A stretch of 55,500 nucleotides of DNA from Chlorobiota bacterium (GTDB lineage: Bacteria; Bacteroidota; Ignavibacteria; Kapaibacteriales; UBA961), in the NCBI GenBank assembly GCA_014191195.1, contig BJGZ01000016.1, positions 1 through 55,500 on the forward strand. The letters are read 5' to 3'. A model generated the notes under the pieces. It did no database searches and had not been told where the DNA came from. It was given only the letters and a program-made list of their open reading frames with translations. A program made the position numbers and the translations under genes. This document shows, piece by piece, positions 1 through 55,500 of the stretch; position 1 is the stretch's first letter, and the number at the start of each line of letters is the position of its first letter.

Positions 1-71
1 AGAGAAGTTAAGCCCTGTTGAGCCAATGGTACTGCATGCGTAGGTGTGTGGGAGAGTAGGTAGTTGCCGGT
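1..71 (+). rRNA. rrf: 5S ribosomal RNA, 3' portion
   Basis: The window opens inside a 5S rRNA. The stretch GAAGTTAAGCCC near position 4, followed by GGTACTGC at 28-35 and GGGAGAGTAGGTAG at 51-64, is the conserved 3' half of bacterial 5S rRNA. The 5' part lies outside the window, and the exact 3' end (about 70) is estimated. A strong terminator hairpin follows at once, as expected for the end of an rRNA operon. Confidence 0.9.
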
Positions 72-86
72 TTATTCTTTATCATT

Positions 87-125
87 AGCCTATATGCCCG
101 AAACATATAGGCTTTTGTTGTTTTT
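87..125 (+). terminator. Rho-independent terminator of the rRNA operon
   Basis: A perfect 10-bp inverted repeat (AGCCTATATG at 87-96 with CATATAGGCT at 104-113, loop CCCGAAA) is followed by a T-rich tract. It lies 16 nt after the 5S rRNA end and most likely terminates the rrn operon. Confidence 0.9.
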
Positions 126-180
126 ATGTAAGATATTCTGTTTGAAATACTTATAAAATACTACTCTGGAAAGAAATTAT

Positions 181-720
181 ATGTTACTCTATTCTTTATT
201 TCTGACAATATTATATTTTATTACGATAAATATAACTTCAATAGCAAATGAATCTCAATTGTTTTTAGGTATAAAACTTCAAAAAACACATACATTATAT
301 TATGAAAATGGAATTATTGCAGAGTATAGTTCATCTACATTTCTTGGTAATAATTTCCATTCGGGATTTTCATATATTACTAGTAGATTTGGATCTGCAT
401 TTAATTCTAATGCTCTAAAACAAGATAATTTCCTTTTTCATACTTCGTATACTTTCTTAGAGAAAGCTATTCTAAATCCTTTCATTAAATTGAATGCTGG
501 CTTTATTATAGCTGATTATCAATCTCCACTATTTGATGATATAGATAATACTATGCCATTAACCTCCATTGACTTAGGTTTTTCCTATTCTCCTATTAAA
601 CCTCTAAAAACTCAAGTTTCGCTTGGTTATAATATTATTACAAGTGATGGGACTACAGGTGTTGGAACGGTATACCCATTGTATTTCAATTTCATTGTTA
701 TGTGGAATATATTAAAATGA
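181..720 (+). CDS. hypothetical exported beta-barrel-like protein
   Basis: 179 residues. The first ~22 residues are hydrophobic (an uncleaved or cleaved signal, ending near SIANES). The rest alternates hydrophobic and polar residues with many aromatic and Gly/Asn-Ser turns, for example near residues 120-175, as in a small outer-membrane beta-barrel. No family motif was recognised. The stop codon overlaps the ATG of the downstream lipoprotein hydrolase (ATGA), so the two genes are probably one operon. The barrel call rests on composition only; a periplasmic beta-rich protein is the alternative. Confidence 0.6.
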   Translation: MLLYSLFLTILYFITINITSIANESQLFLGIKLQKTHTLYYENGIIAEYSSSTFLGNNFHSGFSYITSRFGSAFNSNALKQDNFLFHTSYTFLEKAILNPFIKLNAGFIIADYQSPLFDDIDNTMPLTSIDLGFSYSPIKPLKTQVSLGYNIITSDGTTGVGTVYPLYFNFIVMWNILK

Positions 721-1655
721 AAATACTTATACTTTTGATTTCATTGTGTATCCTTTCTTGTAATAATTCGCCTTCCATTACAGATCAAGATCTTGACGGA
801 AATGTATTGTTTGATCCATCAATATATCAACCAGAACTTTTTTTAGTTTCTGCGTACAAACCAAATCCAAGTGATAAAGAAAAAAATATGCCCGTTCTTA
901 TCGCTGCTCATGGATATTCTGCTTCTACATTTGAATGGGATGAACTAAGAAAGTATGCAGATTCTGTAAAATCTGGAATTCTTATATCTCAAGTATTATT
1001 AGGTGGACATGGCAGGACATATCAAGATTTTAAAAATTCTACTTGGAGAGATTGGCAAGCATCTATTCTAAATGAATATAAAAAACTTGTTCAAGCAGGT
1101 TATACAAATATTAGTTTCATTGGATCATCAACTGGTTGCCCCTTAATAATAAATTTATTATATGAAAATTCTCTTTCTCAAGTTCCTCCACATCAAATTA
1201 TATTGATTGATCCAATTATTATTCCTTCCAATAAAATATTGTCCTTAGCTGGCATTGTTGGGCCAATGATTGGCTATACTTCTGTTAACTTTGATTCTGA
1301 ATTAGAAAGAAAACATTGGTATCGTTATCGTCCACAAGAAACATTACAAGAATTGCTAGATATTGTTACTGTAGTTAGAAAAGAACTTGAAGATGGAATT
1401 GTTTTACCAACACAAACTGATTTGTCAATATATAAATCTACGTATGATGAAGTTGCAGATAGAATAAGTGCAATTTTAATCTATAACGGAATCGAAATTA
1501 ATTCACTCAATTCTAAAGATTTATACATGATAAACTCAAATATTCATGTAATGACAAGACTTCAAGGCAGAAGTAATATAACTGATAACGATATATTAAT
1601 TCAAAAAAGGATATTCGATCAGATCATTGAAAAAAGTAACAAAACAAAAAAGTAG
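717..1655 (+). CDS. lipoprotein alpha/beta hydrolase
   Basis: An in-frame ATG at 702 exists, but the start at 717 is preferred. It overlaps the previous stop as ATGA and gives a classic lipoprotein signal, with a hydrophobic run ending in ILSC (Cys15). The mature protein has the alpha/beta-hydrolase layout: an oxyanion-type HG motif (residues 65-66, IAAHGYS), a nucleophile elbow GSSTG (Ser138), and a C-terminal His in the segment NSNIHVM as the likely catalytic base. At 312 residues it fits serine esterases and lipases of this fold. The substrate is unknown. It is probably anchored in the periplasm or outer membrane and co-expressed with the barrel-like protein upstream. Confidence 0.75.
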   Translation: MKILILLISLCILSCNNSPSITDQDLDGNVLFDPSIYQPELFLVSAYKPNPSDKEKNMPVLIAAHGYSASTFEWDELRKYADSVKSGILISQVLLGGHGRTYQDFKNSTWRDWQASILNEYKKLVQAGYTNISFIGSSTGCPLIINLLYENSLSQVPPHQIILIDPIIIPSNKILSLAGIVGPMIGYTSVNFDSELERKHWYRYRPQETLQELLDIVTVVRKELEDGIVLPTQTDLSIYKSTYDEVADRISAILIYNGIEINSLNSKDLYMINSNIHVMTRLQGRSNITDNDILIQKRIFDQIIEKSNKTKK

Positions 1656-1789
1656 GAGAGATATTTTTTTATTAGATTAATATTTCTAATTTGCATCAAA
1701 GATTGTCTTTAACTATTCACCACAATTAAAGCTTTTTTATTATTCTACATGATATCGTGTGGATGTATCATTTTGTTCTATGGTGATAT

Positions 1790-2494
1790 ATGGCTAAAAA
1801 TAGCAATACTTCTCAGGTATATAAAAACTGGTTTATTTGGTTAATTTTTATATCCTTGATTGCATATTTCTTTACAAGAGAAGATAAGCAAAAAAGTGTA
1901 AGTTCAAACGCTTCAGATGATTTACAATCTAAGCTAGTTAATTATATGTCGCAGCTTGATAGTGGCCATATATCTGGGAATATGTTAAAACATTCATTAG
2001 ATGAAGATGACAAAGGGAAAATTTACGATAGGGTACCAATCGATAAGTTAAAAGCAGGTTCAAGTTTGATATTTGGTTCAGCTACTTCCAAAACTGATGA
2101 AATAGCACTTACTATCCTTGATGCTTCAAATGCTGAGATACAATATATTCGTAGAATAGCTGAAAATGGTGATACTAATAAGATCAAAGAAACCATTGAA
2201 ACTGGATTATATCAGATACAATCCTATGAAGGTTCTCAAGTTCTTACTGATAATGATTTATTTTCACCTTTCGGCCCCGCAATAGTTTTGATTAATATGA
2301 AATATGGACTAGATAAAGGATATAAAAATCTAAGTAAAAAGTTCTTTATTTCTAAGTCTAAACATCGAGATGGTTCTACACCAACTACAATAAGAATATA
2401 TCCATGGATGGATCCAGTTAATTATCCAAAAAATAGACAAGCATTCTCTTATGAACTTAGTTATGAAATATCAGGAATGAATTCCAAACAATAA
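1790..2494 (+). CDS. unknown protein with one N-terminal membrane span
   Basis: 234 residues. A short polar N-terminus is followed by one membrane segment (about residues 13-29, rich in W, I, L and F), then a soluble domain of about 200 residues that is probably periplasmic. The soluble part has mixed alpha/beta character and no catalytic motif I recognise. The N-terminal span followed by a positively charged stretch vaguely recalls the FtsH N-terminus, but no AAA or protease domain is present. It stands 134 nt after the hydrolase and its end faces the converging permease gene 42 nt away. Function unknown. Confidence 0.6.
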   Translation: MAKNSNTSQVYKNWFIWLIFISLIAYFFTREDKQKSVSSNASDDLQSKLVNYMSQLDSGHISGNMLKHSLDEDDKGKIYDRVPIDKLKAGSSLIFGSATSKTDEIALTILDASNAEIQYIRRIAENGDTNKIKETIETGLYQIQSYEGSQVLTDNDLFSPFGPAIVLINMKYGLDKGYKNLSKKFFISKSKHRDGSTPTTIRIYPWMDPVNYPKNRQAFSYELSYEISGMNSKQ

Positions 2495-2536
2495 ATATGG
2501 AGTTATTAGATTGGGATAAATCTTGATGATAATACA

Positions 2537-3703
2537 CTACCGTAAAGCCGATAGAATAGACATTCTAGATGCTTTAACAGCAGGTAAAAATCCACCAATA
2601 AAGCCCATAATTCCTGTAAAAGTAAGAGCGCCTTGGATTACATTTGAAGTTAATGCAAAACTAAAAGATAGTTCAGAGAATGATCCAAAATTTAATGTTG
2701 ATATAGAATAAAACTGAAGAATAGAAGCCAAACCAATTCCAATAAATCCTCCAATAAAAGCTGTAATCAGAGATTCAACTAAAAAAGCAATAAGTATAGA
2801 CATTCTTTGGAAACCTAATGCTCTTAAAGTTCCTATTTCTGTTGTGCGATTTGCTACAGCGGCATACATTGTAATCATCGCGCCAATCATAGCACCAACA
2901 CTAAATATTACCGTAATAGTTATGCCTAATATTTGTATAAATAATCGCATTGCTTCAGATTGTTTTTCGAAATATTTTCTTTCGTTTTCTGGCTCATATT
3001 GATTTAAGCGCTTATCTCCAGCAAATAATGCTTTTAATTGTTCAATATTGGCATTATCAGAAATTCTAAAAGTAAGCGTTGAATAATCTACTCTGTTAAA
3101 GGCCTGTATCAATTGATTTGCATCGCACCATAGTTCGGATTCAAATGCAGATTTCTCAGCATCCATAATCCCTACAATTATCCAATTATCACCAGCAAAT
3201 TTAATGGTGTTTCCAATTGCAATATTAGAGAATCTCTCTTCTATAGCCTTTCCAACTATTAATTCTCTAGCACCAAAAGTAAACATCCTGCCACTGATTA
3301 TTGTAATCTTATTTCTAATTTTTAATGCATTTTCTGATACACCTCTAACAGCTAAATTACTTAATCCTCCGCCATCTTTTTTTGGTGCATTTATAATTGT
3401 AACCGCATCACTTGTCAATAAAGGTTTGCCTTTTTCATCTTTTTGTATCATTGGCATAGTAGAAATTAAATCAGCTGTTGCCCTATCAATAATACTTGTA
3501 ATCTCTCCAGAAGAAGATTTTCTAGTAATCACTACATTGTCATTTGAACCAGTAGAAGATAAAGTTTGCTGAATCCCATCTGCCATCATTAAAACAGCGG
3601 CAAAAACAAATACAACTAATGCAATCCCAGCAATTGTAATTCCTGTTGTCAGTTTCCTGGCTAGGAAATTTTTCCATATATAGTATAAGGGTATATTCAT
3701 CAT
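2537..3703 (-). CDS. ABC transporter permease, MacB/LolC-FtsX type (second permease)
   Basis: About 388 residues. It has one membrane span near the N-terminus (around residues 22-42), a large periplasmic MacB_PCD-like domain, and three C-terminal spans with the FtsX signature region (the segment TTEIGTLRALGFQR before span three). The longest ORF starts at 3727, inside the upstream gene; ATG 3703 (or 3700) lies one base after the upstream stop and begins just before the first span, so it is chosen. It is the last gene of the adaptor-ATPase-permease-permease set. The likely role is export or extraction of a lipid, peptide or lipoprotein substrate from the inner membrane; the substrate is unknown. 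Confidence 0.85.
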   Translation of the reverse strand: MMNIPLYYIWKNFLARKLTTGITIAGIALVVFVFAAVLMMADGIQQTLSSTGSNDNVVITRKSSSGEITSIIDRATADLISTMPMIQKDEKGKPLLTSDAVTIINAPKKDGGGLSNLAVRGVSENALKIRNKITIISGRMFTFGARELIVGKAIEERFSNIAIGNTIKFAGDNWIIVGIMDAEKSAFESELWCDANQLIQAFNRVDYSTLTFRISDNANIEQLKALFAGDKRLNQYEPENERKYFEKQSEAMRLFIQILGITITVIFSVGAMIGAMITMYAAVANRTTEIGTLRALGFQRMSILIAFLVESLITAFIGGFIGIGLASILQFYSISTLNFGSFSELSFSFALTSNVIQGALTFTGIMGFIGGFLPAVKASRMSILSALR

Positions 3704-3704
3704 A

Positions 3705-4865
3705 TTATCCGTTAAATCGTAAACCATCTACAATACGTGTATTCAAAGCTCTATAAATTGGTACGATAGAGGCAATAATTCCAACCAATAATGCTGAGCT
3801 TCCTGCCATTATATATGTTGAGTTTTCGATATTAAATACTGGAAACCAACCTTTTGGTAAAAAAGACTCAAATCCTTGTACAATCGGAATTAATAAACTG
3901 AGACCAATTAATGCGCCAATACATGAAATAATTAAGGCTTCTCCAGCAATAAAAGTAAATAGGTGTTTTCCAGTAAAACCTAAAGTTTTTAATACTGCAT
4001 ATTCTCTTGTCCTTTCTCGTGCAGTCATAATCATAGTATTACATAAAACCAATAAAATAATACCGATAATTAAATAAGACATGATATTTATTGCCCCAAT
4101 AATTGCACCGGAAGAAGCTACAAAACCTTGTTGAAATTGCCCCTCAGTTTCGCTTTTAGTTTCTGCTCTTGAATTCTTAAATAGATTATCTATTTTTTGA
4201 GATATGGTGGCTGATGCAGCAGCATCTTTGATTTTGACTACATACCAACCAATTTCATCTGATCTATTAGGATAATCAGTTTTCATTCTTTCATTTAAAT
4301 AATTCCAATGAAAAAACATTTGTGTAGCATCATCGCTTTTGGTTCTGGGAGTATAAATACCTCGGACAACAAATTGCCATTTTCCAGGGTAGATATCTCC
4401 ATCGATATTCATGATATCACCAATCTTTAAATTATAGCGTTTTGCCGTCTCGATTCCTACAATACAAGCATTTCTTTCAGACAAAAATTTTGTTTTTTCA
4501 TTAGGTGATAATTGATATTCTGGATATACTTTAAACAGTGTTTCTGGGTCACATGCCACTCTAGCAAAAAATTGATTTTTATCGATATATGTACCTCCAA
4601 ACCAATTAAAATAGCTAACCTGATCTATTCCAGGAATTGTTGCAATTTTATCTTTATAGGCATAAGGAAGAGTAAAAATAAAAGAAATTGCCTGACGTGT
4701 AACCAATCTATTTGGTGATGAAGCAGCTACACCAGCACTCCAAGCCGTGACTACTGTTCTTAGTAGGCCAAAAGCTAGCACTGCAATAGATATGCCTATA
4801 ATGGTTAATATTACTCTTAATGTATGCCGAAATGAATTTTTAGCAATTAGTTTTAACATGCTCAT
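3705..4865 (-). CDS. ABC transporter permease, MacB/LolC-FtsX type (first permease)
   Basis: 386 residues with the MacB/FtsX layout: span 1 at about residues 14-38, a periplasmic domain of about 210 residues, then spans at about 250-278, 305-335 and 350-375. The segment REYAVLKTLGFTG before the third span is the typical coupling-helix region that contacts the ATPase. Its ATG overlaps the stop of the ATPase gene (ATGA at 4865-4862), indicating translational coupling. It differs clearly from the next permease, so the transporter is probably a heterodimer of permeases, as in LolCE, rather than a MacB homodimer. Confidence 0.87.
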   Translation of the reverse strand: MSMLKLIAKNSFRHTLRVILTIIGISIAVLAFGLLRTVVTAWSAGVAASSPNRLVTRQAISFIFTLPYAYKDKIATIPGIDQVSYFNWFGGTYIDKNQFFARVACDPETLFKVYPEYQLSPNEKTKFLSERNACIVGIETAKRYNLKIGDIMNIDGDIYPGKWQFVVRGIYTPRTKSDDATQMFFHWNYLNERMKTDYPNRSDEIGWYVVKIKDAAASATISQKIDNLFKNSRAETKSETEGQFQQGFVASSGAIIGAINIMSYLIIGIILLVLCNTMIMTARERTREYAVLKTLGFTGKHLFTFIAGEALIISCIGALIGLSLLIPIVQGFESFLPKGWFPVFNIENSTYIMAGSSALLVGIIASIVPIYRALNTRIVDGLRFNG

Positions 4866-5551
4866 AACTTTGATACCTCTTGTAAAAGGTCTCCCTTTTC
4901 TAAGTGATGAGTTGTATGGGCTTTTTTAGCTGCATATGGATCATGTGTTACCATCACGATCGTTTTTCCAAATTCTTTATTTAATCGATCTAAAAGAGTT
5001 AAAATCTCTTCTGCAGAAACCCTGTCTAAATCTCCAGTTGGCTCATCTGCTACAAAAATGTCTGGATCACTTGCAATCGCACGTGCAATTGCAACTCTTT
5101 GTTCTTGGCCACCGGATAATTGCTTGGGATAGTGATGTATTCTATCGCCAAGGCCAACTACATTAAGTGCTAATTCTACTTGATTTTTCCTTTCAGATTT
5201 ACTTAATGGTGTTAGCATCAAAGGTAATTCTACATTTTCATATGCTGTTAATACAGGAATTAGATTGTAGAACTGAAAAATAAAGCCAATATGTCTAGAT
5301 CGCCATTTGGCAAGTTCTGTTTCACTTAAAGTGGCAATATTGGTATCTGCAACAATAATATTTCCTGAACTTGGCTTATCGATTCCAGCAATAATATTTA
5401 ACAATGTTGTTTTTCCAGAGCCAGATGGTCCCATCAAAGCAACAAAATCACCTTTCTCAATTTCTAAGGATAAATTGTTCAAAACCCGTATTTCTTGTTT
5501 ATCTCTGTGGTATACTTTTGTCAGATTAGAAATACTTATTATAGAAGACAT
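4862..5551 (-). CDS. ABC transporter ATP-binding protein, MacB/LolD family
   Basis: 229 residues, the usual length for a stand-alone LolD/MacB-type ATPase. Walker A is GPSGSGKT (residues 41-48), the Q-loop Gln is at about 93, the signature LSGGQ is at 145-149, Walker B is DIFVADE (164-170) and the switch His is in THD (about 203). All catalytic elements are intact. It powers the two FtsX-type permeases encoded just downstream and is preceded, 18 nt away, by the membrane-fusion adaptor. ATPase and permease are separate proteins here, unlike the fused MacB of E. coli. Confidence 0.93.
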   Translation of the reverse strand: MSSIISISNLTKVYHRDKQEIRVLNNLSLEIEKGDFVALMGPSGSGKTTLLNIIAGIDKPSSGNIIVADTNIATLSETELAKWRSRHIGFIFQFYNLIPVLTAYENVELPLMLTPLSKSERKNQVELALNVVGLGDRIHHYPKQLSGGQEQRVAIARAIASDPDIFVADEPTGDLDRVSAEEILTLLDRLNKEFGKTIVMVTHDPYAAKKAHTTHHLEKGDLLQEVSKL

Positions 5552-5569
5552 ATAAAACTCCGTTTGGAT

Positions 5570-6799
5570 TTATTCTTTTTCAATTGTGATTGAAGAACCC
5601 GATGATAATTTTTCTATAGGAGATATTATTAAACTTGTACCAGGCAATAATCCTTGTTTTACTTCGGTAAACTCACCAAAAATTGCTCCTGTTTTAATTA
5701 TCTGTTCAGACGCCTTAGACCCAGCACCTACAATAAATACTGTCTTTTTTCCATTTACAGTAAGAATTGAAGAAGTAGGGATTAATATTTTAGCAGGTTC
5801 TTGTACTTCATTTGCAATGTTTTGTCTTAAAAAATTAACTTTGGCACCCATTTCTGGTAATACTCTTTCATCAATCTCATTAAAACGAATTTTTATTTGA
5901 ACGGTACCTTTACCTCTATCTGCTGTAGGAATAATTTTATTTACATATCCTTTGTATTTTTTATCTGCAATTGCACTTACAGAAATTTCAACAGGCATAT
6001 TTGGTAATATTTTAGATAATGAAGATTCTGATACATCAGCTTCTACTTCAAGTGAACTCATATTCGCTAAAGTAACTACAGCCCCTCTAGCGCCAGCAGC
6101 TGCACCAAGTGCAGTAATAACTTCTCCAACATTTGCATTTTTGCTTAACACTGTACCATCGAAAGGAGCCCTGATTACTGTATTTTCTACCAATACTTGG
6201 GCAGAAGCAATAGCAGCTTGTTGGACATTAATTTGGGCTTGTGCAACAGAAACTTGAGCCAAGGCTCTTTTCCATCTTCCTTGTGAGGCATCAAATTCTG
6301 ATTGAGTTCCAACTTTATTCTGCAATAAAGATTGCTGTCTTAAATAAGCAGAATGTGCATCTTCTAATTCTGCTTGTGCATTTGCAACAGAAGCATTAAG
6401 AACAGCTATTTGAGCTTTTTGTTGATTCAAATTAGCCTGAACATCATTGCTTTCAATGCGTCCAATTATCATCCCTTTTTTTACTTTATCACCTTCAATA
6501 ACAAAAAGTTCTTGTAGTCGGCCTGTAGCTTTAGAGGAAATTGCAGCTTTTACTTGGGCCACTACATAACCTTGTCCAGTCAATACAGCATCTTGTCCTA
6601 AACCAGAACTTTCGATTATTTGTATGGTTTTTACTCTGATTGCAGTGTTTTGCCTTGCATACCAAAAGCCAATCATGATCAAAAGAAATAATCCGATATA
6701 GATATATTTTTTATTACCATTTGACGATGTTTTTATATCACGATTGATCTTTAATGCAGAGAGATCTGCAGATTTTGCTTCTATCGACATAGTATTCAA
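5570..6799 (-). CDS. periplasmic adaptor (membrane fusion) protein, MacA/HlyD family
   Basis: 409 residues. A cytoplasmic N-tail is followed by one inner-membrane span (about residues 31-48), a barrel-sandwich/lipoyl half, an Ala- and Gln-rich alpha-helical hairpin (about 120-190, segment NLNQQKAQIAVLNAS and following), the second lipoyl half (VIRAPFDGTV), then beta-barrel and membrane-proximal domains. Such adaptors link an inner-membrane ABC transporter to an outer-membrane channel. The adjacent ATPase and two permeases make a MacAB-like exporter; no TolC-type gene is nearby. ATG 6790 (MSIEAK) is an equally possible start. Confidence 0.88.
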   Translation of the reverse strand: MNTMSIEAKSADLSALKINRDIKTSSNGNKKYIYIGLFLLIMIGFWYARQNTAIRVKTIQIIESSGLGQDAVLTGQGYVVAQVKAAISSKATGRLQELFVIEGDKVKKGMIIGRIESNDVQANLNQQKAQIAVLNASVANAQAELEDAHSAYLRQQSLLQNKVGTQSEFDASQGRWKRALAQVSVAQAQINVQQAAIASAQVLVENTVIRAPFDGTVLSKNANVGEVITALGAAAGARGAVVTLANMSSLEVEADVSESSLSKILPNMPVEISVSAIADKKYKGYVNKIIPTADRGKGTVQIKIRFNEIDERVLPEMGAKVNFLRQNIANEVQEPAKILIPTSSILTVNGKKTVFIVGAGSKASEQIIKTGAIFGEFTEVKQGLLPGTSLIISPIEKLSSGSSITIEKE

Positions 6800-6827
6800 T
6801 GAGAAAATTAAGTGAAAGAATGCATAC

Positions 6828-7358
6828 TTATCTTGTTTCCGTATTTCTTGATTTTACAAGCATTGGAAACAATGCTGCAACGGTTGTATAGAGTGTAGAT
6901 GCGATACCATAACGAAAGAAAAATCCGCTAAAATTTATCTCAGTTGGGCGTAAGTAGAAAAAGAAGTAAATGATATTATGGATAAATGCACAGATAATAA
7001 CTGCAATGATAAATTTTAAAGAGCCTAAAGTCAGCTCATTATTTTTTTCTTTAAAAAAATATCCTGCAGCAAATCCAGCAAATGTTTTTGCAAGTGCATT
7101 TGTGCCCAGTACGTCTAAGGAGACAATATCGAATAATAATCCACAACCAAAACCAGCTAATATACCTATAAATTGTCCTTCACGAATTGCAATCCAAACC
7201 ACTAAAATGATGAGCAAATCAGGAGTAATGCCTCCTACAGAAACCAAGTTTAGAAACACCACATGGACTACAGATAGTAATAATGCGATGATTCCATAAA
7301 TGACAAATCGTAAATTATACCAGGTTTGCGCTATCGATTGTTCTGCATAATCAGCCAT
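6828..7358 (-). CDS. mreD: rod shape-determining protein MreD
   Basis: 176 residues and almost entirely hydrophobic, with five to six predicted spans. The run GGITPDLLIILVVWIA followed by a Gly-rich GFGCGLLFDI and the later Asn-Ala-Leu-Ala-Lys segment are typical of MreD. The family is an inner-membrane partner of MreC in the elongasome that directs lateral wall synthesis. It starts 4 nt after mreC. No mreB, pbp2 or rodA follows; instead the exporter adaptor comes 28 nt downstream. Confidence 0.85.
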   Translation of the reverse strand: MADYAEQSIAQTWYNLRFVIYGIIALLLSVVHVVFLNLVSVGGITPDLLIILVVWIAIREGQFIGILAGFGCGLLFDIVSLDVLGTNALAKTFAGFAAGYFFKEKNNELTLGSLKFIIAVIICAFIHNIIYFFFYLRPTEINFSGFFFRYGIASTLYTTVAALFPMLVKSRNTETR

Positions 7359-7362
7359 AGTA

Positions 7363-8229
7363 CTACTTTGTTTTTTTAAGTGATTTTATGATTGGTATTC
7401 CACGTTGAGAGCTATCTTTTTCTAAATTAAATCTTTCATTGTCTGGTAATTGCTTAATAACAAATACTTGTTCTAATGTTGTGAAATTCACAGAAGGTTT
7501 AACAATTACTTTCCTGAACAACGCAATACCATCGTCTCGAGTTTCCGACACTGTTCCAATTCTAATATTAGCAGGAAATCTATTGCTATAATTAGACGTT
7601 AGTACTTCGTCACCAACTTGAATATCAAAAGATTTTGGAATATTTTTCATAGACAGGGCTTCATCTCCATCCCAAACCAGAATTCCGTCGATGCGTGTTC
7701 TTTGAACTTTACCTGCCAATCGGCTTTCCCTATTAATTAGCAATCGAACCACAGAAAAATTGGTACTAGTTCCAACAATTAATCCTACTAATCCTGCATC
7801 TGTCACTACTGGCATTCCAACTTGAATTCCTTCGTTTTCACCACGATTTATTGTAGCAAAATTGCGGACTTCTGTAGTGGTTTTGCCAATTATGTCTGAT
7901 GTAATTAATTTTTTGTCATGCTCTTTCTTAAATTCAAGCATTTTTCGGAGTTTATCATTTTCTACAATTGCTTGTCTAATCTTGGCTCTTTCATCAGAGA
8001 GTTGAAGATTTAACTCCCTTAAAGCTGCATTCTCATTTTTAAGAGCTAAAGGATTTGGTATCCATGAAAATGCTGTTTGCATCCATCCTATTCCACCCAC
8101 AACTATAGACCTAAAGCCCCCTAATTGCGAGATATTTCCAAAAGTCATTAATACCATGGCTACTATTGTTAAAGTAACCAAAGCAATAAATTCTTTGAAA
8201 CGAATGATAAATTCAAGTAGACGATACAT
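7363..8229 (-). CDS. mreC: rod shape-determining protein MreC
   Basis: 288 residues. It has a short cytoplasmic tail, one membrane span (about residues 13-33), a coiled-coil segment (about 60-100, rich in E, L and R) and the beta-rich periplasmic MreC domain. The domain holds the family-typical patterns GENEGIQVGMPVV and DAGLVGLIVG. MreC bridges MreB/RodA and PBP2 in the cell-elongation machinery. The gene follows the exonuclease-UvrC fusion by 23 nt and is directly followed by mreD, so the pair is cotranscribed. Confidence 0.92.
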   Translation of the reverse strand: MYRLLEFIIRFKEFIALVTLTIVAMVLMTFGNISQLGGFRSIVVGGIGWMQTAFSWIPNPLALKNENAALRELNLQLSDERAKIRQAIVENDKLRKMLEFKKEHDKKLITSDIIGKTTTEVRNFATINRGENEGIQVGMPVVTDAGLVGLIVGTSTNFSVVRLLINRESRLAGKVQRTRIDGILVWDGDEALSMKNIPKSFDIQVGDEVLTSNYSNRFPANIRIGTVSETRDDGIALFRKVIVKPSVNFTTLEQVFVIKQLPDNERFNLEKDSSQRGIPIIKSLKKTK

Positions 8230-8252
8230 GCTGCAATATTTCAGTAAAATAA

Positions 8253-10016
8253 TTAAGGTGAATAGTGTTGATCAATATATTCTAATTGACTGTATTCACC
8301 TGGTTTATGTATAGTTTTTGTATGAGAATGAGAAATCACTGATACAAATTCTTGTATCAATTGGTCTAAATCTTTATGTTCAGCATATAGAATATGAGCT
8401 GAGTTATTATGCCTATGTATCCACGAAGTGATTATTTGAATTTCGTCTACTTCAAATGGATCCATTCGATGTACTCTATCATCAATTGGGATAGTAGTAT
8501 CAGCATAATATAACTCTTCTATCTTCATCAATAATTTTGTTGTGTCAGCTTTACGGCCAATAATTTCTTGATGAGCTAATTTGCCACTTCGAATAAAGAA
8601 CACCTCAACTGATTTGTCTCTTGGATTTGCCTCGACAATTAATATGGTATTATTATGAGTTACAGACGTAGAAACTTCAGCACGGCGATCAAATAGTCTT
8701 TTTAATTCATTCAATCTATTTCTAAGCATTGCAGCAGACTCAAATCTTAATGCTTCTGCTTCAGATTGCATTTCTTCATCAAGCTTTGTTAAAAGCCCTC
8801 CGGCTGATCCACTCAAAAATCTTCGTGCTCTTTCTACTTCTTTTGCATATTCTTCTTTGCTTTGTATTAAAGCACAAGGAGCTCCACATCGTTTAATTTG
8901 ATAATAAAAACAAGGCTGTTTTTCTATCGAAGGTTGCAATACTTCTGTACATTGCCTTAAACCAAATGATTTATAAACGGTTTCAACAACTTCACGGGCA
9001 AGTGTTCCACTTCGAAATGGTCCAAAATATTCTGCTCCGTCTGTTCCAATTGATGAACTCCATTCTAATCTTGGAAATTCGTCTTGAGAGGATAATCGTA
9101 AGAATGGAAAACGTCTGAACTTTTTACTTGCAGTATTAAATTGTGGCTTTACTCTTTTTATTTCTTTTGATTCTAATAATAAAGCAGCTAATTCAGTTCC
9201 AGTTGTTTCATATTCTACATTAAAAACTTGTTTTACCATTCTTGCAATTTTTTGCGGATGCTGAGCCCCTGGCTGAAAATAGCCACGAACCCTTTCTCTT
9301 AAGCTTTTTGCTTTTCCGATATAAAGGATATTGCCATCTTTATCCAACATTCTATATACACCAGGTTCTTCGGGTAACGATTTAAGCGTAGTTTCAACTC
9401 GTTTTATTGCTGCTGGAGAAGTATGAAATTGTTCTATTCTTTTATTCTGAAATCGTAATAATTCATCTACTGATTCTATATCATGTTCATTTTCTAGTAT
9501 TTCTAAAAAATGAAGAAGAAACAAAGCCGTTGCTTTAGCATCACCTAAAGCACGATGCCTGTTTTCTATCATAATATTAAAATGTGAAGCAACAGCACCC
9601 ACATTTTTTTTAAGATGCAATGGTAAGATTCGTCTTGCAAGTTTGCATGTACATAATTGTGGAATGAGCGGAATATTAAGTCTTAGCCTTCTAAAACTAT
9701 TTTGAACAAAATTCCAATCAAAACTGACATTATGCGCCGCAAAAATTGCATTTGGCATAGATAAAAACTCTAATACTTGTGGCATTATCTCTTTATCTTC
9801 AGGGGCTGTGGCTGTCATTACATTGCTAATACCCGTCATTTGTTCAATAAATGGCGGTATAAACTGATGTGGATTAATTAATTCAGAAAACTCTCTGACA
9901 ATTTCTCCACCTTGTATAACAACACATGCGATTTCAATAATTCTATGATGTTCAGGGTCATGCCCTGTTGTTTCAACATCTATTACTACAATTGGGGATT
10001 CCCAATATGATTTCAT
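8253..10016 (-). CDS. DEDDh exonuclease fused to UvrC-like GIY-YIG nuclease
   Basis: 587 residues with two nuclease modules. Residues 1 to about 185 are a DnaQ/PolC-epsilon exonuclease: IDVETTG carries Asp13 and Glu15, and HRALGDAKA carries the His and last Asp of the DEDDh set. From about residue 213 a UvrC N-terminal GIY-YIG domain follows (PGVYRML, LYIGKAKSLRERV, then Glu in LLLESKE), then a four-Cys cluster like that of UvrC and a UVR helical motif (about 410-450). The C-terminal RNase-H-like incision domain and HhH of UvrC are absent. It resembles the epsilon-Cho/UvrC fusions known in several phyla. It probably makes only the 3' type of incision, with trimming, in DNA repair. Substrate and partners are inferred. 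Confidence 0.9.
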   Translation of the reverse strand: MKSYWESPIVVIDVETTGHDPEHHRIIEIACVVIQGGEIVREFSELINPHQFIPPFIEQMTGISNVMTATAPEDKEIMPQVLEFLSMPNAIFAAHNVSFDWNFVQNSFRRLRLNIPLIPQLCTCKLARRILPLHLKKNVGAVASHFNIMIENRHRALGDAKATALFLLHFLEILENEHDIESVDELLRFQNKRIEQFHTSPAAIKRVETTLKSLPEEPGVYRMLDKDGNILYIGKAKSLRERVRGYFQPGAQHPQKIARMVKQVFNVEYETTGTELAALLLESKEIKRVKPQFNTASKKFRRFPFLRLSSQDEFPRLEWSSSIGTDGAEYFGPFRSGTLAREVVETVYKSFGLRQCTEVLQPSIEKQPCFYYQIKRCGAPCALIQSKEEYAKEVERARRFLSGSAGGLLTKLDEEMQSEAEALRFESAAMLRNRLNELKRLFDRRAEVSTSVTHNNTILIVEANPRDKSVEVFFIRSGKLAHQEIIGRKADTTKLLMKIEELYYADTTIPIDDRVHRMDPFEVDEIQIITSWIHRHNNSAHILYAEHKDLDQLIQEFVSVISHSHTKTIHKPGEYSQLEYIDQHYSP

Positions 10017-10060
10017 TATAATGTCTTTCCGGGGATAAACCCCATATATGCGTATTTTCT

Positions 10061-11632
10061 TTATCTATTAATGATAATTGGATAAGATACGGATTGATTT
10101 TGTAATTGTATAGCAAGAATATACATGCCATTTGATAATGAATTCCAAGTATAGTTCATACTATCATTATTTACCATACTAGGACTAATTTGTTCACTAG
10201 AAATCGAATATAATGTAGCAGACTGCACTGCACTTGGTGCAGATAGGTGTAATGATTGCTGATATGATGAAACAGAAATATTCTGTGAAATTCCAATATC
10301 GTTTTGTACATCACTGATTGTAATTGTTCCGGTTCCTGATAAAGCGATGTTATTACTAGAACTTGCATTATTGATTGTAGAGCATTGAAAATCTGTAGAT
10401 CTTTTGCCTACATTTGAAGGCTTAAATACTATTTCTAATGTGAAGGTTTTGCCTGGATCTATAACAATTTTTCCAGGTGAATTTTTTATATAAAAGTCTA
10501 AAGAGTCAGATCCACTCATTGTATATCTAGTAATTGATACAGGCAAATCACCGGCATTAGAAAGAATAACTGCCAAAATAGATTCTTTACCAACTTCTGT
10601 TTCATTAAATTCTAATGACCTTGTACTTGTTGATAAAAGACCTACTGGTGAAGGATTAGACCGAAATACTCCAGTTATAGTAGCTGCCAATAATCTACCA
10701 TTTGAATCTAGTGCTAATGAATTAATCACAGTGCTTTTCATACCTGTAATAACTTGCGCCCATGTTTTTCCATTATCCTTTGATATATATCCACCTTCTC
10801 CATTTACTCCAACAAATAAAGTACCATCAGAGGTACCTATCACAGATAAAACCGGAATAATGCTACGTCCATCACCAAAGTATGGAATCCAATCAATGCC
10901 ATTAATAGTTTTAAATGCACCGTATTGTGAACCAGCAGCTAAACTACCATCAGGCATAATTCCAAAATCTTTGGTTGACAAAAAATATACCCCTGCGTCT
11001 GCATCCTTCCATGTAGCACCATCATCTGTAGATCTAAATATGCCCTCTCCTTCAATTGCTGCATATAATCCAGTAATATGTTTTTGTACCGCATTTGCAA
11101 TACCTTTAGCTAAACCTTTGTTAGATGAAAACCATGTAGCACCGTCATCTGTAGATTTATATATTCCTAAATCAGAAGCAACAAATATAGGTCCTTCTTC
11201 AGAGGCATAAATTTTACTAGCTCTGATATTTGGATAACCTAATTTTTCAAATTTTGCTCCATTATCAGAAGAGCCAAGCATCCAACTTGAATCTATTCCA
11301 CCAATAGTTCTATTCATTACAGCAATAATTTTTCCGGTTTTTGTAATACAGAAACTAAGGCAATGTGAATACCAAGAAGTACCAACACTTTGCGTCCATG
11401 TTTTACCAGTATCTACAGACCTATAAATACCTGCACCATCGCTAGTACCTGCTAAATATGCACCATCCTTTGCTACAAGAATGCAATTTGTAGGAACTAC
11501 TGCCCCAGCATCAAATGGAAACTTAGAAGTTTGAGACCAGTAAATTTGCTGTGCATATATTGAATTGGATAATCCATAACCAAATAGCAAGGCAAAACAG
11601 AAGAAAGAACAAACAGAAAAAAGGAATTTCAT
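10061..11632 (-). CDS. T9SS surface protein with BNR/VPS10-like repeats and ASH domain
   Basis: 523 residues. A signal peptide (about 1-27, ending YAQQ) is followed by a chain of sialidase-type BNR/Asp-box repeats, seen as repeated DxGKTW, DDGATW and DNGKTW motifs between about residues 65 and 300; these form a beta-propeller. A choice-of-anchor D/ASH-like Ig domain follows (about 335-430: EFNETEVGKES, FKPSNVGKR). The last ~75 residues end in NGMYILAIQ plus a basic tail, like a T9SS type A sorting domain. It is likely secreted and attached to the cell surface. Ligand unknown. It is first in the minus-strand run and 44 nt before the exonuclease-UvrC gene. Confidence 0.82.
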   Translation of the reverse strand: MKFLFSVCSFFCFALLFGYGLSNSIYAQQIYWSQTSKFPFDAGAVVPTNCILVAKDGAYLAGTSDGAGIYRSVDTGKTWTQSVGTSWYSHCLSFCITKTGKIIAVMNRTIGGIDSSWMLGSSDNGAKFEKLGYPNIRASKIYASEEGPIFVASDLGIYKSTDDGATWFSSNKGLAKGIANAVQKHITGLYAAIEGEGIFRSTDDGATWKDADAGVYFLSTKDFGIMPDGSLAAGSQYGAFKTINGIDWIPYFGDGRSIIPVLSVIGTSDGTLFVGVNGEGGYISKDNGKTWAQVITGMKSTVINSLALDSNGRLLAATITGVFRSNPSPVGLLSTSTRSLEFNETEVGKESILAVILSNAGDLPVSITRYTMSGSDSLDFYIKNSPGKIVIDPGKTFTLEIVFKPSNVGKRSTDFQCSTINNASSSNNIALSGTGTITISDVQNDIGISQNISVSSYQQSLHLSAPSAVQSATLYSISSEQISPSMVNNDSMNYTWNSLSNGMYILAIQLQNQSVSYPIIINR

Positions 11633-11840
11633 AAATATCTCAAGTGGATGAAGTCAAAACAAAATCAAGTAAATGATTACAAAGCACATAAAGCATGAAA
11701 TAGAGAATAATAAGAAAAGGTTAATTTCTTGGATGAACCAAAAAATATACTGGCTGCATAAGTATATTTTTATTCATCAAAAATAAGAAAGAATAGCTTT
11801 ATTATTTTCCTTTTTTATAGTAAAAGTGAAGTTTTAGTGT

Positions 11841-12494
11841 TTATTCTTCTACTTTAAGTCCTCTTGCTTTGTAAAAGTTAATATATAATTGATTTTGGAG
11901 TGAATTCTTGGGTTCTAAACAATTCACAATCGTTATGGATCCTAAACTTCTATTTCTGATATCAAGATATTCTGCAATATGGTTCATTCGTTTTTTTAAG
12001 CTATTTGTATCGATGTTTGGTGCAGATCCAAGAATATACAATCTTGTTGGTAATTTGTCTGATGTTATAATATCTACCACCTTTGAATGTAATAGATTTT
12101 GAATCTCAATATCAGCTTCAACAGATCTTTTGGATGCTGTATCAATAAGTCTTCTAAATTCATCGGCTGATGTACAATGTTTGTATACTGCGGTTCCACC
12201 AATCACCATTTTGATTCTTATAGAATCTGCGCCAATTTCTTTTTTTATTGCTCTGGAAATTGAATCTGCTCGATTGGCAGAAATTGGAGATAAAACCATC
12301 GCATACACGGCTCGAATTTTAGGTATTTTTCTTTTGGCTAATACTTCACTTTTTTTTGGTAATTGTCTGTATATTAATCCTAGAATTCCCCCGGATAATC
12401 CTAATACAAAAAGAAATATATAGATGGCTTTCCATCCCCATTTTGGTTTTGGTATATATTGTCCATGCTCTTCAGGTTCAGGGTTTTGATTCAT
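11841..12494 (-). CDS. unknown protein with one membrane span
   Basis: The ORF is open from 12536, but ATG 12494 (MNQNPEPEE) is preferred because a TAnnTTTG promoter box at 12534-12541 would otherwise lie at the longest start. The 217-residue product has a Pro-rich cytoplasmic tail, one span at about residues 23-42, then a soluble domain of about 170 residues with many Lys, Arg and Ile and regular alpha/beta alternation (segments such as IKKEIGADSIRIKMVIGG). No family was recognised. It stands alone, divergent from the thioesterase gene. Confidence 0.6.
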   Translation of the reverse strand: MNQNPEPEEHGQYIPKPKWGWKAIYIFLFVLGLSGGILGLIYRQLPKKSEVLAKRKIPKIRAVYAMVLSPISANRADSISRAIKKEIGADSIRIKMVIGGTAVYKHCTSADEFRRLIDTASKRSVEADIEIQNLLHSKVVDIITSDKLPTRLYILGSAPNIDTNSLKKRMNHIAEYLDIRNRSLGSITIVNCLEPKNSLQNQLYINFYKARGLKVEE

Positions 12495-12533
12495 AATTGA
12501 TAATATTTGTATAGTACATTGATGTTTTATGTG

Positions 12534-12568
12534 CAAATCTAATCAAATCGCAAACAGCATTTTACAAA
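12534..12568 (-). promoter_or_regulatory. possible Bacteroidota-type promoter for the 11841-12494 gene
   Basis: On the minus strand TAGATTTG (12541-12534) matches the -7 box TAnnTTTG, and TTTG (12568-12565) could be the -33 element with a 23-nt spacer, at the long end for this promoter class. Transcription would start near 12527, some 30 nt before ATG 12494. Pattern match only. Confidence 0.35.
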
Positions 12569-12595
12569 CACAATTTCTGCTTTTAAAAACAAGTA

Positions 12596-13093
12596 ATGTA
12601 TTTTTGCTTACTAATCCATGGATACAATGTGAATACAAAAACATTAAAACAACCAATAGAAATTCCATCTATAGCCATTAAAGTACAAGAAAGAGTACGA
12701 TGGAGTGATTTGGACGCTGCCGGAATATTATATTTCGGAAATTATATCAGGCTTTTTGAAATCGGAGAAACAGAACTATTTCGTGCTGCTGGACATCCAT
12801 ATTCTAATAAACAATTTGATGAATTAGGAATTTGGATGCTTAGAGTTCAGTTTAATTGTACATTTCTTAGTTCAGGGTATATTGATGATTTGCTATCAAT
12901 TTATGTGTGGATTTCCCATATAGGAGGAGCATCTTTGGATATACAGTTTGTAGTATGTAGAGATTCTACAATGTTAGGACACGGTATATGTACTATTGTT
13001 TCTACAGATAGACAAACCAAAAAAGCTAAAAGAATTCCAGAAAGTCTTAGAAATGGTTTTAACCCTTTTATTTTTAATCATGATATTCAATGA
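12596..13093 (+). CDS. acyl-CoA thioesterase, 4HBT/YbgC-like hotdog fold
   Basis: Up to 165 residues. The core from about residue 30 is a hotdog-fold 4-hydroxybenzoyl-CoA/YbgC-type thioesterase: the motif RWSDLDAAGILYFGNY carries the catalytic Asp, followed by the central helix YIRLFEIGETELFRA and strands ending in a SLDIQF segment. In Bacteroidota such enzymes include DHNA-CoA thioesterases of menaquinone synthesis, and menA is in this window, but that link is speculative. The first ~30 residues are not conserved-looking; GTG 12629 is an alternative start. Its stop overlaps the next ATG (ATGA), so the two genes are coupled. Confidence 0.8.
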   Translation: MYFCLLIHGYNVNTKTLKQPIEIPSIAIKVQERVRWSDLDAAGILYFGNYIRLFEIGETELFRAAGHPYSNKQFDELGIWMLRVQFNCTFLSSGYIDDLLSIYVWISHIGGASLDIQFVVCRDSTMLGHGICTIVSTDRQTKKAKRIPESLRNGFNPFIFNHDIQ

Positions 13094-13746
13094 AAAAAAT
13101 ATTGCTAGCAGGTTCTTCTGGATTGATTGGCCGTGAAATTATTGCTTTAGCTTCTGATTATGATATACAATTAACTGCTCTGTTTAGATCTACGCCACAG
13201 TTTGATATAGCTGATTCTATTAATCAAGTAATTATTAGCGATTGGCACAATAAAGAATTAATGCTTGATACGATGAAAAATCATGATGAATTGATTTGTA
13301 CAATTGGTACTACAATAAAAAAAGCAGGTTCTAAAAAAGCCTTTGAAGATACTGATATCGGAATTGTAAGACTACTTGCTGACCATGCATTTCAATTGGA
13401 TTATCATGGATTTCATTTGGTGACTTCTATTGGTGCAGATGCTTCTTCTTCTAATTTTTATTTACAATGTAAAGGGAAAGCAGAGAACGCTGTTTTATCT
13501 CACAATTTTGATGCAATTACTATTATGAGGCCTTCTTTATTATTAGGGAACAGAGCAGAATATAGATTTGGAGAAAAAGTTGCAATGTATCTATATAAGC
13601 CATTCTCATGGATATTTTTAGGGAAATATAAACGATATAAACCAATTAATGCTTCAATTATTGCTTCTTGTCTGCTAGAACGCGCAGAATCAAATGAACA
13701 TATTAGAATTACATTAGAATCTGATGAAATCTTTAGTTTTCAATAA
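13090..13746 (+). CDS. NAD(P)-binding Rossmann protein, atypical SDR (HTATIP2/YbjT-like)
   Basis: 218 residues. The N-terminal glycine motif GSSGLIGREI (residues 8-17) after a beta strand is the dinucleotide-binding loop of atypical/extended SDRs. TIGTT near residue 77, SIGADASSSNFYLQCKGKAE (a Ser-Tyr-Lys-like region, about 114-133) and IMRPSLLLG match the HTATIP2/YbjT-type NAD(P)H-binding family. The substrate is unknown. It is translationally coupled to the upstream thioesterase through a 4-nt overlap. Confidence 0.8.
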   Translation: MKKILLAGSSGLIGREIIALASDYDIQLTALFRSTPQFDIADSINQVIISDWHNKELMLDTMKNHDELICTIGTTIKKAGSKKAFEDTDIGIVRLLADHAFQLDYHGFHLVTSIGADASSSNFYLQCKGKAENAVLSHNFDAITIMRPSLLLGNRAEYRFGEKVAMYLYKPFSWIFLGKYKRYKPINASIIASCLLERAESNEHIRITLESDEIFSFQ

Positions 13747-14012
13747 GCGATAGATATGATACCGAATATTGTATAAATCTAAAAATAATTTTGTACAACA
13801 TATTCCCTTGCTAGCTACATAAATGAATTTTGCCGGATTCTTAGAAATCATTCCATTCACATATATGTTAATAATTAAAAATATGTAATTGTATCCCAAA
13901 GTACATTGCTACTCATGTACAAAGTTTCAGGGTATTTTGAAGATTGCTCAATGTGAAATTTCTGTGGATTTTGTACATTGTATTGAAATCATCATAAACA
14001 GAATAACTATAT

Positions 14013-16256
14013 ATGAAAATGCTTGCCGATATAGCAGAAGATTCGATGGGTACCAATCCCGAGGAAGACCTTAGGGTACTGCTAGAGGCATGCAGATTAA
14101 GCTTACATAAACTAGATGAAGATCTTATAGAAAGAGCTTTCCGTTTTTGTGTGGACATACATAAAAACGATGTGAGAGCGGATGGAAAACCATATTATAC
14201 TCATTTATTGGCAGTTGCTCTTATTGTGGTTAGAGAAATTCCATTAGATGATATTTCTGTTGCAGCTGCATTATTACATGATACCGTCGAAGACCACGAA
14301 CCTAGGGTGTCTTTAGAAGATATTAGAAAGCAATTCGGTAATAAAATAGCTGAAATTGTAGATGGTGTTACTAAAATAAAAGACATTTCTAAAAGCAAAG
14401 AAATAACACGCGCCGAAAGCTATAGAAAACTCTTACTTTCTTTGATTGACGATATTAGAGTAATATTAATCAAGTTTGCTGATAGACTTCATAATATGCG
14501 TACTCTAGAGCATTTGTCTGAAGATAGAAAGAAGAGAATTGCTTTGGAAACACTTGAAATTTATGCTCCATTTGCTCATAGATTTGGTTTAGGAACAATA
14601 AAGTGGGAATTAGAAGATCTTTCCTTTAAATATTTAAATAGAGAACAATATGATGCTGTAAAAACTGGTTTAAAAAGTACCAGACAAGAACGCGAGGATT
14701 TCATTTCAAAATTTATAGATCCAATCGCTATACGCCTAAAAGAAAACAATATAACATTTGATATCTCTGGTAGACCCAAGCATATATATTCGATTTATAA
14801 TAAAATGCGTGTTCGTGAAAGAGATTTGGATGAATTATATGATCTTTTTGCTATTCGTATCATTTTGAATACTGATGATAAGAATGAATGCTTTTTTGTC
14901 TATGGCCTAGTTTCAGAAATCTATATGCCAGTTCCAGAACGATTCAAAGATTATATTTCTGTTCCCAAAAAAAATAATTATCAATCATTACACACAACAG
15001 TTATTGCTGGTGATGGCAAAAGAGTAGAAGTTCAAATAAGAACTAAATCTATGCATGAAATTGCAGAAAAAGGTGTTGCAGCCCATTTTAACTATAAACA
15101 ACAATCTTTAGGAAAGAATTTTACGTTTGGAGGTAAAGATTTAGAAGAATGGGCTAATTGGATGAAAGAAATTTTTACTAGTGAAAATGTTGGTGATGAA
15201 GATGTTCAGCAATTATTAGAAAGCTTTAAACTAAATTTATATCAGCAAGAAATTCAAGTGTTTACTCCCCAAGGTGAATTGCGTGTTTTACCAATTAAAT
15301 CCACTCCAGTTGACTTTGCTTTCGAGATTCATTCAGCTATCGGTTTGCATTGTATTGGCGCTAAAGTAAATGGACGCATCGTATCGCTAGATTATAAATT
15401 GCAAAATGGTGAACAAGTAGAAATTATTACTTCCAAAAATCAAAACCCAAATAGAGATTGGGAACGATTTATTGTTACCCATAAAGCAAAACAAGGCATA
15501 AGAAAGCACCTAAATGAAGAAAAAAGAACACTTACGGCAGAAGGTAAAGAACTGTGGGATAGAAAAATAAAAAAACATAATCTGCATATTGATGACGATA
15601 TGCTAGAAAAGATTTTACAAATACTGAAATTTGAAAATAAAGGCGACTTCTATTTTAAACTTGGTAATAATGAAGCAAATGTAGACTTAAATATTGCTCT
15701 TATTAAAGAAAGGTTAAAGCCCGGAGCAAAAGATCCAGACCAAGTGTCTTCGGTACCTAAACAAGAAACAATCCTTAAAACAGTAAGAGAAAGTTCTAAT
15801 GGAATCTTTGTAATCGGTAGCAAAGGTGCCTCATCTTCTATTGCATATGACTATGCAAAATGCTGCAACCCCGTCCCCGGCGACCATATAATGGGAATTG
15901 TTGCAACAGGGTCTGCTATCAAAGTACATCGAAAAACATGTAAAAATTTGATAGACTTACAAGATAAAATTCAGGGCAGAATTGTCCAACTTCAGTGGGC
16001 ATCGGTTCAACAAGGTGAATTTATTACAGCAATTAAACTAGAAGGTGAAGATAGGCCAGGCCTTTTACACGAAGTTACGAATGCAATAGTTGGATTTAAT
16101 AATACAAATATTCGAAGTGTCAATATTCATGCAGTAGGTTCAGAGTTTAAAGGAATTGTCACTGTTTTTGTAAAAAATACAGATCATCTTCATCGTCTTT
16201 TCGACAAAGTGAGAAAAGTAAAAGGAATTACTACCATCGATCGTTATGAAGGTTGA
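14013..16256 (+). CDS. rel: bifunctional (p)ppGpp synthetase/hydrolase, RelA/SpoT family
   Basis: 747 residues, full length for a long RSH. The HD hydrolase domain (about 35-190) has the intact HDTVED motif and RLHNMRTLEHL. The synthetase domain (about 240-350) has GRPKHIYSIYNK, the Mg-binding region YDLFAIRI and the substrate loop VPKKNNYQSLHTT. Then come TGS (about 400-460: VFTPQGELRVLP), the conserved-cysteine zinc-finger region (KCCNPVPGDHIMG, about 620) and a C-terminal ACT domain (GEDRPGLLHEVTNAI). Both activities appear intact, so it is probably the single housekeeping Rel. The 266 nt upstream hold no gene that I can support. Confidence 0.95.
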   Translation: MKMLADIAEDSMGTNPEEDLRVLLEACRLSLHKLDEDLIERAFRFCVDIHKNDVRADGKPYYTHLLAVALIVVREIPLDDISVAAALLHDTVEDHEPRVSLEDIRKQFGNKIAEIVDGVTKIKDISKSKEITRAESYRKLLLSLIDDIRVILIKFADRLHNMRTLEHLSEDRKKRIALETLEIYAPFAHRFGLGTIKWELEDLSFKYLNREQYDAVKTGLKSTRQEREDFISKFIDPIAIRLKENNITFDISGRPKHIYSIYNKMRVRERDLDELYDLFAIRIILNTDDKNECFFVYGLVSEIYMPVPERFKDYISVPKKNNYQSLHTTVIAGDGKRVEVQIRTKSMHEIAEKGVAAHFNYKQQSLGKNFTFGGKDLEEWANWMKEIFTSENVGDEDVQQLLESFKLNLYQQEIQVFTPQGELRVLPIKSTPVDFAFEIHSAIGLHCIGAKVNGRIVSLDYKLQNGEQVEIITSKNQNPNRDWERFIVTHKAKQGIRKHLNEEKRTLTAEGKELWDRKIKKHNLHIDDDMLEKILQILKFENKGDFYFKLGNNEANVDLNIALIKERLKPGAKDPDQVSSVPKQETILKTVRESSNGIFVIGSKGASSSIAYDYAKCCNPVPGDHIMGIVATGSAIKVHRKTCKNLIDLQDKIQGRIVQLQWASVQQGEFITAIKLEGEDRPGLLHEVTNAIVGFNNTNIRSVNIHAVGSEFKGIVTVFVKNTDHLHRLFDKVRKVKGITTIDRYEG

Positions 16257-16320
16257 TATTTATATATATTCTATTTAGTAGTTTAGCACAATTCAATCAT
16301 ATTGTACATAAGGTAATATC

Positions 16321-16848
16321 ATGGCTATACAAGGCGCATTTAATTTTAAAAAGTGGATTGATGAACATCGCCATCTTCTCAAACCTCCTGTGGGTAATAT
16401 CGCCGTTTATCAGGACACAGAATTTATCGTTATGGTGGTTGGTGGGCCAAATTCAAGGAAAGATTATCACTATAATGAAGGCGAAGAATTTTTCTATCAA
16501 TTAGAAGGAAATATTACCGTCAAAATTATTGAAGATGGTACACAAAGGGATATTCACATTAATGAAGGTGATATCTTTTTATTGCCTCCTAAAACGCCAC
16601 ATTCTCCACAAAGAGGTGTAAACACTATTGGATTAGTGATGGAGAGAAAAAGATTAGAACATGAACTAGATGGTTTTATGTGGTTCTGTGAATCTTGCTC
16701 TTCTAAATTATATGAAGAATTTTTACCCGTTAAAGATATTGTGAAGCAATTACCACCTGTATTTGATCGTTTTTATTCTTCTATAGATAATAGAACATGC
16801 AAGAATTGTGGTAATATTATGCAACCACCACCACCAATTATTCCATAA
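16321..16848 (+). CDS. nbaC: 3-hydroxyanthranilate 3,4-dioxygenase
   Basis: 175 residues, the bacterial HAAO length. It is a cupin with HYNEGEEFFYQLEG (iron-binding His and Glu), INEGDIFLLPPKTPHSPQR (third ligand His) and a C-terminal rubredoxin-like iron site made of CESC and CKNC. It opens the 3-hydroxyanthranilate ring to 2-amino-3-carboxymuconate semialdehyde, leading to quinolinate and NAD or to tryptophan catabolism. No kynureninase, monooxygenase or decarboxylase gene is nearby, so it is an orphan here. A site AAGGTAAT precedes the ATG. It lies 64 nt after rel and 18 nt before coaX. Confidence 0.93.
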   Translation: MAIQGAFNFKKWIDEHRHLLKPPVGNIAVYQDTEFIVMVVGGPNSRKDYHYNEGEEFFYQLEGNITVKIIEDGTQRDIHINEGDIFLLPPKTPHSPQRGVNTIGLVMERKRLEHELDGFMWFCESCSSKLYEEFLPVKDIVKQLPPVFDRFYSSIDNRTCKNCGNIMQPPPPIIP

Positions 16849-16866
16849 TGTGCTGGAACTGAAGCA

Positions 16867-17616
16867 TTGTTACTACAAACGATTTTTATTGCTTTAGACT
16901 TTGGAAATACTAGGCTAAAAATATATGCCGAAGGACCATTGCTGATTAAAGCAATTGCTTATGATAAAACAAACTGGATTGATGAAGCTTTCGAATGCAT
17001 ACAAAGTGTTATGCAACAGAAATCAGCAATAATTGGCTATTCTTCTGTTAATGCTGTAGACGAAGCCAAACTTATACAAAAGTGTTCTAAACTAAGTAGT
17101 ATATCATGGATTAATGCAGGAGATATTGCATATAATGCTTCATACCCTGATTTTTCTTGTATAAAAGGTATTGGATATGATAGAGTTCTTGGTATAATTG
17201 GAGCTCTGCAATTCACTTCCGCGCCTTTTATTACGATAGACTGTGGTACTGCAATTACTGTAAATGTGCTTAATATTGATGGTGTTTGCTTGGGCGGTGC
17301 CATTATGCCAGGATTCTCTACAATGCATGCTTCCTTACATAATTCTACTGCTCAATTACCAAAATTGCAACCAGATTCTCTAAAATATTCGATAGGAAAA
17401 AATTCTATCGATGCAATATATGCAGGAATTAATACAGCAATAAAAGGTGCAGTTAAAGAATATAGTAGCCAATTCCCAGAATATTCAATTGTCTTGCTAG
17501 GTGGAGATGCACATATTCTCTTTGAATTATTAGAAGATGAACAAAAAATAAAATCTTCGATTCATGCTGATTGTATTGCAACTGGTATATTTACCATCAT
17601 AAAAGACTTGCCTTAA
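16867..17616 (+). CDS. coaX: type III pantothenate kinase
   Basis: 249 residues, the usual CoaX size. The N-terminal phosphate-binding motif DFGNTRLK (from about residue 11), the segment GYDRVLGIIGA, the Asp-containing TIDCGTAITVN and GGAIMPGFSTMHASL are the conserved blocks of the acetate/sugar-kinase-fold CoaX family. It phosphorylates pantothenate in the first step of CoA synthesis. No ATG lies upstream of the conserved block; the most likely start is TTG 16867, 18 nt after the previous stop. With the dioxygenase upstream it forms a small cofactor-gene cluster. Confidence 0.92.
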   Translation: MLLQTIFIALDFGNTRLKIYAEGPLLIKAIAYDKTNWIDEAFECIQSVMQQKSAIIGYSSVNAVDEAKLIQKCSKLSSISWINAGDIAYNASYPDFSCIKGIGYDRVLGIIGALQFTSAPFITIDCGTAITVNVLNIDGVCLGGAIMPGFSTMHASLHNSTAQLPKLQPDSLKYSIGKNSIDAIYAGINTAIKGAVKEYSSQFPEYSIVLLGGDAHILFELLEDEQKIKSSIHADCIATGIFTIIKDLP

Positions 17617-17638
17617 AATCAGTTTAAAAAACTTTTTC

Positions 17639-17669
17639 TTGTAAGAATAATTCAAATCATGTAGTTTTG
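17639..17669 (+). promoter_or_regulatory. Bacteroidota-type promoter for rplU-rpmA
   Basis: TTG (17639-17641) and TAGTTTTG (17662-17669) are separated by 20 nt, matching the -33 TTTG / -7 TAnnTTTG consensus of Bacteroidota primary sigma factors. Transcription would begin near 17676, about 46 nt before the L21 start. Pattern match, not tested. Confidence 0.7.
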
Positions 17670-17721
17670 CAGTTCTCAAAAATGAGAATCACATTCATTA
17701 TTAAGATCAACTGAAAACATC

Positions 17722-18033
17722 ATGTTCGCAGTAGTTGAAATTTCAGCACAGCAGTTTACTGTACGTGCATCCGACACCTTAACAGTTCCATTATTGGATG
17801 CTGAAGTAGGTTCTACAATAGAGTTTTCTAATATTCTCCTTGGTGGAGAAGAATCCAATATTACTGTTGGTTGTCCATATATTAGTGGCAGTGTAACTGC
17901 AACTATATTGGCTCATGGTAAAGGCGATAAAGTTCTTGTATTCAAGAAAAAACGTCGTAAAGGTTATCGTAAGCTCAATGGCCATCGCCAGCAATATTCA
18001 CAGATTCAAATTAATGATATTAAACTCGGATAA
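17722..18033 (+). CDS. rplU: 50S ribosomal protein L21
   Basis: 103 residues, the normal L21 length. The N-terminal FAVVEISAQQFTVRASD, the central VLLGG-like loop (ILLGGEESNITVG) and the basic C-terminal stretch VFKKKRRKGYRKLNGHRQ are diagnostic. L21 binds 23S rRNA in the large subunit. It is the first gene of a two-gene operon with L27, has its own promoter 50 nt upstream and lies 15 nt before the L27 start. Confidence 0.97.
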   Translation: MFAVVEISAQQFTVRASDTLTVPLLDAEVGSTIEFSNILLGGEESNITVGCPYISGSVTATILAHGKGDKVLVFKKKRRKGYRKLNGHRQQYSQIQINDIKLG

Positions 18034-18048
18034 TACAGGAGTTATATT

Positions 18049-18306
18049 ATGGCACATAAAAAAGGCGCCGGATCTACCAGGAACGGCCGTGACTCAAATT
18101 CCAAGCGACGTGGCATTAAGCGTTTTGGTGGCCAAGTTGTGAAAGCTGGAAATATCCTTGTTCGTCAATGTGGAACTAGATACCATGCAGGTAATAATGT
18201 AGGTATTGGCAAAGATTATACTTTGTTTTCACTTGTTGATGGCATTGTTAAATTTGAGCGTAAAGATTCTACTCGTTTAAAAGTATCTGTTTATCCAGCT
18301 GCTTAA
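18049..18306 (+). CDS. rpmA: 50S ribosomal protein L27
   Basis: 85 residues, starting [20 protein letters not shown], the unmistakable L27 N-terminus that reaches toward the peptidyl-transferase centre. It has no Firmicutes-type N-terminal extension needing cleavage. [21 protein letters not shown] follows the family pattern. A good ribosome-binding site (AGGAG) lies 8-12 nt before the ATG. A strong terminator follows 18 nt after the stop, closing the L21-L27 operon. Confidence 0.98.
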
Positions 18307-18324
18307 ATTCATGTAATTGAAATC

Positions 18325-18360
18325 AAGCCCCTTGCAATTTTGTTAATGGGGCTTTTTTTA
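18325..18360 (+). terminator. Rho-independent terminator after rpmA
   Basis: AAGCCCC (18325-18331) pairs with GGGGCTT (18348-18354) and is followed by seven T. The loop is 16 nt. It ends the rplU-rpmA transcript. Confidence 0.9.
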
Positions 18361-18379
18361 TGCAGAACACGTAATAATT

Positions 18380-19315
18380 ATGAAACAATCTAAAAAAAAG
18401 ATAGGGATTTTGTATGGAATGGAGAGATCATTCCCATTAGCATTGATACAAAAAATACAGTTTGAACAGCCGCATATCATAGCCGAACCTGTTTTAATAG
18501 GCGCTGTTATGGAGGGGCAATTATTAGATTATGATGTTATTTTAGATCGGATATCGCAGGATATTCCATTTTATCGGTCTTTACTTAAATTAGCAAGCTT
18601 AGGTGGAACAAGAATTATCAATAATCCTTTTTGGAGCAGTGCAGATGATAAATTTTTTAATTATAGTGTAGCCTCAAAATTGGGGATCCCTGTCCCTAAA
18701 ACTGTTTTACTACCTAGCAAAGATCATCCGCCTGAAACAACTTCTGAATCAATGAGTAATCTTATATATCCATTGCAATGGGAAAACATATTTTCATATA
18801 CAGGATTTCCTTCTTTTCTAAAACCTTTTGATGGTGGAGGATGGAAACATGTATATAAGATTGAATCTGAACAGGAATTTTTTGAAGTGTATAATCAAAC
18901 GCAAAATCTTGTAATGACATTACAAGAAAGCATAGATTTTACAGAATATTATCGATGCTATTGTATTGGAATGAAATATGTTCATATCATGCCATATGAA
19001 CCCAGAAATCCTGCTCATTTAAGATATCAGGCAGATTTTTCTCCATCAAATAAAATGGTGGAGACATTAACAGAGTATTGTATCACATTATGCAAAGCAT
19101 TAAACTATGAAATGAATACGATAGAATTTGCTATAAGAAATGGAATACCATATGCAATCGATTATATGAACCCTGCACCAGATGCTGATAGACAATCTGT
19201 TCAAGAAGATAATTTTTCATGGGTAGTAGAATATACTGCTAAATATCTTATTGAACTTGCTGAATTAGATAGAAAAGTTCCATCTGAATATGCTTGGTCA
19301 TCATTTATTAAGTAA
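18380..19315 (+). CDS. ATP-grasp protein, glutathione synthetase/RimK-like
   Basis: 311 residues. An N-terminal pre-ATP-grasp Rossmann-like part contains ILDRISQDIPFYRSLLK and RIINNPFWSSADDKF. PVPKTVLLPSK then leads into the ATP-grasp fold: FLKPFDGGGWKHVYKI is the Lys/Gly-rich loop, and MNTIEFAIRNGIPYAIDYMNP carries the acidic metal-binding Glu, Asp and Asn. The family ligates a carboxylate to an amine or thiol using ATP; the substrate here cannot be read from sequence. It starts 20 nt after the rpmA terminator and is 9 nt before dut, so the two are likely cotranscribed. Confidence 0.75.
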   Translation: MKQSKKKIGILYGMERSFPLALIQKIQFEQPHIIAEPVLIGAVMEGQLLDYDVILDRISQDIPFYRSLLKLASLGGTRIINNPFWSSADDKFFNYSVASKLGIPVPKTVLLPSKDHPPETTSESMSNLIYPLQWENIFSYTGFPSFLKPFDGGGWKHVYKIESEQEFFEVYNQTQNLVMTLQESIDFTEYYRCYCIGMKYVHIMPYEPRNPAHLRYQADFSPSNKMVETLTEYCITLCKALNYEMNTIEFAIRNGIPYAIDYMNPAPDADRQSVQEDNFSWVVEYTAKYLIELAELDRKVPSEYAWSSFIK

Positions 19316-19324
19316 AGAAAAACT

Positions 19325-19765
19325 ATGAATATACAAATAAAACGATGTGGCCCATATGCAGGAAATTTACCTTCTTATGCCACAACTGGTTCTGCAGGTA
19401 TGGATTTACACGCAGCTATAGAAGAACAACTTATCATTCCTGCTGGTGGTATTGTTATGGTGCCAACTGGAATCGCTATAGCATTACCAAGTGGTTATGA
19501 ATGCCAAGTTAGGTCAAGAAGTGGTTTAGCGGCAAAATCTGGTGTTTTTGCTCTGAATGCTCCTGGTACTATAGACAGTGATTATCGCGGAGAAATTAAA
19601 GTGATTCTAGCCAATTTTAGTAAACAAGATTATATAGTACAATCCCAAGAAAGAATTGCACAAATCGTAATTGCTGCATATACAATTGTAGAATGGAATC
19701 CAGTAGATGAATTAACTGAAACCGAAAGAGGAACAGGAGGCTTTGGCAGCACAGGAATAATATAA
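19325..19765 (+). CDS. dut: dUTP diphosphatase (dUTPase)
   Basis: 146 residues, a standard trimeric dUTPase. The five motifs are present: GSAGMDLHAAI (I), RSRSGLAAKSG (II), GTIDSDYRGEIKVIL (III, with the catalytic Asp), ERIAQIVI (IV) and the C-terminal RGTGGFGSTG (V, the P-loop-like lid). It hydrolyses dUTP to dUMP and PPi, keeping uracil out of DNA and feeding dTMP synthesis. It probably shares a transcript with the ATP-grasp gene 9 nt upstream. Confidence 0.97.
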   Translation: MNIQIKRCGPYAGNLPSYATTGSAGMDLHAAIEEQLIIPAGGIVMVPTGIAIALPSGYECQVRSRSGLAAKSGVFALNAPGTIDSDYRGEIKVILANFSKQDYIVQSQERIAQIVIAAYTIVEWNPVDELTETERGTGGFGSTGII

Positions 19766-19808
19766 ATAGGATGATATTATCATTTATCAAAACTTATTCA
19801 CAAAATAT

Positions 19809-19839
19809 TTTGTAAATAGTATAAATACTCTTATTTTTG
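19809..19839 (+). promoter_or_regulatory. Bacteroidota-type promoter of the small ORF-rpmE-rpsR operon
   Basis: TTTG (19809-19812), a 19-nt spacer and TATTTTTG (19832-19839) match the -33/-7 consensus TTTG...TAnnTTTG almost perfectly. The predicted transcript start is about 19846, 33 nt before the ATG at 19879. This is the best promoter match in the window. Confidence 0.75.
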
Positions 19840-19878
19840 AAATCCTGGTTTTTAGAATTAAACGTTTAATGAGCTATT

Positions 19879-20052
19879 ATGGCTAAGAAGCAAACATTCG
19901 GTGATAAGATGAGCAAAAAGGTGGTTGATACTCGCCTTAATGTTAAGGTTATTAAACCTTATCACTCAGAAAAAGGTAATTTGAAGTATCTAGAGCGTTT
20001 TGTGAAGATAAATGATCTTTCAGAAATTGATAAAATTGATATATCCAGATAA
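19879..20052 (+). CDS. small basic protein heading the L31-S18 operon (DUF4295/bL38-like?)
   Basis: 57 residues, starting MAKKQTFGDKMSKK and rich in Lys. It is too short for a 60-residue ORF cutoff but is clearly placed: 33 nt downstream of a strong promoter and 9 nt before rpmE. The middle VKVIKPYHSEKGNLKYLERFV resembles, from memory, the small DUF4295 proteins encoded beside rpmB/rpmG in Bacteroidota, one of which I recall being described as a ribosomal protein. This similarity was not searched. A role on the ribosome is inferred from size, charge and operon; a coding gene seems likely, the identity only possible. Confidence 0.75.
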   Translation: MAKKQTFGDKMSKKVVDTRLNVKVIKPYHSEKGNLKYLERFVKINDLSEIDKIDISR

Positions 20053-20061
20053 GAAGTAATT

Positions 20062-20304
20062 ATGAAAAAAAATCTTCATCCTTATTATCATCAGGTAGAA
20101 ATTGTAATGACAGATGGCACAATCTATCATACACGCTCCTGTTATAAAAGTGATCGCATGGTTCTTGAGATTGATTCCAAGAGTCATCCATTTTTTACCG
20201 GCAAACAAATGTTAGTAGATACAGCCGGTCGTGTAGAACGCTTTAATAAGCGTTTTGAAAAAACTAAGGCTTTCAAAACACCAGCAGTAGGGAAGGAAGA
20301 ATGA
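20062..20304 (+). CDS. rpmE: 50S ribosomal protein L31, zinc-ligand-free form
   Basis: 80 residues. [18 protein letters not shown] and [20 protein letters not shown] are the L31 hallmarks. The zinc-binding cysteines of the C+ form are missing (VMTDG where C+ proteins have a CxC, SKSHPF where they have CxxCHPF); only one Cys remains. This is therefore a C-minus type L31 that works without zinc. It is the second gene of the operon and its stop overlaps the rpsR start (ATGA). Confidence 0.93.
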
Positions 20305-20585
20305 TTATGAGACAACAACCATTAAATGCGGTTAATAACCCTTTTTTAACGAATAATCGTAATAAGCGTAATGTATCTAAAAAGAAAACCAATCCAATGG
20401 GCAAAACCCGTGTGATTGATTATTTAGAGCCAAAAGCTTTACAACGTTTTATTAATGATCAAGGTAAGATATTACCACGTCGTATTACAGGCGTATCTGC
20501 TATTCAGCAGCGTCAGGTAGCATTAGCAATTAAATATGCGCGTCATCTGGCAATTATGCCATTTGTTAGCCAAGACGTTCGTTAA
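20301..20585 (+). CDS. rpsR: 30S ribosomal protein S18
   Basis: 94 residues. [29 protein letters not shown] followed by [20 protein letters not shown] is the S18 core. The N-terminal ~40 residues form a basic Asn/Lys-rich tail without the Cys residues seen in some S18 proteins. ATG 20301 overlaps the rpmE stop; ATG 20307 is also possible. Normally S18 is in the rpsF-rpsR-rplI operon; here it is grouped with L31 and a small basic ORF. A strong terminator follows. Confidence 0.95.
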
Positions 20586-20604
20586 GAATGCATAAAAATT
20601 AGTT

Positions 20605-20637
20605 AAGGACATGAGTGAATCATGTCCTTTTTTTTTA
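20605..20637 (+). terminator. Rho-independent terminator after rpsR
   Basis: A perfect 10-bp stem AAGGACATGA (20605-20614) / TCATGTCCTT (20620-20629), loop GTGAA, runs into a T tract. It ends the L31-S18 operon. Confidence 0.93.
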
Positions 20638-20713
20638 TTATGTTTTTGGTATGTAATGGTATTAGTTTTTTGTTTTAAACTATAATAAAGATGTTCCAGA
20701 ATACATTTTAAAT

Positions 20714-21760
20714 ATGAGTCAAGATCAGCAACATACACATAATTCTAGATCACAGTATTTTGAACTGAGTAAGAATACTGTTGTTCAATATGTATTATTT
20801 GCTGTATTATGTTTGACATTTATTTCAAGTGTACATCTGTTGATTGGTATTCCTTTGATGGAGAGTTTTTTTATTTCATTTATGCATGCTGATGTTAGTT
20901 ATGATGGGTCTATTTTAGAATATAGAATTGCAGAGGGCGCACCTAAAGAAAATATCACAACAAATATGTTAACTCAATGGGGAATTATTGAAAGATCATC
21001 AGCAGATATTATTGAGGGAAAAAAGTTAGTTGCTAGATATTTGTTTAATCCTACTTTGGCTTTATTTCCCTTGGTACTTTTTATAGGTATAGCTTTAGGA
21101 GTATATATCGTAGCATTTTTACCTAAATCTGTTGGATTAATAAGACAAAAGATTAGCAGAGAAATAATGAATGCTTTGGATAATATTGCATTAAGCTTAT
21201 ATGGCGAGCACACAGACGCAGAAATCGAAGATATTCGTAATAGAATTTTGGATGCAGATATTAGAGATATCCATGATTTAGCAAATGAATATCAAATAAC
21301 AGTAGGGCAGGTAGTTAATTTACAAGATGCATTGTTTTGGCAAGAGTCAAGTAATATGCTTGAATCATTTCTTCGAACACAAAGTGCCATCCGTTTTTAT
21401 ATGCGTTCTTATTTTACAACACAATATAGCAATACAATATTGGGACTGGTATATATAGGCGCAGCTGTTTTGATTATTATTATTGGTATTAGAGGTCTAA
21501 AATTTATTCCATCAAGTGAACCATCTATTATACTTTTTGCTTTAGGATTAGAGTTCATTCTTTTGATAGTTTATGCCGTAACATTGATGTTATCACCAAA
21601 TGAAGATATAATAGAATCTTATGGTTCAGGTACAAATGAATCCTCAGGGCTTTTATCAATATTGGCCAATAATAATGAATCTAGTTCAGGTATGAAAGCC
21701 AAAGAAGTAGAATCTTTACTTAAAGTTTTTATAACTCAATTTCCAGATTCAAAAAAATAA
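20714..21760 (+). CDS. unknown four-span membrane protein
   Basis: 348 residues. Predicted spans are at about 22-45, 116-136, 243-262 and 271-293. Between spans one and two lies an extracytoplasmic loop of about 70 residues, and between two and three a cytoplasmic, Asp/Ile-rich helical segment of about 100 residues (ISREIMNALDNIALSLYG and onward). The C-terminal ~55 residues are polar and Ser-rich. The layout loosely recalls MotA/ExbB-type proteins, but I cannot see their conserved Pro or Thr residues, so no family is claimed. It stands alone between two plus-strand transcription units. Confidence 0.6.
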   Translation: MSQDQQHTHNSRSQYFELSKNTVVQYVLFAVLCLTFISSVHLLIGIPLMESFFISFMHADVSYDGSILEYRIAEGAPKENITTNMLTQWGIIERSSADIIEGKKLVARYLFNPTLALFPLVLFIGIALGVYIVAFLPKSVGLIRQKISREIMNALDNIALSLYGEHTDAEIEDIRNRILDADIRDIHDLANEYQITVGQVVNLQDALFWQESSNMLESFLRTQSAIRFYMRSYFTTQYSNTILGLVYIGAAVLIIIIGIRGLKFIPSSEPSIILFALGLEFILLIVYAVTLMLSPNEDIIESYGSGTNESSGLLSILANNNESSSGMKAKEVESLLKVFITQFPDSKK

Positions 21761-21837
21761 TCAAGCCGTCTTTTAAATGTTTTTTTGAGGAACCAATTCG
21801 TAAAGATAGTAGTTATAAAAGTTTTTAAGGAAATACA

Positions 21838-22422
21838 ATGAAATCATTATTTAATCAATTATTATTGATATGTTCTTTGGGGTTAATAGGTATGACAACG
21901 ATACAGTGTAATGAATTAGTATCAAATGATGACAAATCAGGTTTTTACAATTTTACCTTAAATACGATAGATGGGGTTCCCAAAAAGATGTCTACATATC
22001 AGGGCAAAGTGTGCTTGATAGTCAATGTGGCTTCAAGATGTGGATATACATCTCAATATGCAAATCTTGAAAAAGTCTATCAAGAGTATAAAAACAAAGG
22101 TTTTATGGTATTAGGTTTTCCTGCAAATAATTTTGGAGGACAAGAGCCTGGTACTGATCAAGAAATTAAAACATTTTGTTCGTCATCATATAATGTTACC
22201 TTCAATATGTACGGCAAAATATCTGTAAAAGGTAATGATAAACATCCACTATTTACCTTCTTAACTTCAGGCGCGGCAAATTCAAATCTTGCTGGAGAGA
22301 TTGGATGGAATTTTGAAAAATTCCTTATAGACAAAAATGGAAAATTAATAAAGCGCTATAAATCGAATATAGACCCAATGAGTGCTGAAATGAAAACAGA
22401 TATAGAAAATGCATTAAAATAG
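21838..22422 (+). CDS. glutathione peroxidase family protein, exported
   Basis: 194 residues. An N-terminal hydrophobic signal ends at IQC (Cys24), a possible though imperfect lipobox. The thioredoxin-fold GPx domain has NVASRCGYT (peroxidatic Cys), [12 protein letters not shown] (Gln of the tetrad, Cys replaced by Gly-Gly here) and WNFEKFLID (Trp, Asn). It is a cysteine, not selenocysteine, enzyme, probably using thioredoxin-like reductants to reduce hydroperoxides in the cell envelope. AAGGA precedes the ATG. Its last 9 nt overlap the 3' end of ruvB on the other strand. Confidence 0.92.
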
Positions 22423-23445
22423 AGCATCTGTTTTTTGGCCTCTTTGAATACCAAAATGTTGATAACATATATCGGTAGCTTCCCGTCCACGAGGGGTTCT
22501 GTGCATGAACCCCTGTTGGATTAAAAACGGCTCATATACTTCTTCTAAAGTTCCTGATTCTTCTCCAACAGCTACCGCCAAAGTAGACAGTCCAACAGGC
22601 CCACCACCAAACTTATCCATGATAGAAACAAGGATTCTTTTATCCATTTCATCCAAACCAAATTCGTCTACTTCTAATGCAGTTAGAGCTATTTTAGCAA
22701 TCTCATTTGTAATGATACCTTTTCCTTTTATCTCTGCAAAATCTCTAGTACGTCTCAATAAACGATTGGCAATTCTTGGGGTTCCCCTTGATCTACGAGC
22801 AATTTCGAATGCACCGTCATCATCAATAGGAACTTTTAATAATTGAGCAGATCTAAGTACTACAGAAAATAAGTCTTTATGAGAATAATAATCTAATCTA
22901 CTTACAACACCAAATCTAGACCTTAATGGAGCGGTTAATAATCCGGCTCGGGTGGTAGCTCCAACTAAGGTGAATCTTGGTAAAGCTATCTGAATAGATC
23001 TTGCAGAAGGGCCTGAATCAATCATAATATCCAATTGATAATCTTCCATTGCAGAATAAAGATATTCTTCTACTATAGGAGATAGCCTGTGAATTTCATC
23101 AATAAATAAGATGTCACCCTCATTTAGATTTGTAAGTAAACCTGCTAAATCACCAGGTTTTTCTAAAACTGGACCAGACGTAGATTTTATTGCAGTACCC
23201 ATTTCATGAGAAATGATATAACTTAATGTAGTTTTACCTAAACCAGGAGGCCCTGTAAGTAAAACATGATCCAATGCTTCATGTCTTTTTCTAGCAGCAG
23301 CAATAAAAACTTTCAAATTATCGACAATTTTTTTCTGCCCAGTAAAATCATCAAAAGAAGAAGGGCGAAGTGAAATATCAATATCGTCTTCTATTGATTT
23401 GTCAGTGCTAACTATGTCTGAATTTCTAGAATGAATTTGTGACAT
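22414..23445 (-). CDS. ruvB: Holliday junction branch migration ATPase RuvB
   Basis: 343 residues, full length. The N-terminal [11 protein letters not shown], Walker [11 protein letters not shown], Walker B and sensor region [17 protein letters not shown] (sensor 1 and the presensor hairpin area), [15 protein letters not shown] (sensor 2) and the winged-helix end with [18 protein letters not shown] are all present. RuvB hexamers pump DNA through RuvA-held Holliday junctions. ruvA and ruvC are not adjacent. Convergent with the peroxidase gene with a 9-nt overlap. Confidence 0.98.
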
Positions 23446-23592
23446 TTTGTCAAAGGAATATGAATAAATGAATGAAAGTTAATTGCAAAATACCGAGTGT
23501 AATGGTAATTTAACATTAAATTCCGATGGCTTATATGCAAAATATCATTTCACGATGCCATCAAAAACTATTTCTTTATTGTCTTAATTATT

Positions 23593-24612
23593 ATGTCGTT
23601 TTTAAAGGTTTCCAGACTAGTTACAATAGAGAGGCATATTGCTGAAGAGCAGCAATATCATCCTACTGCAACAGGAGAATATTCCAGATTACTCAGGGAT
23701 TTAACTCTTGCATTGCGTATTATTGCTCGAGATGTTCGTAGGGCTGGACTTAATGATATTTTGGGAATGACTGATTCTACAAATGTTCACGGTGAAACCG
23801 TCAAAAAATTAGATGAATTTGCTAATGAAGTCATTTTTAGGGCTATGGATCATGGCGGACATCTTTGCGTCATGGCTTCAGAAGAATCAGAAGGGATTAT
23901 TCAAATTCCCCAAGAATATCCTAAAGGAAAATATGTTTTATTATTTGATCCTTTGGATGGCTCTTCAAATATTGATGTTAATACAACTATAGGTACCATA
24001 TTTTCTATATATAGGCGATTAGACCCAAGCTCGATAGACGATGGTACAGAAGAAGATGTTTTGCAGCCAGGTTTTAAGCAAGTTGCAGCTGGCTATGCTT
24101 GTTATGGTAGTGCTACAACATTGGTATATACTTCTGGCAATGGCGTAGATGTTTTTACTTATGATCAAACTATTGGAGATTTTTTATTAACACATGAAAA
24201 AGTAAGGATGCCGCATAAGGGTAAAATTTATAGTGTTAATGAAGGTTATTATTTAAGATGGTCTGATGGTTTAAAAAGATATATTGATTATTTAAAAGAA
24301 AATCATGCTGAGACTTCAAGACCATATACATTACGATATATTGGCACAGCAGTAGCGGATATACATAGAACATTAATTTATGGTGGCATTTTTATGTATC
24401 CCGCTGATAGCCATAATCCTCATGGCAAATTACGATTGCTCTATGAGTTAAATCCATTGGCAATGATAATCGAACAAGCTGGTGGAAGAGCTACAGATGG
24501 ATATAATCGTATCTTGGATATTATTCCAACTCATATACATCAAAGATCACCAGTATTTATGGGTAGTTTGGGAGACGTTTTGGAAGTTGAATATTATCTG
24601 TCACAGAAGTAA
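23593..24612 (+). CDS. fbp: class I fructose-1,6-bisphosphatase
   Basis: 339 residues, a complete class I FBPase. The metal-binding core is seen in ASEESEG and FDPLDGSSNIDVN, the substrate-binding part in RYIGTAVADIHRTLIYGGIFMYP and the C-terminal acidic EQAGG. It removes the 1-phosphate of fructose 1,6-bisphosphate in gluconeogenesis. It is divergent from ruvB across a 147-nt spacer that contains TATTTTGCA-like boxes on the minus strand (two copies), which may serve ruvB. Confidence 0.96.
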   Translation: MSFLKVSRLVTIERHIAEEQQYHPTATGEYSRLLRDLTLALRIIARDVRRAGLNDILGMTDSTNVHGETVKKLDEFANEVIFRAMDHGGHLCVMASEESEGIIQIPQEYPKGKYVLLFDPLDGSSNIDVNTTIGTIFSIYRRLDPSSIDDGTEEDVLQPGFKQVAAGYACYGSATTLVYTSGNGVDVFTYDQTIGDFLLTHEKVRMPHKGKIYSVNEGYYLRWSDGLKRYIDYLKENHAETSRPYTLRYIGTAVADIHRTLIYGGIFMYPADSHNPHGKLRLLYELNPLAMIIEQAGGRATDGYNRILDIIPTHIHQRSPVFMGSLGDVLEVEYYLSQK

Positions 24613-24695
24613 TACAATGTTATATTCAAAGATTTGATATGTATTGATAATATATCTTTCACTTTATTTTTTAGGGCTAAGAAAAGGAAAGAATA

Positions 24696-26045
24696 ATGAA
24701 AAATCACATAGTATTATGGATGTCAAGTATTGCGCTGTTTATCTTGTCAATATCATGTAAACAGAATTCTAATCAACAAAACCAAACATTTATCATTCCG
24801 CCTGTTTCAGATAGCATTCCCTTGATTATTCTAAAATCTTATCTTAATAGGCAAGAATCTATCAATTATAAAGATATACCTTTATTGTTAAAATCCGGAA
24901 AACTATTCTATACTTCGGATATCAAAGATGAACTCCAATCAATATTTCATATCGAATTACAAGCTTCTACTTCTCTTTCTAATCTCTCAACAAAAGAACA
25001 ACATTTTATCATTACCACAATTGATTCTGTAGATTCTAGATTTCTATCTGTTTCGGTAGATTCCATTGATTTTTTTGAACAATACAATCAATATCCTTTG
25101 TGGATTAAAAAAAATGGGCAGACATCTAATCCATATAAACAGATTACTTCTTATATACATACTGGTGTTACGGCAATTACTCGTGGTACTGGTGCTTATT
25201 TGGATAAACATAGTATAGATAATTACTTAATGTATATTAAACCATATTTTTTAAAACCCGAATTAGTACATATTAGTAATGAAGTATCGATAGATGATTC
25301 ATGCTCATATAGCGGAATGAAATTATCTTTTGCAACAAAATCAAAACATCTAGAAATAGTAAAAAAATTAAGATCATCTATCGTAGAATTAACCGGTAAT
25401 CATAATATAGATGCAGGAATACCAGCATATAATAAAACATTGCAATGGTATAAAGATAATAATATCAGATACTTTGGAGGGGGAAGCACAGTTCAGGAAG
25501 CAGCCAAACCATTAATTGTAAAGCTTAAAGATTCGTCTCAGATTGCATGGATAGGATTTAATGAGCGATGTCCTTTAGGTGAATGTGCTGGAAATAGACC
25601 AGGAGCCAATCGATATTCAGATGAAAAGGCTAGAACTTTGATAGATTCTCTAAAAAACAAGGCGCATATTGATTATATCATTGCATGCGTACAGTTTAGT
25701 GAAGTAGATTCATATGCTCCTCATGGTTCTCAAAAGACGATTTGCAAAAAGCTGATAGATTATGGTGCAGATGTTGTTATAGGTTCACAGGCACATATTG
25801 TTCAGGAAATAGGTATATACAAAGGCAAAAATATCTTTTATGGGACAGGTAACTTTTTGTTCGATCAAACCTATAAAAAAGGGGTAAGACAAGCCTATTT
25901 TTTACAATGTTATTTCTATAAAGGGAAAATAATTCAATTTCATCCTAGGTATACATTTATGAATGCAAAAAAACAACCAGCAATTGCGAATGATATAGAG
26001 AAATCTGCTATTCAGGATTCCATTCTATTAGAAAAAAATTTTTAG
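24696..26045 (+). CDS. CapA-family lipoprotein (poly-gamma-glutamate capsule-type metallophosphatase fold)
   Basis: 449 residues. A lipoprotein signal ends in LSISC (about Cys22), then an N-terminal region of about 130 residues that resembles no family I know. From about residue 150 comes the CapA-like domain: YIHTGVTAITRGTG, the ELTGNHNIDAG block, YFGGGSTVQEAAKP, ADVVIGSQAHIVQEI and YGTGNFLFDQ. CapA proteins have a calcineurin-like phosphoesterase fold. The role in this organism (polymer handling or a hydrolase) is not known; no capBC genes are nearby. AAAGGA lies before the ATG. The last 4 nt overlap the converging TolB-like gene. Confidence 0.85.
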   Translation: MKNHIVLWMSSIALFILSISCKQNSNQQNQTFIIPPVSDSIPLIILKSYLNRQESINYKDIPLLLKSGKLFYTSDIKDELQSIFHIELQASTSLSNLSTKEQHFIITTIDSVDSRFLSVSVDSIDFFEQYNQYPLWIKKNGQTSNPYKQITSYIHTGVTAITRGTGAYLDKHSIDNYLMYIKPYFLKPELVHISNEVSIDDSCSYSGMKLSFATKSKHLEIVKKLRSSIVELTGNHNIDAGIPAYNKTLQWYKDNNIRYFGGGSTVQEAAKPLIVKLKDSSQIAWIGFNERCPLGECAGNRPGANRYSDEKARTLIDSLKNKAHIDYIIACVQFSEVDSYAPHGSQKTICKKLIDYGADVVIGSQAHIVQEIGIYKGKNIFYGTGNFLFDQTYKKGVRQAYFLQCYFYKGKIIQFHPRYTFMNAKKQPAIANDIEKSAIQDSILLEKNF

Positions 26046-29000
26046 AAATCACCACCGATAGAAAACATCCATTGCGGTTCGGACCAACCGATATATTGAT
26101 TTCTCCATGCTATATCTACTCGTATTGGGAGTCCAATTAGAAATGATCTGATACCAATTCCTGTGCTCATTAAAATATCACCAGATTGAGGATAGAAATA
26201 TTTAAAGGTATCACCTGGCATAGCAAGTTTTGTAGAGAAATCATTGGTAAATGCTGTTCCAATATCCATAAATAATGCCCCTTGAAATGCTTGAATCATA
26301 ACAGGAATTGGGCCAGCCAATAAGGCTCTAAATAATGGGAATCTAAGTTCTGCATTCATTAAAAAGAATTTTGAACCATTTCTTTCATTCACATTCCAAC
26401 CTCTTAATGGCAAAGCATAATTCATAAAAGCAAAATCTTCTGGCTCCCGAAAAGGTAAAGTGTTATTTGCAAAAGATCGATTGATCCAATTATCAGTTCC
26501 ACCTACAAAATAAAAACGCTGATCTGGATTTGTACTGAATGCTAAACCGCCTGTGCCCCTAATTGCAAACCATAATAAGTCCTGTGATACAGTAAAATAT
26601 TGTCTAAAATCACCATTTAAAGATGCAAAACCTGCAGTATTTTCACTAAGTTTTGGAGTAGCTTTAATGCCAATAGAATATCGAGTACCCTGAGATGGGC
26701 CATACCAACCTGGTGCTGTATTATCAAAAACCATTTTTGATTCTGTAACTAAGTAATTTTTAGTAATAGAAGGTTCCGTAGGGTCTTCTATATTTTCTTT
26801 GCTTAGATTAAGCCAATTAGTACCAAGCTCTATTCTTCTAAATCGTGATAAAGGATATGAGCCAGAAGCATTTAATCCAAAATTTCTAAAACGATATAGA
26901 TAAACATATGATGAATTAGCCCTATAACTATATCCAAAACCAACATTATGTTGAGCAGAAACTTGCCAATCTATAATATCAGGTAAATAAGTATATGCTA
27001 GTAAAAAATTACTATTTCTTAAATCTAGAAATAAATTAGCTTGAAAATAAATTTGATGATCACCAAGCATATCACTAAACAACATTTGTGTTACACCTTG
27101 ATATCCCCAAAAGGTATTAAAACTTGCATTGCTTAAAATAATATCATTAGAAAAACTGATCTTGTAGTCTTGAACTGGAGTTAAGGCTGTATCCGCAATT
27201 ATATCTTCGATATTGGCATTATCATACAAAGCAAAAGTAGATTCAGTCGGTTCTCTTTGTAATTGTGAGATTTCTTTATTTGGTTGAATGACTTGTTGTC
27301 TAGAAAATTCTATTTCTACTGCTTTACCATATCCAATAAGCTTCTGAGCTTTATTAGTATCCTTAATACCGATGATCTTATTAGATGATAATGGATTTAG
27401 ATTGTCTTTTTCTGAAATTTTGAATTTCGTTAATGGCAATGAATCAAATGAAGTTCTTTCTAAAGGAAATCTTAATTCGAAAAGATCATAGCCGCCTTTA
27501 ATTTGTGAAGTGAAAAACATCGTAGATGCATCTTTAGATAAAGAAATCTGAGTCATACCACTGATAGAATTTGTTTTAGCAGATGATGTTAAATCACTCA
27601 AATCCATAGAATATAAATTCCCAATACCATTTTGATCGGAAACATATAAAAGATTTTTTCCATCATTGGTAGCAGCTAAAGATGTTTTTTTTGAATAAGG
27701 ATCAAAACTTAATCGTTCCATATTTTTCGTTTCGATATCTAAAGAGTAAATATCACTTTGTTTTGGATTATGGCGCCACATAGCAAAATCAATTGCTTTA
27801 AAATCACCATTGGTATTGTCTGCCCTATCTGATATAAAATAAAGTGATTTACTATCTGGCGACCAAGCAGGGAACATATCTGTAAAAATATCATCTGTTG
27901 CCCTTATTATTTCTCCTGTTTTAACATCATATAACCACAAATCGGGTTGTTCGCCTACAGATGCTACAAATGCAATTGAAGAGCCATCTGGGGACCACAA
28001 AGCTGAAGACAAAGACCGTATTCCAAATAGTTTTTTTTGATAATCTCCGGTTTTCACATCAACGATATACAGAGCATCTTCTCCAGCTGATTTTGCTGAA
28101 ACAACTAGTTTCTTTCCATCTGGCGACCAAGAAATTCCGGGAGTAAGAATATTAAGTTCTTCAAAATCTATAGATCGTCCACTACTAATAAGCTCTATTG
28201 TCTCTTTAGTAGGAGAATTTAAATCCATCAGAAATACTCCAAAAAAATCATCTCGATTGGATATAAATGCTAATTGATCACCATCGGGAGAAATTGCAGG
28301 AGATGAATTGTAGAAACTATGATCTTTTTCATGGTTCGTTATTCTTTTTGCAAATTCATCCAATCCCTGAAACTTGTCTAAATCTGGTAAATACTTTTTT
28401 TTCATTTCTCTAATCCATTCTTCAGAAAAATCTTCAAGATTTTTTCCAAAAGTTCCCTTAAAAGCAATGGAAAGATCTGAACTTATTCTTAACCTATTGA
28501 TTAATTCTCCAATTTTTCTTTCACCATACTTTTCAGCTATATACCAATAAAATGCTTGTCCGCCCCTATATGCTAAATATCCATTTAATGAAGAAATATC
28601 CTTTAGATATTCACTCAAAGCCATATCACGCATAAACATATCAGTTTGGGTATCATAGCCACCATTACCCTCATATTCTGCTAATCCTTCATTCATCCAT
28701 AAAGGAATTTCTGTCCTTATATTATTTGAAACCATGTTTTGAACAGAGCCACCATAAAACATGTCATTTAATACCGCATGCACCAATTCATGATGAATAA
28801 CATGATTAAATTGATCGTAAACGCCCTCGAATGGTAAAGTAACCCTATTCTTGAATAATTCAGTTACACCCCCAATGCCTTCTTGCATAAATTGGTCTAC
28901 TACATTTGTTTGCTGAAACTCATTATGAGAATTATAGATTATTAAAGAAATACGTTTTGTAATAGAATAAGAAAGTCTTTTTTCAATAGAAATAAGTGAT

Positions 29001-29221
29001 TTTTCAGCGATGATTCCTGCATAACGAGCTAGGTATTCTCCTTCCTCTGCAAAATAGACATCAAAATGTTTTGTTTTAATAATCTTCCAATCAAAAGATT
29101 GATACTGAACTTTATTCTTTCCAAATTGTTGGGCTTCTATATTTGGTGAAATATGCAAAGACAGTAGAAAGCACAAAATCAGAAATGTAAAGCTCGATAT
29201 GTGAGGTCTATTCATGCGCAT
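26042..29221 (-). CDS. zinc peptidase-like + TolB-type propeller + outer-membrane barrel protein
   Basis: The frame is open from 29305, but a proper signal peptide starts only at 29221 or 29215 (MNRPH...EAQQ), so about 1059 residues are assigned. After the signal comes a peptidase_MA/gluzincin domain with HELVH (His144, Glu145, His148) and NEGLAEY (Glu178), a complete zinc site. About residues 290-560 hold WD40/PD40-type TolB propeller repeats (SPDGDQLAFISNR, SWSPDGKKLVVSA, LWSPDGSSIAFVA, AWSPDSKSLYFISD). The last ~350 residues are a Bac_surface_Ag/Omp85-like barrel (FYFVGGTDN, LRGW) ending in an aromatic FSIGGDF. Such three-part proteins occur in Bacteroidota. It is likely embedded in the outer membrane with a periplasmic or surface protease head. 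Substrate unknown. Confidence 0.88.
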   Translation of the reverse strand: MRMNRPHISSFTFLILCFLLSLHISPNIEAQQFGKNKVQYQSFDWKIIKTKHFDVYFAEEGEYLARYAGIIAEKSLISIEKRLSYSITKRISLIIYNSHNEFQQTNVVDQFMQEGIGGVTELFKNRVTLPFEGVYDQFNHVIHHELVHAVLNDMFYGGSVQNMVSNNIRTEIPLWMNEGLAEYEGNGGYDTQTDMFMRDMALSEYLKDISSLNGYLAYRGGQAFYWYIAEKYGERKIGELINRLRISSDLSIAFKGTFGKNLEDFSEEWIREMKKKYLPDLDKFQGLDEFAKRITNHEKDHSFYNSSPAISPDGDQLAFISNRDDFFGVFLMDLNSPTKETIELISSGRSIDFEELNILTPGISWSPDGKKLVVSAKSAGEDALYIVDVKTGDYQKKLFGIRSLSSALWSPDGSSIAFVASVGEQPDLWLYDVKTGEIIRATDDIFTDMFPAWSPDSKSLYFISDRADNTNGDFKAIDFAMWRHNPKQSDIYSLDIETKNMERLSFDPYSKKTSLAATNDGKNLLYVSDQNGIGNLYSMDLSDLTSSAKTNSISGMTQISLSKDASTMFFTSQIKGGYDLFELRFPLERTSFDSLPLTKFKISEKDNLNPLSSNKIIGIKDTNKAQKLIGYGKAVEIEFSRQQVIQPNKEISQLQREPTESTFALYDNANIEDIIADTALTPVQDYKISFSNDIILSNASFNTFWGYQGVTQMLFSDMLGDHQIYFQANLFLDLRNSNFLLAYTYLPDIIDWQVSAQHNVGFGYSYRANSSYVYLYRFRNFGLNASGSYPLSRFRRIELGTNWLNLSKENIEDPTEPSITKNYLVTESKMVFDNTAPGWYGPSQGTRYSIGIKATPKLSENTAGFASLNGDFRQYFTVSQDLLWFAIRGTGGLAFSTNPDQRFYFVGGTDNWINRSFANNTLPFREPEDFAFMNYALPLRGWNVNERNGSKFFLMNAELRFPLFRALLAGPIPVMIQAFQGALFMDIGTAFTNDFSTKLAMPGDTFKYFYPQSGDILMSTGIGIRSFLIGLPIRVDIAWRNQYIGWSEPQWMFSIGGDF

Positions 29222-29794
29222 TTCGAAGATGAATACTGAATGAAGGAAATTACATATTAAGTAATGCATGAGTTTGACGTATGATGAAACAATATCGTTC
29301 ATCATTATCTCATCATATATTCAAAATAGAAAAAAACTGTATCTTTTTCTATTCAAAATATTACTCGATATGAATGGTTAAAATCACATATCGATGTTAA
29401 AAAAAAGATAAATAAATAAGAATTATGAGTAGTGAATTAAGAGTAACAAGAAAAAAAATAGACATAGCAACGTTTTTGACAGACTACTTTTTGTATGAGA
29501 ATTTTTATTGAAATAAAAGTTTTCCACAAGATTTTTTTGTTAATAACAAAGTTCTAAATTTGAATTAAGGCAATGCAACATGCAAGATTTTTCGACTTAA
29601 CTGAAACAAGATCCCATTCTTTTTTTTGTTACTTATCATACTTTTTTTCTAATATGATAAGGTTTTTTGCTCAGAAGCTTACTTTCTCTATCGTATATTC
29701 TACTGTAGAAACGCTATTGCCTGAAATACCTTAATTATGTGAATAATATTTTCTTTTAATATCAAAGATTCCTTTTTTTAGGAGTCTAATTTTT
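29222..29794 (+). other. long intergenic region upstream of nrdJ
   Basis: About 570 nt without a supported gene between the divergent barrel-protease and nrdJ genes. It is very AT-rich with many T and A runs. Visible elements are a hairpin with a T tract at 29632-29668 and, just downstream, a possible leader ORF and a second hairpin. I see no cobalamin-riboswitch core and no clear TAnnTTTG promoter. Confidence 0.6.
29632..29668 (+). terminator. hairpin with T tract in the nrdJ upstream region
   Basis: A 9-bp perfect stem CTTATCATA (29632-29640) / TATGATAAG (29653-29661) with a 12-nt loop is followed by GTTTTTTG. It has the form of an intrinsic terminator, though AT-rich and weak. No plus-strand gene ends nearby, so it may be an attenuator of the nrdJ transcript or a structure without function. 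Confidence 0.45.
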
Positions 29795-29857
29795 ATGTAT
29801 CTTGCACCTCGGATTTCCCCAATCCGAAATGCAGCATATTATAAAAATATTTTTTAG
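29795..29857 (+). CDS. possible 20-codon leader ORF before nrdJ
   Basis: ATG 29795 is preceded by AGGAG (29780-29784) and reads 20 codons to TAG at 29855-29857. The stop overlaps the AGAGG (29856-29860) that serves as ribosome-binding site for nrdJ at ATG 29868. The ORF spans the hairpin 29810-29826. The arrangement would couple leader translation to nrdJ translation. It may be chance: the ORF is short and has no comparison. Confidence 0.3.
29810..29826 (+). promoter_or_regulatory. small G+C hairpin in the nrdJ 5' leader
   Basis: CGGATT (29810-29815) pairs with AATCCG (29821-29826) around a TCCCC loop, 30 nt before the nrdJ ribosome-binding site. It stands out in an AT-rich leader and lies within the possible leader ORF. 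Confidence 0.4.
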
Positions 29858-29867
29858 AGGCACTCTT

Positions 29868-32800
29868 ATGAGATTAGTGCGACGTTTTACACATGCCGAA
29901 ACAAGCCCTTTTGATCAATTCGACTATACGAAGAGATCATCTATATTAAGAAACACCGATGGTTCAGTTGTGTTTCAGATGGATAATATAGAAGTTCCTT
30001 CTCAGTGGTCTCAAGTAGCTACAGATATATTAGCCCAAAAATACTTTAGAAAAGCTGGCGTACCTCAAGTACAAAAGGATGGAAGCCCTCTATTAGATGA
30101 GAAGGGAAATCAAGTTTTGGGTCCAGAAACTTCACTAAAACAAGTGGTTAACCGTTTGGCTGGCAGTTGGAAGCATTGGGGTGAAAAATATGGATATTTT
30201 GATACCGCAGAAGACGCCTCTGTTTTTTATGATGAAATTTCATATATGCTATTAAAACAAATGGCAGCTCCAAATTCTCCACAATGGTTTAATACTGGTT
30301 TACACTATGCATATAATATTACCGGTAGTGCACAAGGACATCATTATGTAGATCCAAAATCGGGTAAAATGCAGGAGTCACCTGATGCATATTCACGTGC
30401 TCAGGCCCATGCATGTTTTATTCAGTCTGTAAGCGATGATTTAGTTAATGAAGGCGGAATTTTCGACTTAGTAACCAGAGAGGCACGTATTTTTAAATAC
30501 GGTTCTGGAACTGGTTCAAATTTTTCTTCTTTACGTGGAAAAAATGAAAAATTATCAGGTGGGGGAAATTCTTCAGGATTATTAAGTTTCTTGAAAATTT
30601 TTGATAGAGCAGCCGGAGCTATTAAATCCGGTGGTACAACAAGGCGTGCAGCAAAAATGGTGATTGTTAATATAGATCACCCAGATATCGAGGAATTCAT
30701 AGAGTGGAAAGCCCAAGAGGAAGATAAAGTTGCTGCTTTAGTAGCAGGCTCAAAAATTAGTGCAACATTTTTAAAAGCGATAGTAGATGAAGCAATAGCA
30801 AATGGTTCAGATCGCAAAGAAAATGAAAAGCTAAATATGTTGATACAAAATGCATTATATCGCGGAATACCGATCAATCAAATATATCGCGTGCTTGCAC
30901 TAGTAGATCAGGGTTTTACTTCTCTTAATTTTGATAGTTATGATACACATTATGAGTCTGAAGCTTATGTAACTGTAAGTGGACAAAATTCCAACAATTC
31001 AGTTCGTGTTACAAATGATTTCATGAAAGCCGTAGAAAACGATGATATGTGGAATCTTACATGGCGAACAAATGGTGGAATAGCTAAAACGATTAAAGCG
31101 CGAGATTTGTGGAATAAGATAAATATCAGTGCATGGAAATCTGCAGATCCAGGTTTGCAATATGATACCACAATTAATGAATGGCATACATGCCCAGCTG
31201 ATGGACGTATCAATGGCTCTAATCCATGTTCTGAATATATGTTCTTAGATGATACTGCTTGTAATTTAGCAAGTTTAAATTTAGGCACATTTATCGAAGA
31301 AAATGGTGAATTCCGTATTGAAGATTTTCGCCATGCAACACGTTTATGGACAATTGTATTAGAAATATCTGTTTTGATGGCACATTTCCCATCAAAGCAA
31401 ATAGCCCAAAGAAGTTATGATTTTAGAACATTAGGTTTAGGATATGCCAATCTTGGTACTATTCTTATGATTAATGGAATCCCATATGATTCTCCAGAAG
31501 CTTTGGCGATAAGTGGGGCTATTACTGCTATCATGACAGGTGAATCGTATGCTACAAGCGCCGAAATGGCAAGAGATGTGAAGTCTTTTCCACGCTATGA
31601 AGCCAATAAGCAAAGTATGCTTCGTGTAATCAGAAATCATAGAAATGCCGCTTATGGTGTTGATGAATCTGAATACGATGAATTATTAATTAAGCCGATG
31701 CCAATTAATCCAGAATTTGTTCCAGCAAATCTTCTTACAGCAGCCCGACAAGCCTGGGATAGAGCACTTGCTTTGGGCGAAGAGTTTGGTTATAGGAATG
31801 CGCAAGTTTCTGTTATTGCACCAACTGGCACCATTGGCTTAGTTATGGATTGCGATACTACAGGTATTGAACCTGATTTTGCTATTGTCAAATTTAAAAA
31901 GTTAGCAGGTGGTGGATATTTCAAGATTGTAAATCAATCTGTAAGAAAAGCACTTGTTAATCTTCATTATTCTGAATCAGAAATAGAAGATATAGAAAAA
32001 TACTGCAAAGGACATGGTACCTTGGTTGGATGCCAGACAATTAATCGTCAAAGCTTAAAAGAAAATGGATTTACGGACGAAAAAATTGATGCCGTGAATA
32101 GCCAATTAGACAATGTATTCGATGTAAAATTTGCATTCAATAAATGGACTTTAGGCGAGGATTTTTGTCTTGGACTTGGCTTTACTGAAGATCAACTCAA
32201 TGATTATTCATTTGATATGCTTAAAGAGCTTGGATATACCAAAGCAGAAATTGAACAAGCAAATGATTTTATCTGCGGATCTATGACAATTGAAGGTGCG
32301 CCTCATCTAAAAGATGAGCATTTAGCAATCTTTGATTGTGCAAATAAATGCGGTAAAAAAGGAAAACGCTTTATACAACATATGGCCCATGTTCGCATGA
32401 TGGCTGCAGCGCAACCTTTTATTTCTGGTGCTATTTCTAAAACAGTAAATATGCCAGCCGAAGCATTAGTTAGCGAAATTGGTGAAGTATATCACCAAGC
32501 ATGGAAAACAGGCGTAAAAGCTATTGCACTATACCGTGATGGATCTAAATTATCACAACCGTTAAATTCTTCGAATGATGAAGATTTAGATGAGATAATC
32601 ATGCTTGGAGATGAGCAATCTTTAGATGAAACACAAGGCCCAGCAGAAGTACAAGAACGTATCGTAGAAAGAGTATATCACAGAGCCGAGCGCAGAAGAT
32701 TACCTAAAAAGCGTCGTGGTTTTGTTCGTGAAGGCTATGTTGGTGGACACAAAGTCTTTTTAAGAACAGGTGAATTTGAAGATGGCACTTTAGGTGAAAT

Positions 32801-33311
32801 TTTTATTGACATGTATAAAGAAGGAGCTTCATTTAAAGGATTAATGAATTGTTTTGCTGTATTGGCCTCCAAAGCTTTACAATATGGAATTCCTTTAGAT
32901 GAACTTGTAGATTCCTTTACATTCACTCGATTCGAACCAGCTGGTCCTGTGCAAGGACATGATGCAATTAAAAATGCAACTTCAGTTTTAGACTATATCT
33001 TCCGTTCATTAGGATATGATTATCTAAATCGCACCGATTTTGTACATGTTCAGGCTGTAGATGAAGAAGCTTCTAAAATCACTTCAAAATCTAGTGCACA
33101 TGTTAAAGCTGTTTCTACAGAATCAATTCCAGAGCTTGTCGAAGCTGTTTCAACTATTAAAAATACTGGAAATGGAACTCAAAAAGTATTTGAAGCAAAA
33201 GCAAAAGGCTATACAGGTGAACAATGCTCTACTTGTAGCTCTATGAGAGTTAAAAGGAATGGTAGCTGTACAGTTTGTGAAGATTGTGGCACTACTAGCG
33301 GTTGTTCTTAA
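29868..33311 (+). CDS. nrdJ: vitamin B12-dependent ribonucleotide reductase (class II)
   Basis: The frame opens at TTG 29802, but ATG 29868 is chosen: it has AGAGG 7 nt upstream and gives the usual short N-terminus before [15 protein letters not shown]. The 1147-residue product is the long NrdJ form. Conserved blocks are [22 protein letters not shown] (redox Cys), [15 protein letters not shown], the NPCSE active-site loop (radical Cys and Glu), [14 protein letters not shown], then a domain with [10 protein letters not shown] and [12 protein letters not shown], and a Cys-rich C-terminus (CSTC...CTVCEDCG...GCS). It makes deoxyribonucleotides using adenosylcobalamin, without need for or harm from oxygen. 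Confidence 0.96.
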
Positions 33312-33338
33312 TCTTTAAAACATTATATATTAAGAAAA

Positions 33339-33371
33339 AGTCCTGTTGAACGCCTCAGCAGGGCTTTTTTT
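33339..33371 (+). terminator. Rho-independent terminator after nrdJ
   Basis: An 11-bp stem with two G-U pairs, AGTCCTGTTGA (33339-33349) / TCAGCAGGGCT (33355-33365), loop ACGCC, runs into seven T. It separates nrdJ from queA. Confidence 0.9.
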
Positions 33372-33382
33372 ATATTATCTCT

Positions 33383-34648
33383 ATGATTCCTACATTTGAT
33401 CAATCAGTCCTTTCCTATTCATTGCCAGATGAAAACATAGCTCTGTTCCCTAAGGAACAAAGAGATGAAAGTAAATTATTAATCGTGAATCAACATGAAA
33501 TTAATCCATTTACTGATTCTGTCTTTCATGAAATAGATTCCTTTTTACCAGAACATTCGCTGTTAATAGTGAATGCTTCTAAAGTAATAAAAGCAAGAAT
33601 ATATGCTCATAAACAAACAGGCGGTAAAGCTGAATTATTATTAATAGAACCTATTCAAGGAAGTGCAGCCGAAGCCCTTACACAAGAAAAAGAGAGTATA
33701 TGGGAATGTATGATTGGAGGAAAAAATCTTACTCCAGGTACAATTCTTGAATGTATGGCCAAACATTATACATTAAAAGCAGAAATACTTGAAAGAAATA
33801 ATACACAAGGAATTGTAAGATTTCAATGGGATGAACCTATTACTTTGGGTGCTTTATTAGAAGATATTGGGACAATACCTTTACCTCCTTATCTACATAG
33901 AAAAGCCGAAGATTCAGACACAATTCGTTATCAAACAATTTATGCAAAAGAAAAAGGGTCTGTTGCAGCACCAACAGCAGGTTTGCATATAACCGAAAAT
34001 GTTATTCAAAAGTTGAAGAAGAAACAAATCAATATGGTAGATATTACTTTGCATGTTGGCTTGGGAACATTTAAACCATATGAAGCAGATACACCAGAAG
34101 ATTTTTTAATGCATACAGAGAAAATTCTCATTCCCAGAGAGGTTATTGAACATTGTAGAGAGTTTTTTCTTAATCCAGATCGTGGCTTATTTATTTGTGT
34201 TGGGACAACATCCTGCAGGACAATGGAATCTGTTTTTTGGTTTGGTATTCAATTATTAAATCCATCATCACCAATGTGGAATCAATCTTATATTTCTATG
34301 CAACAATGGACGCCATATTCACTTGTAGATAAGAATGTTAATTCTGCTGATGTATTTGCAATCTTACTTACATGGATGGATAGATATAATCTTACAATAA
34401 TAGAAGGAGAAACCCAATTAATGATAATTCCTGGTTATTCATTTGCTATAACAGAAGCTCTTATTACTAATTTCCATCAGCCAAAAAGCACATTGCTTTT
34501 TCTTGTTTCAGCATTTTTAGGTGTTAATGTATGGAAACAAAGCTATGAATATGCTCTTGAGAATAACTATAGATTTCTTAGTTATGGGGATTCATCATTA
34601 TTGCTAAAAGGGAAGATATTGCATGCCGACTCTAAACCCGTACTTTAA
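33383..34648 (+). CDS. queA: tRNA S-adenosylmethionine ribosyltransferase-isomerase QueA
   Basis: 421 residues, longer than the ~345 of E. coli QueA; the extra length lies mainly in the middle and C-terminal part, as in many Bacteroidota. Conserved blocks are NIALFPKEQRDESKLL, the YQTIYAKEKGSVAAPTAGLHIT motif, ITLHVGLGTFKP, VGTTSCRTMES, ITNFHQPKSTLLFLVSAFLG and YGDSSLLL. It transfers the ribosyl part of SAM to preQ1 at tRNA position 34, giving epoxyqueuosine. It starts 12 nt after the nrdJ terminator. Its last 17 nt overlap the converging YhcH-like gene. Confidence 0.96.
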   Translation: MIPTFDQSVLSYSLPDENIALFPKEQRDESKLLIVNQHEINPFTDSVFHEIDSFLPEHSLLIVNASKVIKARIYAHKQTGGKAELLLIEPIQGSAAEALTQEKESIWECMIGGKNLTPGTILECMAKHYTLKAEILERNNTQGIVRFQWDEPITLGALLEDIGTIPLPPYLHRKAEDSDTIRYQTIYAKEKGSVAAPTAGLHITENVIQKLKKKQINMVDITLHVGLGTFKPYEADTPEDFLMHTEKILIPREVIEHCREFFLNPDRGLFICVGTTSCRTMESVFWFGIQLLNPSSPMWNQSYISMQQWTPYSLVDKNVNSADVFAILLTWMDRYNLTIIEGETQLMIIPGYSFAITEALITNFHQPKSTLLFLVSAFLGVNVWKQSYEYALENNYRFLSYGDSSLLLKGKILHADSKPVL

Positions 34649-35078
34649 ATATTACTTTCTTCACATATTTGGAAGGTGTGCGTGGCGCATGAGCATCGTG
34701 AGGAAAAAAAATAGCAAATTGATTAGAATGTAATGTATAATGTTCTAAAGGTTCATCAGAAAAAAACATAATATCAGCTTCTTCTGAATATTCCTTACAA
34801 ACAGCATTACATACATCTATGTGTTTCCATCCAAATGAAAAACTGCCTTCTATAACACATTGAATATCTATATATTTTTTATGTGCTTCTAATGTACACT
34901 TAACTTCAGGCATATGCACTTGATCTTCAATGATCATATATAATCGATCTTTCTCAATTATATGTTTTCCATTTGGAAGATTCCTATACATATTAGAATT
35001 CAATACTTCAATAACTTTACTGAATTCTGGATGTAAACTTGAATAGTGATTAAGAGTATCTAATGAATCAATAATCAT
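34632..35078 (-). CDS. YhcH/YjgK/YiaL (DUF386) cupin
   Basis: 148 residues, the family length. HKKYIDIQCVIEG (His and Glu or Gln ligands), the FFSDEPLEHYTL segment and IFFPHDAHAP (His ligands) are the DUF386 hallmarks. E. coli relatives YhcH and TabA act in sialic acid use or toxin-antitoxin-linked processes, possibly as sugar isomerases or anomerases. No sialic acid gene is near. It is the last gene of the multicopper oxidase operon, and its ATG overlaps the DUF1566 stop by 4 nt. Whether it works with the operon or is simply read through is unknown. Confidence 0.88.
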   Translation of the reverse strand: MIIDSLDTLNHYSSLHPEFSKVIEVLNSNMYRNLPNGKHIIEKDRLYMIIEDQVHMPEVKCTLEAHKKYIDIQCVIEGSFSFGWKHIDVCNAVCKEYSEEADIMFFSDEPLEHYTLHSNQFAIFFPHDAHAPRTPSKYVKKVIFKVRV

Positions 35079-36259
35079 CTTGCTGTATGGATATATGAAG
35101 TTCTATAAGTATGTCCATTAATTATAAAAGACATTATATAGCATCCTTCAGGATTTTGGGGAATATCTAGTGAATACACGTGATCTTGGTTTTCATAAAG
35201 CGTATGCCCTGTTATATTATAACAAGACATCGATTCAATTGGATAATTACTCTCAATATGTACTGTATTATTATTCCAATATAATCTATATGGCAATACG
35301 CTTTCAGCTTCTACTGCTTGTAATGAAGTCTTAGCAGTTCTAACTAAAACTATCTTCAATTTATCAGTTTTTAAGGCATATGTAGTTATACCAAATCTTG
35401 TATCTAAGTACCACGCTTTTGTAGTTTGATTGGGAAGAGAAGTTGATGACCAATATTTTCCTACAGAAATTTGACCATTAAACATTGGATTAATTGATGG
35501 ATTTGAATAATCTTCATCATTTAATGACTGTAATTCTTTGATATTCGGTAAGCGCCAGTCATTTACTCCGGCAACATTTGTTTCTTCTGCAATTTGCAAA
35601 GCAGATTCCCAATTTAGTGAATCTTGCAAAGGTTGTTGTTTCCACATTAATCCACTTAGATTATCTGTAATTGTTCCATCAGCATTCTGTATACATCTAG
35701 ATTGATATTCTTTTGGGGGAAGTATATCTCGCACTGCTCTTACATGAAAACGCTTAGTACCACCAGCACTTATTGTTTCTTTTTTTACATGATTTCCAAC
35801 ACCTCCGCCGGCATTAGTAACCCAAGCTTTTGTATTGTCATTAATTTGGTTTTGTGAACTCCACCAATATTCAGCAGCTGTTTTTGGAAATATAGCATCT
35901 GGAAGTGCAGGATTTGGTTTGTCAAGATGTAATAAACTGAATAGTTCATGACAATTTGGTAAACGCCAATCTGAAAATCCACCTAAAGTTAAAGTATCAC
36001 AATATAATCCTGCAGACTCATATGTCATTTCTCCACCATCGGTTCTTTGCCATTGTAATCCAGTTACTGTATCAATTGCAGTTAGATTGTCTTGTATGAT
36101 AAAACCAGGCGAATTAATTGCATAATCTGAATCTTCACCAAAAGTGCTAGTATAGTCTTTTGTCTGCCAAGTATCAGGAATATTCTTCATGGTTTTTTTA
36201 ACCAATTGAGCATCAGATTCATAAAACCATAGAAATAGAAACAAAAAGAATATCTTCAT
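35075..36259 (-). CDS. DUF1566 (Lcl C-terminal) repeat protein with T9SS-like tail
   Basis: The frame opens at 36301 inside the upstream gene; ATG 36259 lies 2 nt after the upstream stop and starts a clean signal peptide (KIFFLFLFLWFYESDAQ). The 394-residue product has two DUF1566/Lcl_C domains, about residues 55-185 and 190-310. Each has a GLxWxx start, a DWRLPNxxEL motif and a YWWSSQ or YWSST motif. The last ~75 residues, with Gly-Cys-Tyr-Ile in the middle, look like a divergent T9SS sorting domain. These domains are C-lectin-like in fold and of unknown ligand. Surface exposure is inferred. Confidence 0.82.
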   Translation of the reverse strand: MKIFFLFLFLWFYESDAQLVKKTMKNIPDTWQTKDYTSTFGEDSDYAINSPGFIIQDNLTAIDTVTGLQWQRTDGGEMTYESAGLYCDTLTLGGFSDWRLPNCHELFSLLHLDKPNPALPDAIFPKTAAEYWWSSQNQINDNTKAWVTNAGGGVGNHVKKETISAGGTKRFHVRAVRDILPPKEYQSRCIQNADGTITDNLSGLMWKQQPLQDSLNWESALQIAEETNVAGVNDWRLPNIKELQSLNDEDYSNPSINPMFNGQISVGKYWSSTSLPNQTTKAWYLDTRFGITTYALKTDKLKIVLVRTAKTSLQAVEAESVLPYRLYWNNNTVHIESNYPIESMSCYNITGHTLYENQDHVYSLDIPQNPEGCYIMSFIINGHTYRTSYIHTAR

Positions 36260-36261
36260 TA

Positions 36262-36813
36262 TCAACCTAATGACCTCGTTATAGCCCAGAATAAGCCACA
36301 ACTTGCAATAATTAAAGAAAGTGGTTTTTTTATATAAGAATTATACCAAGGGGCATCTAAAAATGGCTTTGATAGAATAAAATATAAGATAACTATCAAA
36401 CTAGCTTGTGCTAACTCGACACCAATATTGAATCCTGCCAGAACTGTTATTATATCTTGCTTCTGCATTCCAATATCTGCCAATGCACCCGCAAAACCAA
36501 TTCCATGCAAAAGACCAAATAAAAATATTATCAAAAGCCTTATCGAAAAAGTAAACCCACCTAGAATATTTTCTAATCCAGCGATAAAAATTGATATTGC
36601 TATACCAATTTCTATCAATTGAGTATTTGGTATAATTAGCTGAATGGCAGTTAAACCAAGTGTTAATGAATGCGCAATTGTAAAAATTGAACATTGAAGT
36701 ATAGCAGTTTTAATACGAGAATTATATAAAAAAAGGGCAATCATAAATAAAATATGATCGTAACCTAAAGGGAATACATGCTCGAAACCTTTAATCAAAA
36801 AGTTAAAAAACAT
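36262..36813 (-). CDS. HupE/UreJ-family membrane protein
   Basis: 183 residues with six predicted spans. The motif FPLGYDHILFMIALFLYN, then FTIAHSLTLGLTA and the ISIFIAGLENIL segment are the conserved His/Asp/Glu-bearing blocks of HupE/UreJ-type proteins. Relatives act as nickel permeases or accessory proteins for hydrogenase and urease; many Bacteroidota members have no such neighbours. Here it sits between the YHYH protein (8 nt) and the DUF1566 protein (2 nt) in an operon with a copper oxidase, so a metal transport role, perhaps copper, is an inference. Confidence 0.82.
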   Translation of the reverse strand: MFFNFLIKGFEHVFPLGYDHILFMIALFLYNSRIKTAILQCSIFTIAHSLTLGLTAIQLIIPNTQLIEIGIAISIFIAGLENILGGFTFSIRLLIIFLFGLLHGIGFAGALADIGMQKQDIITVLAGFNIGVELAQASLIVILYFILSKPFLDAPWYNSYIKKPLSLIIASCGLFWAITRSLG

Positions 36814-36821
36814 AAGAAATA

Positions 36822-38417
36822 CTATGGTTTTACTATGATACTTTTAATCATATTGCCCGGCTGAATTGATAGAAAATATAATCCAAATGGTAATGACTGA
36901 GTAGAAAGTAGATTTTGTCCAGTTAAACTTTGGACAGCTAATTTTCCATCAACAGTAAATAAGCTTAACTGCATAGCACTTAACATTGAAACATCTGATA
37001 GGCTTTGGACTAATATTCTATCGGAAAACTGTTGAATATCATATTGTTCTTTAGATTGGTCTTCTTGTACTGAACTTGTAGGCAAACTGCAAATTGTTTG
37101 TCCTTTATATTGATTTGTAGTTGTTCCTGTTGGAGATATAAAATTATATGTATAATTACCAGCTTGCGTCCAACTATAATCCACTTTATATGTTTGATTG
37201 TTTAATGTATATGAAAGTGTATAACCATTATTCATTTGATTAGGTATCATACCTGTTATAGTAGCACCTTTTAATGGTGTTAATGCTGGGCGACATCCTT
37301 TTGCAGAAGATTGGGGTATAATTTGATATGTTGAATCCTCTGTTACTTCTCCTGCGAATGATGCAATTGTATAAGGAACAGTCAAAGTACCATGATAATG
37401 ATATACACCATTAGTGCCTGCATGTCCATGATGAATATCCAGAGTTTTCATATCTGAACCATCTGGTTCTTTATCTCCATATATTGCAAAACCATCAAAA
37501 GCATATGCAATTGGTAAACTTTGTTTTGTAAAGCTATATAAATGTGTTGGTGCTATATGATAATGATAGTCGTCTGCTCTTCCGCTATGTCCTCCCCAAT
37601 TATCTAATTGTCCGTCAGCATAAGCATCTACACCTGTATTAGTATATGGATTAAATATTGCAATGCCATTTACAGCAATAGCAATTCCACCTCGCGTACA
37701 ATGTTTTTGATCAACAGGAACTGAATTAACAGCCATTATAGGATTTAATGGAATGCTCCATGCATTATTACCTATATAACATTGAGGAATAGGAACCTGT
37801 TGCTGCCAAGCAGTAATACCTTTCATCATTTCATGAGTTGTTGCTAGACCTAATGATCCAACTCTGAAATATGTTTTGTCCCATGATGTAACAACATGTT
37901 CTTTAAACGGAGTAAATGCAGAATCAATTGTCGAAGGATCAGTTTGAACACTTTGCAAAGCAGGCATTCCATCCTTGAAACTATATGTCATTGATACCAA
38001 TGCTATGCATGCAAAATACCAAGCATATACTCTTTGATATCTAAATAATATCAGCAGTAAGATAATTATACCAAGAAGCACAAAGATACTATATGTATAA
38101 AATGGCGACTTCGGTAATGAATGAATGTTCGGTATTGAATATTGAGGTACATTAATCTGAAGAATATCCTTATATCTTGCATCGGTATACAATCTATCTT
38201 TTTTAGAAAGCTCAGAATATGGAAATGATACAATATGATTATGTTCTTGCTCTATATACACTTTATTGTCTTTTAGCATATAAAAAGACCCATGGATCTG
38301 TCTATTACCGATCTGCCAATCTCTATCAAAAAGAGCTTTTGTATTCCCACTATGAGAGAAAGCCATAATAGGAGTTAAAAGAAATAAAAAGATGATATAG
38401 ATGAGGTGCTTTTTCAT
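36822..38417 (-). CDS. YHYH-domain protein with SHD1-like part, two membrane spans and T9SS-like tail
   Basis: 531 residues. A signal peptide (1-22) leads into a small domain (about 30-90: DRDWQIGNRQIHGSFYML ... PYSELSKKDR) that looks like SHD1. Two membrane spans follow (about 107-125 and 128-146), then a YHYH domain (about 215-350) with two YHYH motifs (284-287 and 339-342), a conserved GIAIAVNGIAIFNPY block and many His. The end (about 450-531) with GLYFLSI and a short basic tail resembles a T9SS sorting domain. YHYH domains are of unknown function; the His-rich motifs suggest metal binding. Inner-membrane spans together with a surface-sorting tail are unusual. Confidence 0.82.
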   Translation of the reverse strand: MKKHLIYIIFLFLLTPIMAFSHSGNTKALFDRDWQIGNRQIHGSFYMLKDNKVYIEQEHNHIVSFPYSELSKKDRLYTDARYKDILQINVPQYSIPNIHSLPKSPFYTYSIFVLLGIIILLLILFRYQRVYAWYFACIALVSMTYSFKDGMPALQSVQTDPSTIDSAFTPFKEHVVTSWDKTYFRVGSLGLATTHEMMKGITAWQQQVPIPQCYIGNNAWSIPLNPIMAVNSVPVDQKHCTRGGIAIAVNGIAIFNPYTNTGVDAYADGQLDNWGGHSGRADDYHYHIAPTHLYSFTKQSLPIAYAFDGFAIYGDKEPDGSDMKTLDIHHGHAGTNGVYHYHGTLTVPYTIASFAGEVTEDSTYQIIPQSSAKGCRPALTPLKGATITGMIPNQMNNGYTLSYTLNNQTYKVDYSWTQAGNYTYNFISPTGTTTNQYKGQTICSLPTSSVQEDQSKEQYDIQQFSDRILVQSLSDVSMLSAMQLSLFTVDGKLAVQSLTGQNLLSTQSLPFGLYFLSIQPGNMIKSIIVKP

Positions 38418-38446
38418 AATCTTTCGCTTAATAATGAATAAAGATT

Positions 38447-39646
38447 TTAATGAATGAAGATTGTGGATGTGAATACATAAGAATTAGGATCTTTTATAGA
38501 AATACAATAGACACCCAAAGGAAGAGCTGAATATAAAGGAAGCTGATATGGAATACCTGCACTTAACTCAGCATTATGTATAGTACCGATACAATTTCCT
38601 AATAATGAAAAAAGTTGCAGAGTTGCATTATGAATATCTTTATGAGAAATTAAAGAAATACTCTTATTATCTACAGAAATTATAGGTTGTGATTCTAAGG
38701 ATTCGAAAACTGAAGAAGGTTTAGAGCCAACAGTTTTTCTTGCCAAAACCAAATTATCAACAACTAAATTTGATGTCCAAATAAAAGAACTTGATGTCCA
38801 AAATGAAGTGAAATTTGTCCACGCAGGAAAATTCACTCCAACAGTTTCGGGAGTATAGAGATAAGCTTTTGGCCAGTTTGAATCATCAAATGCAGGTGAT
38901 TGCCAATTATTTGGTATTGGATAATGGACGGCATAGCATGAATCAGCACAAGGAATATTTCTTGCTAATTGTTTGCAATATCTGGTATTATTTGATAATT
39001 CGATGATTGAGTCTGGGGACATCAAAGGGCTGATATAATACACTTGAGCTTTCCATGAAGTATCAGATATTGTACCATCACTAAAGCGAGCAATAAACCC
39101 AGCATCTCCAGCATGATAAAGATTCCCATTATTATTTTCTGTTCCAAGACCAGAATTTTCTTCCCAATCAACAAGTTTTACAGCAATTGTATATGGTTTT
39201 TTTACTTTAAATCGTAATAAACAGGAGTTAAATGGAGTAAATGGCACAGGGTCTGCACCAATAAGAATTCCATTTATATATACTTCACAATAATTATCGC
39301 TTAGCACATATCCAGTAATAATATCACCATCATCATCTATTACTTTGATGGGTATATTAGTAATATTAACAGCATTTATATTTGATGGAGTAATATTATT
39401 GCATTGATTATAGAAATCAGAAAGATATGGTCCTTGTAAAAAGACAGTTTCTGCAGGAACAATCCATTCTTTACTATCAGAAGAAGTACTTTTTCCAACA
39501 ACAGAAGGACGTGATCCAGAACAACTAGAATATATGTTCTGCTCAATTACAGTTGCCTTGCCTCTTGATACAGAACCAGTAAAAGATTGCGCAATAGTGA
39601 AATAAGAGGATGATAAAAGAACTATAAGTAGTAAAAAGAATTTCAT
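38447..39646 (-). CDS. T9SS exported protein, galactose-binding-like
   Basis: 399 residues. A signal peptide (1-19, ending TIAQ) is followed by an early Ser/Cys-containing segment (YSSCSGSRPSVVG) and a jelly-roll-like region: DTSWKAQVYYISP and later WQSPAFDDSNWPKAYLY. The FDDSxW pattern is typical of galactose-binding-like domains that close beta-sandwiches in surface proteins. The C-terminal ~80 residues (ATLQLFSLLGNCIG, LPLGVYCISI) form a T9SS-type tail. It begins 3 nt after the redoxin gene, so the genes are coupled. Several Cys residues (for example CKQLARNIPCADSCYAVH) could form disulfides or bind a metal. Function unknown. Confidence 0.75.
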   Translation of the reverse strand: MKFFLLLIVLLSSSYFTIAQSFTGSVSRGKATVIEQNIYSSCSGSRPSVVGKSTSSDSKEWIVPAETVFLQGPYLSDFYNQCNNITPSNINAVNITNIPIKVIDDDGDIITGYVLSDNYCEVYINGILIGADPVPFTPFNSCLLRFKVKKPYTIAVKLVDWEENSGLGTENNNGNLYHAGDAGFIARFSDGTISDTSWKAQVYYISPLMSPDSIIELSNNTRYCKQLARNIPCADSCYAVHYPIPNNWQSPAFDDSNWPKAYLYTPETVGVNFPAWTNFTSFWTSSSFIWTSNLVVDNLVLARKTVGSKPSSVFESLESQPIISVDNKSISLISHKDIHNATLQLFSLLGNCIGTIHNAELSAGIPYQLPLYSALPLGVYCISIKDPNSYVFTSTIFIH

Positions 39647-39649
39647 TTG

Positions 39650-40267
39650 TTAATGTCTATAAATGATTTTGCATCCAAATGACTCAATAATTGAGTCTTT
39701 GATTGGACGCTGTAATAAGAGCGAATCGGCTGCTTCTTTAAGATACTTTCTGGCTATTTCTGGACTTTTACCATTATCATCAATGATACCTTTATACACT
39801 ATCTTCCAAGAAGAATGTCTTTTTTGAAGTAGATACACTTGTGGAGTAAAATCTGCAGAGAATGCCTTTGCAATAGATTGATCAGCGTCCTGAAGATAAG
39901 GGAAAAGAAAATTATCTTTAAGAGCTTTTGTTTTCATATTAATCAATGTCTCATCTTCATAAAGAATTGAATCCATTGGGTTTATGGCAATCAGCAAAAC
40001 ACCTTTAGGAAGATATTCTTGATAAAATGCATTTAATCGATCTGTATATAAATTTGCAAATGGACAATGATTGCAAGTAAAAACCACCGCTATTGCTGCA
40101 TATTCATCTTTGCCGTGCAATGAAAACAATGTACCTAGAGCAGTATTAGCTGCAAAAGGTTTTATTACTCTATTAATAATTGATTGTTTTTCCTTTGCAT
40201 TGATTTCACTTATTGACAATGAAATCAGGATAAAAAAAATCATATACACATAAAAGAGTTTTTTCAT
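39650..40267 (-). CDS. exported thioredoxin-fold redoxin with CNHCP motif
   Basis: 205 residues. A signal peptide (about 1-24, ending INAK) is followed by an AhpC/TSA-type thioredoxin fold. The motif FTCNHCPFANLY holds the CxxC pair, followed by GVLLIAINPMDS and the cis-Pro region FTPQVYLLQ; DDNGKSPE continues the family pattern seen in exported redoxins of Bacteroidota. The CNHC pair lies where thioredoxins have CGPC. Between the multicopper oxidase and Cys-containing surface proteins, it may keep a copper site or disulfides in the right redox state. That role is inferred from position. Confidence 0.87.
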   Translation of the reverse strand: MKKLFYVYMIFFILISLSISEINAKEKQSIINRVIKPFAANTALGTLFSLHGKDEYAAIAVVFTCNHCPFANLYTDRLNAFYQEYLPKGVLLIAINPMDSILYEDETLINMKTKALKDNFLFPYLQDADQSIAKAFSADFTPQVYLLQKRHSSWKIVYKGIIDDNGKSPEIARKYLKEAADSLLLQRPIKDSIIESFGCKIIYRH

Positions 40268-40296
40268 TGTCAGGAGATTATAGATATAAAAAACTT

Positions 40297-41991
40297 TTAT
40301 TTACTGAATTGTTTTGTAATAGTTGTTTTTGTAGCTGCATCCATTATCTGCATATAATACATGCCTTTAGGAAGATGTGCTATAGAAATACCTTTATGAA
40401 TTTCTGGTTGAGGAAGCATCATCACTGATTTTCCTACACTATTTACAATTGTTATATAGTAGATTTCAACGCCTTTATTTTCCATAAAAATCACATCTGA
40501 AGCAGGATTAGGAAATAGGGTGTATTGTGATTCATCAGGCATATTATCGATAATTGAACTTGGATTATTTACAACAAATTGTCCCATCATACCACCATCT
40601 TCATGATTAGAAAAATGACAGTGATACATAAAAGGGTGAATTGGATCTGCATAATCATCAAATTTTGCAATAAAAGAAGCGTTTTCGTTTCTTGGTAAAT
40701 AAAGGACATCTTTCCATCCTTGCTCATGTAATCCAACTGCATTAGTATTTCCATTTCTGGCAACTAACTTAAATTGAACATCATGAATATGAAAAGTATG
40801 ACCAAATACATTGCTATTTGTGATTGTCCATTTTTCTATCGCATTTAAATTGACGGTATTATCGATCCTATTAATGTCAAAAATTTTGTCATTAAAATTA
40901 AATGGAGTAGGATTACCTGGAACACCACCTTTTACATTGATTGAACGGTTAACGGTGGCTTCTGCTGAATTAATAAATTGATTTGAAATCAAAGAAGTAG
41001 GAATAGATGTAATTGGGGAATTTGTTGATTTCCCAATATTTATGCGAAGGCAGTTAAAATCTTTATTATTAAGTAAGCTTCCAAAATTACCTTGAGCAGC
41101 TGGTTCGCCGCCAGGGAATCCAAAAGGTTGATTAGCATTATATGACATTAAATTTATGCTAGACCCAACATTGTCATTGCTTAAATCTACCAAAATTTCA
41201 TATCGTTCTCCAACAGCAACTAGTAATTTGCTTACTTGAACAGGTTTATCTAATAAACCACCATCATTTGCAATAATGTAGAACTTTCTATTGTCACTAA
41301 AGCCAAAATTATATGCCCTTTCAACTTCTGCATTAAGAAGTCTTAAACGGACTATTTGCTTTGGCAATGTAATTTCTGGGTCTCTTGTTCCATTTACTAA
41401 TAGATAATCACCATATGCTACATTTTGTACAACAAATTGATTAGCAGTATTATATCTTCTGCTTGTTAGCATAAGAGGAATATCATCAATTCCATATTTT
41501 CTAGGTAATGCTAATGCTGATTCTTCTTGGTCATTAACAATAATAAATCCACCAATTCCTTTAGTCAAATGCTCTAGTGTCATTTCGTGTAAATGTGGAT
41601 GATACCAATATGTTGCAGCATTATTAGTTACTTTCCAATATGGTTGCCACAGTGTTCCTGGAGGTATAACTTGATGAGGGCCACCATCCATTACTGCTGG
41701 TAAATGCATTCCATGCCAATGAATTGTAGTACTATCATTAAGTTTATTAAGTACATTCATGTGTACAGTATCACCCTTATTTATAAATATGGTTGGACCC
41801 CAAAACTGACTATTATTTATCCCACCTGTTATTGTTTGATTACCGGTTGCTCTTAACTGAGCAAATGTATCTTTAATAGTTAATGTGATATTGCTTCCCG
41901 ATAATGTGTCTGGAATCCATAGTGGATTATATGTTTGCGCAGAAAGAAAGGCACTACATAAACAAGAAAAAAGGAAAAAAATAGATTTCAT
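40297..41991 (-). CDS. multicopper oxidase with T9SS sorting domain
   Basis: 564 residues. A signal peptide (1-19) is followed by three cupredoxin domains with all copper ligands: HWHG (His91, His93), YHPHLH (His131, His133), HTFHIHD, and YHCHFSNHEDGGM (His457, Cys458, His459, His463, axial Met468). This is the CueO/CotA/bilirubin-oxidase type. A sorting domain of about 75 residues starting near LFPNPASD and ending in a Lys-rich tail would place it outside the cell. Natural substrate unknown: Cu(I), Mn(II) or phenolics are possible. It lacks the Met-rich insert of CueO. It heads a seven-gene operon. Confidence 0.95.
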   Translation of the reverse strand: MKSIFFLFSCLCSAFLSAQTYNPLWIPDTLSGSNITLTIKDTFAQLRATGNQTITGGINNSQFWGPTIFINKGDTVHMNVLNKLNDSTTIHWHGMHLPAVMDGGPHQVIPPGTLWQPYWKVTNNAATYWYHPHLHEMTLEHLTKGIGGFIIVNDQEESALALPRKYGIDDIPLMLTSRRYNTANQFVVQNVAYGDYLLVNGTRDPEITLPKQIVRLRLLNAEVERAYNFGFSDNRKFYIIANDGGLLDKPVQVSKLLVAVGERYEILVDLSNDNVGSSINLMSYNANQPFGFPGGEPAAQGNFGSLLNNKDFNCLRINIGKSTNSPITSIPTSLISNQFINSAEATVNRSINVKGGVPGNPTPFNFNDKIFDINRIDNTVNLNAIEKWTITNSNVFGHTFHIHDVQFKLVARNGNTNAVGLHEQGWKDVLYLPRNENASFIAKFDDYADPIHPFMYHCHFSNHEDGGMMGQFVVNNPSSIIDNMPDESQYTLFPNPASDVIFMENKGVEIYYITIVNSVGKSVMMLPQPEIHKGISIAHLPKGMYYMQIMDAATKTTITKQFSK

Positions 41992-42164
41992 TATTGTACT
42001 GAGTTTATAAATAAAATATGTGATTTACGTGTAAAGAAGTAACAATTCTGATTAAGAATAGTTTCCAAAAAAAAAAAACATGCAAAATATGTTAATAATT
42101 ATTAAATAATAGGTGCTAAAGGTACTTAATACTTCAACTCATATTTGCTTAAATATTAATAGAA

Positions 42165-43331
42165 TTATATATCTTTTTTTGATGTAAGAAATAAGATGAT
42201 TGATAAAGTACCAGCTATAAGAGCAATTATGGAATATAGAGACTGGATACTTTGCAATGAGACAATTGGTTGAGCAATGATGGGTGATAGGAATTGTCCT
42301 AAATACAAAGAAGATGTTAAAACCCCCACTGATCTACCTCTTATTTTAGGATTTGCCAGAGTTATTACCCAAAGTCTCATAGATGGCATTAATAGCCCAA
42401 TACCAGCTCCTGCAAATAAGGCGCAAAATAGAATAATAGGATATGATGGTGTGATTTGAATACCAAAAAAACCAATTGCCAGTAATCCAAATGAAAGAGA
42501 ACCTAATCTAGCAAATGAGATAATTTTTTTGAGTTTAGGCATCAAAAAGGAAGTAATGCCTCCACATAAAGTTGCAAGGGAAACAATGGCACCAGCTTTA
42601 GCAGGAGAATCTATTCCATATGATTGAAGTAAAAAGGGTAATTGTGTAGGTATGCAGTAAAAAATTACCATGCCACTAAACACTATACAACATATACCAA
42701 TAATTGATATAGTATGAATAGTATATGTTGAATGTTCTAGATTATCTATGATCTCTTCTTTATGCTTTTGCTTCGGTTCATGAATATATAGAAATGCTGG
42801 ATAAGCAAGTAATAAAGCAAGGCCATATAAACTGAAAGGATAGCGCCATGATATAGTAGCTAATAGGCCCGCAATTGCAACAAAAAGAACCCCACCAAAA
42901 GAGATAAATGTGCCCTGTAATCCAAGTGCTTTAGTACGTTCTTCGCCATAATAATAATCTGCAATTAATGTTTGTGCAGATGTCATGATGCCTGCTACTG
43001 ATATTCCTAAAAATGCCCTGGCAATCAAAAAACCTTCGATTGATTCTAGATATAAGCCTGTAGTACCTGTAATAGCATACAGTATAAGTGAAGTTACTAA
43101 TAATGTTTTTCTTTTACCTTTATCTATGATGATCCCAGCGAATGGCGCAGAACACGCTATAATTAAGCTTGGGATAGTAAGCATTAATTTTACGAGAAAA
43201 ACTGCATTAGGTAAATATGCAAAAGCCTCTGCAATTTTTGGAAGAGCTGGTGAAATCGCAGATACAGACATCACAGTTAGGCTACTTGCTAAAAGGAGTA
43301 TGATTTTACTAATCTTGCCAAGTGATGTCAT
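42165..43331 (-). CDS. MFS transporter
   Basis: 388 residues with twelve predicted spans. The first half has the MFS loop 2-3 motif (GIIIDKGKRKTLL) and a span-4/5 segment with ARAFLGISVAGIMTSAQTLIADYY. It resembles drug/H+ antiporters of the Bcr/YajR kind, but the substrate cannot be read from sequence. It lies 10 nt after menA in a yebC-menA-MFS unit, an arrangement probably of convenience rather than function. Confidence 0.88.
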   Translation of the reverse strand: MTSLGKISKIILLLASSLTVMSVSAISPALPKIAEAFAYLPNAVFLVKLMLTIPSLIIACSAPFAGIIIDKGKRKTLLVTSLILYAITGTTGLYLESIEGFLIARAFLGISVAGIMTSAQTLIADYYYGEERTKALGLQGTFISFGGVLFVAIAGLLATISWRYPFSLYGLALLLAYPAFLYIHEPKQKHKEEIIDNLEHSTYTIHTISIIGICCIVFSGMVIFYCIPTQLPFLLQSYGIDSPAKAGAIVSLATLCGGITSFLMPKLKKIISFARLGSLSFGLLAIGFFGIQITPSYPIILFCALFAGAGIGLLMPSMRLWVITLANPKIRGRSVGVLTSSLYLGQFLSPIIAQPIVSLQSIQSLYSIIALIAGTLSIILFLTSKKDI

Positions 43332-43341
43332 ATTTGTACTA

Positions 43342-44229
43342 TTAAAATTTGGTAGACAATATTATACCAATACCTAATAGCACACCAAAAGCAAAAAGAT
43401 GTATCGCTGTTTTTTGTAGCACCGATGTTAATTGAGCTTTAGGTAACTGTATGATATTTTTTGATAAAGAAAGTGCAAATGGAATCAAAACTACAGGCAA
43501 AAGGATTGATAGAGACTGTTTATATAATGCTAGAAAAAGCAATAGAATATATGATAAAGACATAAGGATTATATAGAAGATTCTTGATTTCTTTTCACCT
43601 AAGTGAACAGCTAAAGTAATTTTACCAGCTGGAGGATCTGTGTCAATATCTCTAATATTATTTACAAGTAAAATTTTAGCAGCAAATAAACCCATGATTA
43701 TACCAGTAATTCCTACTGAAATAGTATAATCAGTTTCAGGAATTTGAATATAATAGCTTCCCCAGACAGGAATAACACCATAAAATATAAATGCACAAGC
43801 TTCTCCAAGTGCATGATAAGCAAGGGGATATGGGCCACCAGTATATGCAAAAGCACCCCATAAAGAAAAAATACCTATTAATAAAATCGGCCACCCAGCT
43901 TTTTGCACTAAAATCAAACCAATAGCAAAAGTTATTGCAAATAAAATCCATGATACTTGGCGCATAGATTGTTCGCTTATGGCACCAGAGGCAACTGCTC
44001 TTGGAGGGCCAATCCTTTTAAAATCAGCTCCATGTTTAAAATCATATAAATCATTAAGCAAATTAGAAGTGGTTTGAAGCATCATCGCGCAAAGAAGCGT
44101 TATGGATGCTGTAAACAAATCAAAATGTCCTTCTTGCGCAGCTAATACTATCCCAATAATTGTTGGAATAGCACTTGCTGGTAAAATTCTCATTCGTGCC
44201 GCAGAAATCCATGCGCTTAAGGGTGCCAT
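43342..44229 (-). CDS. menA: 1,4-dihydroxy-2-naphthoate polyprenyltransferase
   Basis: 295 residues of the UbiA superfamily with about nine spans. The first Asp-rich site NLLNDLYDFKHGAD and the second NIRDIDTDPPAGKITLAVHLG are intact; the second has the form typical of MenA. It prenylates dihydroxynaphthoate in menaquinone synthesis, consistent with a menaquinone-using Bacteroidota. Other men genes are not in the window. It lies 8 nt after yebC and 10 nt before the MFS gene. Confidence 0.93.
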   Translation of the reverse strand: MAPLSAWISAARMRILPASAIPTIIGIVLAAQEGHFDLFTASITLLCAMMLQTTSNLLNDLYDFKHGADFKRIGPPRAVASGAISEQSMRQVSWILFAITFAIGLILVQKAGWPILLIGIFSLWGAFAYTGGPYPLAYHALGEACAFIFYGVIPVWGSYYIQIPETDYTISVGITGIIMGLFAAKILLVNNIRDIDTDPPAGKITLAVHLGEKKSRIFYIILMSLSYILLLFLALYKQSLSILLPVVLIPFALSLSKNIIQLPKAQLTSVLQKTAIHLFAFGVLLGIGIILSTKF

Positions 44230-44237
44230 GAAATCTC

Positions 44238-44945
44238 TTAAGCTATATTATGAAATACATTTTGTATATCTTCATCGTCTTCAAGTTTATCTATCAATTT
44301 TAAGACATCATCCATTTGTTCTTCGGTTAAAACAACTGTATTATTTGGCACTCTTTGAAGATTAGCACTTAGCATTTCAATCCCTTTTTCTTCTAGAGCT
44401 CTTTGCATATGTACAAAATTATTGAAGTCTGTATGTGCTAACACTTCATTTTCTTCTATTTCTATATCTTCTGCACCAGCATCAATAAGGTCCATTTCGA
44501 TATCATCAATGGATTTACCTTCTAATGAAATACAAAAAACACCTCTGCGTTGAAACAAAAATTCTAAAGAACCAGCAGTAGCCAAAGAACCATTACTTTT
44601 ATTAAGATAGCTTCTGATATTTGCTACTGTTCTTGTTGGATTATCTGTAGCTGCTTCTAAAACAATTGCCACCCCATATGGACCATATGCTTCATACACT
44701 ATTTCTTGTAAATCTAATGCATCCTTACCAGCTGCTCTTTTAATTGCTGCTTCTACTCGATCTTTGGGCATATTATGAGCCTTTGCAGACTGCATTGCGG
44801 CCCTTAGGCGAGGATTTCCATCTGGATCTGGGCCACCAGCTTTTGCTGCTATTGCGATTTCTTTGCCTAATCTAGTAAATGCTTTTGCCATTTTATCAAA
44901 TCTGGCAAACATCTTATGTTTACGTTTTTCAAAAATCCTTCCCAT
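44238..44945 (-). CDS. yebC: YebC/PmpR/TACO1 family protein
   Basis: The frame opens at 44984, but ATG 44945 (MGRIFEKRKHK) is the family's N-terminus and lies just downstream of a TAnnTTTG box at 44982-44989, so 235 residues are assigned. GGPDPDGNPRLRAAMQSAKAHNMPKDRVE and the YEAYGPYGVAI block are diagnostic. Members act as DNA-binding regulators or, like TACO1, help ribosomes translate proline-rich stretches. The GRIFEKRKHKMFARFDK start is the Bacteroidota form rather than the AGHSKWAN start of E. coli YebC. Confidence 0.95.
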   Translation of the reverse strand: MGRIFEKRKHKMFARFDKMAKAFTRLGKEIAIAAKAGGPDPDGNPRLRAAMQSAKAHNMPKDRVEAAIKRAAGKDALDLQEIVYEAYGPYGVAIVLEAATDNPTRTVANIRSYLNKSNGSLATAGSLEFLFQRRGVFCISLEGKSIDDIEMDLIDAGAEDIEIEENEVLAHTDFNNFVHMQRALEEKGIEMLSANLQRVPNNTVVLTEEQMDDVLKLIDKLEDDEDIQNVFHNIA

Positions 44946-44981
44946 GATGCTCTTCCAATTAATTGTTGCTATAATTCGACA

Positions 44982-44989
44982 CAAAAATA
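44982..44989 (-). promoter_or_regulatory. possible -7 promoter box of yebC-menA-MFS
   Basis: On the minus strand TATTTTTG (44989-44982) matches TAnnTTTG. A transcript would start near 44975, about 30 nt before ATG 44945. No clean -33 TTTG is seen at the right distance, so the call is tentative. Confidence 0.4.
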
Positions 44990-45097
44990 CAAAGCAATCA
45001 ATGTATTATGTGCACATTTGCAATAATCATCTATTTGATTACCTTGGAACTAGATTATAACAAAGCATGGTTTTTTAGAAAACATACGAGAACATAA

Positions 45098-46585
45098 ATG
45101 AAATCTGACTGCATTGTTATAGGCGCAGGATATAGTGGTCTTGCAGCTGCTTCTTTACTAGCTAAACAGGGCTTTTCCTGTACTTTATTAGAAAAACATA
45201 CTGCTATTGGGGGCTGTGCTTCCTTTTTTAGAAGAATGAAATTCTCTTTTGATGTTGGTGCTACTACATTAAGTGGTGTGCAAAAACATCAACCTTTGGG
45301 TAAATTATTTGATGTATTGCAGATTTCTCCAGAACTGAAGCAATTAGATCCAGCAATGATTATTTATCTGGATGATAAAAAAATTATCAGATATCAAGAT
45401 AAAAAACAATGGATACAGGAAGCTGAGTCTCATTTTGGAAAAAAGGGCCAAGCTGCTTTTTGGAATGAAATATATGCTATAGATAATGCAATTTGGCAAT
45501 TGATGGACAAAAATCCTGAATTCCCTCCTTCGAATATTAAGGATGTATTCACAATTGCTAGTAGACTTTCTAATATTAAAGCTCTCCCTTTATTAGTTCA
45601 GCTTTTCCGTCCAATGGATATATTGTTGGAAAAGCATGGATTACATCACAATGCTCTTTTTAAGCGATTTATCAATGAGCAATTATTGATTAGTACTCAA
45701 AGTTTTAGTGATTCTGCCCCTATAGTAACAGGTGCTATGGGTTTGGCATATCCTTCAGAAACTTATTATCCAATTGGTGGTATTGTAAAACCTGCCCAGT
45801 TAATGCTTGATTCTTTTAGAAAGCATAATGGTACTTTGATCATGAAAGAAGAAATTGTGAAAATCAAGAATACATCTTCTGGTGAATATGCTGTGTATAC
45901 TGCAAAAGGTAATGAATATACATGCACATATTTGATTTCAAGTATCCCAATTTGGAATCTTTCTGATATTACGTCCGATTCTACAATTCATCCTAAAGCG
46001 CAATCATATGCAGAATCATTCCCCAAAGCATGGGGCGCTTTTACTGTATATTTTGCTGTAGAATCTGATTTTATGCCACAAAGTGTTTATAATCAAGTTC
46101 ATACAAAAAGTACTATTCCTCATTGTGAAGGAGATTCTTTTTTTATGACATATTCTATGTCTGATGATATAAAAAAAGCACCACAAGGTTGGCATACCAT
46201 TACAATTTCTACGCATACCGAGGCTTCACAATGGTTTGATATTCCTCAAGACATTTATGAACAAAAAAAGCAAGAAACGCTTACTTTTATCATGAATGAA
46301 GTACATAGAATATTTCCAGAATTAGAACATGCACCGAAAGAATATATTGAAGCTGGTACTCCTGTCACTTTTGCTCATTATACAGGAAGACATCGGGGTT
46401 TTGTTGGTGGCATTCCACATAGTGTAGAAACCGGCTTTTTAGGATTACCCAGAAATAATGATGGATTACAGAATTTTTATCACATTGGTGATACTGCTTT
46501 TCCAGGACAAGGAACCCCAGCGGTAATTATGAGTGCTATGAATGCTGTACAAAAGATTGTAAAACATAATCATACAGTTATATAG
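45098..46585 (+). CDS. FAD-dependent CrtI/CrtISO-like oxidoreductase
   Basis: 495 residues. The N-terminal dinucleotide-binding motif IVIGAGYSGLAAASLLAKQG ends with Glu32-like EKHTAIGGCASFF, the CrtI/CrtISO pattern. The C-terminal FAD-contact motif YHIGDTAFPGQGTPAVIMSAMNA is also typical of carotenoid desaturases and isomerases. Relatives desaturate, isomerise or saturate polyene chains. No crtB, crtY or other carotenoid gene lies near, so the substrate is open. It begins 152 nt from yebC on the opposite strand. Confidence 0.85.
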   Translation: MKSDCIVIGAGYSGLAAASLLAKQGFSCTLLEKHTAIGGCASFFRRMKFSFDVGATTLSGVQKHQPLGKLFDVLQISPELKQLDPAMIIYLDDKKIIRYQDKKQWIQEAESHFGKKGQAAFWNEIYAIDNAIWQLMDKNPEFPPSNIKDVFTIASRLSNIKALPLLVQLFRPMDILLEKHGLHHNALFKRFINEQLLISTQSFSDSAPIVTGAMGLAYPSETYYPIGGIVKPAQLMLDSFRKHNGTLIMKEEIVKIKNTSSGEYAVYTAKGNEYTCTYLISSIPIWNLSDITSDSTIHPKAQSYAESFPKAWGAFTVYFAVESDFMPQSVYNQVHTKSTIPHCEGDSFFMTYSMSDDIKKAPQGWHTITISTHTEASQWFDIPQDIYEQKKQETLTFIMNEVHRIFPELEHAPKEYIEAGTPVTFAHYTGRHRGFVGGIPHSVETGFLGLPRNNDGLQNFYHIGDTAFPGQGTPAVIMSAMNAVQKIVKHNHTVI

Positions 46586-46633
46586 TTGAAACATTTTCTG
46601 TAATTTTCAGAAAAAATATTTGGTCTCAACACT

Positions 46634-47158
46634 ATGTTTGCAATTCTTTTTTCTAAATATTATCTAGAAATTAAATGGTCTTTATTCTTCCTTATGATGA
46701 GTTTATCATGGGTATGGGCAGAAAAACTTTGTGGCTTACATGATATCTATATTCAAGAACATGCAATGTATACCAATTTGATGGGTATTCCGGCGGTGTT
46801 GATATACTTTTTAGCTATGTGGGAAAAAAGAAAAAATCTAGATAATGTCATGTCTTTCAAACAAGCATTTATGTATGGATTATCCATTACATTAATTGTA
46901 GTTGCATTAAGTCCATTTATGACATATATAAGTTTTACCTTGATTACGCCTCACTTTTTTGAATATGCCATCCAATTTTCAGTGAAACAAGGTTATATGA
47001 ATAGTAAAGTTGCTTTTGCATACTTTTCATTAGATTCTTATATTCTTCAATCAGTATTTGGAGGATTTATTATAGGTTTGATTACAACTGCTATTACAGC
47101 ATTTATTATGAAATCCTCTCCTATTTCAATTAAAAAAAATGTCAACCAAGATGCTTAA
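46634..47158 (+). CDS. DUF4199 membrane protein
   Basis: 174 residues with four predicted spans. The start KYYLEIKWSLFFLMMSLSW, the segment EKLCGLHDIYIQEHAMYTNL, the amphipathic SFKQAFMYGLSIT, and the extracytoplasmic SVKQGYMNSKVAFAYFSLDSYI match DUF4199 of Bacteroidota. Function unknown. Its last 20 nt overlap the start of the heparinase-like gene in another frame, so the two are probably translationally coupled. Confidence 0.87.
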   Translation: MFAILFSKYYLEIKWSLFFLMMSLSWVWAEKLCGLHDIYIQEHAMYTNLMGIPAVLIYFLAMWEKRKNLDNVMSFKQAFMYGLSITLIVVALSPFMTYISFTLITPHFFEYAIQFSVKQGYMNSKVAFAYFSLDSYILQSVFGGFIIGLITTAITAFIMKSSPISIKKNVNQDA

Positions 47159-49787
47159 ACAGTACGCTATTTATATTTCAGTAGTATTCTGTATAGTATG
47201 TTCTATGCAAGGGCAAATCCGTCCATTTGGCATCATCAATTCTGAAGAAAAATCTGGTATACTATCTTCAACTATGTTGAAGCAATTATTACCAAGTATT
47301 TTATCTTCGGCTCAAGCCCCAATTCCAAGTGGCAATACAGAAAGTAATGATAGAAGACAAAGAGCAATCTTAGCAAAAAATGCTGCTTTTTGTGCATATA
47401 TCGGAAAACAGATAATTAATAATGACATAGTGGATTTATCGAATGCAGAAATCCTGCAATTAATAGATAAAGCACAGAAAATCCTTATTGCTACTAATAC
47501 CAGTATTCCAAATTTAAGTATAACAACACCTAATGCTTATGAAGATTGGCAATGGAGATCAAAAGAGCTTATCGATTTATTATCTGCTTATGATATATTA
47601 AAAGCACTTAATCAATCAGATTCAATATCGATGTTTTCTGCACTCAATAAGCTTGCAATATTTGCCTCTACTTTTCATCAAGAAGCCACAAAATCTGTGT
47701 TTGGATTTACTTTTTTTGGAACAATAAAAAACAATCATTCTTTAATGACTGCTGGGGCAATTGGTATGTCTGCCGTTATTTTATCGGATTATCAGACAAT
47801 TATTCCTGAACAGCAACCTAAAACATGGTTACAAACTGCATTGGGAGCAATAGAAGATGTTATGTGGAAAGCAGATGCAAGTCAATCTGCTGATAGTGGA
47901 AGGGCAGGCTACTCTGAGGGGCCACATTATTTCAGATATGCAATGCTTAATATGCTTCCCTTTTTTAGGGCTTTGAAACATGTATATCCTGATACATTTT
48001 TTTTAGTAAAAAATTCATTGATCAGACACCCTTTCTATGACAAACGGTATAGAAATATAGCACAATGGATAATGACAATCATGCAACCTGATGGAACATT
48101 ACCAGCGATAGGTGATACGTTTATGGGGTCTGGATTTCCGGAATTAGGTTTATTTGATGATCAAGGTTTAGTATATCCTTATACGATATCAGCATTAAAT
48201 CAGCAATTGCAATCTACCGTAGATATGCGCGCAAATTACTTAAGTGCTTTACAATATGCTGGTTATACGCCTCAACAAGGATTGCAAGTAATTGACCAAG
48301 CTGGTTCTGCTGTTTTTAGAGCAGGAAATCAATCTGATAATTGGTATGTGCATATTAATGGAAAACATGGAAAAATTAGAACTTCTGGTGCTGGCCATTC
48401 TCAAAGTGATGCTGCAAGTTTTTTGATGTGGACACATGGTAGGCCAATGCTTTTGGACCCAGGATATCTTCAATATGGAATGCGAGATTTGGTTGGACAA
48501 GCCACACATCATAATAGTATTTTAATAGATGGTAATGGCCCTCCAAATGGAGCTCCTTTGTCACCAGGTGGTGCTGATGTATATTTCAGAAATCAATGTA
48601 CTTTGCCCAATATTCAATATATGGATCTAGAAACTTCATATAATGAAGCGGATATAAAGCGATCTTTTATCAATATTGAAGATAGTTTCTTTATTGTTTC
48701 AGATTTGATTAAGGCAGATAAGCCGCATTCTTATACATTTCAAATGCATGGCAATGGTGTAATTAATGGAACAGAATCAACTGGTATATCTTCTGTTAAA
48801 AAAACTAAATCTGGGGGATATGCTACCTGGGAAAGAGACTCTGCTGCAGTTGATGTCGTAATTATTGGAACTCAAGGTGCACAGTTAAAAGCTGATACTG
48901 CTGTACATGAAGAAGCGTACATGAAAACAGGTACTCATACTGTAATAAGGCATACAACAAATTCAACCTTGCAAGCTGCATTTGGTAGTATTATTATTCC
49001 ACGTAAAAGGTTTAAGAATCAGACAATTAAACCAGAAATAATTCTTGCACAAGATTCTTTAGCGGCAATAGGAATAGAATATGGCTCTAAGAGTTTTTTA
49101 ATTTCATTAGTAAAATCTGATATTTCTTTACAAAAGATTATTGCTTTAACCCAGAATGAGCAAGGTTTTATAGCATATAGTGATGCTACATATATTTTGA
49201 TGTGGCAAGGAGAAAGAATTGATGATTTTGTTCTATTATTAAGAGATGGAACACAGTTTACAGATGCCGAAACAGACTATGCTATTTTGTCTTCAGATAC
49301 AAGAACAACAATGGCTATATCTGCATTTCCTGGAGGCTTTAAAGGATATTATGGCAATAAAGGAGTATTAAAACATTCACTCATAAAGCTCATTCCTGGT
49401 AATCAAATCGATTCTTTGGGCATAATTGATATACTATCGGATGGGAATATTCAATCGTGGAATCAGGATTCAATTGTGTTTTCTGGTCCGGGTGAATTTA
49501 CAATTCTTATTGGCAAAAAAGTTAATAAAGTCAAAGAATCTGCTGATCAACTATCATCAATCTATTATCATCAACAAAGATTATACATTCATCAATTAGA
49601 TCATGATGCACAATCAATAAGGATTGTTTCTTTACAGGGAAAAGAGATAAAAAGGGAAATACTTAATGATAAGAATAATGGACAATTTTTTATGAATGTA
49701 TCGGATATTCCAATTGGATATTATAATGTACAAGTAATTGATATATATGGTTTTGTACAGCAACAAGGCTTGATTTTGGGATATTGA
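47139..49787 (+). CDS. heparinase II/III-like polysaccharide lyase with T9SS-like tail
   Basis: 882 residues. A signal peptide is best read from MLKQYAIYI (ATG 47151; 47139 is four codons earlier) and ends near MQGQ. Residues about 60-370 form the alpha-toroid, containing GYSEGPHYFRYAML with the family's YxEGxxY-type motif. A heparinase II/III beta-sandwich follows, with SGAGHSQSDAASFLMW, LDPGYLQYGM and THHNSILIDG (catalytic and metal His). The end (IRIVSLQGKEI ... IPIGYYNVQV) is a T9SS-type tail. It probably cleaves an acidic polysaccharide outside the cell; no sulfatase or SusCD genes are near. Confidence 0.88.
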   Translation: MSTKMLKQYAIYISVVFCIVCSMQGQIRPFGIINSEEKSGILSSTMLKQLLPSILSSAQAPIPSGNTESNDRRQRAILAKNAAFCAYIGKQIINNDIVDLSNAEILQLIDKAQKILIATNTSIPNLSITTPNAYEDWQWRSKELIDLLSAYDILKALNQSDSISMFSALNKLAIFASTFHQEATKSVFGFTFFGTIKNNHSLMTAGAIGMSAVILSDYQTIIPEQQPKTWLQTALGAIEDVMWKADASQSADSGRAGYSEGPHYFRYAMLNMLPFFRALKHVYPDTFFLVKNSLIRHPFYDKRYRNIAQWIMTIMQPDGTLPAIGDTFMGSGFPELGLFDDQGLVYPYTISALNQQLQSTVDMRANYLSALQYAGYTPQQGLQVIDQAGSAVFRAGNQSDNWYVHINGKHGKIRTSGAGHSQSDAASFLMWTHGRPMLLDPGYLQYGMRDLVGQATHHNSILIDGNGPPNGAPLSPGGADVYFRNQCTLPNIQYMDLETSYNEADIKRSFINIEDSFFIVSDLIKADKPHSYTFQMHGNGVINGTESTGISSVKKTKSGGYATWERDSAAVDVVIIGTQGAQLKADTAVHEEAYMKTGTHTVIRHTTNSTLQAAFGSIIIPRKRFKNQTIKPEIILAQDSLAAIGIEYGSKSFLISLVKSDISLQKIIALTQNEQGFIAYSDATYILMWQGERIDDFVLLLRDGTQFTDAETDYAILSSDTRTTMAISAFPGGFKGYYGNKGVLKHSLIKLIPGNQIDSLGIIDILSDGNIQSWNQDSIVFSGPGEFTILIGKKVNKVKESADQLSSIYYHQQRLYIHQLDHDAQSIRIVSLQGKEIKREILNDKNNGQFFMNVSDIPIGYYNVQVIDIYGFVQQQGLILGY

Positions 49788-49853
49788 GTCATTGAGCATA
49801 AAAATTATATGATATTATTTGATTAAATAGTCAAAAAGCATAAAAAACTCAGT

Positions 49854-49881
49854 TTTGTAAACATAACCTTTCGTATTTTTG
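49854..49881 (+). promoter_or_regulatory. possible promoter of the Ig-repeat T9SS gene
   Basis: TTTG (49854-49857) and TATTTTTG (49874-49881) resemble the Bacteroidota elements, but the spacer is 16 nt, shorter than usual. A small hairpin (GGGC 49894-49897 with GCCC 49903-49906) lies in the leader and AAGGA precedes the ATG at 49953. Confidence 0.45.
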
Positions 49882-49952
49882 CATATTCAATTTGGGCTAA
49901 TTGCCCCATATATCTTGTTAATTATTAGTATACACATATTATTAAGGAATCT

Positions 49953-52900
49953 ATGAAACGGTTCTTACAGTTTTTTGCTTTGCTTATCTTGGTTTCTACC
50001 GCATCAGTTATAGCACAAGTAACATATCCGGCTTCTTTTGATTTAGCAACTGGGACTTATTCATTTACGAATTGGGCTAATACAAATCTAGCTGGCACTT
50101 ATCCAGCAAATATGATATTCCATAGATTTGATAAAGCTGATGGGAAATTATTAGACTCAGCATTTATCAATTATGCCTTGGCATATAATGCTACTTCTGG
50201 GATAAAAGTAAATGGCTTAACAGCTAATGGCATTGAATTTGTAAATTCTTCTGCTACACAATCTGTTGGTATGGCAGTTGTGGCATTAAAAACAACAAAT
50301 AGAACTTCAATAAATGTTTCTTTTACAGCTGCTTTAACTGCATGGAATGGAACTACTCCAACTGCACCTAGGCGTGAATGGGCTATTCGTTTACAGTATA
50401 GTACAGATAATACATCGGCATCAGGTTGGACAGATGTCTTAAGCGGTGGAGTTCCTGTAGAGTTTACAACTATTGGTTTAAATGCACCATCAGCAGATCA
50501 ATTGATAAATGCAACATTACCCTCGGCATGCGATAATCAAGCTATAGTATATGTTCGATTTAAATTTTATGATTTAAATTTAGGTGGTTTAGGTTCTAGG
50601 CCAATGTGTCGTTTGGATGAAATAAATGTTACAAGTTCATCATCAATTGCTACACCAACAAAACTTGCAATCACTTCTATTGTTCCTTCTACAGTATCAT
50701 CCACAAGTACATTTAGTGCATCTGTTCAATCTCAAAGTGCAGTAAATTCTCCTGCAAATGTATCTACAAATACTTCTTTTACCTTAAATGTTTTTTCAGG
50801 AACAGGTGTATTATTAGGAAATGTTACTGGAACAATTCCTGCAAATAGTAGTACGGTAACTGTTACAGGAATTTCTTATTCAAAAATTGAAAATGGTGTT
50901 CAGATTAGAGCAGTTTCTAATGGTGCTCCATTAACTGATGGTATTAGTGCTCCATTTAATGTTATTCAAGGAGCTACTTCCATTGCTATTAATAGTTTAG
51001 TAAATGCTTCTAATGTGAATAAGGCAATAAGTCCATTTACAGTAAATGTTAATAGACCAGATGGCACGATTGATTCAAATTATCAAGGTACCATAACAAT
51101 TACCAAGTTAAGTGGATTAGGAAATGTTTTAGGTACTTTATCAGGTACAATTGTAAATGGTGGTGTAAGATTTTCTACTATAAGTTTTTCAGATACTGGA
51201 TCTTATACACTTAATATATCTGCTACTAATCTTGCTTCGGTTCAAAGATCTATCATGATTTATCCTAAAATCACCATGACAGAGCTTTTTATTCCTCAAT
51301 ACATGAAGTCTGCTACAAGTGCAACACGTGTTCCTACATGGGCATTAGTTAGAGTAAATAATTTAATACCAAATCAACAATATAGATTTATTTCTGGTGC
51401 TGTTAATAGTGTTGTTACTACTGGTATAGGTGGCGGAAATAATTATCATTATGATGCAACAACTGGAACCTATTTATATAGTTTCAATAGATTTTTAGCT
51501 TCTACTGCAAGTCCAGCATCTAATTCTTTATTTACTACCGGAGTAAATGAAACATCAAAAACATTATGGATTAATCTAGTTCCAACTACAAATTCAGCTT
51601 TTGGCGCTGGAAATAATGTGATATGGCGTATGATTTTGACAGATAATCCTATCAATGGATATGTTGCAGATACATTAAATACAACGAATACAACCAAAGC
51701 AATCGATTTTGGTTCTTTGTCTACAAATGCAACAGGTATTTATGATAATCAAAGTGGATTAGCACAAAAAACATTTGTTATGTTATATGACAATACAGCG
51801 GGTACAGGTAATCCTTTATCTACAGCCATCGTTCAAGATGATGGAACATTAAGTGATACAGTTACTTTTGCCCCTTATTATAAATTATTAGATAATACAG
51901 TTGGTGCATGGGCCACTCTTATTCCAAGTAGCTCTACTAATGGAATTAGAAGAATGGAACAAAGAGATATAAATGGAAATTTATTGCGTTCTTGGACAGA
52001 TGAAGATGGAATTTGGGCTGGTATAAGTACAATAAATCAAATTGGTGGATTAAATGCTATCAATTTTAGTACTCCTCAAATACTTATTACTAATATCAAT
52101 CCTGGACAAGTTTTCTGCGTAGGAAAGCCAGTTCAAATTACATGGGTATCAAGAGGTGTTGAAAAAGCTAATCTTCAATATTCTTATGGATCTTCTACAG
52201 GAAGAACATACTTTTCTATTGATGATGAAGCGAATGGTGCTTCTGGAAGTATGACATGGATTCCAAATGATTTTAAAGATTCAACTACTAATGCTAGTAT
52301 CCGCATTGTAGATGCTGAACATCCAACTAATCTTTCAGAAATCATACCGGTAACGTTTTATATTCCTCCTACAATGTTGCTACAACCAAAATCCAGAAAT
52401 ACATGTTTAGGTGATACTATTTATATGGTAGCCTCTGCATATGGAACAGGTATTACATATCAATGGTATAAAGATGGAAAACCATTAACAAATCAAAATA
52501 AGCCATCTATCATGATAGCTAATACTACCCCAAATGAATCTGGATTATACCATTGTTCAATTGGTGGAAAAGCACCATGTAGCAATATTTCATCTGATAC
52601 AGCTGTATTATATGTAAATAGACCATTACTAGTATTACGTCAACCAGAGAGCAAGATTGCCGTTAAAGGGTCTACCGTAAAATTAGAAGTAGAAGCAAAT
52701 GGCAATTTTGTTATTACATATCAATGGTTCAAAGATGGATTAATTGTCCAAGATGATACACGCATAAGCGGAGCTAATTCTCCTACATTGATTATTCGTA
52801 ATCTACAGCCTTCAGATTCTGTTGGTTTGTATTCATGTGTAGCAAAAGGACCAAGCAATTGTGGAATGATTATTTCAGATGAAGTAAAAGTTTCGATATT

Positions 52901-54056
52901 AAGTATTGGCATAACAAGTAATCCTAAAGATATCGAAATCTGTAAAGGGTCTAGTGCAATTTTAGCTGCCAATGCTAAAACAACTCCTAATGGCGTTGAT
53001 ATTGCATATCAATGGTTTAAAAATGGAATTGCAATTACAGATCAAGGTAATGTTTCAGGTTCAGCAAGTTCTACATTAACAATTGCAAATGCAGATATTA
53101 ATGATATAGCAGATTATACAGTTAAAGCAACTACTATTGGTAATGTTATTGGATCTGTTTCTTCTACATCATCTGCTGCACGTTTAACATTAAATACTCC
53201 ACCAGCTATTATTCAGCAACCACTTCCAAGTATAACAGCTTGTACAGGAACATTAGCATCAGCTAAAGCAATAATTAAAGGTAATAATGTAAGTTATAAA
53301 TGGGTATATGTTCGTGGAAATCCAAGGCCAGTAGGCGCAGATACTTCTACAGCTATTTTATCATTAGGTGCTGATACATCGGCAATAGTATTAAATCTTG
53401 CTATCAAAAAGTTAGAAGATATAACACAAGTATCCTATGATTTGGATTATAAATGTATCATTACTTCAGCTTGTGGCGTTGACTCTTCAATAATTGTGAA
53501 TTTTGTAGGAATGCAAAATGATACAATTATCAAAGATTTATCAACAATATCAGATAGCAAGTTTGGTGATACCATGAAATTAGAAATTACTGCACGTGGC
53601 GCAGGATTAACATATCAATGGTATAAAGATGGTAATCCAATTTCTGGTGCAATCAATCCTGCATATATAGTTGCTGATGCAAAAAGAGTTCAAAATGGTT
53701 CTTATTATTGTATCGTAAAGGGAATGTGTAATGCGGATACTTCAAATACTGCAGTGCATACCGTTATTGGCCCAGCTTCATTAGAAGATAATGAACATGC
53801 ATGGATGCTTTGGAGCAAGCCAAATCCAAGTGATGGAAATGTTACTATTCAATATTATCTTCCATCAGCAAGTAAAGTAACAGTACAAATTCGTGATATA
53901 TTAGGTTCTTCTATTTTGAATATAGAGCCAGGTATGATGGAAGCTGGTATGCATGAGTATCCAGTTCACATGAATACTATGCCTGCAGGTGTGTATTATT
54001 ATACATTGCAGACATCTGATATGTCAATTACTAAGTCTATGACAATTATTAAGTAA
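49953..54056 (+). CDS. large T9SS type A surface protein with Ig-like repeats
   Basis: 1367 residues. A signal peptide (1-21, ending VIAQ) is followed by a jelly-roll-like N-terminal region and Ser/Thr-rich beta domains to about residue 720. Then come at least four Ig-like repeats with YQWYKDG, YQWFKDG, YQWFKNG and YQWYKDG cores, the first two with a following YHC or YSC motif and paired Cys. The C-terminus, from KPNPSDGNVTIQYYLP to MPAGVYYYTLQ and a Lys-ending tail, is a canonical T9SS type A domain. It is a likely adhesin or structural surface protein. Start ATG has AAGGA 6-10 nt upstream. A strong terminator follows 19 nt after the stop. Confidence 0.9.
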   Translation: MKRFLQFFALLILVSTASVIAQVTYPASFDLATGTYSFTNWANTNLAGTYPANMIFHRFDKADGKLLDSAFINYALAYNATSGIKVNGLTANGIEFVNSSATQSVGMAVVALKTTNRTSINVSFTAALTAWNGTTPTAPRREWAIRLQYSTDNTSASGWTDVLSGGVPVEFTTIGLNAPSADQLINATLPSACDNQAIVYVRFKFYDLNLGGLGSRPMCRLDEINVTSSSSIATPTKLAITSIVPSTVSSTSTFSASVQSQSAVNSPANVSTNTSFTLNVFSGTGVLLGNVTGTIPANSSTVTVTGISYSKIENGVQIRAVSNGAPLTDGISAPFNVIQGATSIAINSLVNASNVNKAISPFTVNVNRPDGTIDSNYQGTITITKLSGLGNVLGTLSGTIVNGGVRFSTISFSDTGSYTLNISATNLASVQRSIMIYPKITMTELFIPQYMKSATSATRVPTWALVRVNNLIPNQQYRFISGAVNSVVTTGIGGGNNYHYDATTGTYLYSFNRFLASTASPASNSLFTTGVNETSKTLWINLVPTTNSAFGAGNNVIWRMILTDNPINGYVADTLNTTNTTKAIDFGSLSTNATGIYDNQSGLAQKTFVMLYDNTAGTGNPLSTAIVQDDGTLSDTVTFAPYYKLLDNTVGAWATLIPSSSTNGIRRMEQRDINGNLLRSWTDEDGIWAGISTINQIGGLNAINFSTPQILITNINPGQVFCVGKPVQITWVSRGVEKANLQYSYGSSTGRTYFSIDDEANGASGSMTWIPNDFKDSTTNASIRIVDAEHPTNLSEIIPVTFYIPPTMLLQPKSRNTCLGDTIYMVASAYGTGITYQWYKDGKPLTNQNKPSIMIANTTPNESGLYHCSIGGKAPCSNISSDTAVLYVNRPLLVLRQPESKIAVKGSTVKLEVEANGNFVITYQWFKDGLIVQDDTRISGANSPTLIIRNLQPSDSVGLYSCVAKGPSNCGMIISDEVKVSILSIGITSNPKDIEICKGSSAILAANAKTTPNGVDIAYQWFKNGIAITDQGNVSGSASSTLTIANADINDIADYTVKATTIGNVIGSVSSTSSAARLTLNTPPAIIQQPLPSITACTGTLASAKAIIKGNNVSYKWVYVRGNPRPVGADTSTAILSLGADTSAIVLNLAIKKLEDITQVSYDLDYKCIITSACGVDSSIIVNFVGMQNDTIIKDLSTISDSKFGDTMKLEITARGAGLTYQWYKDGNPISGAINPAYIVADAKRVQNGSYYCIVKGMCNADTSNTAVHTVIGPASLEDNEHAWMLWSKPNPSDGNVTIQYYLPSASKVTVQIRDILGSSILNIEPGMMEAGMHEYPVHMNTMPAGVYYYTLQTSDMSITKSMTIIK

Positions 54057-54075
54057 TACCGACGCAATTCTTTCA

Positions 54076-54110
54076 AGCCCTGTTTTCATATGAAAATGGG
54101 GCTTTTTTTT
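54076..54110 (+). terminator. Rho-independent terminator after the Ig-repeat gene
   Basis: A 13-bp stem with two G-U pairs, AGCCCTGTTTTCA (54076-54088) / TGAAAATGGGGCT (54091-54103), runs into eight T. The stem contains the ATG 54090 that would open the next frame, which argues against that start. Confidence 0.92.
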
Positions 54111-54125
54111 GATAGATCAATAGTC

Positions 54126-54791
54126 ATGGATAATCACCAATACATAGAAATTATTAAGAAAAAAGTAAAGCGTTTTACTTTACGAGTATCGATAAAGGAT
54201 AATAAAATTCTGTGTACTGTCCCAATAAGGGCATCAAATAAGGATATTGTTGCATTTATTGGACATCATCAATCATGGATAGAAAAGCAGCAGTCTAAAG
54301 TAGCAGCATTAAGGGCTCTTCACATCCAAGAAAAGCCTGGTACCCTTTTATTTATGGGTGACTTATATGCAGTACATTTTGATACAAATGCAGGATTTAA
54401 GGGAATTATCGATAAAGAAGACAAGATTATTATGTCGACGATTAATCTGGAAAGTCCTGAACAAAAAAAACAATGGTATAAAGAACAGGCTCTGGAAATC
54501 ATACCACGAATAGTGAAAATATATGCAGAACGATATGATTTTATTTATGGTAATATTGCTATAAAATCGCAAAAATCGAAATGGGGAAGTTGTTCATCAA
54601 AAGGGAATTTGAATTTTAATACAAAGATTATGCGTGCACCTGAATATGCACTTCATTATCTTATTATTCATGAATTAGTACATACCAAATATTTTCATCA
54701 TGGAGCTGAATTCTGGCAAGAAATTGAACATTGTTATCCAGAATGGAAACAAGCAGAATTATATCTTAAAAGGGAAGGGCGTCTATTATAA
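54126..54791 (+). CDS. YgjP/DUF45-type zinc metalloprotein (SprT/WLM-like)
   Basis: The frame opens at 54090 inside the terminator stem, so ATG 54126 (MDNHQYIEI) is used, giving 221 residues. The YgjP/DUF45 hallmarks are the SKWGSCSSKGNLNFN block and the zinc site HELVHTKYFHHGAEFW with HExxH and a third His. Relatives are called metal-dependent hydrolases; a nucleotide pyrophosphatase activity has been reported for YgjP, while the fold is that of metallopeptidases. Function here is open. It stands alone and converges with the lipoprotein gene. Confidence 0.9.
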   Translation: MDNHQYIEIIKKKVKRFTLRVSIKDNKILCTVPIRASNKDIVAFIGHHQSWIEKQQSKVAALRALHIQEKPGTLLFMGDLYAVHFDTNAGFKGIIDKEDKIIMSTINLESPEQKKQWYKEQALEIIPRIVKIYAERYDFIYGNIAIKSQKSKWGSCSSKGNLNFNTKIMRAPEYALHYLIIHELVHTKYFHHGAEFWQEIEHCYPEWKQAELYLKREGRLL

Positions 54792-54823
54792 AAAGGGATC
54801 TAATTAAGATGAATAATTTCAAA

Positions 54824-55495
54824 TTATGGGTTTAGATATTGTTTAATCTCGTTTAAACTGAGTGCAATACCTGTTCCATCTACACTCGAACAAGCACCAC
54901 TTACACCAAAAGTCACATTAAAATTGATAGAATTATTGTCAAAATCGATACCTAATTGTTCAAAAGTAAAAGGCACAAAAGACATCTGATCAAAACAATC
55001 ACTGGATTCTGGGTCTTGTGCATATAGATCATATTCTTTTTTGATTTTAGCATTAATGAGAGATAATAATTTATTTTTCTTGTCATTAAATAAGGACACA
55101 TTCTTTACTTTTTTAAATGTTCCATTTGATTGTTTTTTATAGAGTTTATATTCATAAGAATATCTTCCTTTATAATCAGGAGATCCAATAGAAATTGTTT
55201 TATACTCTTTAAATAGACAAGTTTTGTTGATGATTGGGTCTTCGGTATCAGAGTTTGGCATCTCCTTTTCAGAGCACATAACTACATCAACACTATCGAT
55301 TTGTTTAGATTCTTCTTTTTCAACAGACATATTTTGTACTGTATCAATCAGTTTTTGAGTAGAATCCTGAAGCTTTTGTTCAGCAATTTTATAAGAAGCT
55401 TCATTATTACAACCTAGAAAACTTATAGCAGACAGTACAATCACACAAAAAGCAGTATAAGTTTTAAAGGATTTCACAATTTGTTCAGTAGTCAT
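54824..55495 (-). CDS. unknown lipoprotein
   Basis: 223 residues. The signal sequence ends in SFLGC (about Cys29), a good lipobox. The mature part begins with a charged helical linker (about 30-75, Lys/Gln/Asp-rich) followed by a domain with a FVPFTFEQLGID segment and NFNVTFGVSGACSSVDG, perhaps a DUF3298/RsiV-like beta-alpha fold, which I cannot confirm. The start ATG is 5 nt from the window end, so an earlier start outside the window cannot be excluded. Confidence 0.65.
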   Translation of the reverse strand: MTTEQIVKSFKTYTAFCVIVLSAISFLGCNNEASYKIAEQKLQDSTQKLIDTVQNMSVEKEESKQIDSVDVVMCSEKEMPNSDTEDPIINKTCLFKEYKTISIGSPDYKGRYSYEYKLYKKQSNGTFKKVKNVSLFNDKKNKLLSLINAKIKKEYDLYAQDPESSDCFDQMSFVPFTFEQLGIDFDNNSINFNVTFGVSGACSSVDGTGIALSLNEIKQYLNP

Positions 55496-55500
55496 ATATA

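Follow-up and report, generated by a model that had tools for sequence, protein, structure and literature searches.

Six tightly packed minus-strand genes (positions 35075-41991) in the window, a 55,500-nucleotide stretch of Chlorobiota bacterium contig BJGZ01000016.1, represent one form of an operon that is widespread in bacteria and centered on a YHYH protein. Besides this protein, they encode a multicopper oxidase, a redoxin, a galactose-binding-like protein (GBL), a HupE/UreJ_2 permease and a DUF1566 protein. We tentatively regard them as a mosaic envelope operon that captures and handles a transition metal, most likely copper, although we would put this reading somewhat short of an even chance. 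A more specific version is possible, if rather doubtful: a widespread and previously undescribed Bacteroidota copper-acquisition operon, in which a membrane-tethered YHYH protein with an N-terminal histidine (His1) would feed a separate HupE/UreJ_2 permease as a split anglerase, with the oxidase, the redoxin and MbnP/MbnH as interchangeable helpers.

To our knowledge, copper uptake in Bacteroidota is poorly known, and the split-anglerase reading, if true, would provide the first function for the YHYH family. The N-terminal histidine, the membrane tether, the metal permease and the copper-gene neighborhoods together lead to a specific metal-capture hypothesis for YHYH proteins, which concerns many freshwater, marine and soil bacteria.

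Gene organization and conservation

Seven minus-strand open reading frames were found again at 34632-41991, with gaps of 29, 3, 29, 8, 2 and -4 nt if the ATG at 36259 is taken as the start of the DUF1566 gene; this run had been described in an earlier, sequence-only reading (the original prediction), whose domain labels agree with Pfam for the multicopper oxidase, redoxin, YHYH, HupE/UreJ_2, DUF1566 and YhcH. The operon is real, and its conserved unit comprises six genes. YhcH/YjgK/YiaL (DUF386; 34632-35078, minus strand, Pfam match), previously counted as the seventh component, is a neighboring and probably co-transcribed gene; it occurs in 0 of 80 YHYH loci and is a bystander. The oxidase gene is preceded by 173 bp of intergenic sequence (41992-42164, minus strand), which is likely the operon promoter region; a promoter scan was uninformative (37 sites, 49.5 expected) and established no motif there. 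A minus-strand terminator scan of the run gave nothing convincing, just a weak, A/T-rich stem inside the HupE gene (6 matches in total, 3.4 expected).

The core of YHYH, GBL, DUF1566 and HupE/UreJ_2 recurs across Bacteroidota, so the composition, for which the original prediction knew of no named system, is not unique to this genome. In the 29 Bacteroidota loci with enough sequence (2.5 kb downstream), YHYH is accompanied by DUF1566 (24/29), HupE (15/29) and GBL (12/29), while GBL relatives are present in 35 of 80 YHYH loci. A scattering of relatives, which the original prediction named as evidence against itself, was not what the neighborhood check found, because the genes are co-conserved. 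The multicopper oxidase and redoxin join the YHYH genes in four genus-level lineages, and the oxidases linked to YHYH form one clade (100/99).

The copper and redox theme proposed earlier also gains independent support from the neighborhoods. ECF sigma factor and heavy-metal-sensor genes are often found ahead of the operon, with an ECF sigma factor and a sensor of the Metal_resist type upstream in 8 of 22 loci. Within 10 kb of YHYH in 38 genomes of the phylum, copper genes are far more frequent than chance would give: SCO1 occurs in 17 (0.57 expected), MbnP in 7 (0.38 expected) and Cu-oxidase in 5 (0.24 expected); SCO1 and MbnP mostly accompany other YHYH subtypes, those without His1. One locus (L087) contains MbnP, CCP_MauG, the multicopper oxidase, YHYH, redoxin, a second YHYH, GBL and LclC in one run. 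Some of these parts, namely MbnP, di-haem CCP, the AhpC/TSA-type redoxin and SCO, are shared with MbnP/MbnH and copper-responsive operons (PMC3621798, PMC9426467). Those operons, however, center on TonB-dependent transporters or methanobactin, whereas the YHYH operon centers on YHYH, GBL, DUF1566 and HupE. MbnP/MbnH of this genome are located at another locus (C18).

The YHYH protein

The YHYH protein (36822-38417, minus strand) consists of a signal peptide, His1, an SHD1-like domain, a transmembrane hairpin, the YHYH domain and a T9SS-like tail. Its match to PF14240 is partial (residues 220-316; 45.1 bits, gathering threshold 25), and the family is matched by all 55 aligned relatives at E <= 0.05. 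The predicted signal peptide (residues 1-21) is followed by His22, the predicted mature N-terminus (38352-38417, minus strand, for both). Judged from sequence, 53 of 55 relatives have Ala, Ser or Gly and then His at the predicted signal-peptide end, and a histidine directly follows the signal peptide in 43 of 49 YHYH proteins compared with 24 of 370 other exported proteins as background. Actual cleavage at this A/S-His junction, which we infer, would yield a His-first mature N-terminus like those of CopC, LPMOs and the anglerases described in 2025. The N-terminal histidine is the most telling feature, and it was missed by the original prediction.

In a structure comparison, the predicted N-terminal domain resembles SHD1 (2hbp, rmsd 1.4, TMt 0.73, Z 8.0). 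It is followed by a predicted two-helix transmembrane hairpin (residues 105-149; 37971-38105, minus strand; AF2 helices 105-127 and 129-149), whose hydropathy is kept across Bacteroidota relatives. The protein looks membrane-anchored via this predicted hairpin, and the proposal of one machine outside the inner membrane, with the oxidase at the surface, fails for it. The T9SS-like tail of the YHYH protein conflicts with a membrane tether.

The YHYH domain itself (residues about 163-440; 37098-37931, minus strand) contains invariant D272, H277, H285, H287, D308 and H342, among others. For the core fold, no Foldseek match reached E <= 0.001, and in the VIA-align comparison most rows reflected the T9SS tail; receptors and WD40 proteins, with Foldseek E near 0.02, were taken as chance and rejected as fold relatives. 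Plasmids yielded three YHYH records only, all from Rhodobacterales, with PEBP neighbors and a histidine after the signal peptide.

Oxidase, redoxin and proteins with T9SS-like tails

The first gene of the operon (40297-41991, minus strand) encodes a CueO-like multicopper oxidase with a signal peptide, three Cu-oxidase domains (Pfam) and a T9SS tail. All four His/Cys motifs of the type 1 and type 2/3 copper ligands are present: HWHG (91-94), WYHPHLH (129-135), HTFHIHD (398-404) and HCHFSNHEDGGMM (457-469). These motifs and the best PDB sequence matches, which are CueO copper-efflux oxidases, relate the enzyme to the CueO/bacterial laccase family. In contrast to CueO, it has no Met-rich segment (no Met in residues 300-380), scores 357.6 bits where the NCBIfam CueO equivalog requires 525, carries a T9SS tail and is tied to YHYH genes.

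The exported AhpC/TSA-type redoxin (39650-40267, minus strand) is AhpC-TSA-like by Pfam, has a CNHCP motif at residue 65 and is paired with the oxidase in three further loci (L087, L104 and L150). The jelly-roll GBL (38447-39646, minus strand), which has no Pfam family and ends in a T9SS C-terminal domain, resembles lectins and the sugar-binding domains of GH2 in its AlphaFold model. The clustered Cys residues once highlighted in it are absent from the conserved alignment columns, and a conserved Cys cluster was rejected. The last gene of the conserved unit (35075-36259, minus strand, ATG start) encodes an exported double Lcl_C/DUF1566 protein with two Pfam domains.

T9SS-like tails had been claimed for four of the seven proteins. 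The genome encodes the T9SS translocon SprA, and the claim holds for the oxidase by its type A sorting domain (35.6 bits, cut-off 27) and for GBL, clearly by fold (TM 0.85 to 8gl8_D). The YHYH protein has the tail fold (Z 9.7 to 8glk_D), but its HMM match is weak and below the cut-off, and its predicted hairpin makes it a doubtful surface cargo. The tail of the DUF1566 protein is doubtful, at 14 bits and below the cut-off. An MPP1 label at L150:16601-17908 is probably another T9SS-tail match and was not used.

The HupE/UreJ_2 permease and comparison with anglerases

The HupE/UreJ_2 gene (36262-36813, minus strand) starts 8 nt downstream of YHYH and encodes a naked permease of 183 aa, devoid of an N-terminal extracytoplasmic domain. 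It matches PF13795 with 123.6 bits (threshold 24.5), and its four histidines (12, 20, 48 and 103) are conserved. A close relative (G003) keeps the other operon genes, although HupE_UreJ_2 occurs nowhere in its genome; the permease is thus dispensable, optional rather than a required part of the machine as originally proposed, and a hand-over of metal to it is therefore not universal.

In the anglerases Ang-1 and Ang-2 (Franco Cairo et al. 2025, PMC12537917), a His1 domain that binds Cu2+ forms a single protein with a HupE/UreJ_2 permease; their hallmarks are an Ig-like beta-sandwich metal-binding domain and nanomolar Cu2+ binding. Common to them and this operon are the HupE/UreJ_2 permease and, as predicted here, a His-first extracytoplasmic domain after the signal peptide; metallophosphatase neighbors are common to anglerases and YHYH loci. 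Here, however, the His1 domain is part of a separate, upstream-encoded YHYH protein with its own hairpin, and its fold is SHD1-like instead of an Ig-like beta-sandwich. Two loci (L141 and L144) encode a fused His1-HupE/UreJ_2 permease together with a YHYH protein that lacks the hairpin.

In the proposed mechanism, the YHYH protein would be exported, and signal-peptide cleavage would leave His1 at the start of the small SHD1-like domain. The hairpin would tether the protein in the inner membrane, with the His1 and YHYH domains both outside the cytoplasm. The naked permease might then take the metal from YHYH and import it, so that the pair would do in two proteins what the anglerase-HupE fusions do in one. 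The CueO-type oxidase might set the copper redox state or release copper bound to organic ligands. The CNHCP redoxin, acting much as SCO does, might keep Cys or copper sites reduced, while the lectin-like GBL and the DUF1566 protein may bind glycan or substrate outside.

Alternative functions

The same parts could serve copper defense rather than acquisition: the CueO-like oxidase would detoxify Cu(I), YHYH would sequester envelope copper, and the ECF/Metal_resist genes of relatives would constitute a resistance regulator. This is an unlikely explanation, yet one to be taken seriously, as the solved structures nearest to the oxidase are those of CueO copper-efflux enzymes and many relatives of the operon are preceded by Metal_resist/LTXXQ-type proteins with ECF sigma factors. 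The operons examined, however, contained no recognizable gene for a copper efflux ATPase, RND or CopA, and the absence of the Met-rich segment also speaks against defense. Moreover, HupE and the anglerases are proposed importers (PMC12537917), and MbnP-like genes are linked to copper scarcity, not excess (PMC3621798; PMC9426467).

For the YHYH domain, which is found in phage tails as well as in bacteria, a role as a tail-associated Zn hydrolase was predicted (Iyer et al. 2021, PMC7824862), the only mechanistic proposal for PF14240 found in our literature search. The search found no paper treating both YHYH and multicopper oxidase, and papers with YHYH and copper were, judged by title, unrelated. 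The present protein belongs to the same family, with conserved His and Asp, and differs in His1, the predicted membrane hairpin and the copper-gene neighbors. A surface or envelope hydrolase package, in which a metal-dependent YHYH hydrolase would act on phosphate or sulfate esters or polymers together with phosphatases, sulfatases, PEBP, the lectin-like GBL and DUF1566, the oxidase being a laccase, is likewise improbable. It agrees with the published Zn-site prediction and with the His triad and Asp expected of a Zn hydrolase (invariant H277, H285, H287 and several Asp), as well as with the neighborhoods, in which 11-12 of 22 loci carry metallophosphatases in tandem and sulfatases and PEBP are frequent; beside YHYH, these three groups equal copper genes in frequency. 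Nevertheless, it leaves the N-terminal histidine, the permease and the SCO1 and MbnP neighbors unexplained, and the operon of the window has no phosphatases.

Uptake of nickel, cobalt or another non-copper metal, with HupE in its classical role of nickel permease, appears very unlikely: nickel transport is established for HupE and Ni2+ is also bound by Ang-1 (PMC12537917), but the neighbors of known metal are copper proteins, and no urease or hydrogenase gene was recognized among the open reading frames of the window. Finally, a loose neighborhood of envelope proteins without joint function is hardly probable, for despite varying partners and a sporadic distribution (10 of 61 near relatives have HupE, and 38 of 395 genomes of the phylum have YHYH), the genes share one strand and tight packing across many families, a YHYH-GBL-PEBP fusion exists, and the YHYH-linked oxidases form one clade.

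Operon organization and conservation

Seven minus-strand ORFs lie at 34632-41991 as originally predicted, and the gaps of 29, 3, 29, 8, 2 and -4 nt hold provided that the DUF1566 gene starts with the ATG at 36259. Pfam and NCBIfam confirm the multicopper oxidase (MCO), AhpC/TSA-like redoxin, YHYH protein (PF14240), HupE_UreJ_2 permease, double Lcl_C/DUF1566 protein (LclC) and YhcH cupin. The remaining protein, GBL, has no match in Pfam; its predicted model comprises a galactose-binding-like jelly roll and a T9SS C-terminal domain.

Within the window's genus, genome G004 preserves the order MCO-redoxin-GBL-YHYH-HupE-LclC, and G003 has the same order minus HupE, a HupE_UreJ_2 match being absent from its entire genome. 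HupE is optional in the operon. Other families of the window's order keep only YHYH and LclC together, or a solitary YHYH. Among the best 80 loci obtained by scanning 84,980 species genomes with a YHYH alignment, LclC recurs in 36, GBL in 35, HupE in 19, redoxin in four and the oxidase in three (one a short fragment); for the 29 Bacteroidota-type loci among them with at least 2.5 kb downstream, the counts are 24 (LclC), 15 (HupE) and 12 (GBL). Domain fusions also occur: GBL is joined to a PEBP-like stretch, as read by eye (L145:12120-13271), and YHYH, galactose-binding-like and PEBP domains form one protein (L147:789-3659). By genus-level gene order, recurrence across loci and these fusions, the operon is real, conserved and mosaic; the co-conservation sought by gene-neighbourhood comparison is found in this form. 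YhcH, absent from all of the best 80 YHYH loci (0/80), is a passenger rather than a member of the system.

The convergent queA (33383-34648) overlaps yhcH by 17 nt at its 3' end (34632-34648). Its 421-aa product matches queA models in two separate stretches, so that QueA seems to carry an insertion.

N-terminal histidine and relation to known systems

The alignment of YHYH relatives shows His (His22 in the window) immediately behind a signal peptide ending with A/S/G in 53 of 55 sequences, while the subsequent residues are variable. With signal peptides called by a simple rule, this junction is present in 43/49 YHYH proteins versus 24/370 others. Cleavage would expose the histidine at the mature N-terminus (His1), a position that binds copper in LPMOs and CopC. 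The predicted YHYH architecture consists of an SHD1-like domain (2hbp, TMt 0.73), a two-helix hairpin (105-149) and the YHYH domain.

In 'anglerases', two kinds of His1 domain are fused to HupE/UreJ_2 permeases; Cu2+ binding was measured (Kd ~60-75 nM), metal capture and import were proposed, and YHYH is unmentioned in the main text of the study (PMC12537917, 2025). The putative His1 of the window resides on YHYH, encoded upstream of a naked permease of 183 residues with four histidines in total (12, 20, 48, and 103), all conserved. Thus the two parts are separate proteins in the window, whereas anglerases unite them in one. The window set lacks both the permease fusion and the Ig-like domain and is not classed as an anglerase, although it may function like one. 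In two cases only (L141 and L144), the permease has its own His1 domain and YHYH has no hairpin. HupE_UreJ_2 permeases from f8, a different family of the window's order (L010, L014, L015, and L016), possess an N-terminal domain whose sequence opens with 'A|HPMPN' behind the signal peptide, and are anglerase-like fusions.

Genomic neighbourhoods and the oxidase clade

Across 38 PF14240-bearing genomes of the phylum sample, a YHYH gene has SCO1/SenC no more than 10 kb away in 17 (0.57 expected), MbnP in seven (0.38) and Cu-oxidase in five (0.24), the expectation assuming uniform placement and the placements not being independent because of shared ancestry. SCO1 accompanies short lipoprotein YHYHs, and MbnP mostly full-length ones. 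A same-strand set of lipoprotein-type YHYH, MORN-like protein and SCO1 recurs in many Bacteroidota families (e.g., L058, L060, L061, and L063), with ~0.9 kb from YHYH to SCO1. A second locus of the window's genome (L049, G000:C18:22000-40000, at 5524-12703) encodes MbnP, di-haem CCP_MauG, tandem full-length YHYHs, one of which has additional repeat domains, and a sulfatase, all on one strand. L087 brings these associations together in one run: MbnP, CCP_MauG, MCO, full-length YHYH, redoxin, YHYH, GBL, and LclC.

The oxidase-redoxin pair occurs with YHYH in the window's genus, L150, L087, and L104; L150, from a different genus of the same family, encodes full-length YHYH, MCO, redoxin, and a sulfatase. 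In a tree of 27 oxidases, those accompanying YHYH form a single clade (support 100/99), which includes a G037 oxidase 8 kb from a YHYH gene. The tie is specific, since two other oxidases each from G009 and G037 and the rest of the sample fall outside. The ligands of the window oxidase were identified computationally; it is not filed as CueO because it scores below the equivalog cut-off and lacks a Met-rich segment. A tyrosinase-looking gene (HCHQGTCM, IPYWDW; L151:1940-4830) adjoins the G037 oxidase of the clade, with a second, different multicopper oxidase beside it.

Functional interpretation

Of the 22 loci offering 4 kb upstream of YHYH, 11-12 carry tandem metallophosphatases there and eight a Metal_resist/LTXXQ-type sensor together with an ECF sigma factor; sulfatases and PEBP proteins are frequent neighbours too. 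Because phosphatase and sulfatase genes neighbour YHYH, a hydrolase package based on its predicted Zn site (PMC7824862) stays viable as a main rival, alongside copper defence. The best reading is an envelope set capturing copper and handling its redox state, and the copper idea of the original prediction is strengthened. YHYH would be the tethered His1 capture protein and HupE, wherever present, the permease; any bound metal would probably be copper, its hand-over and import might follow, and redoxin, GBL, and DUF1566 presumably assist. The proposed seven-gene surface machine becomes a mosaic set of six genes whose centre is predicted to be tethered to the inner membrane.

Within 36825-38105, the window YHYH has both a hairpin predicted to span the membrane and a C-terminal domain of T9SS type; a membrane tether and a surface-sorting tail on one protein would be contradictory. 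Of four T9SS tails originally proposed, that of the oxidase exceeds the cut-off, and the fold makes those of YHYH and GBL clear; the DUF1566 tail is doubtful. SprA is encoded in the window's genome, so the T9SS exists there, and 34 of the 55 YHYH relatives match the tail family.
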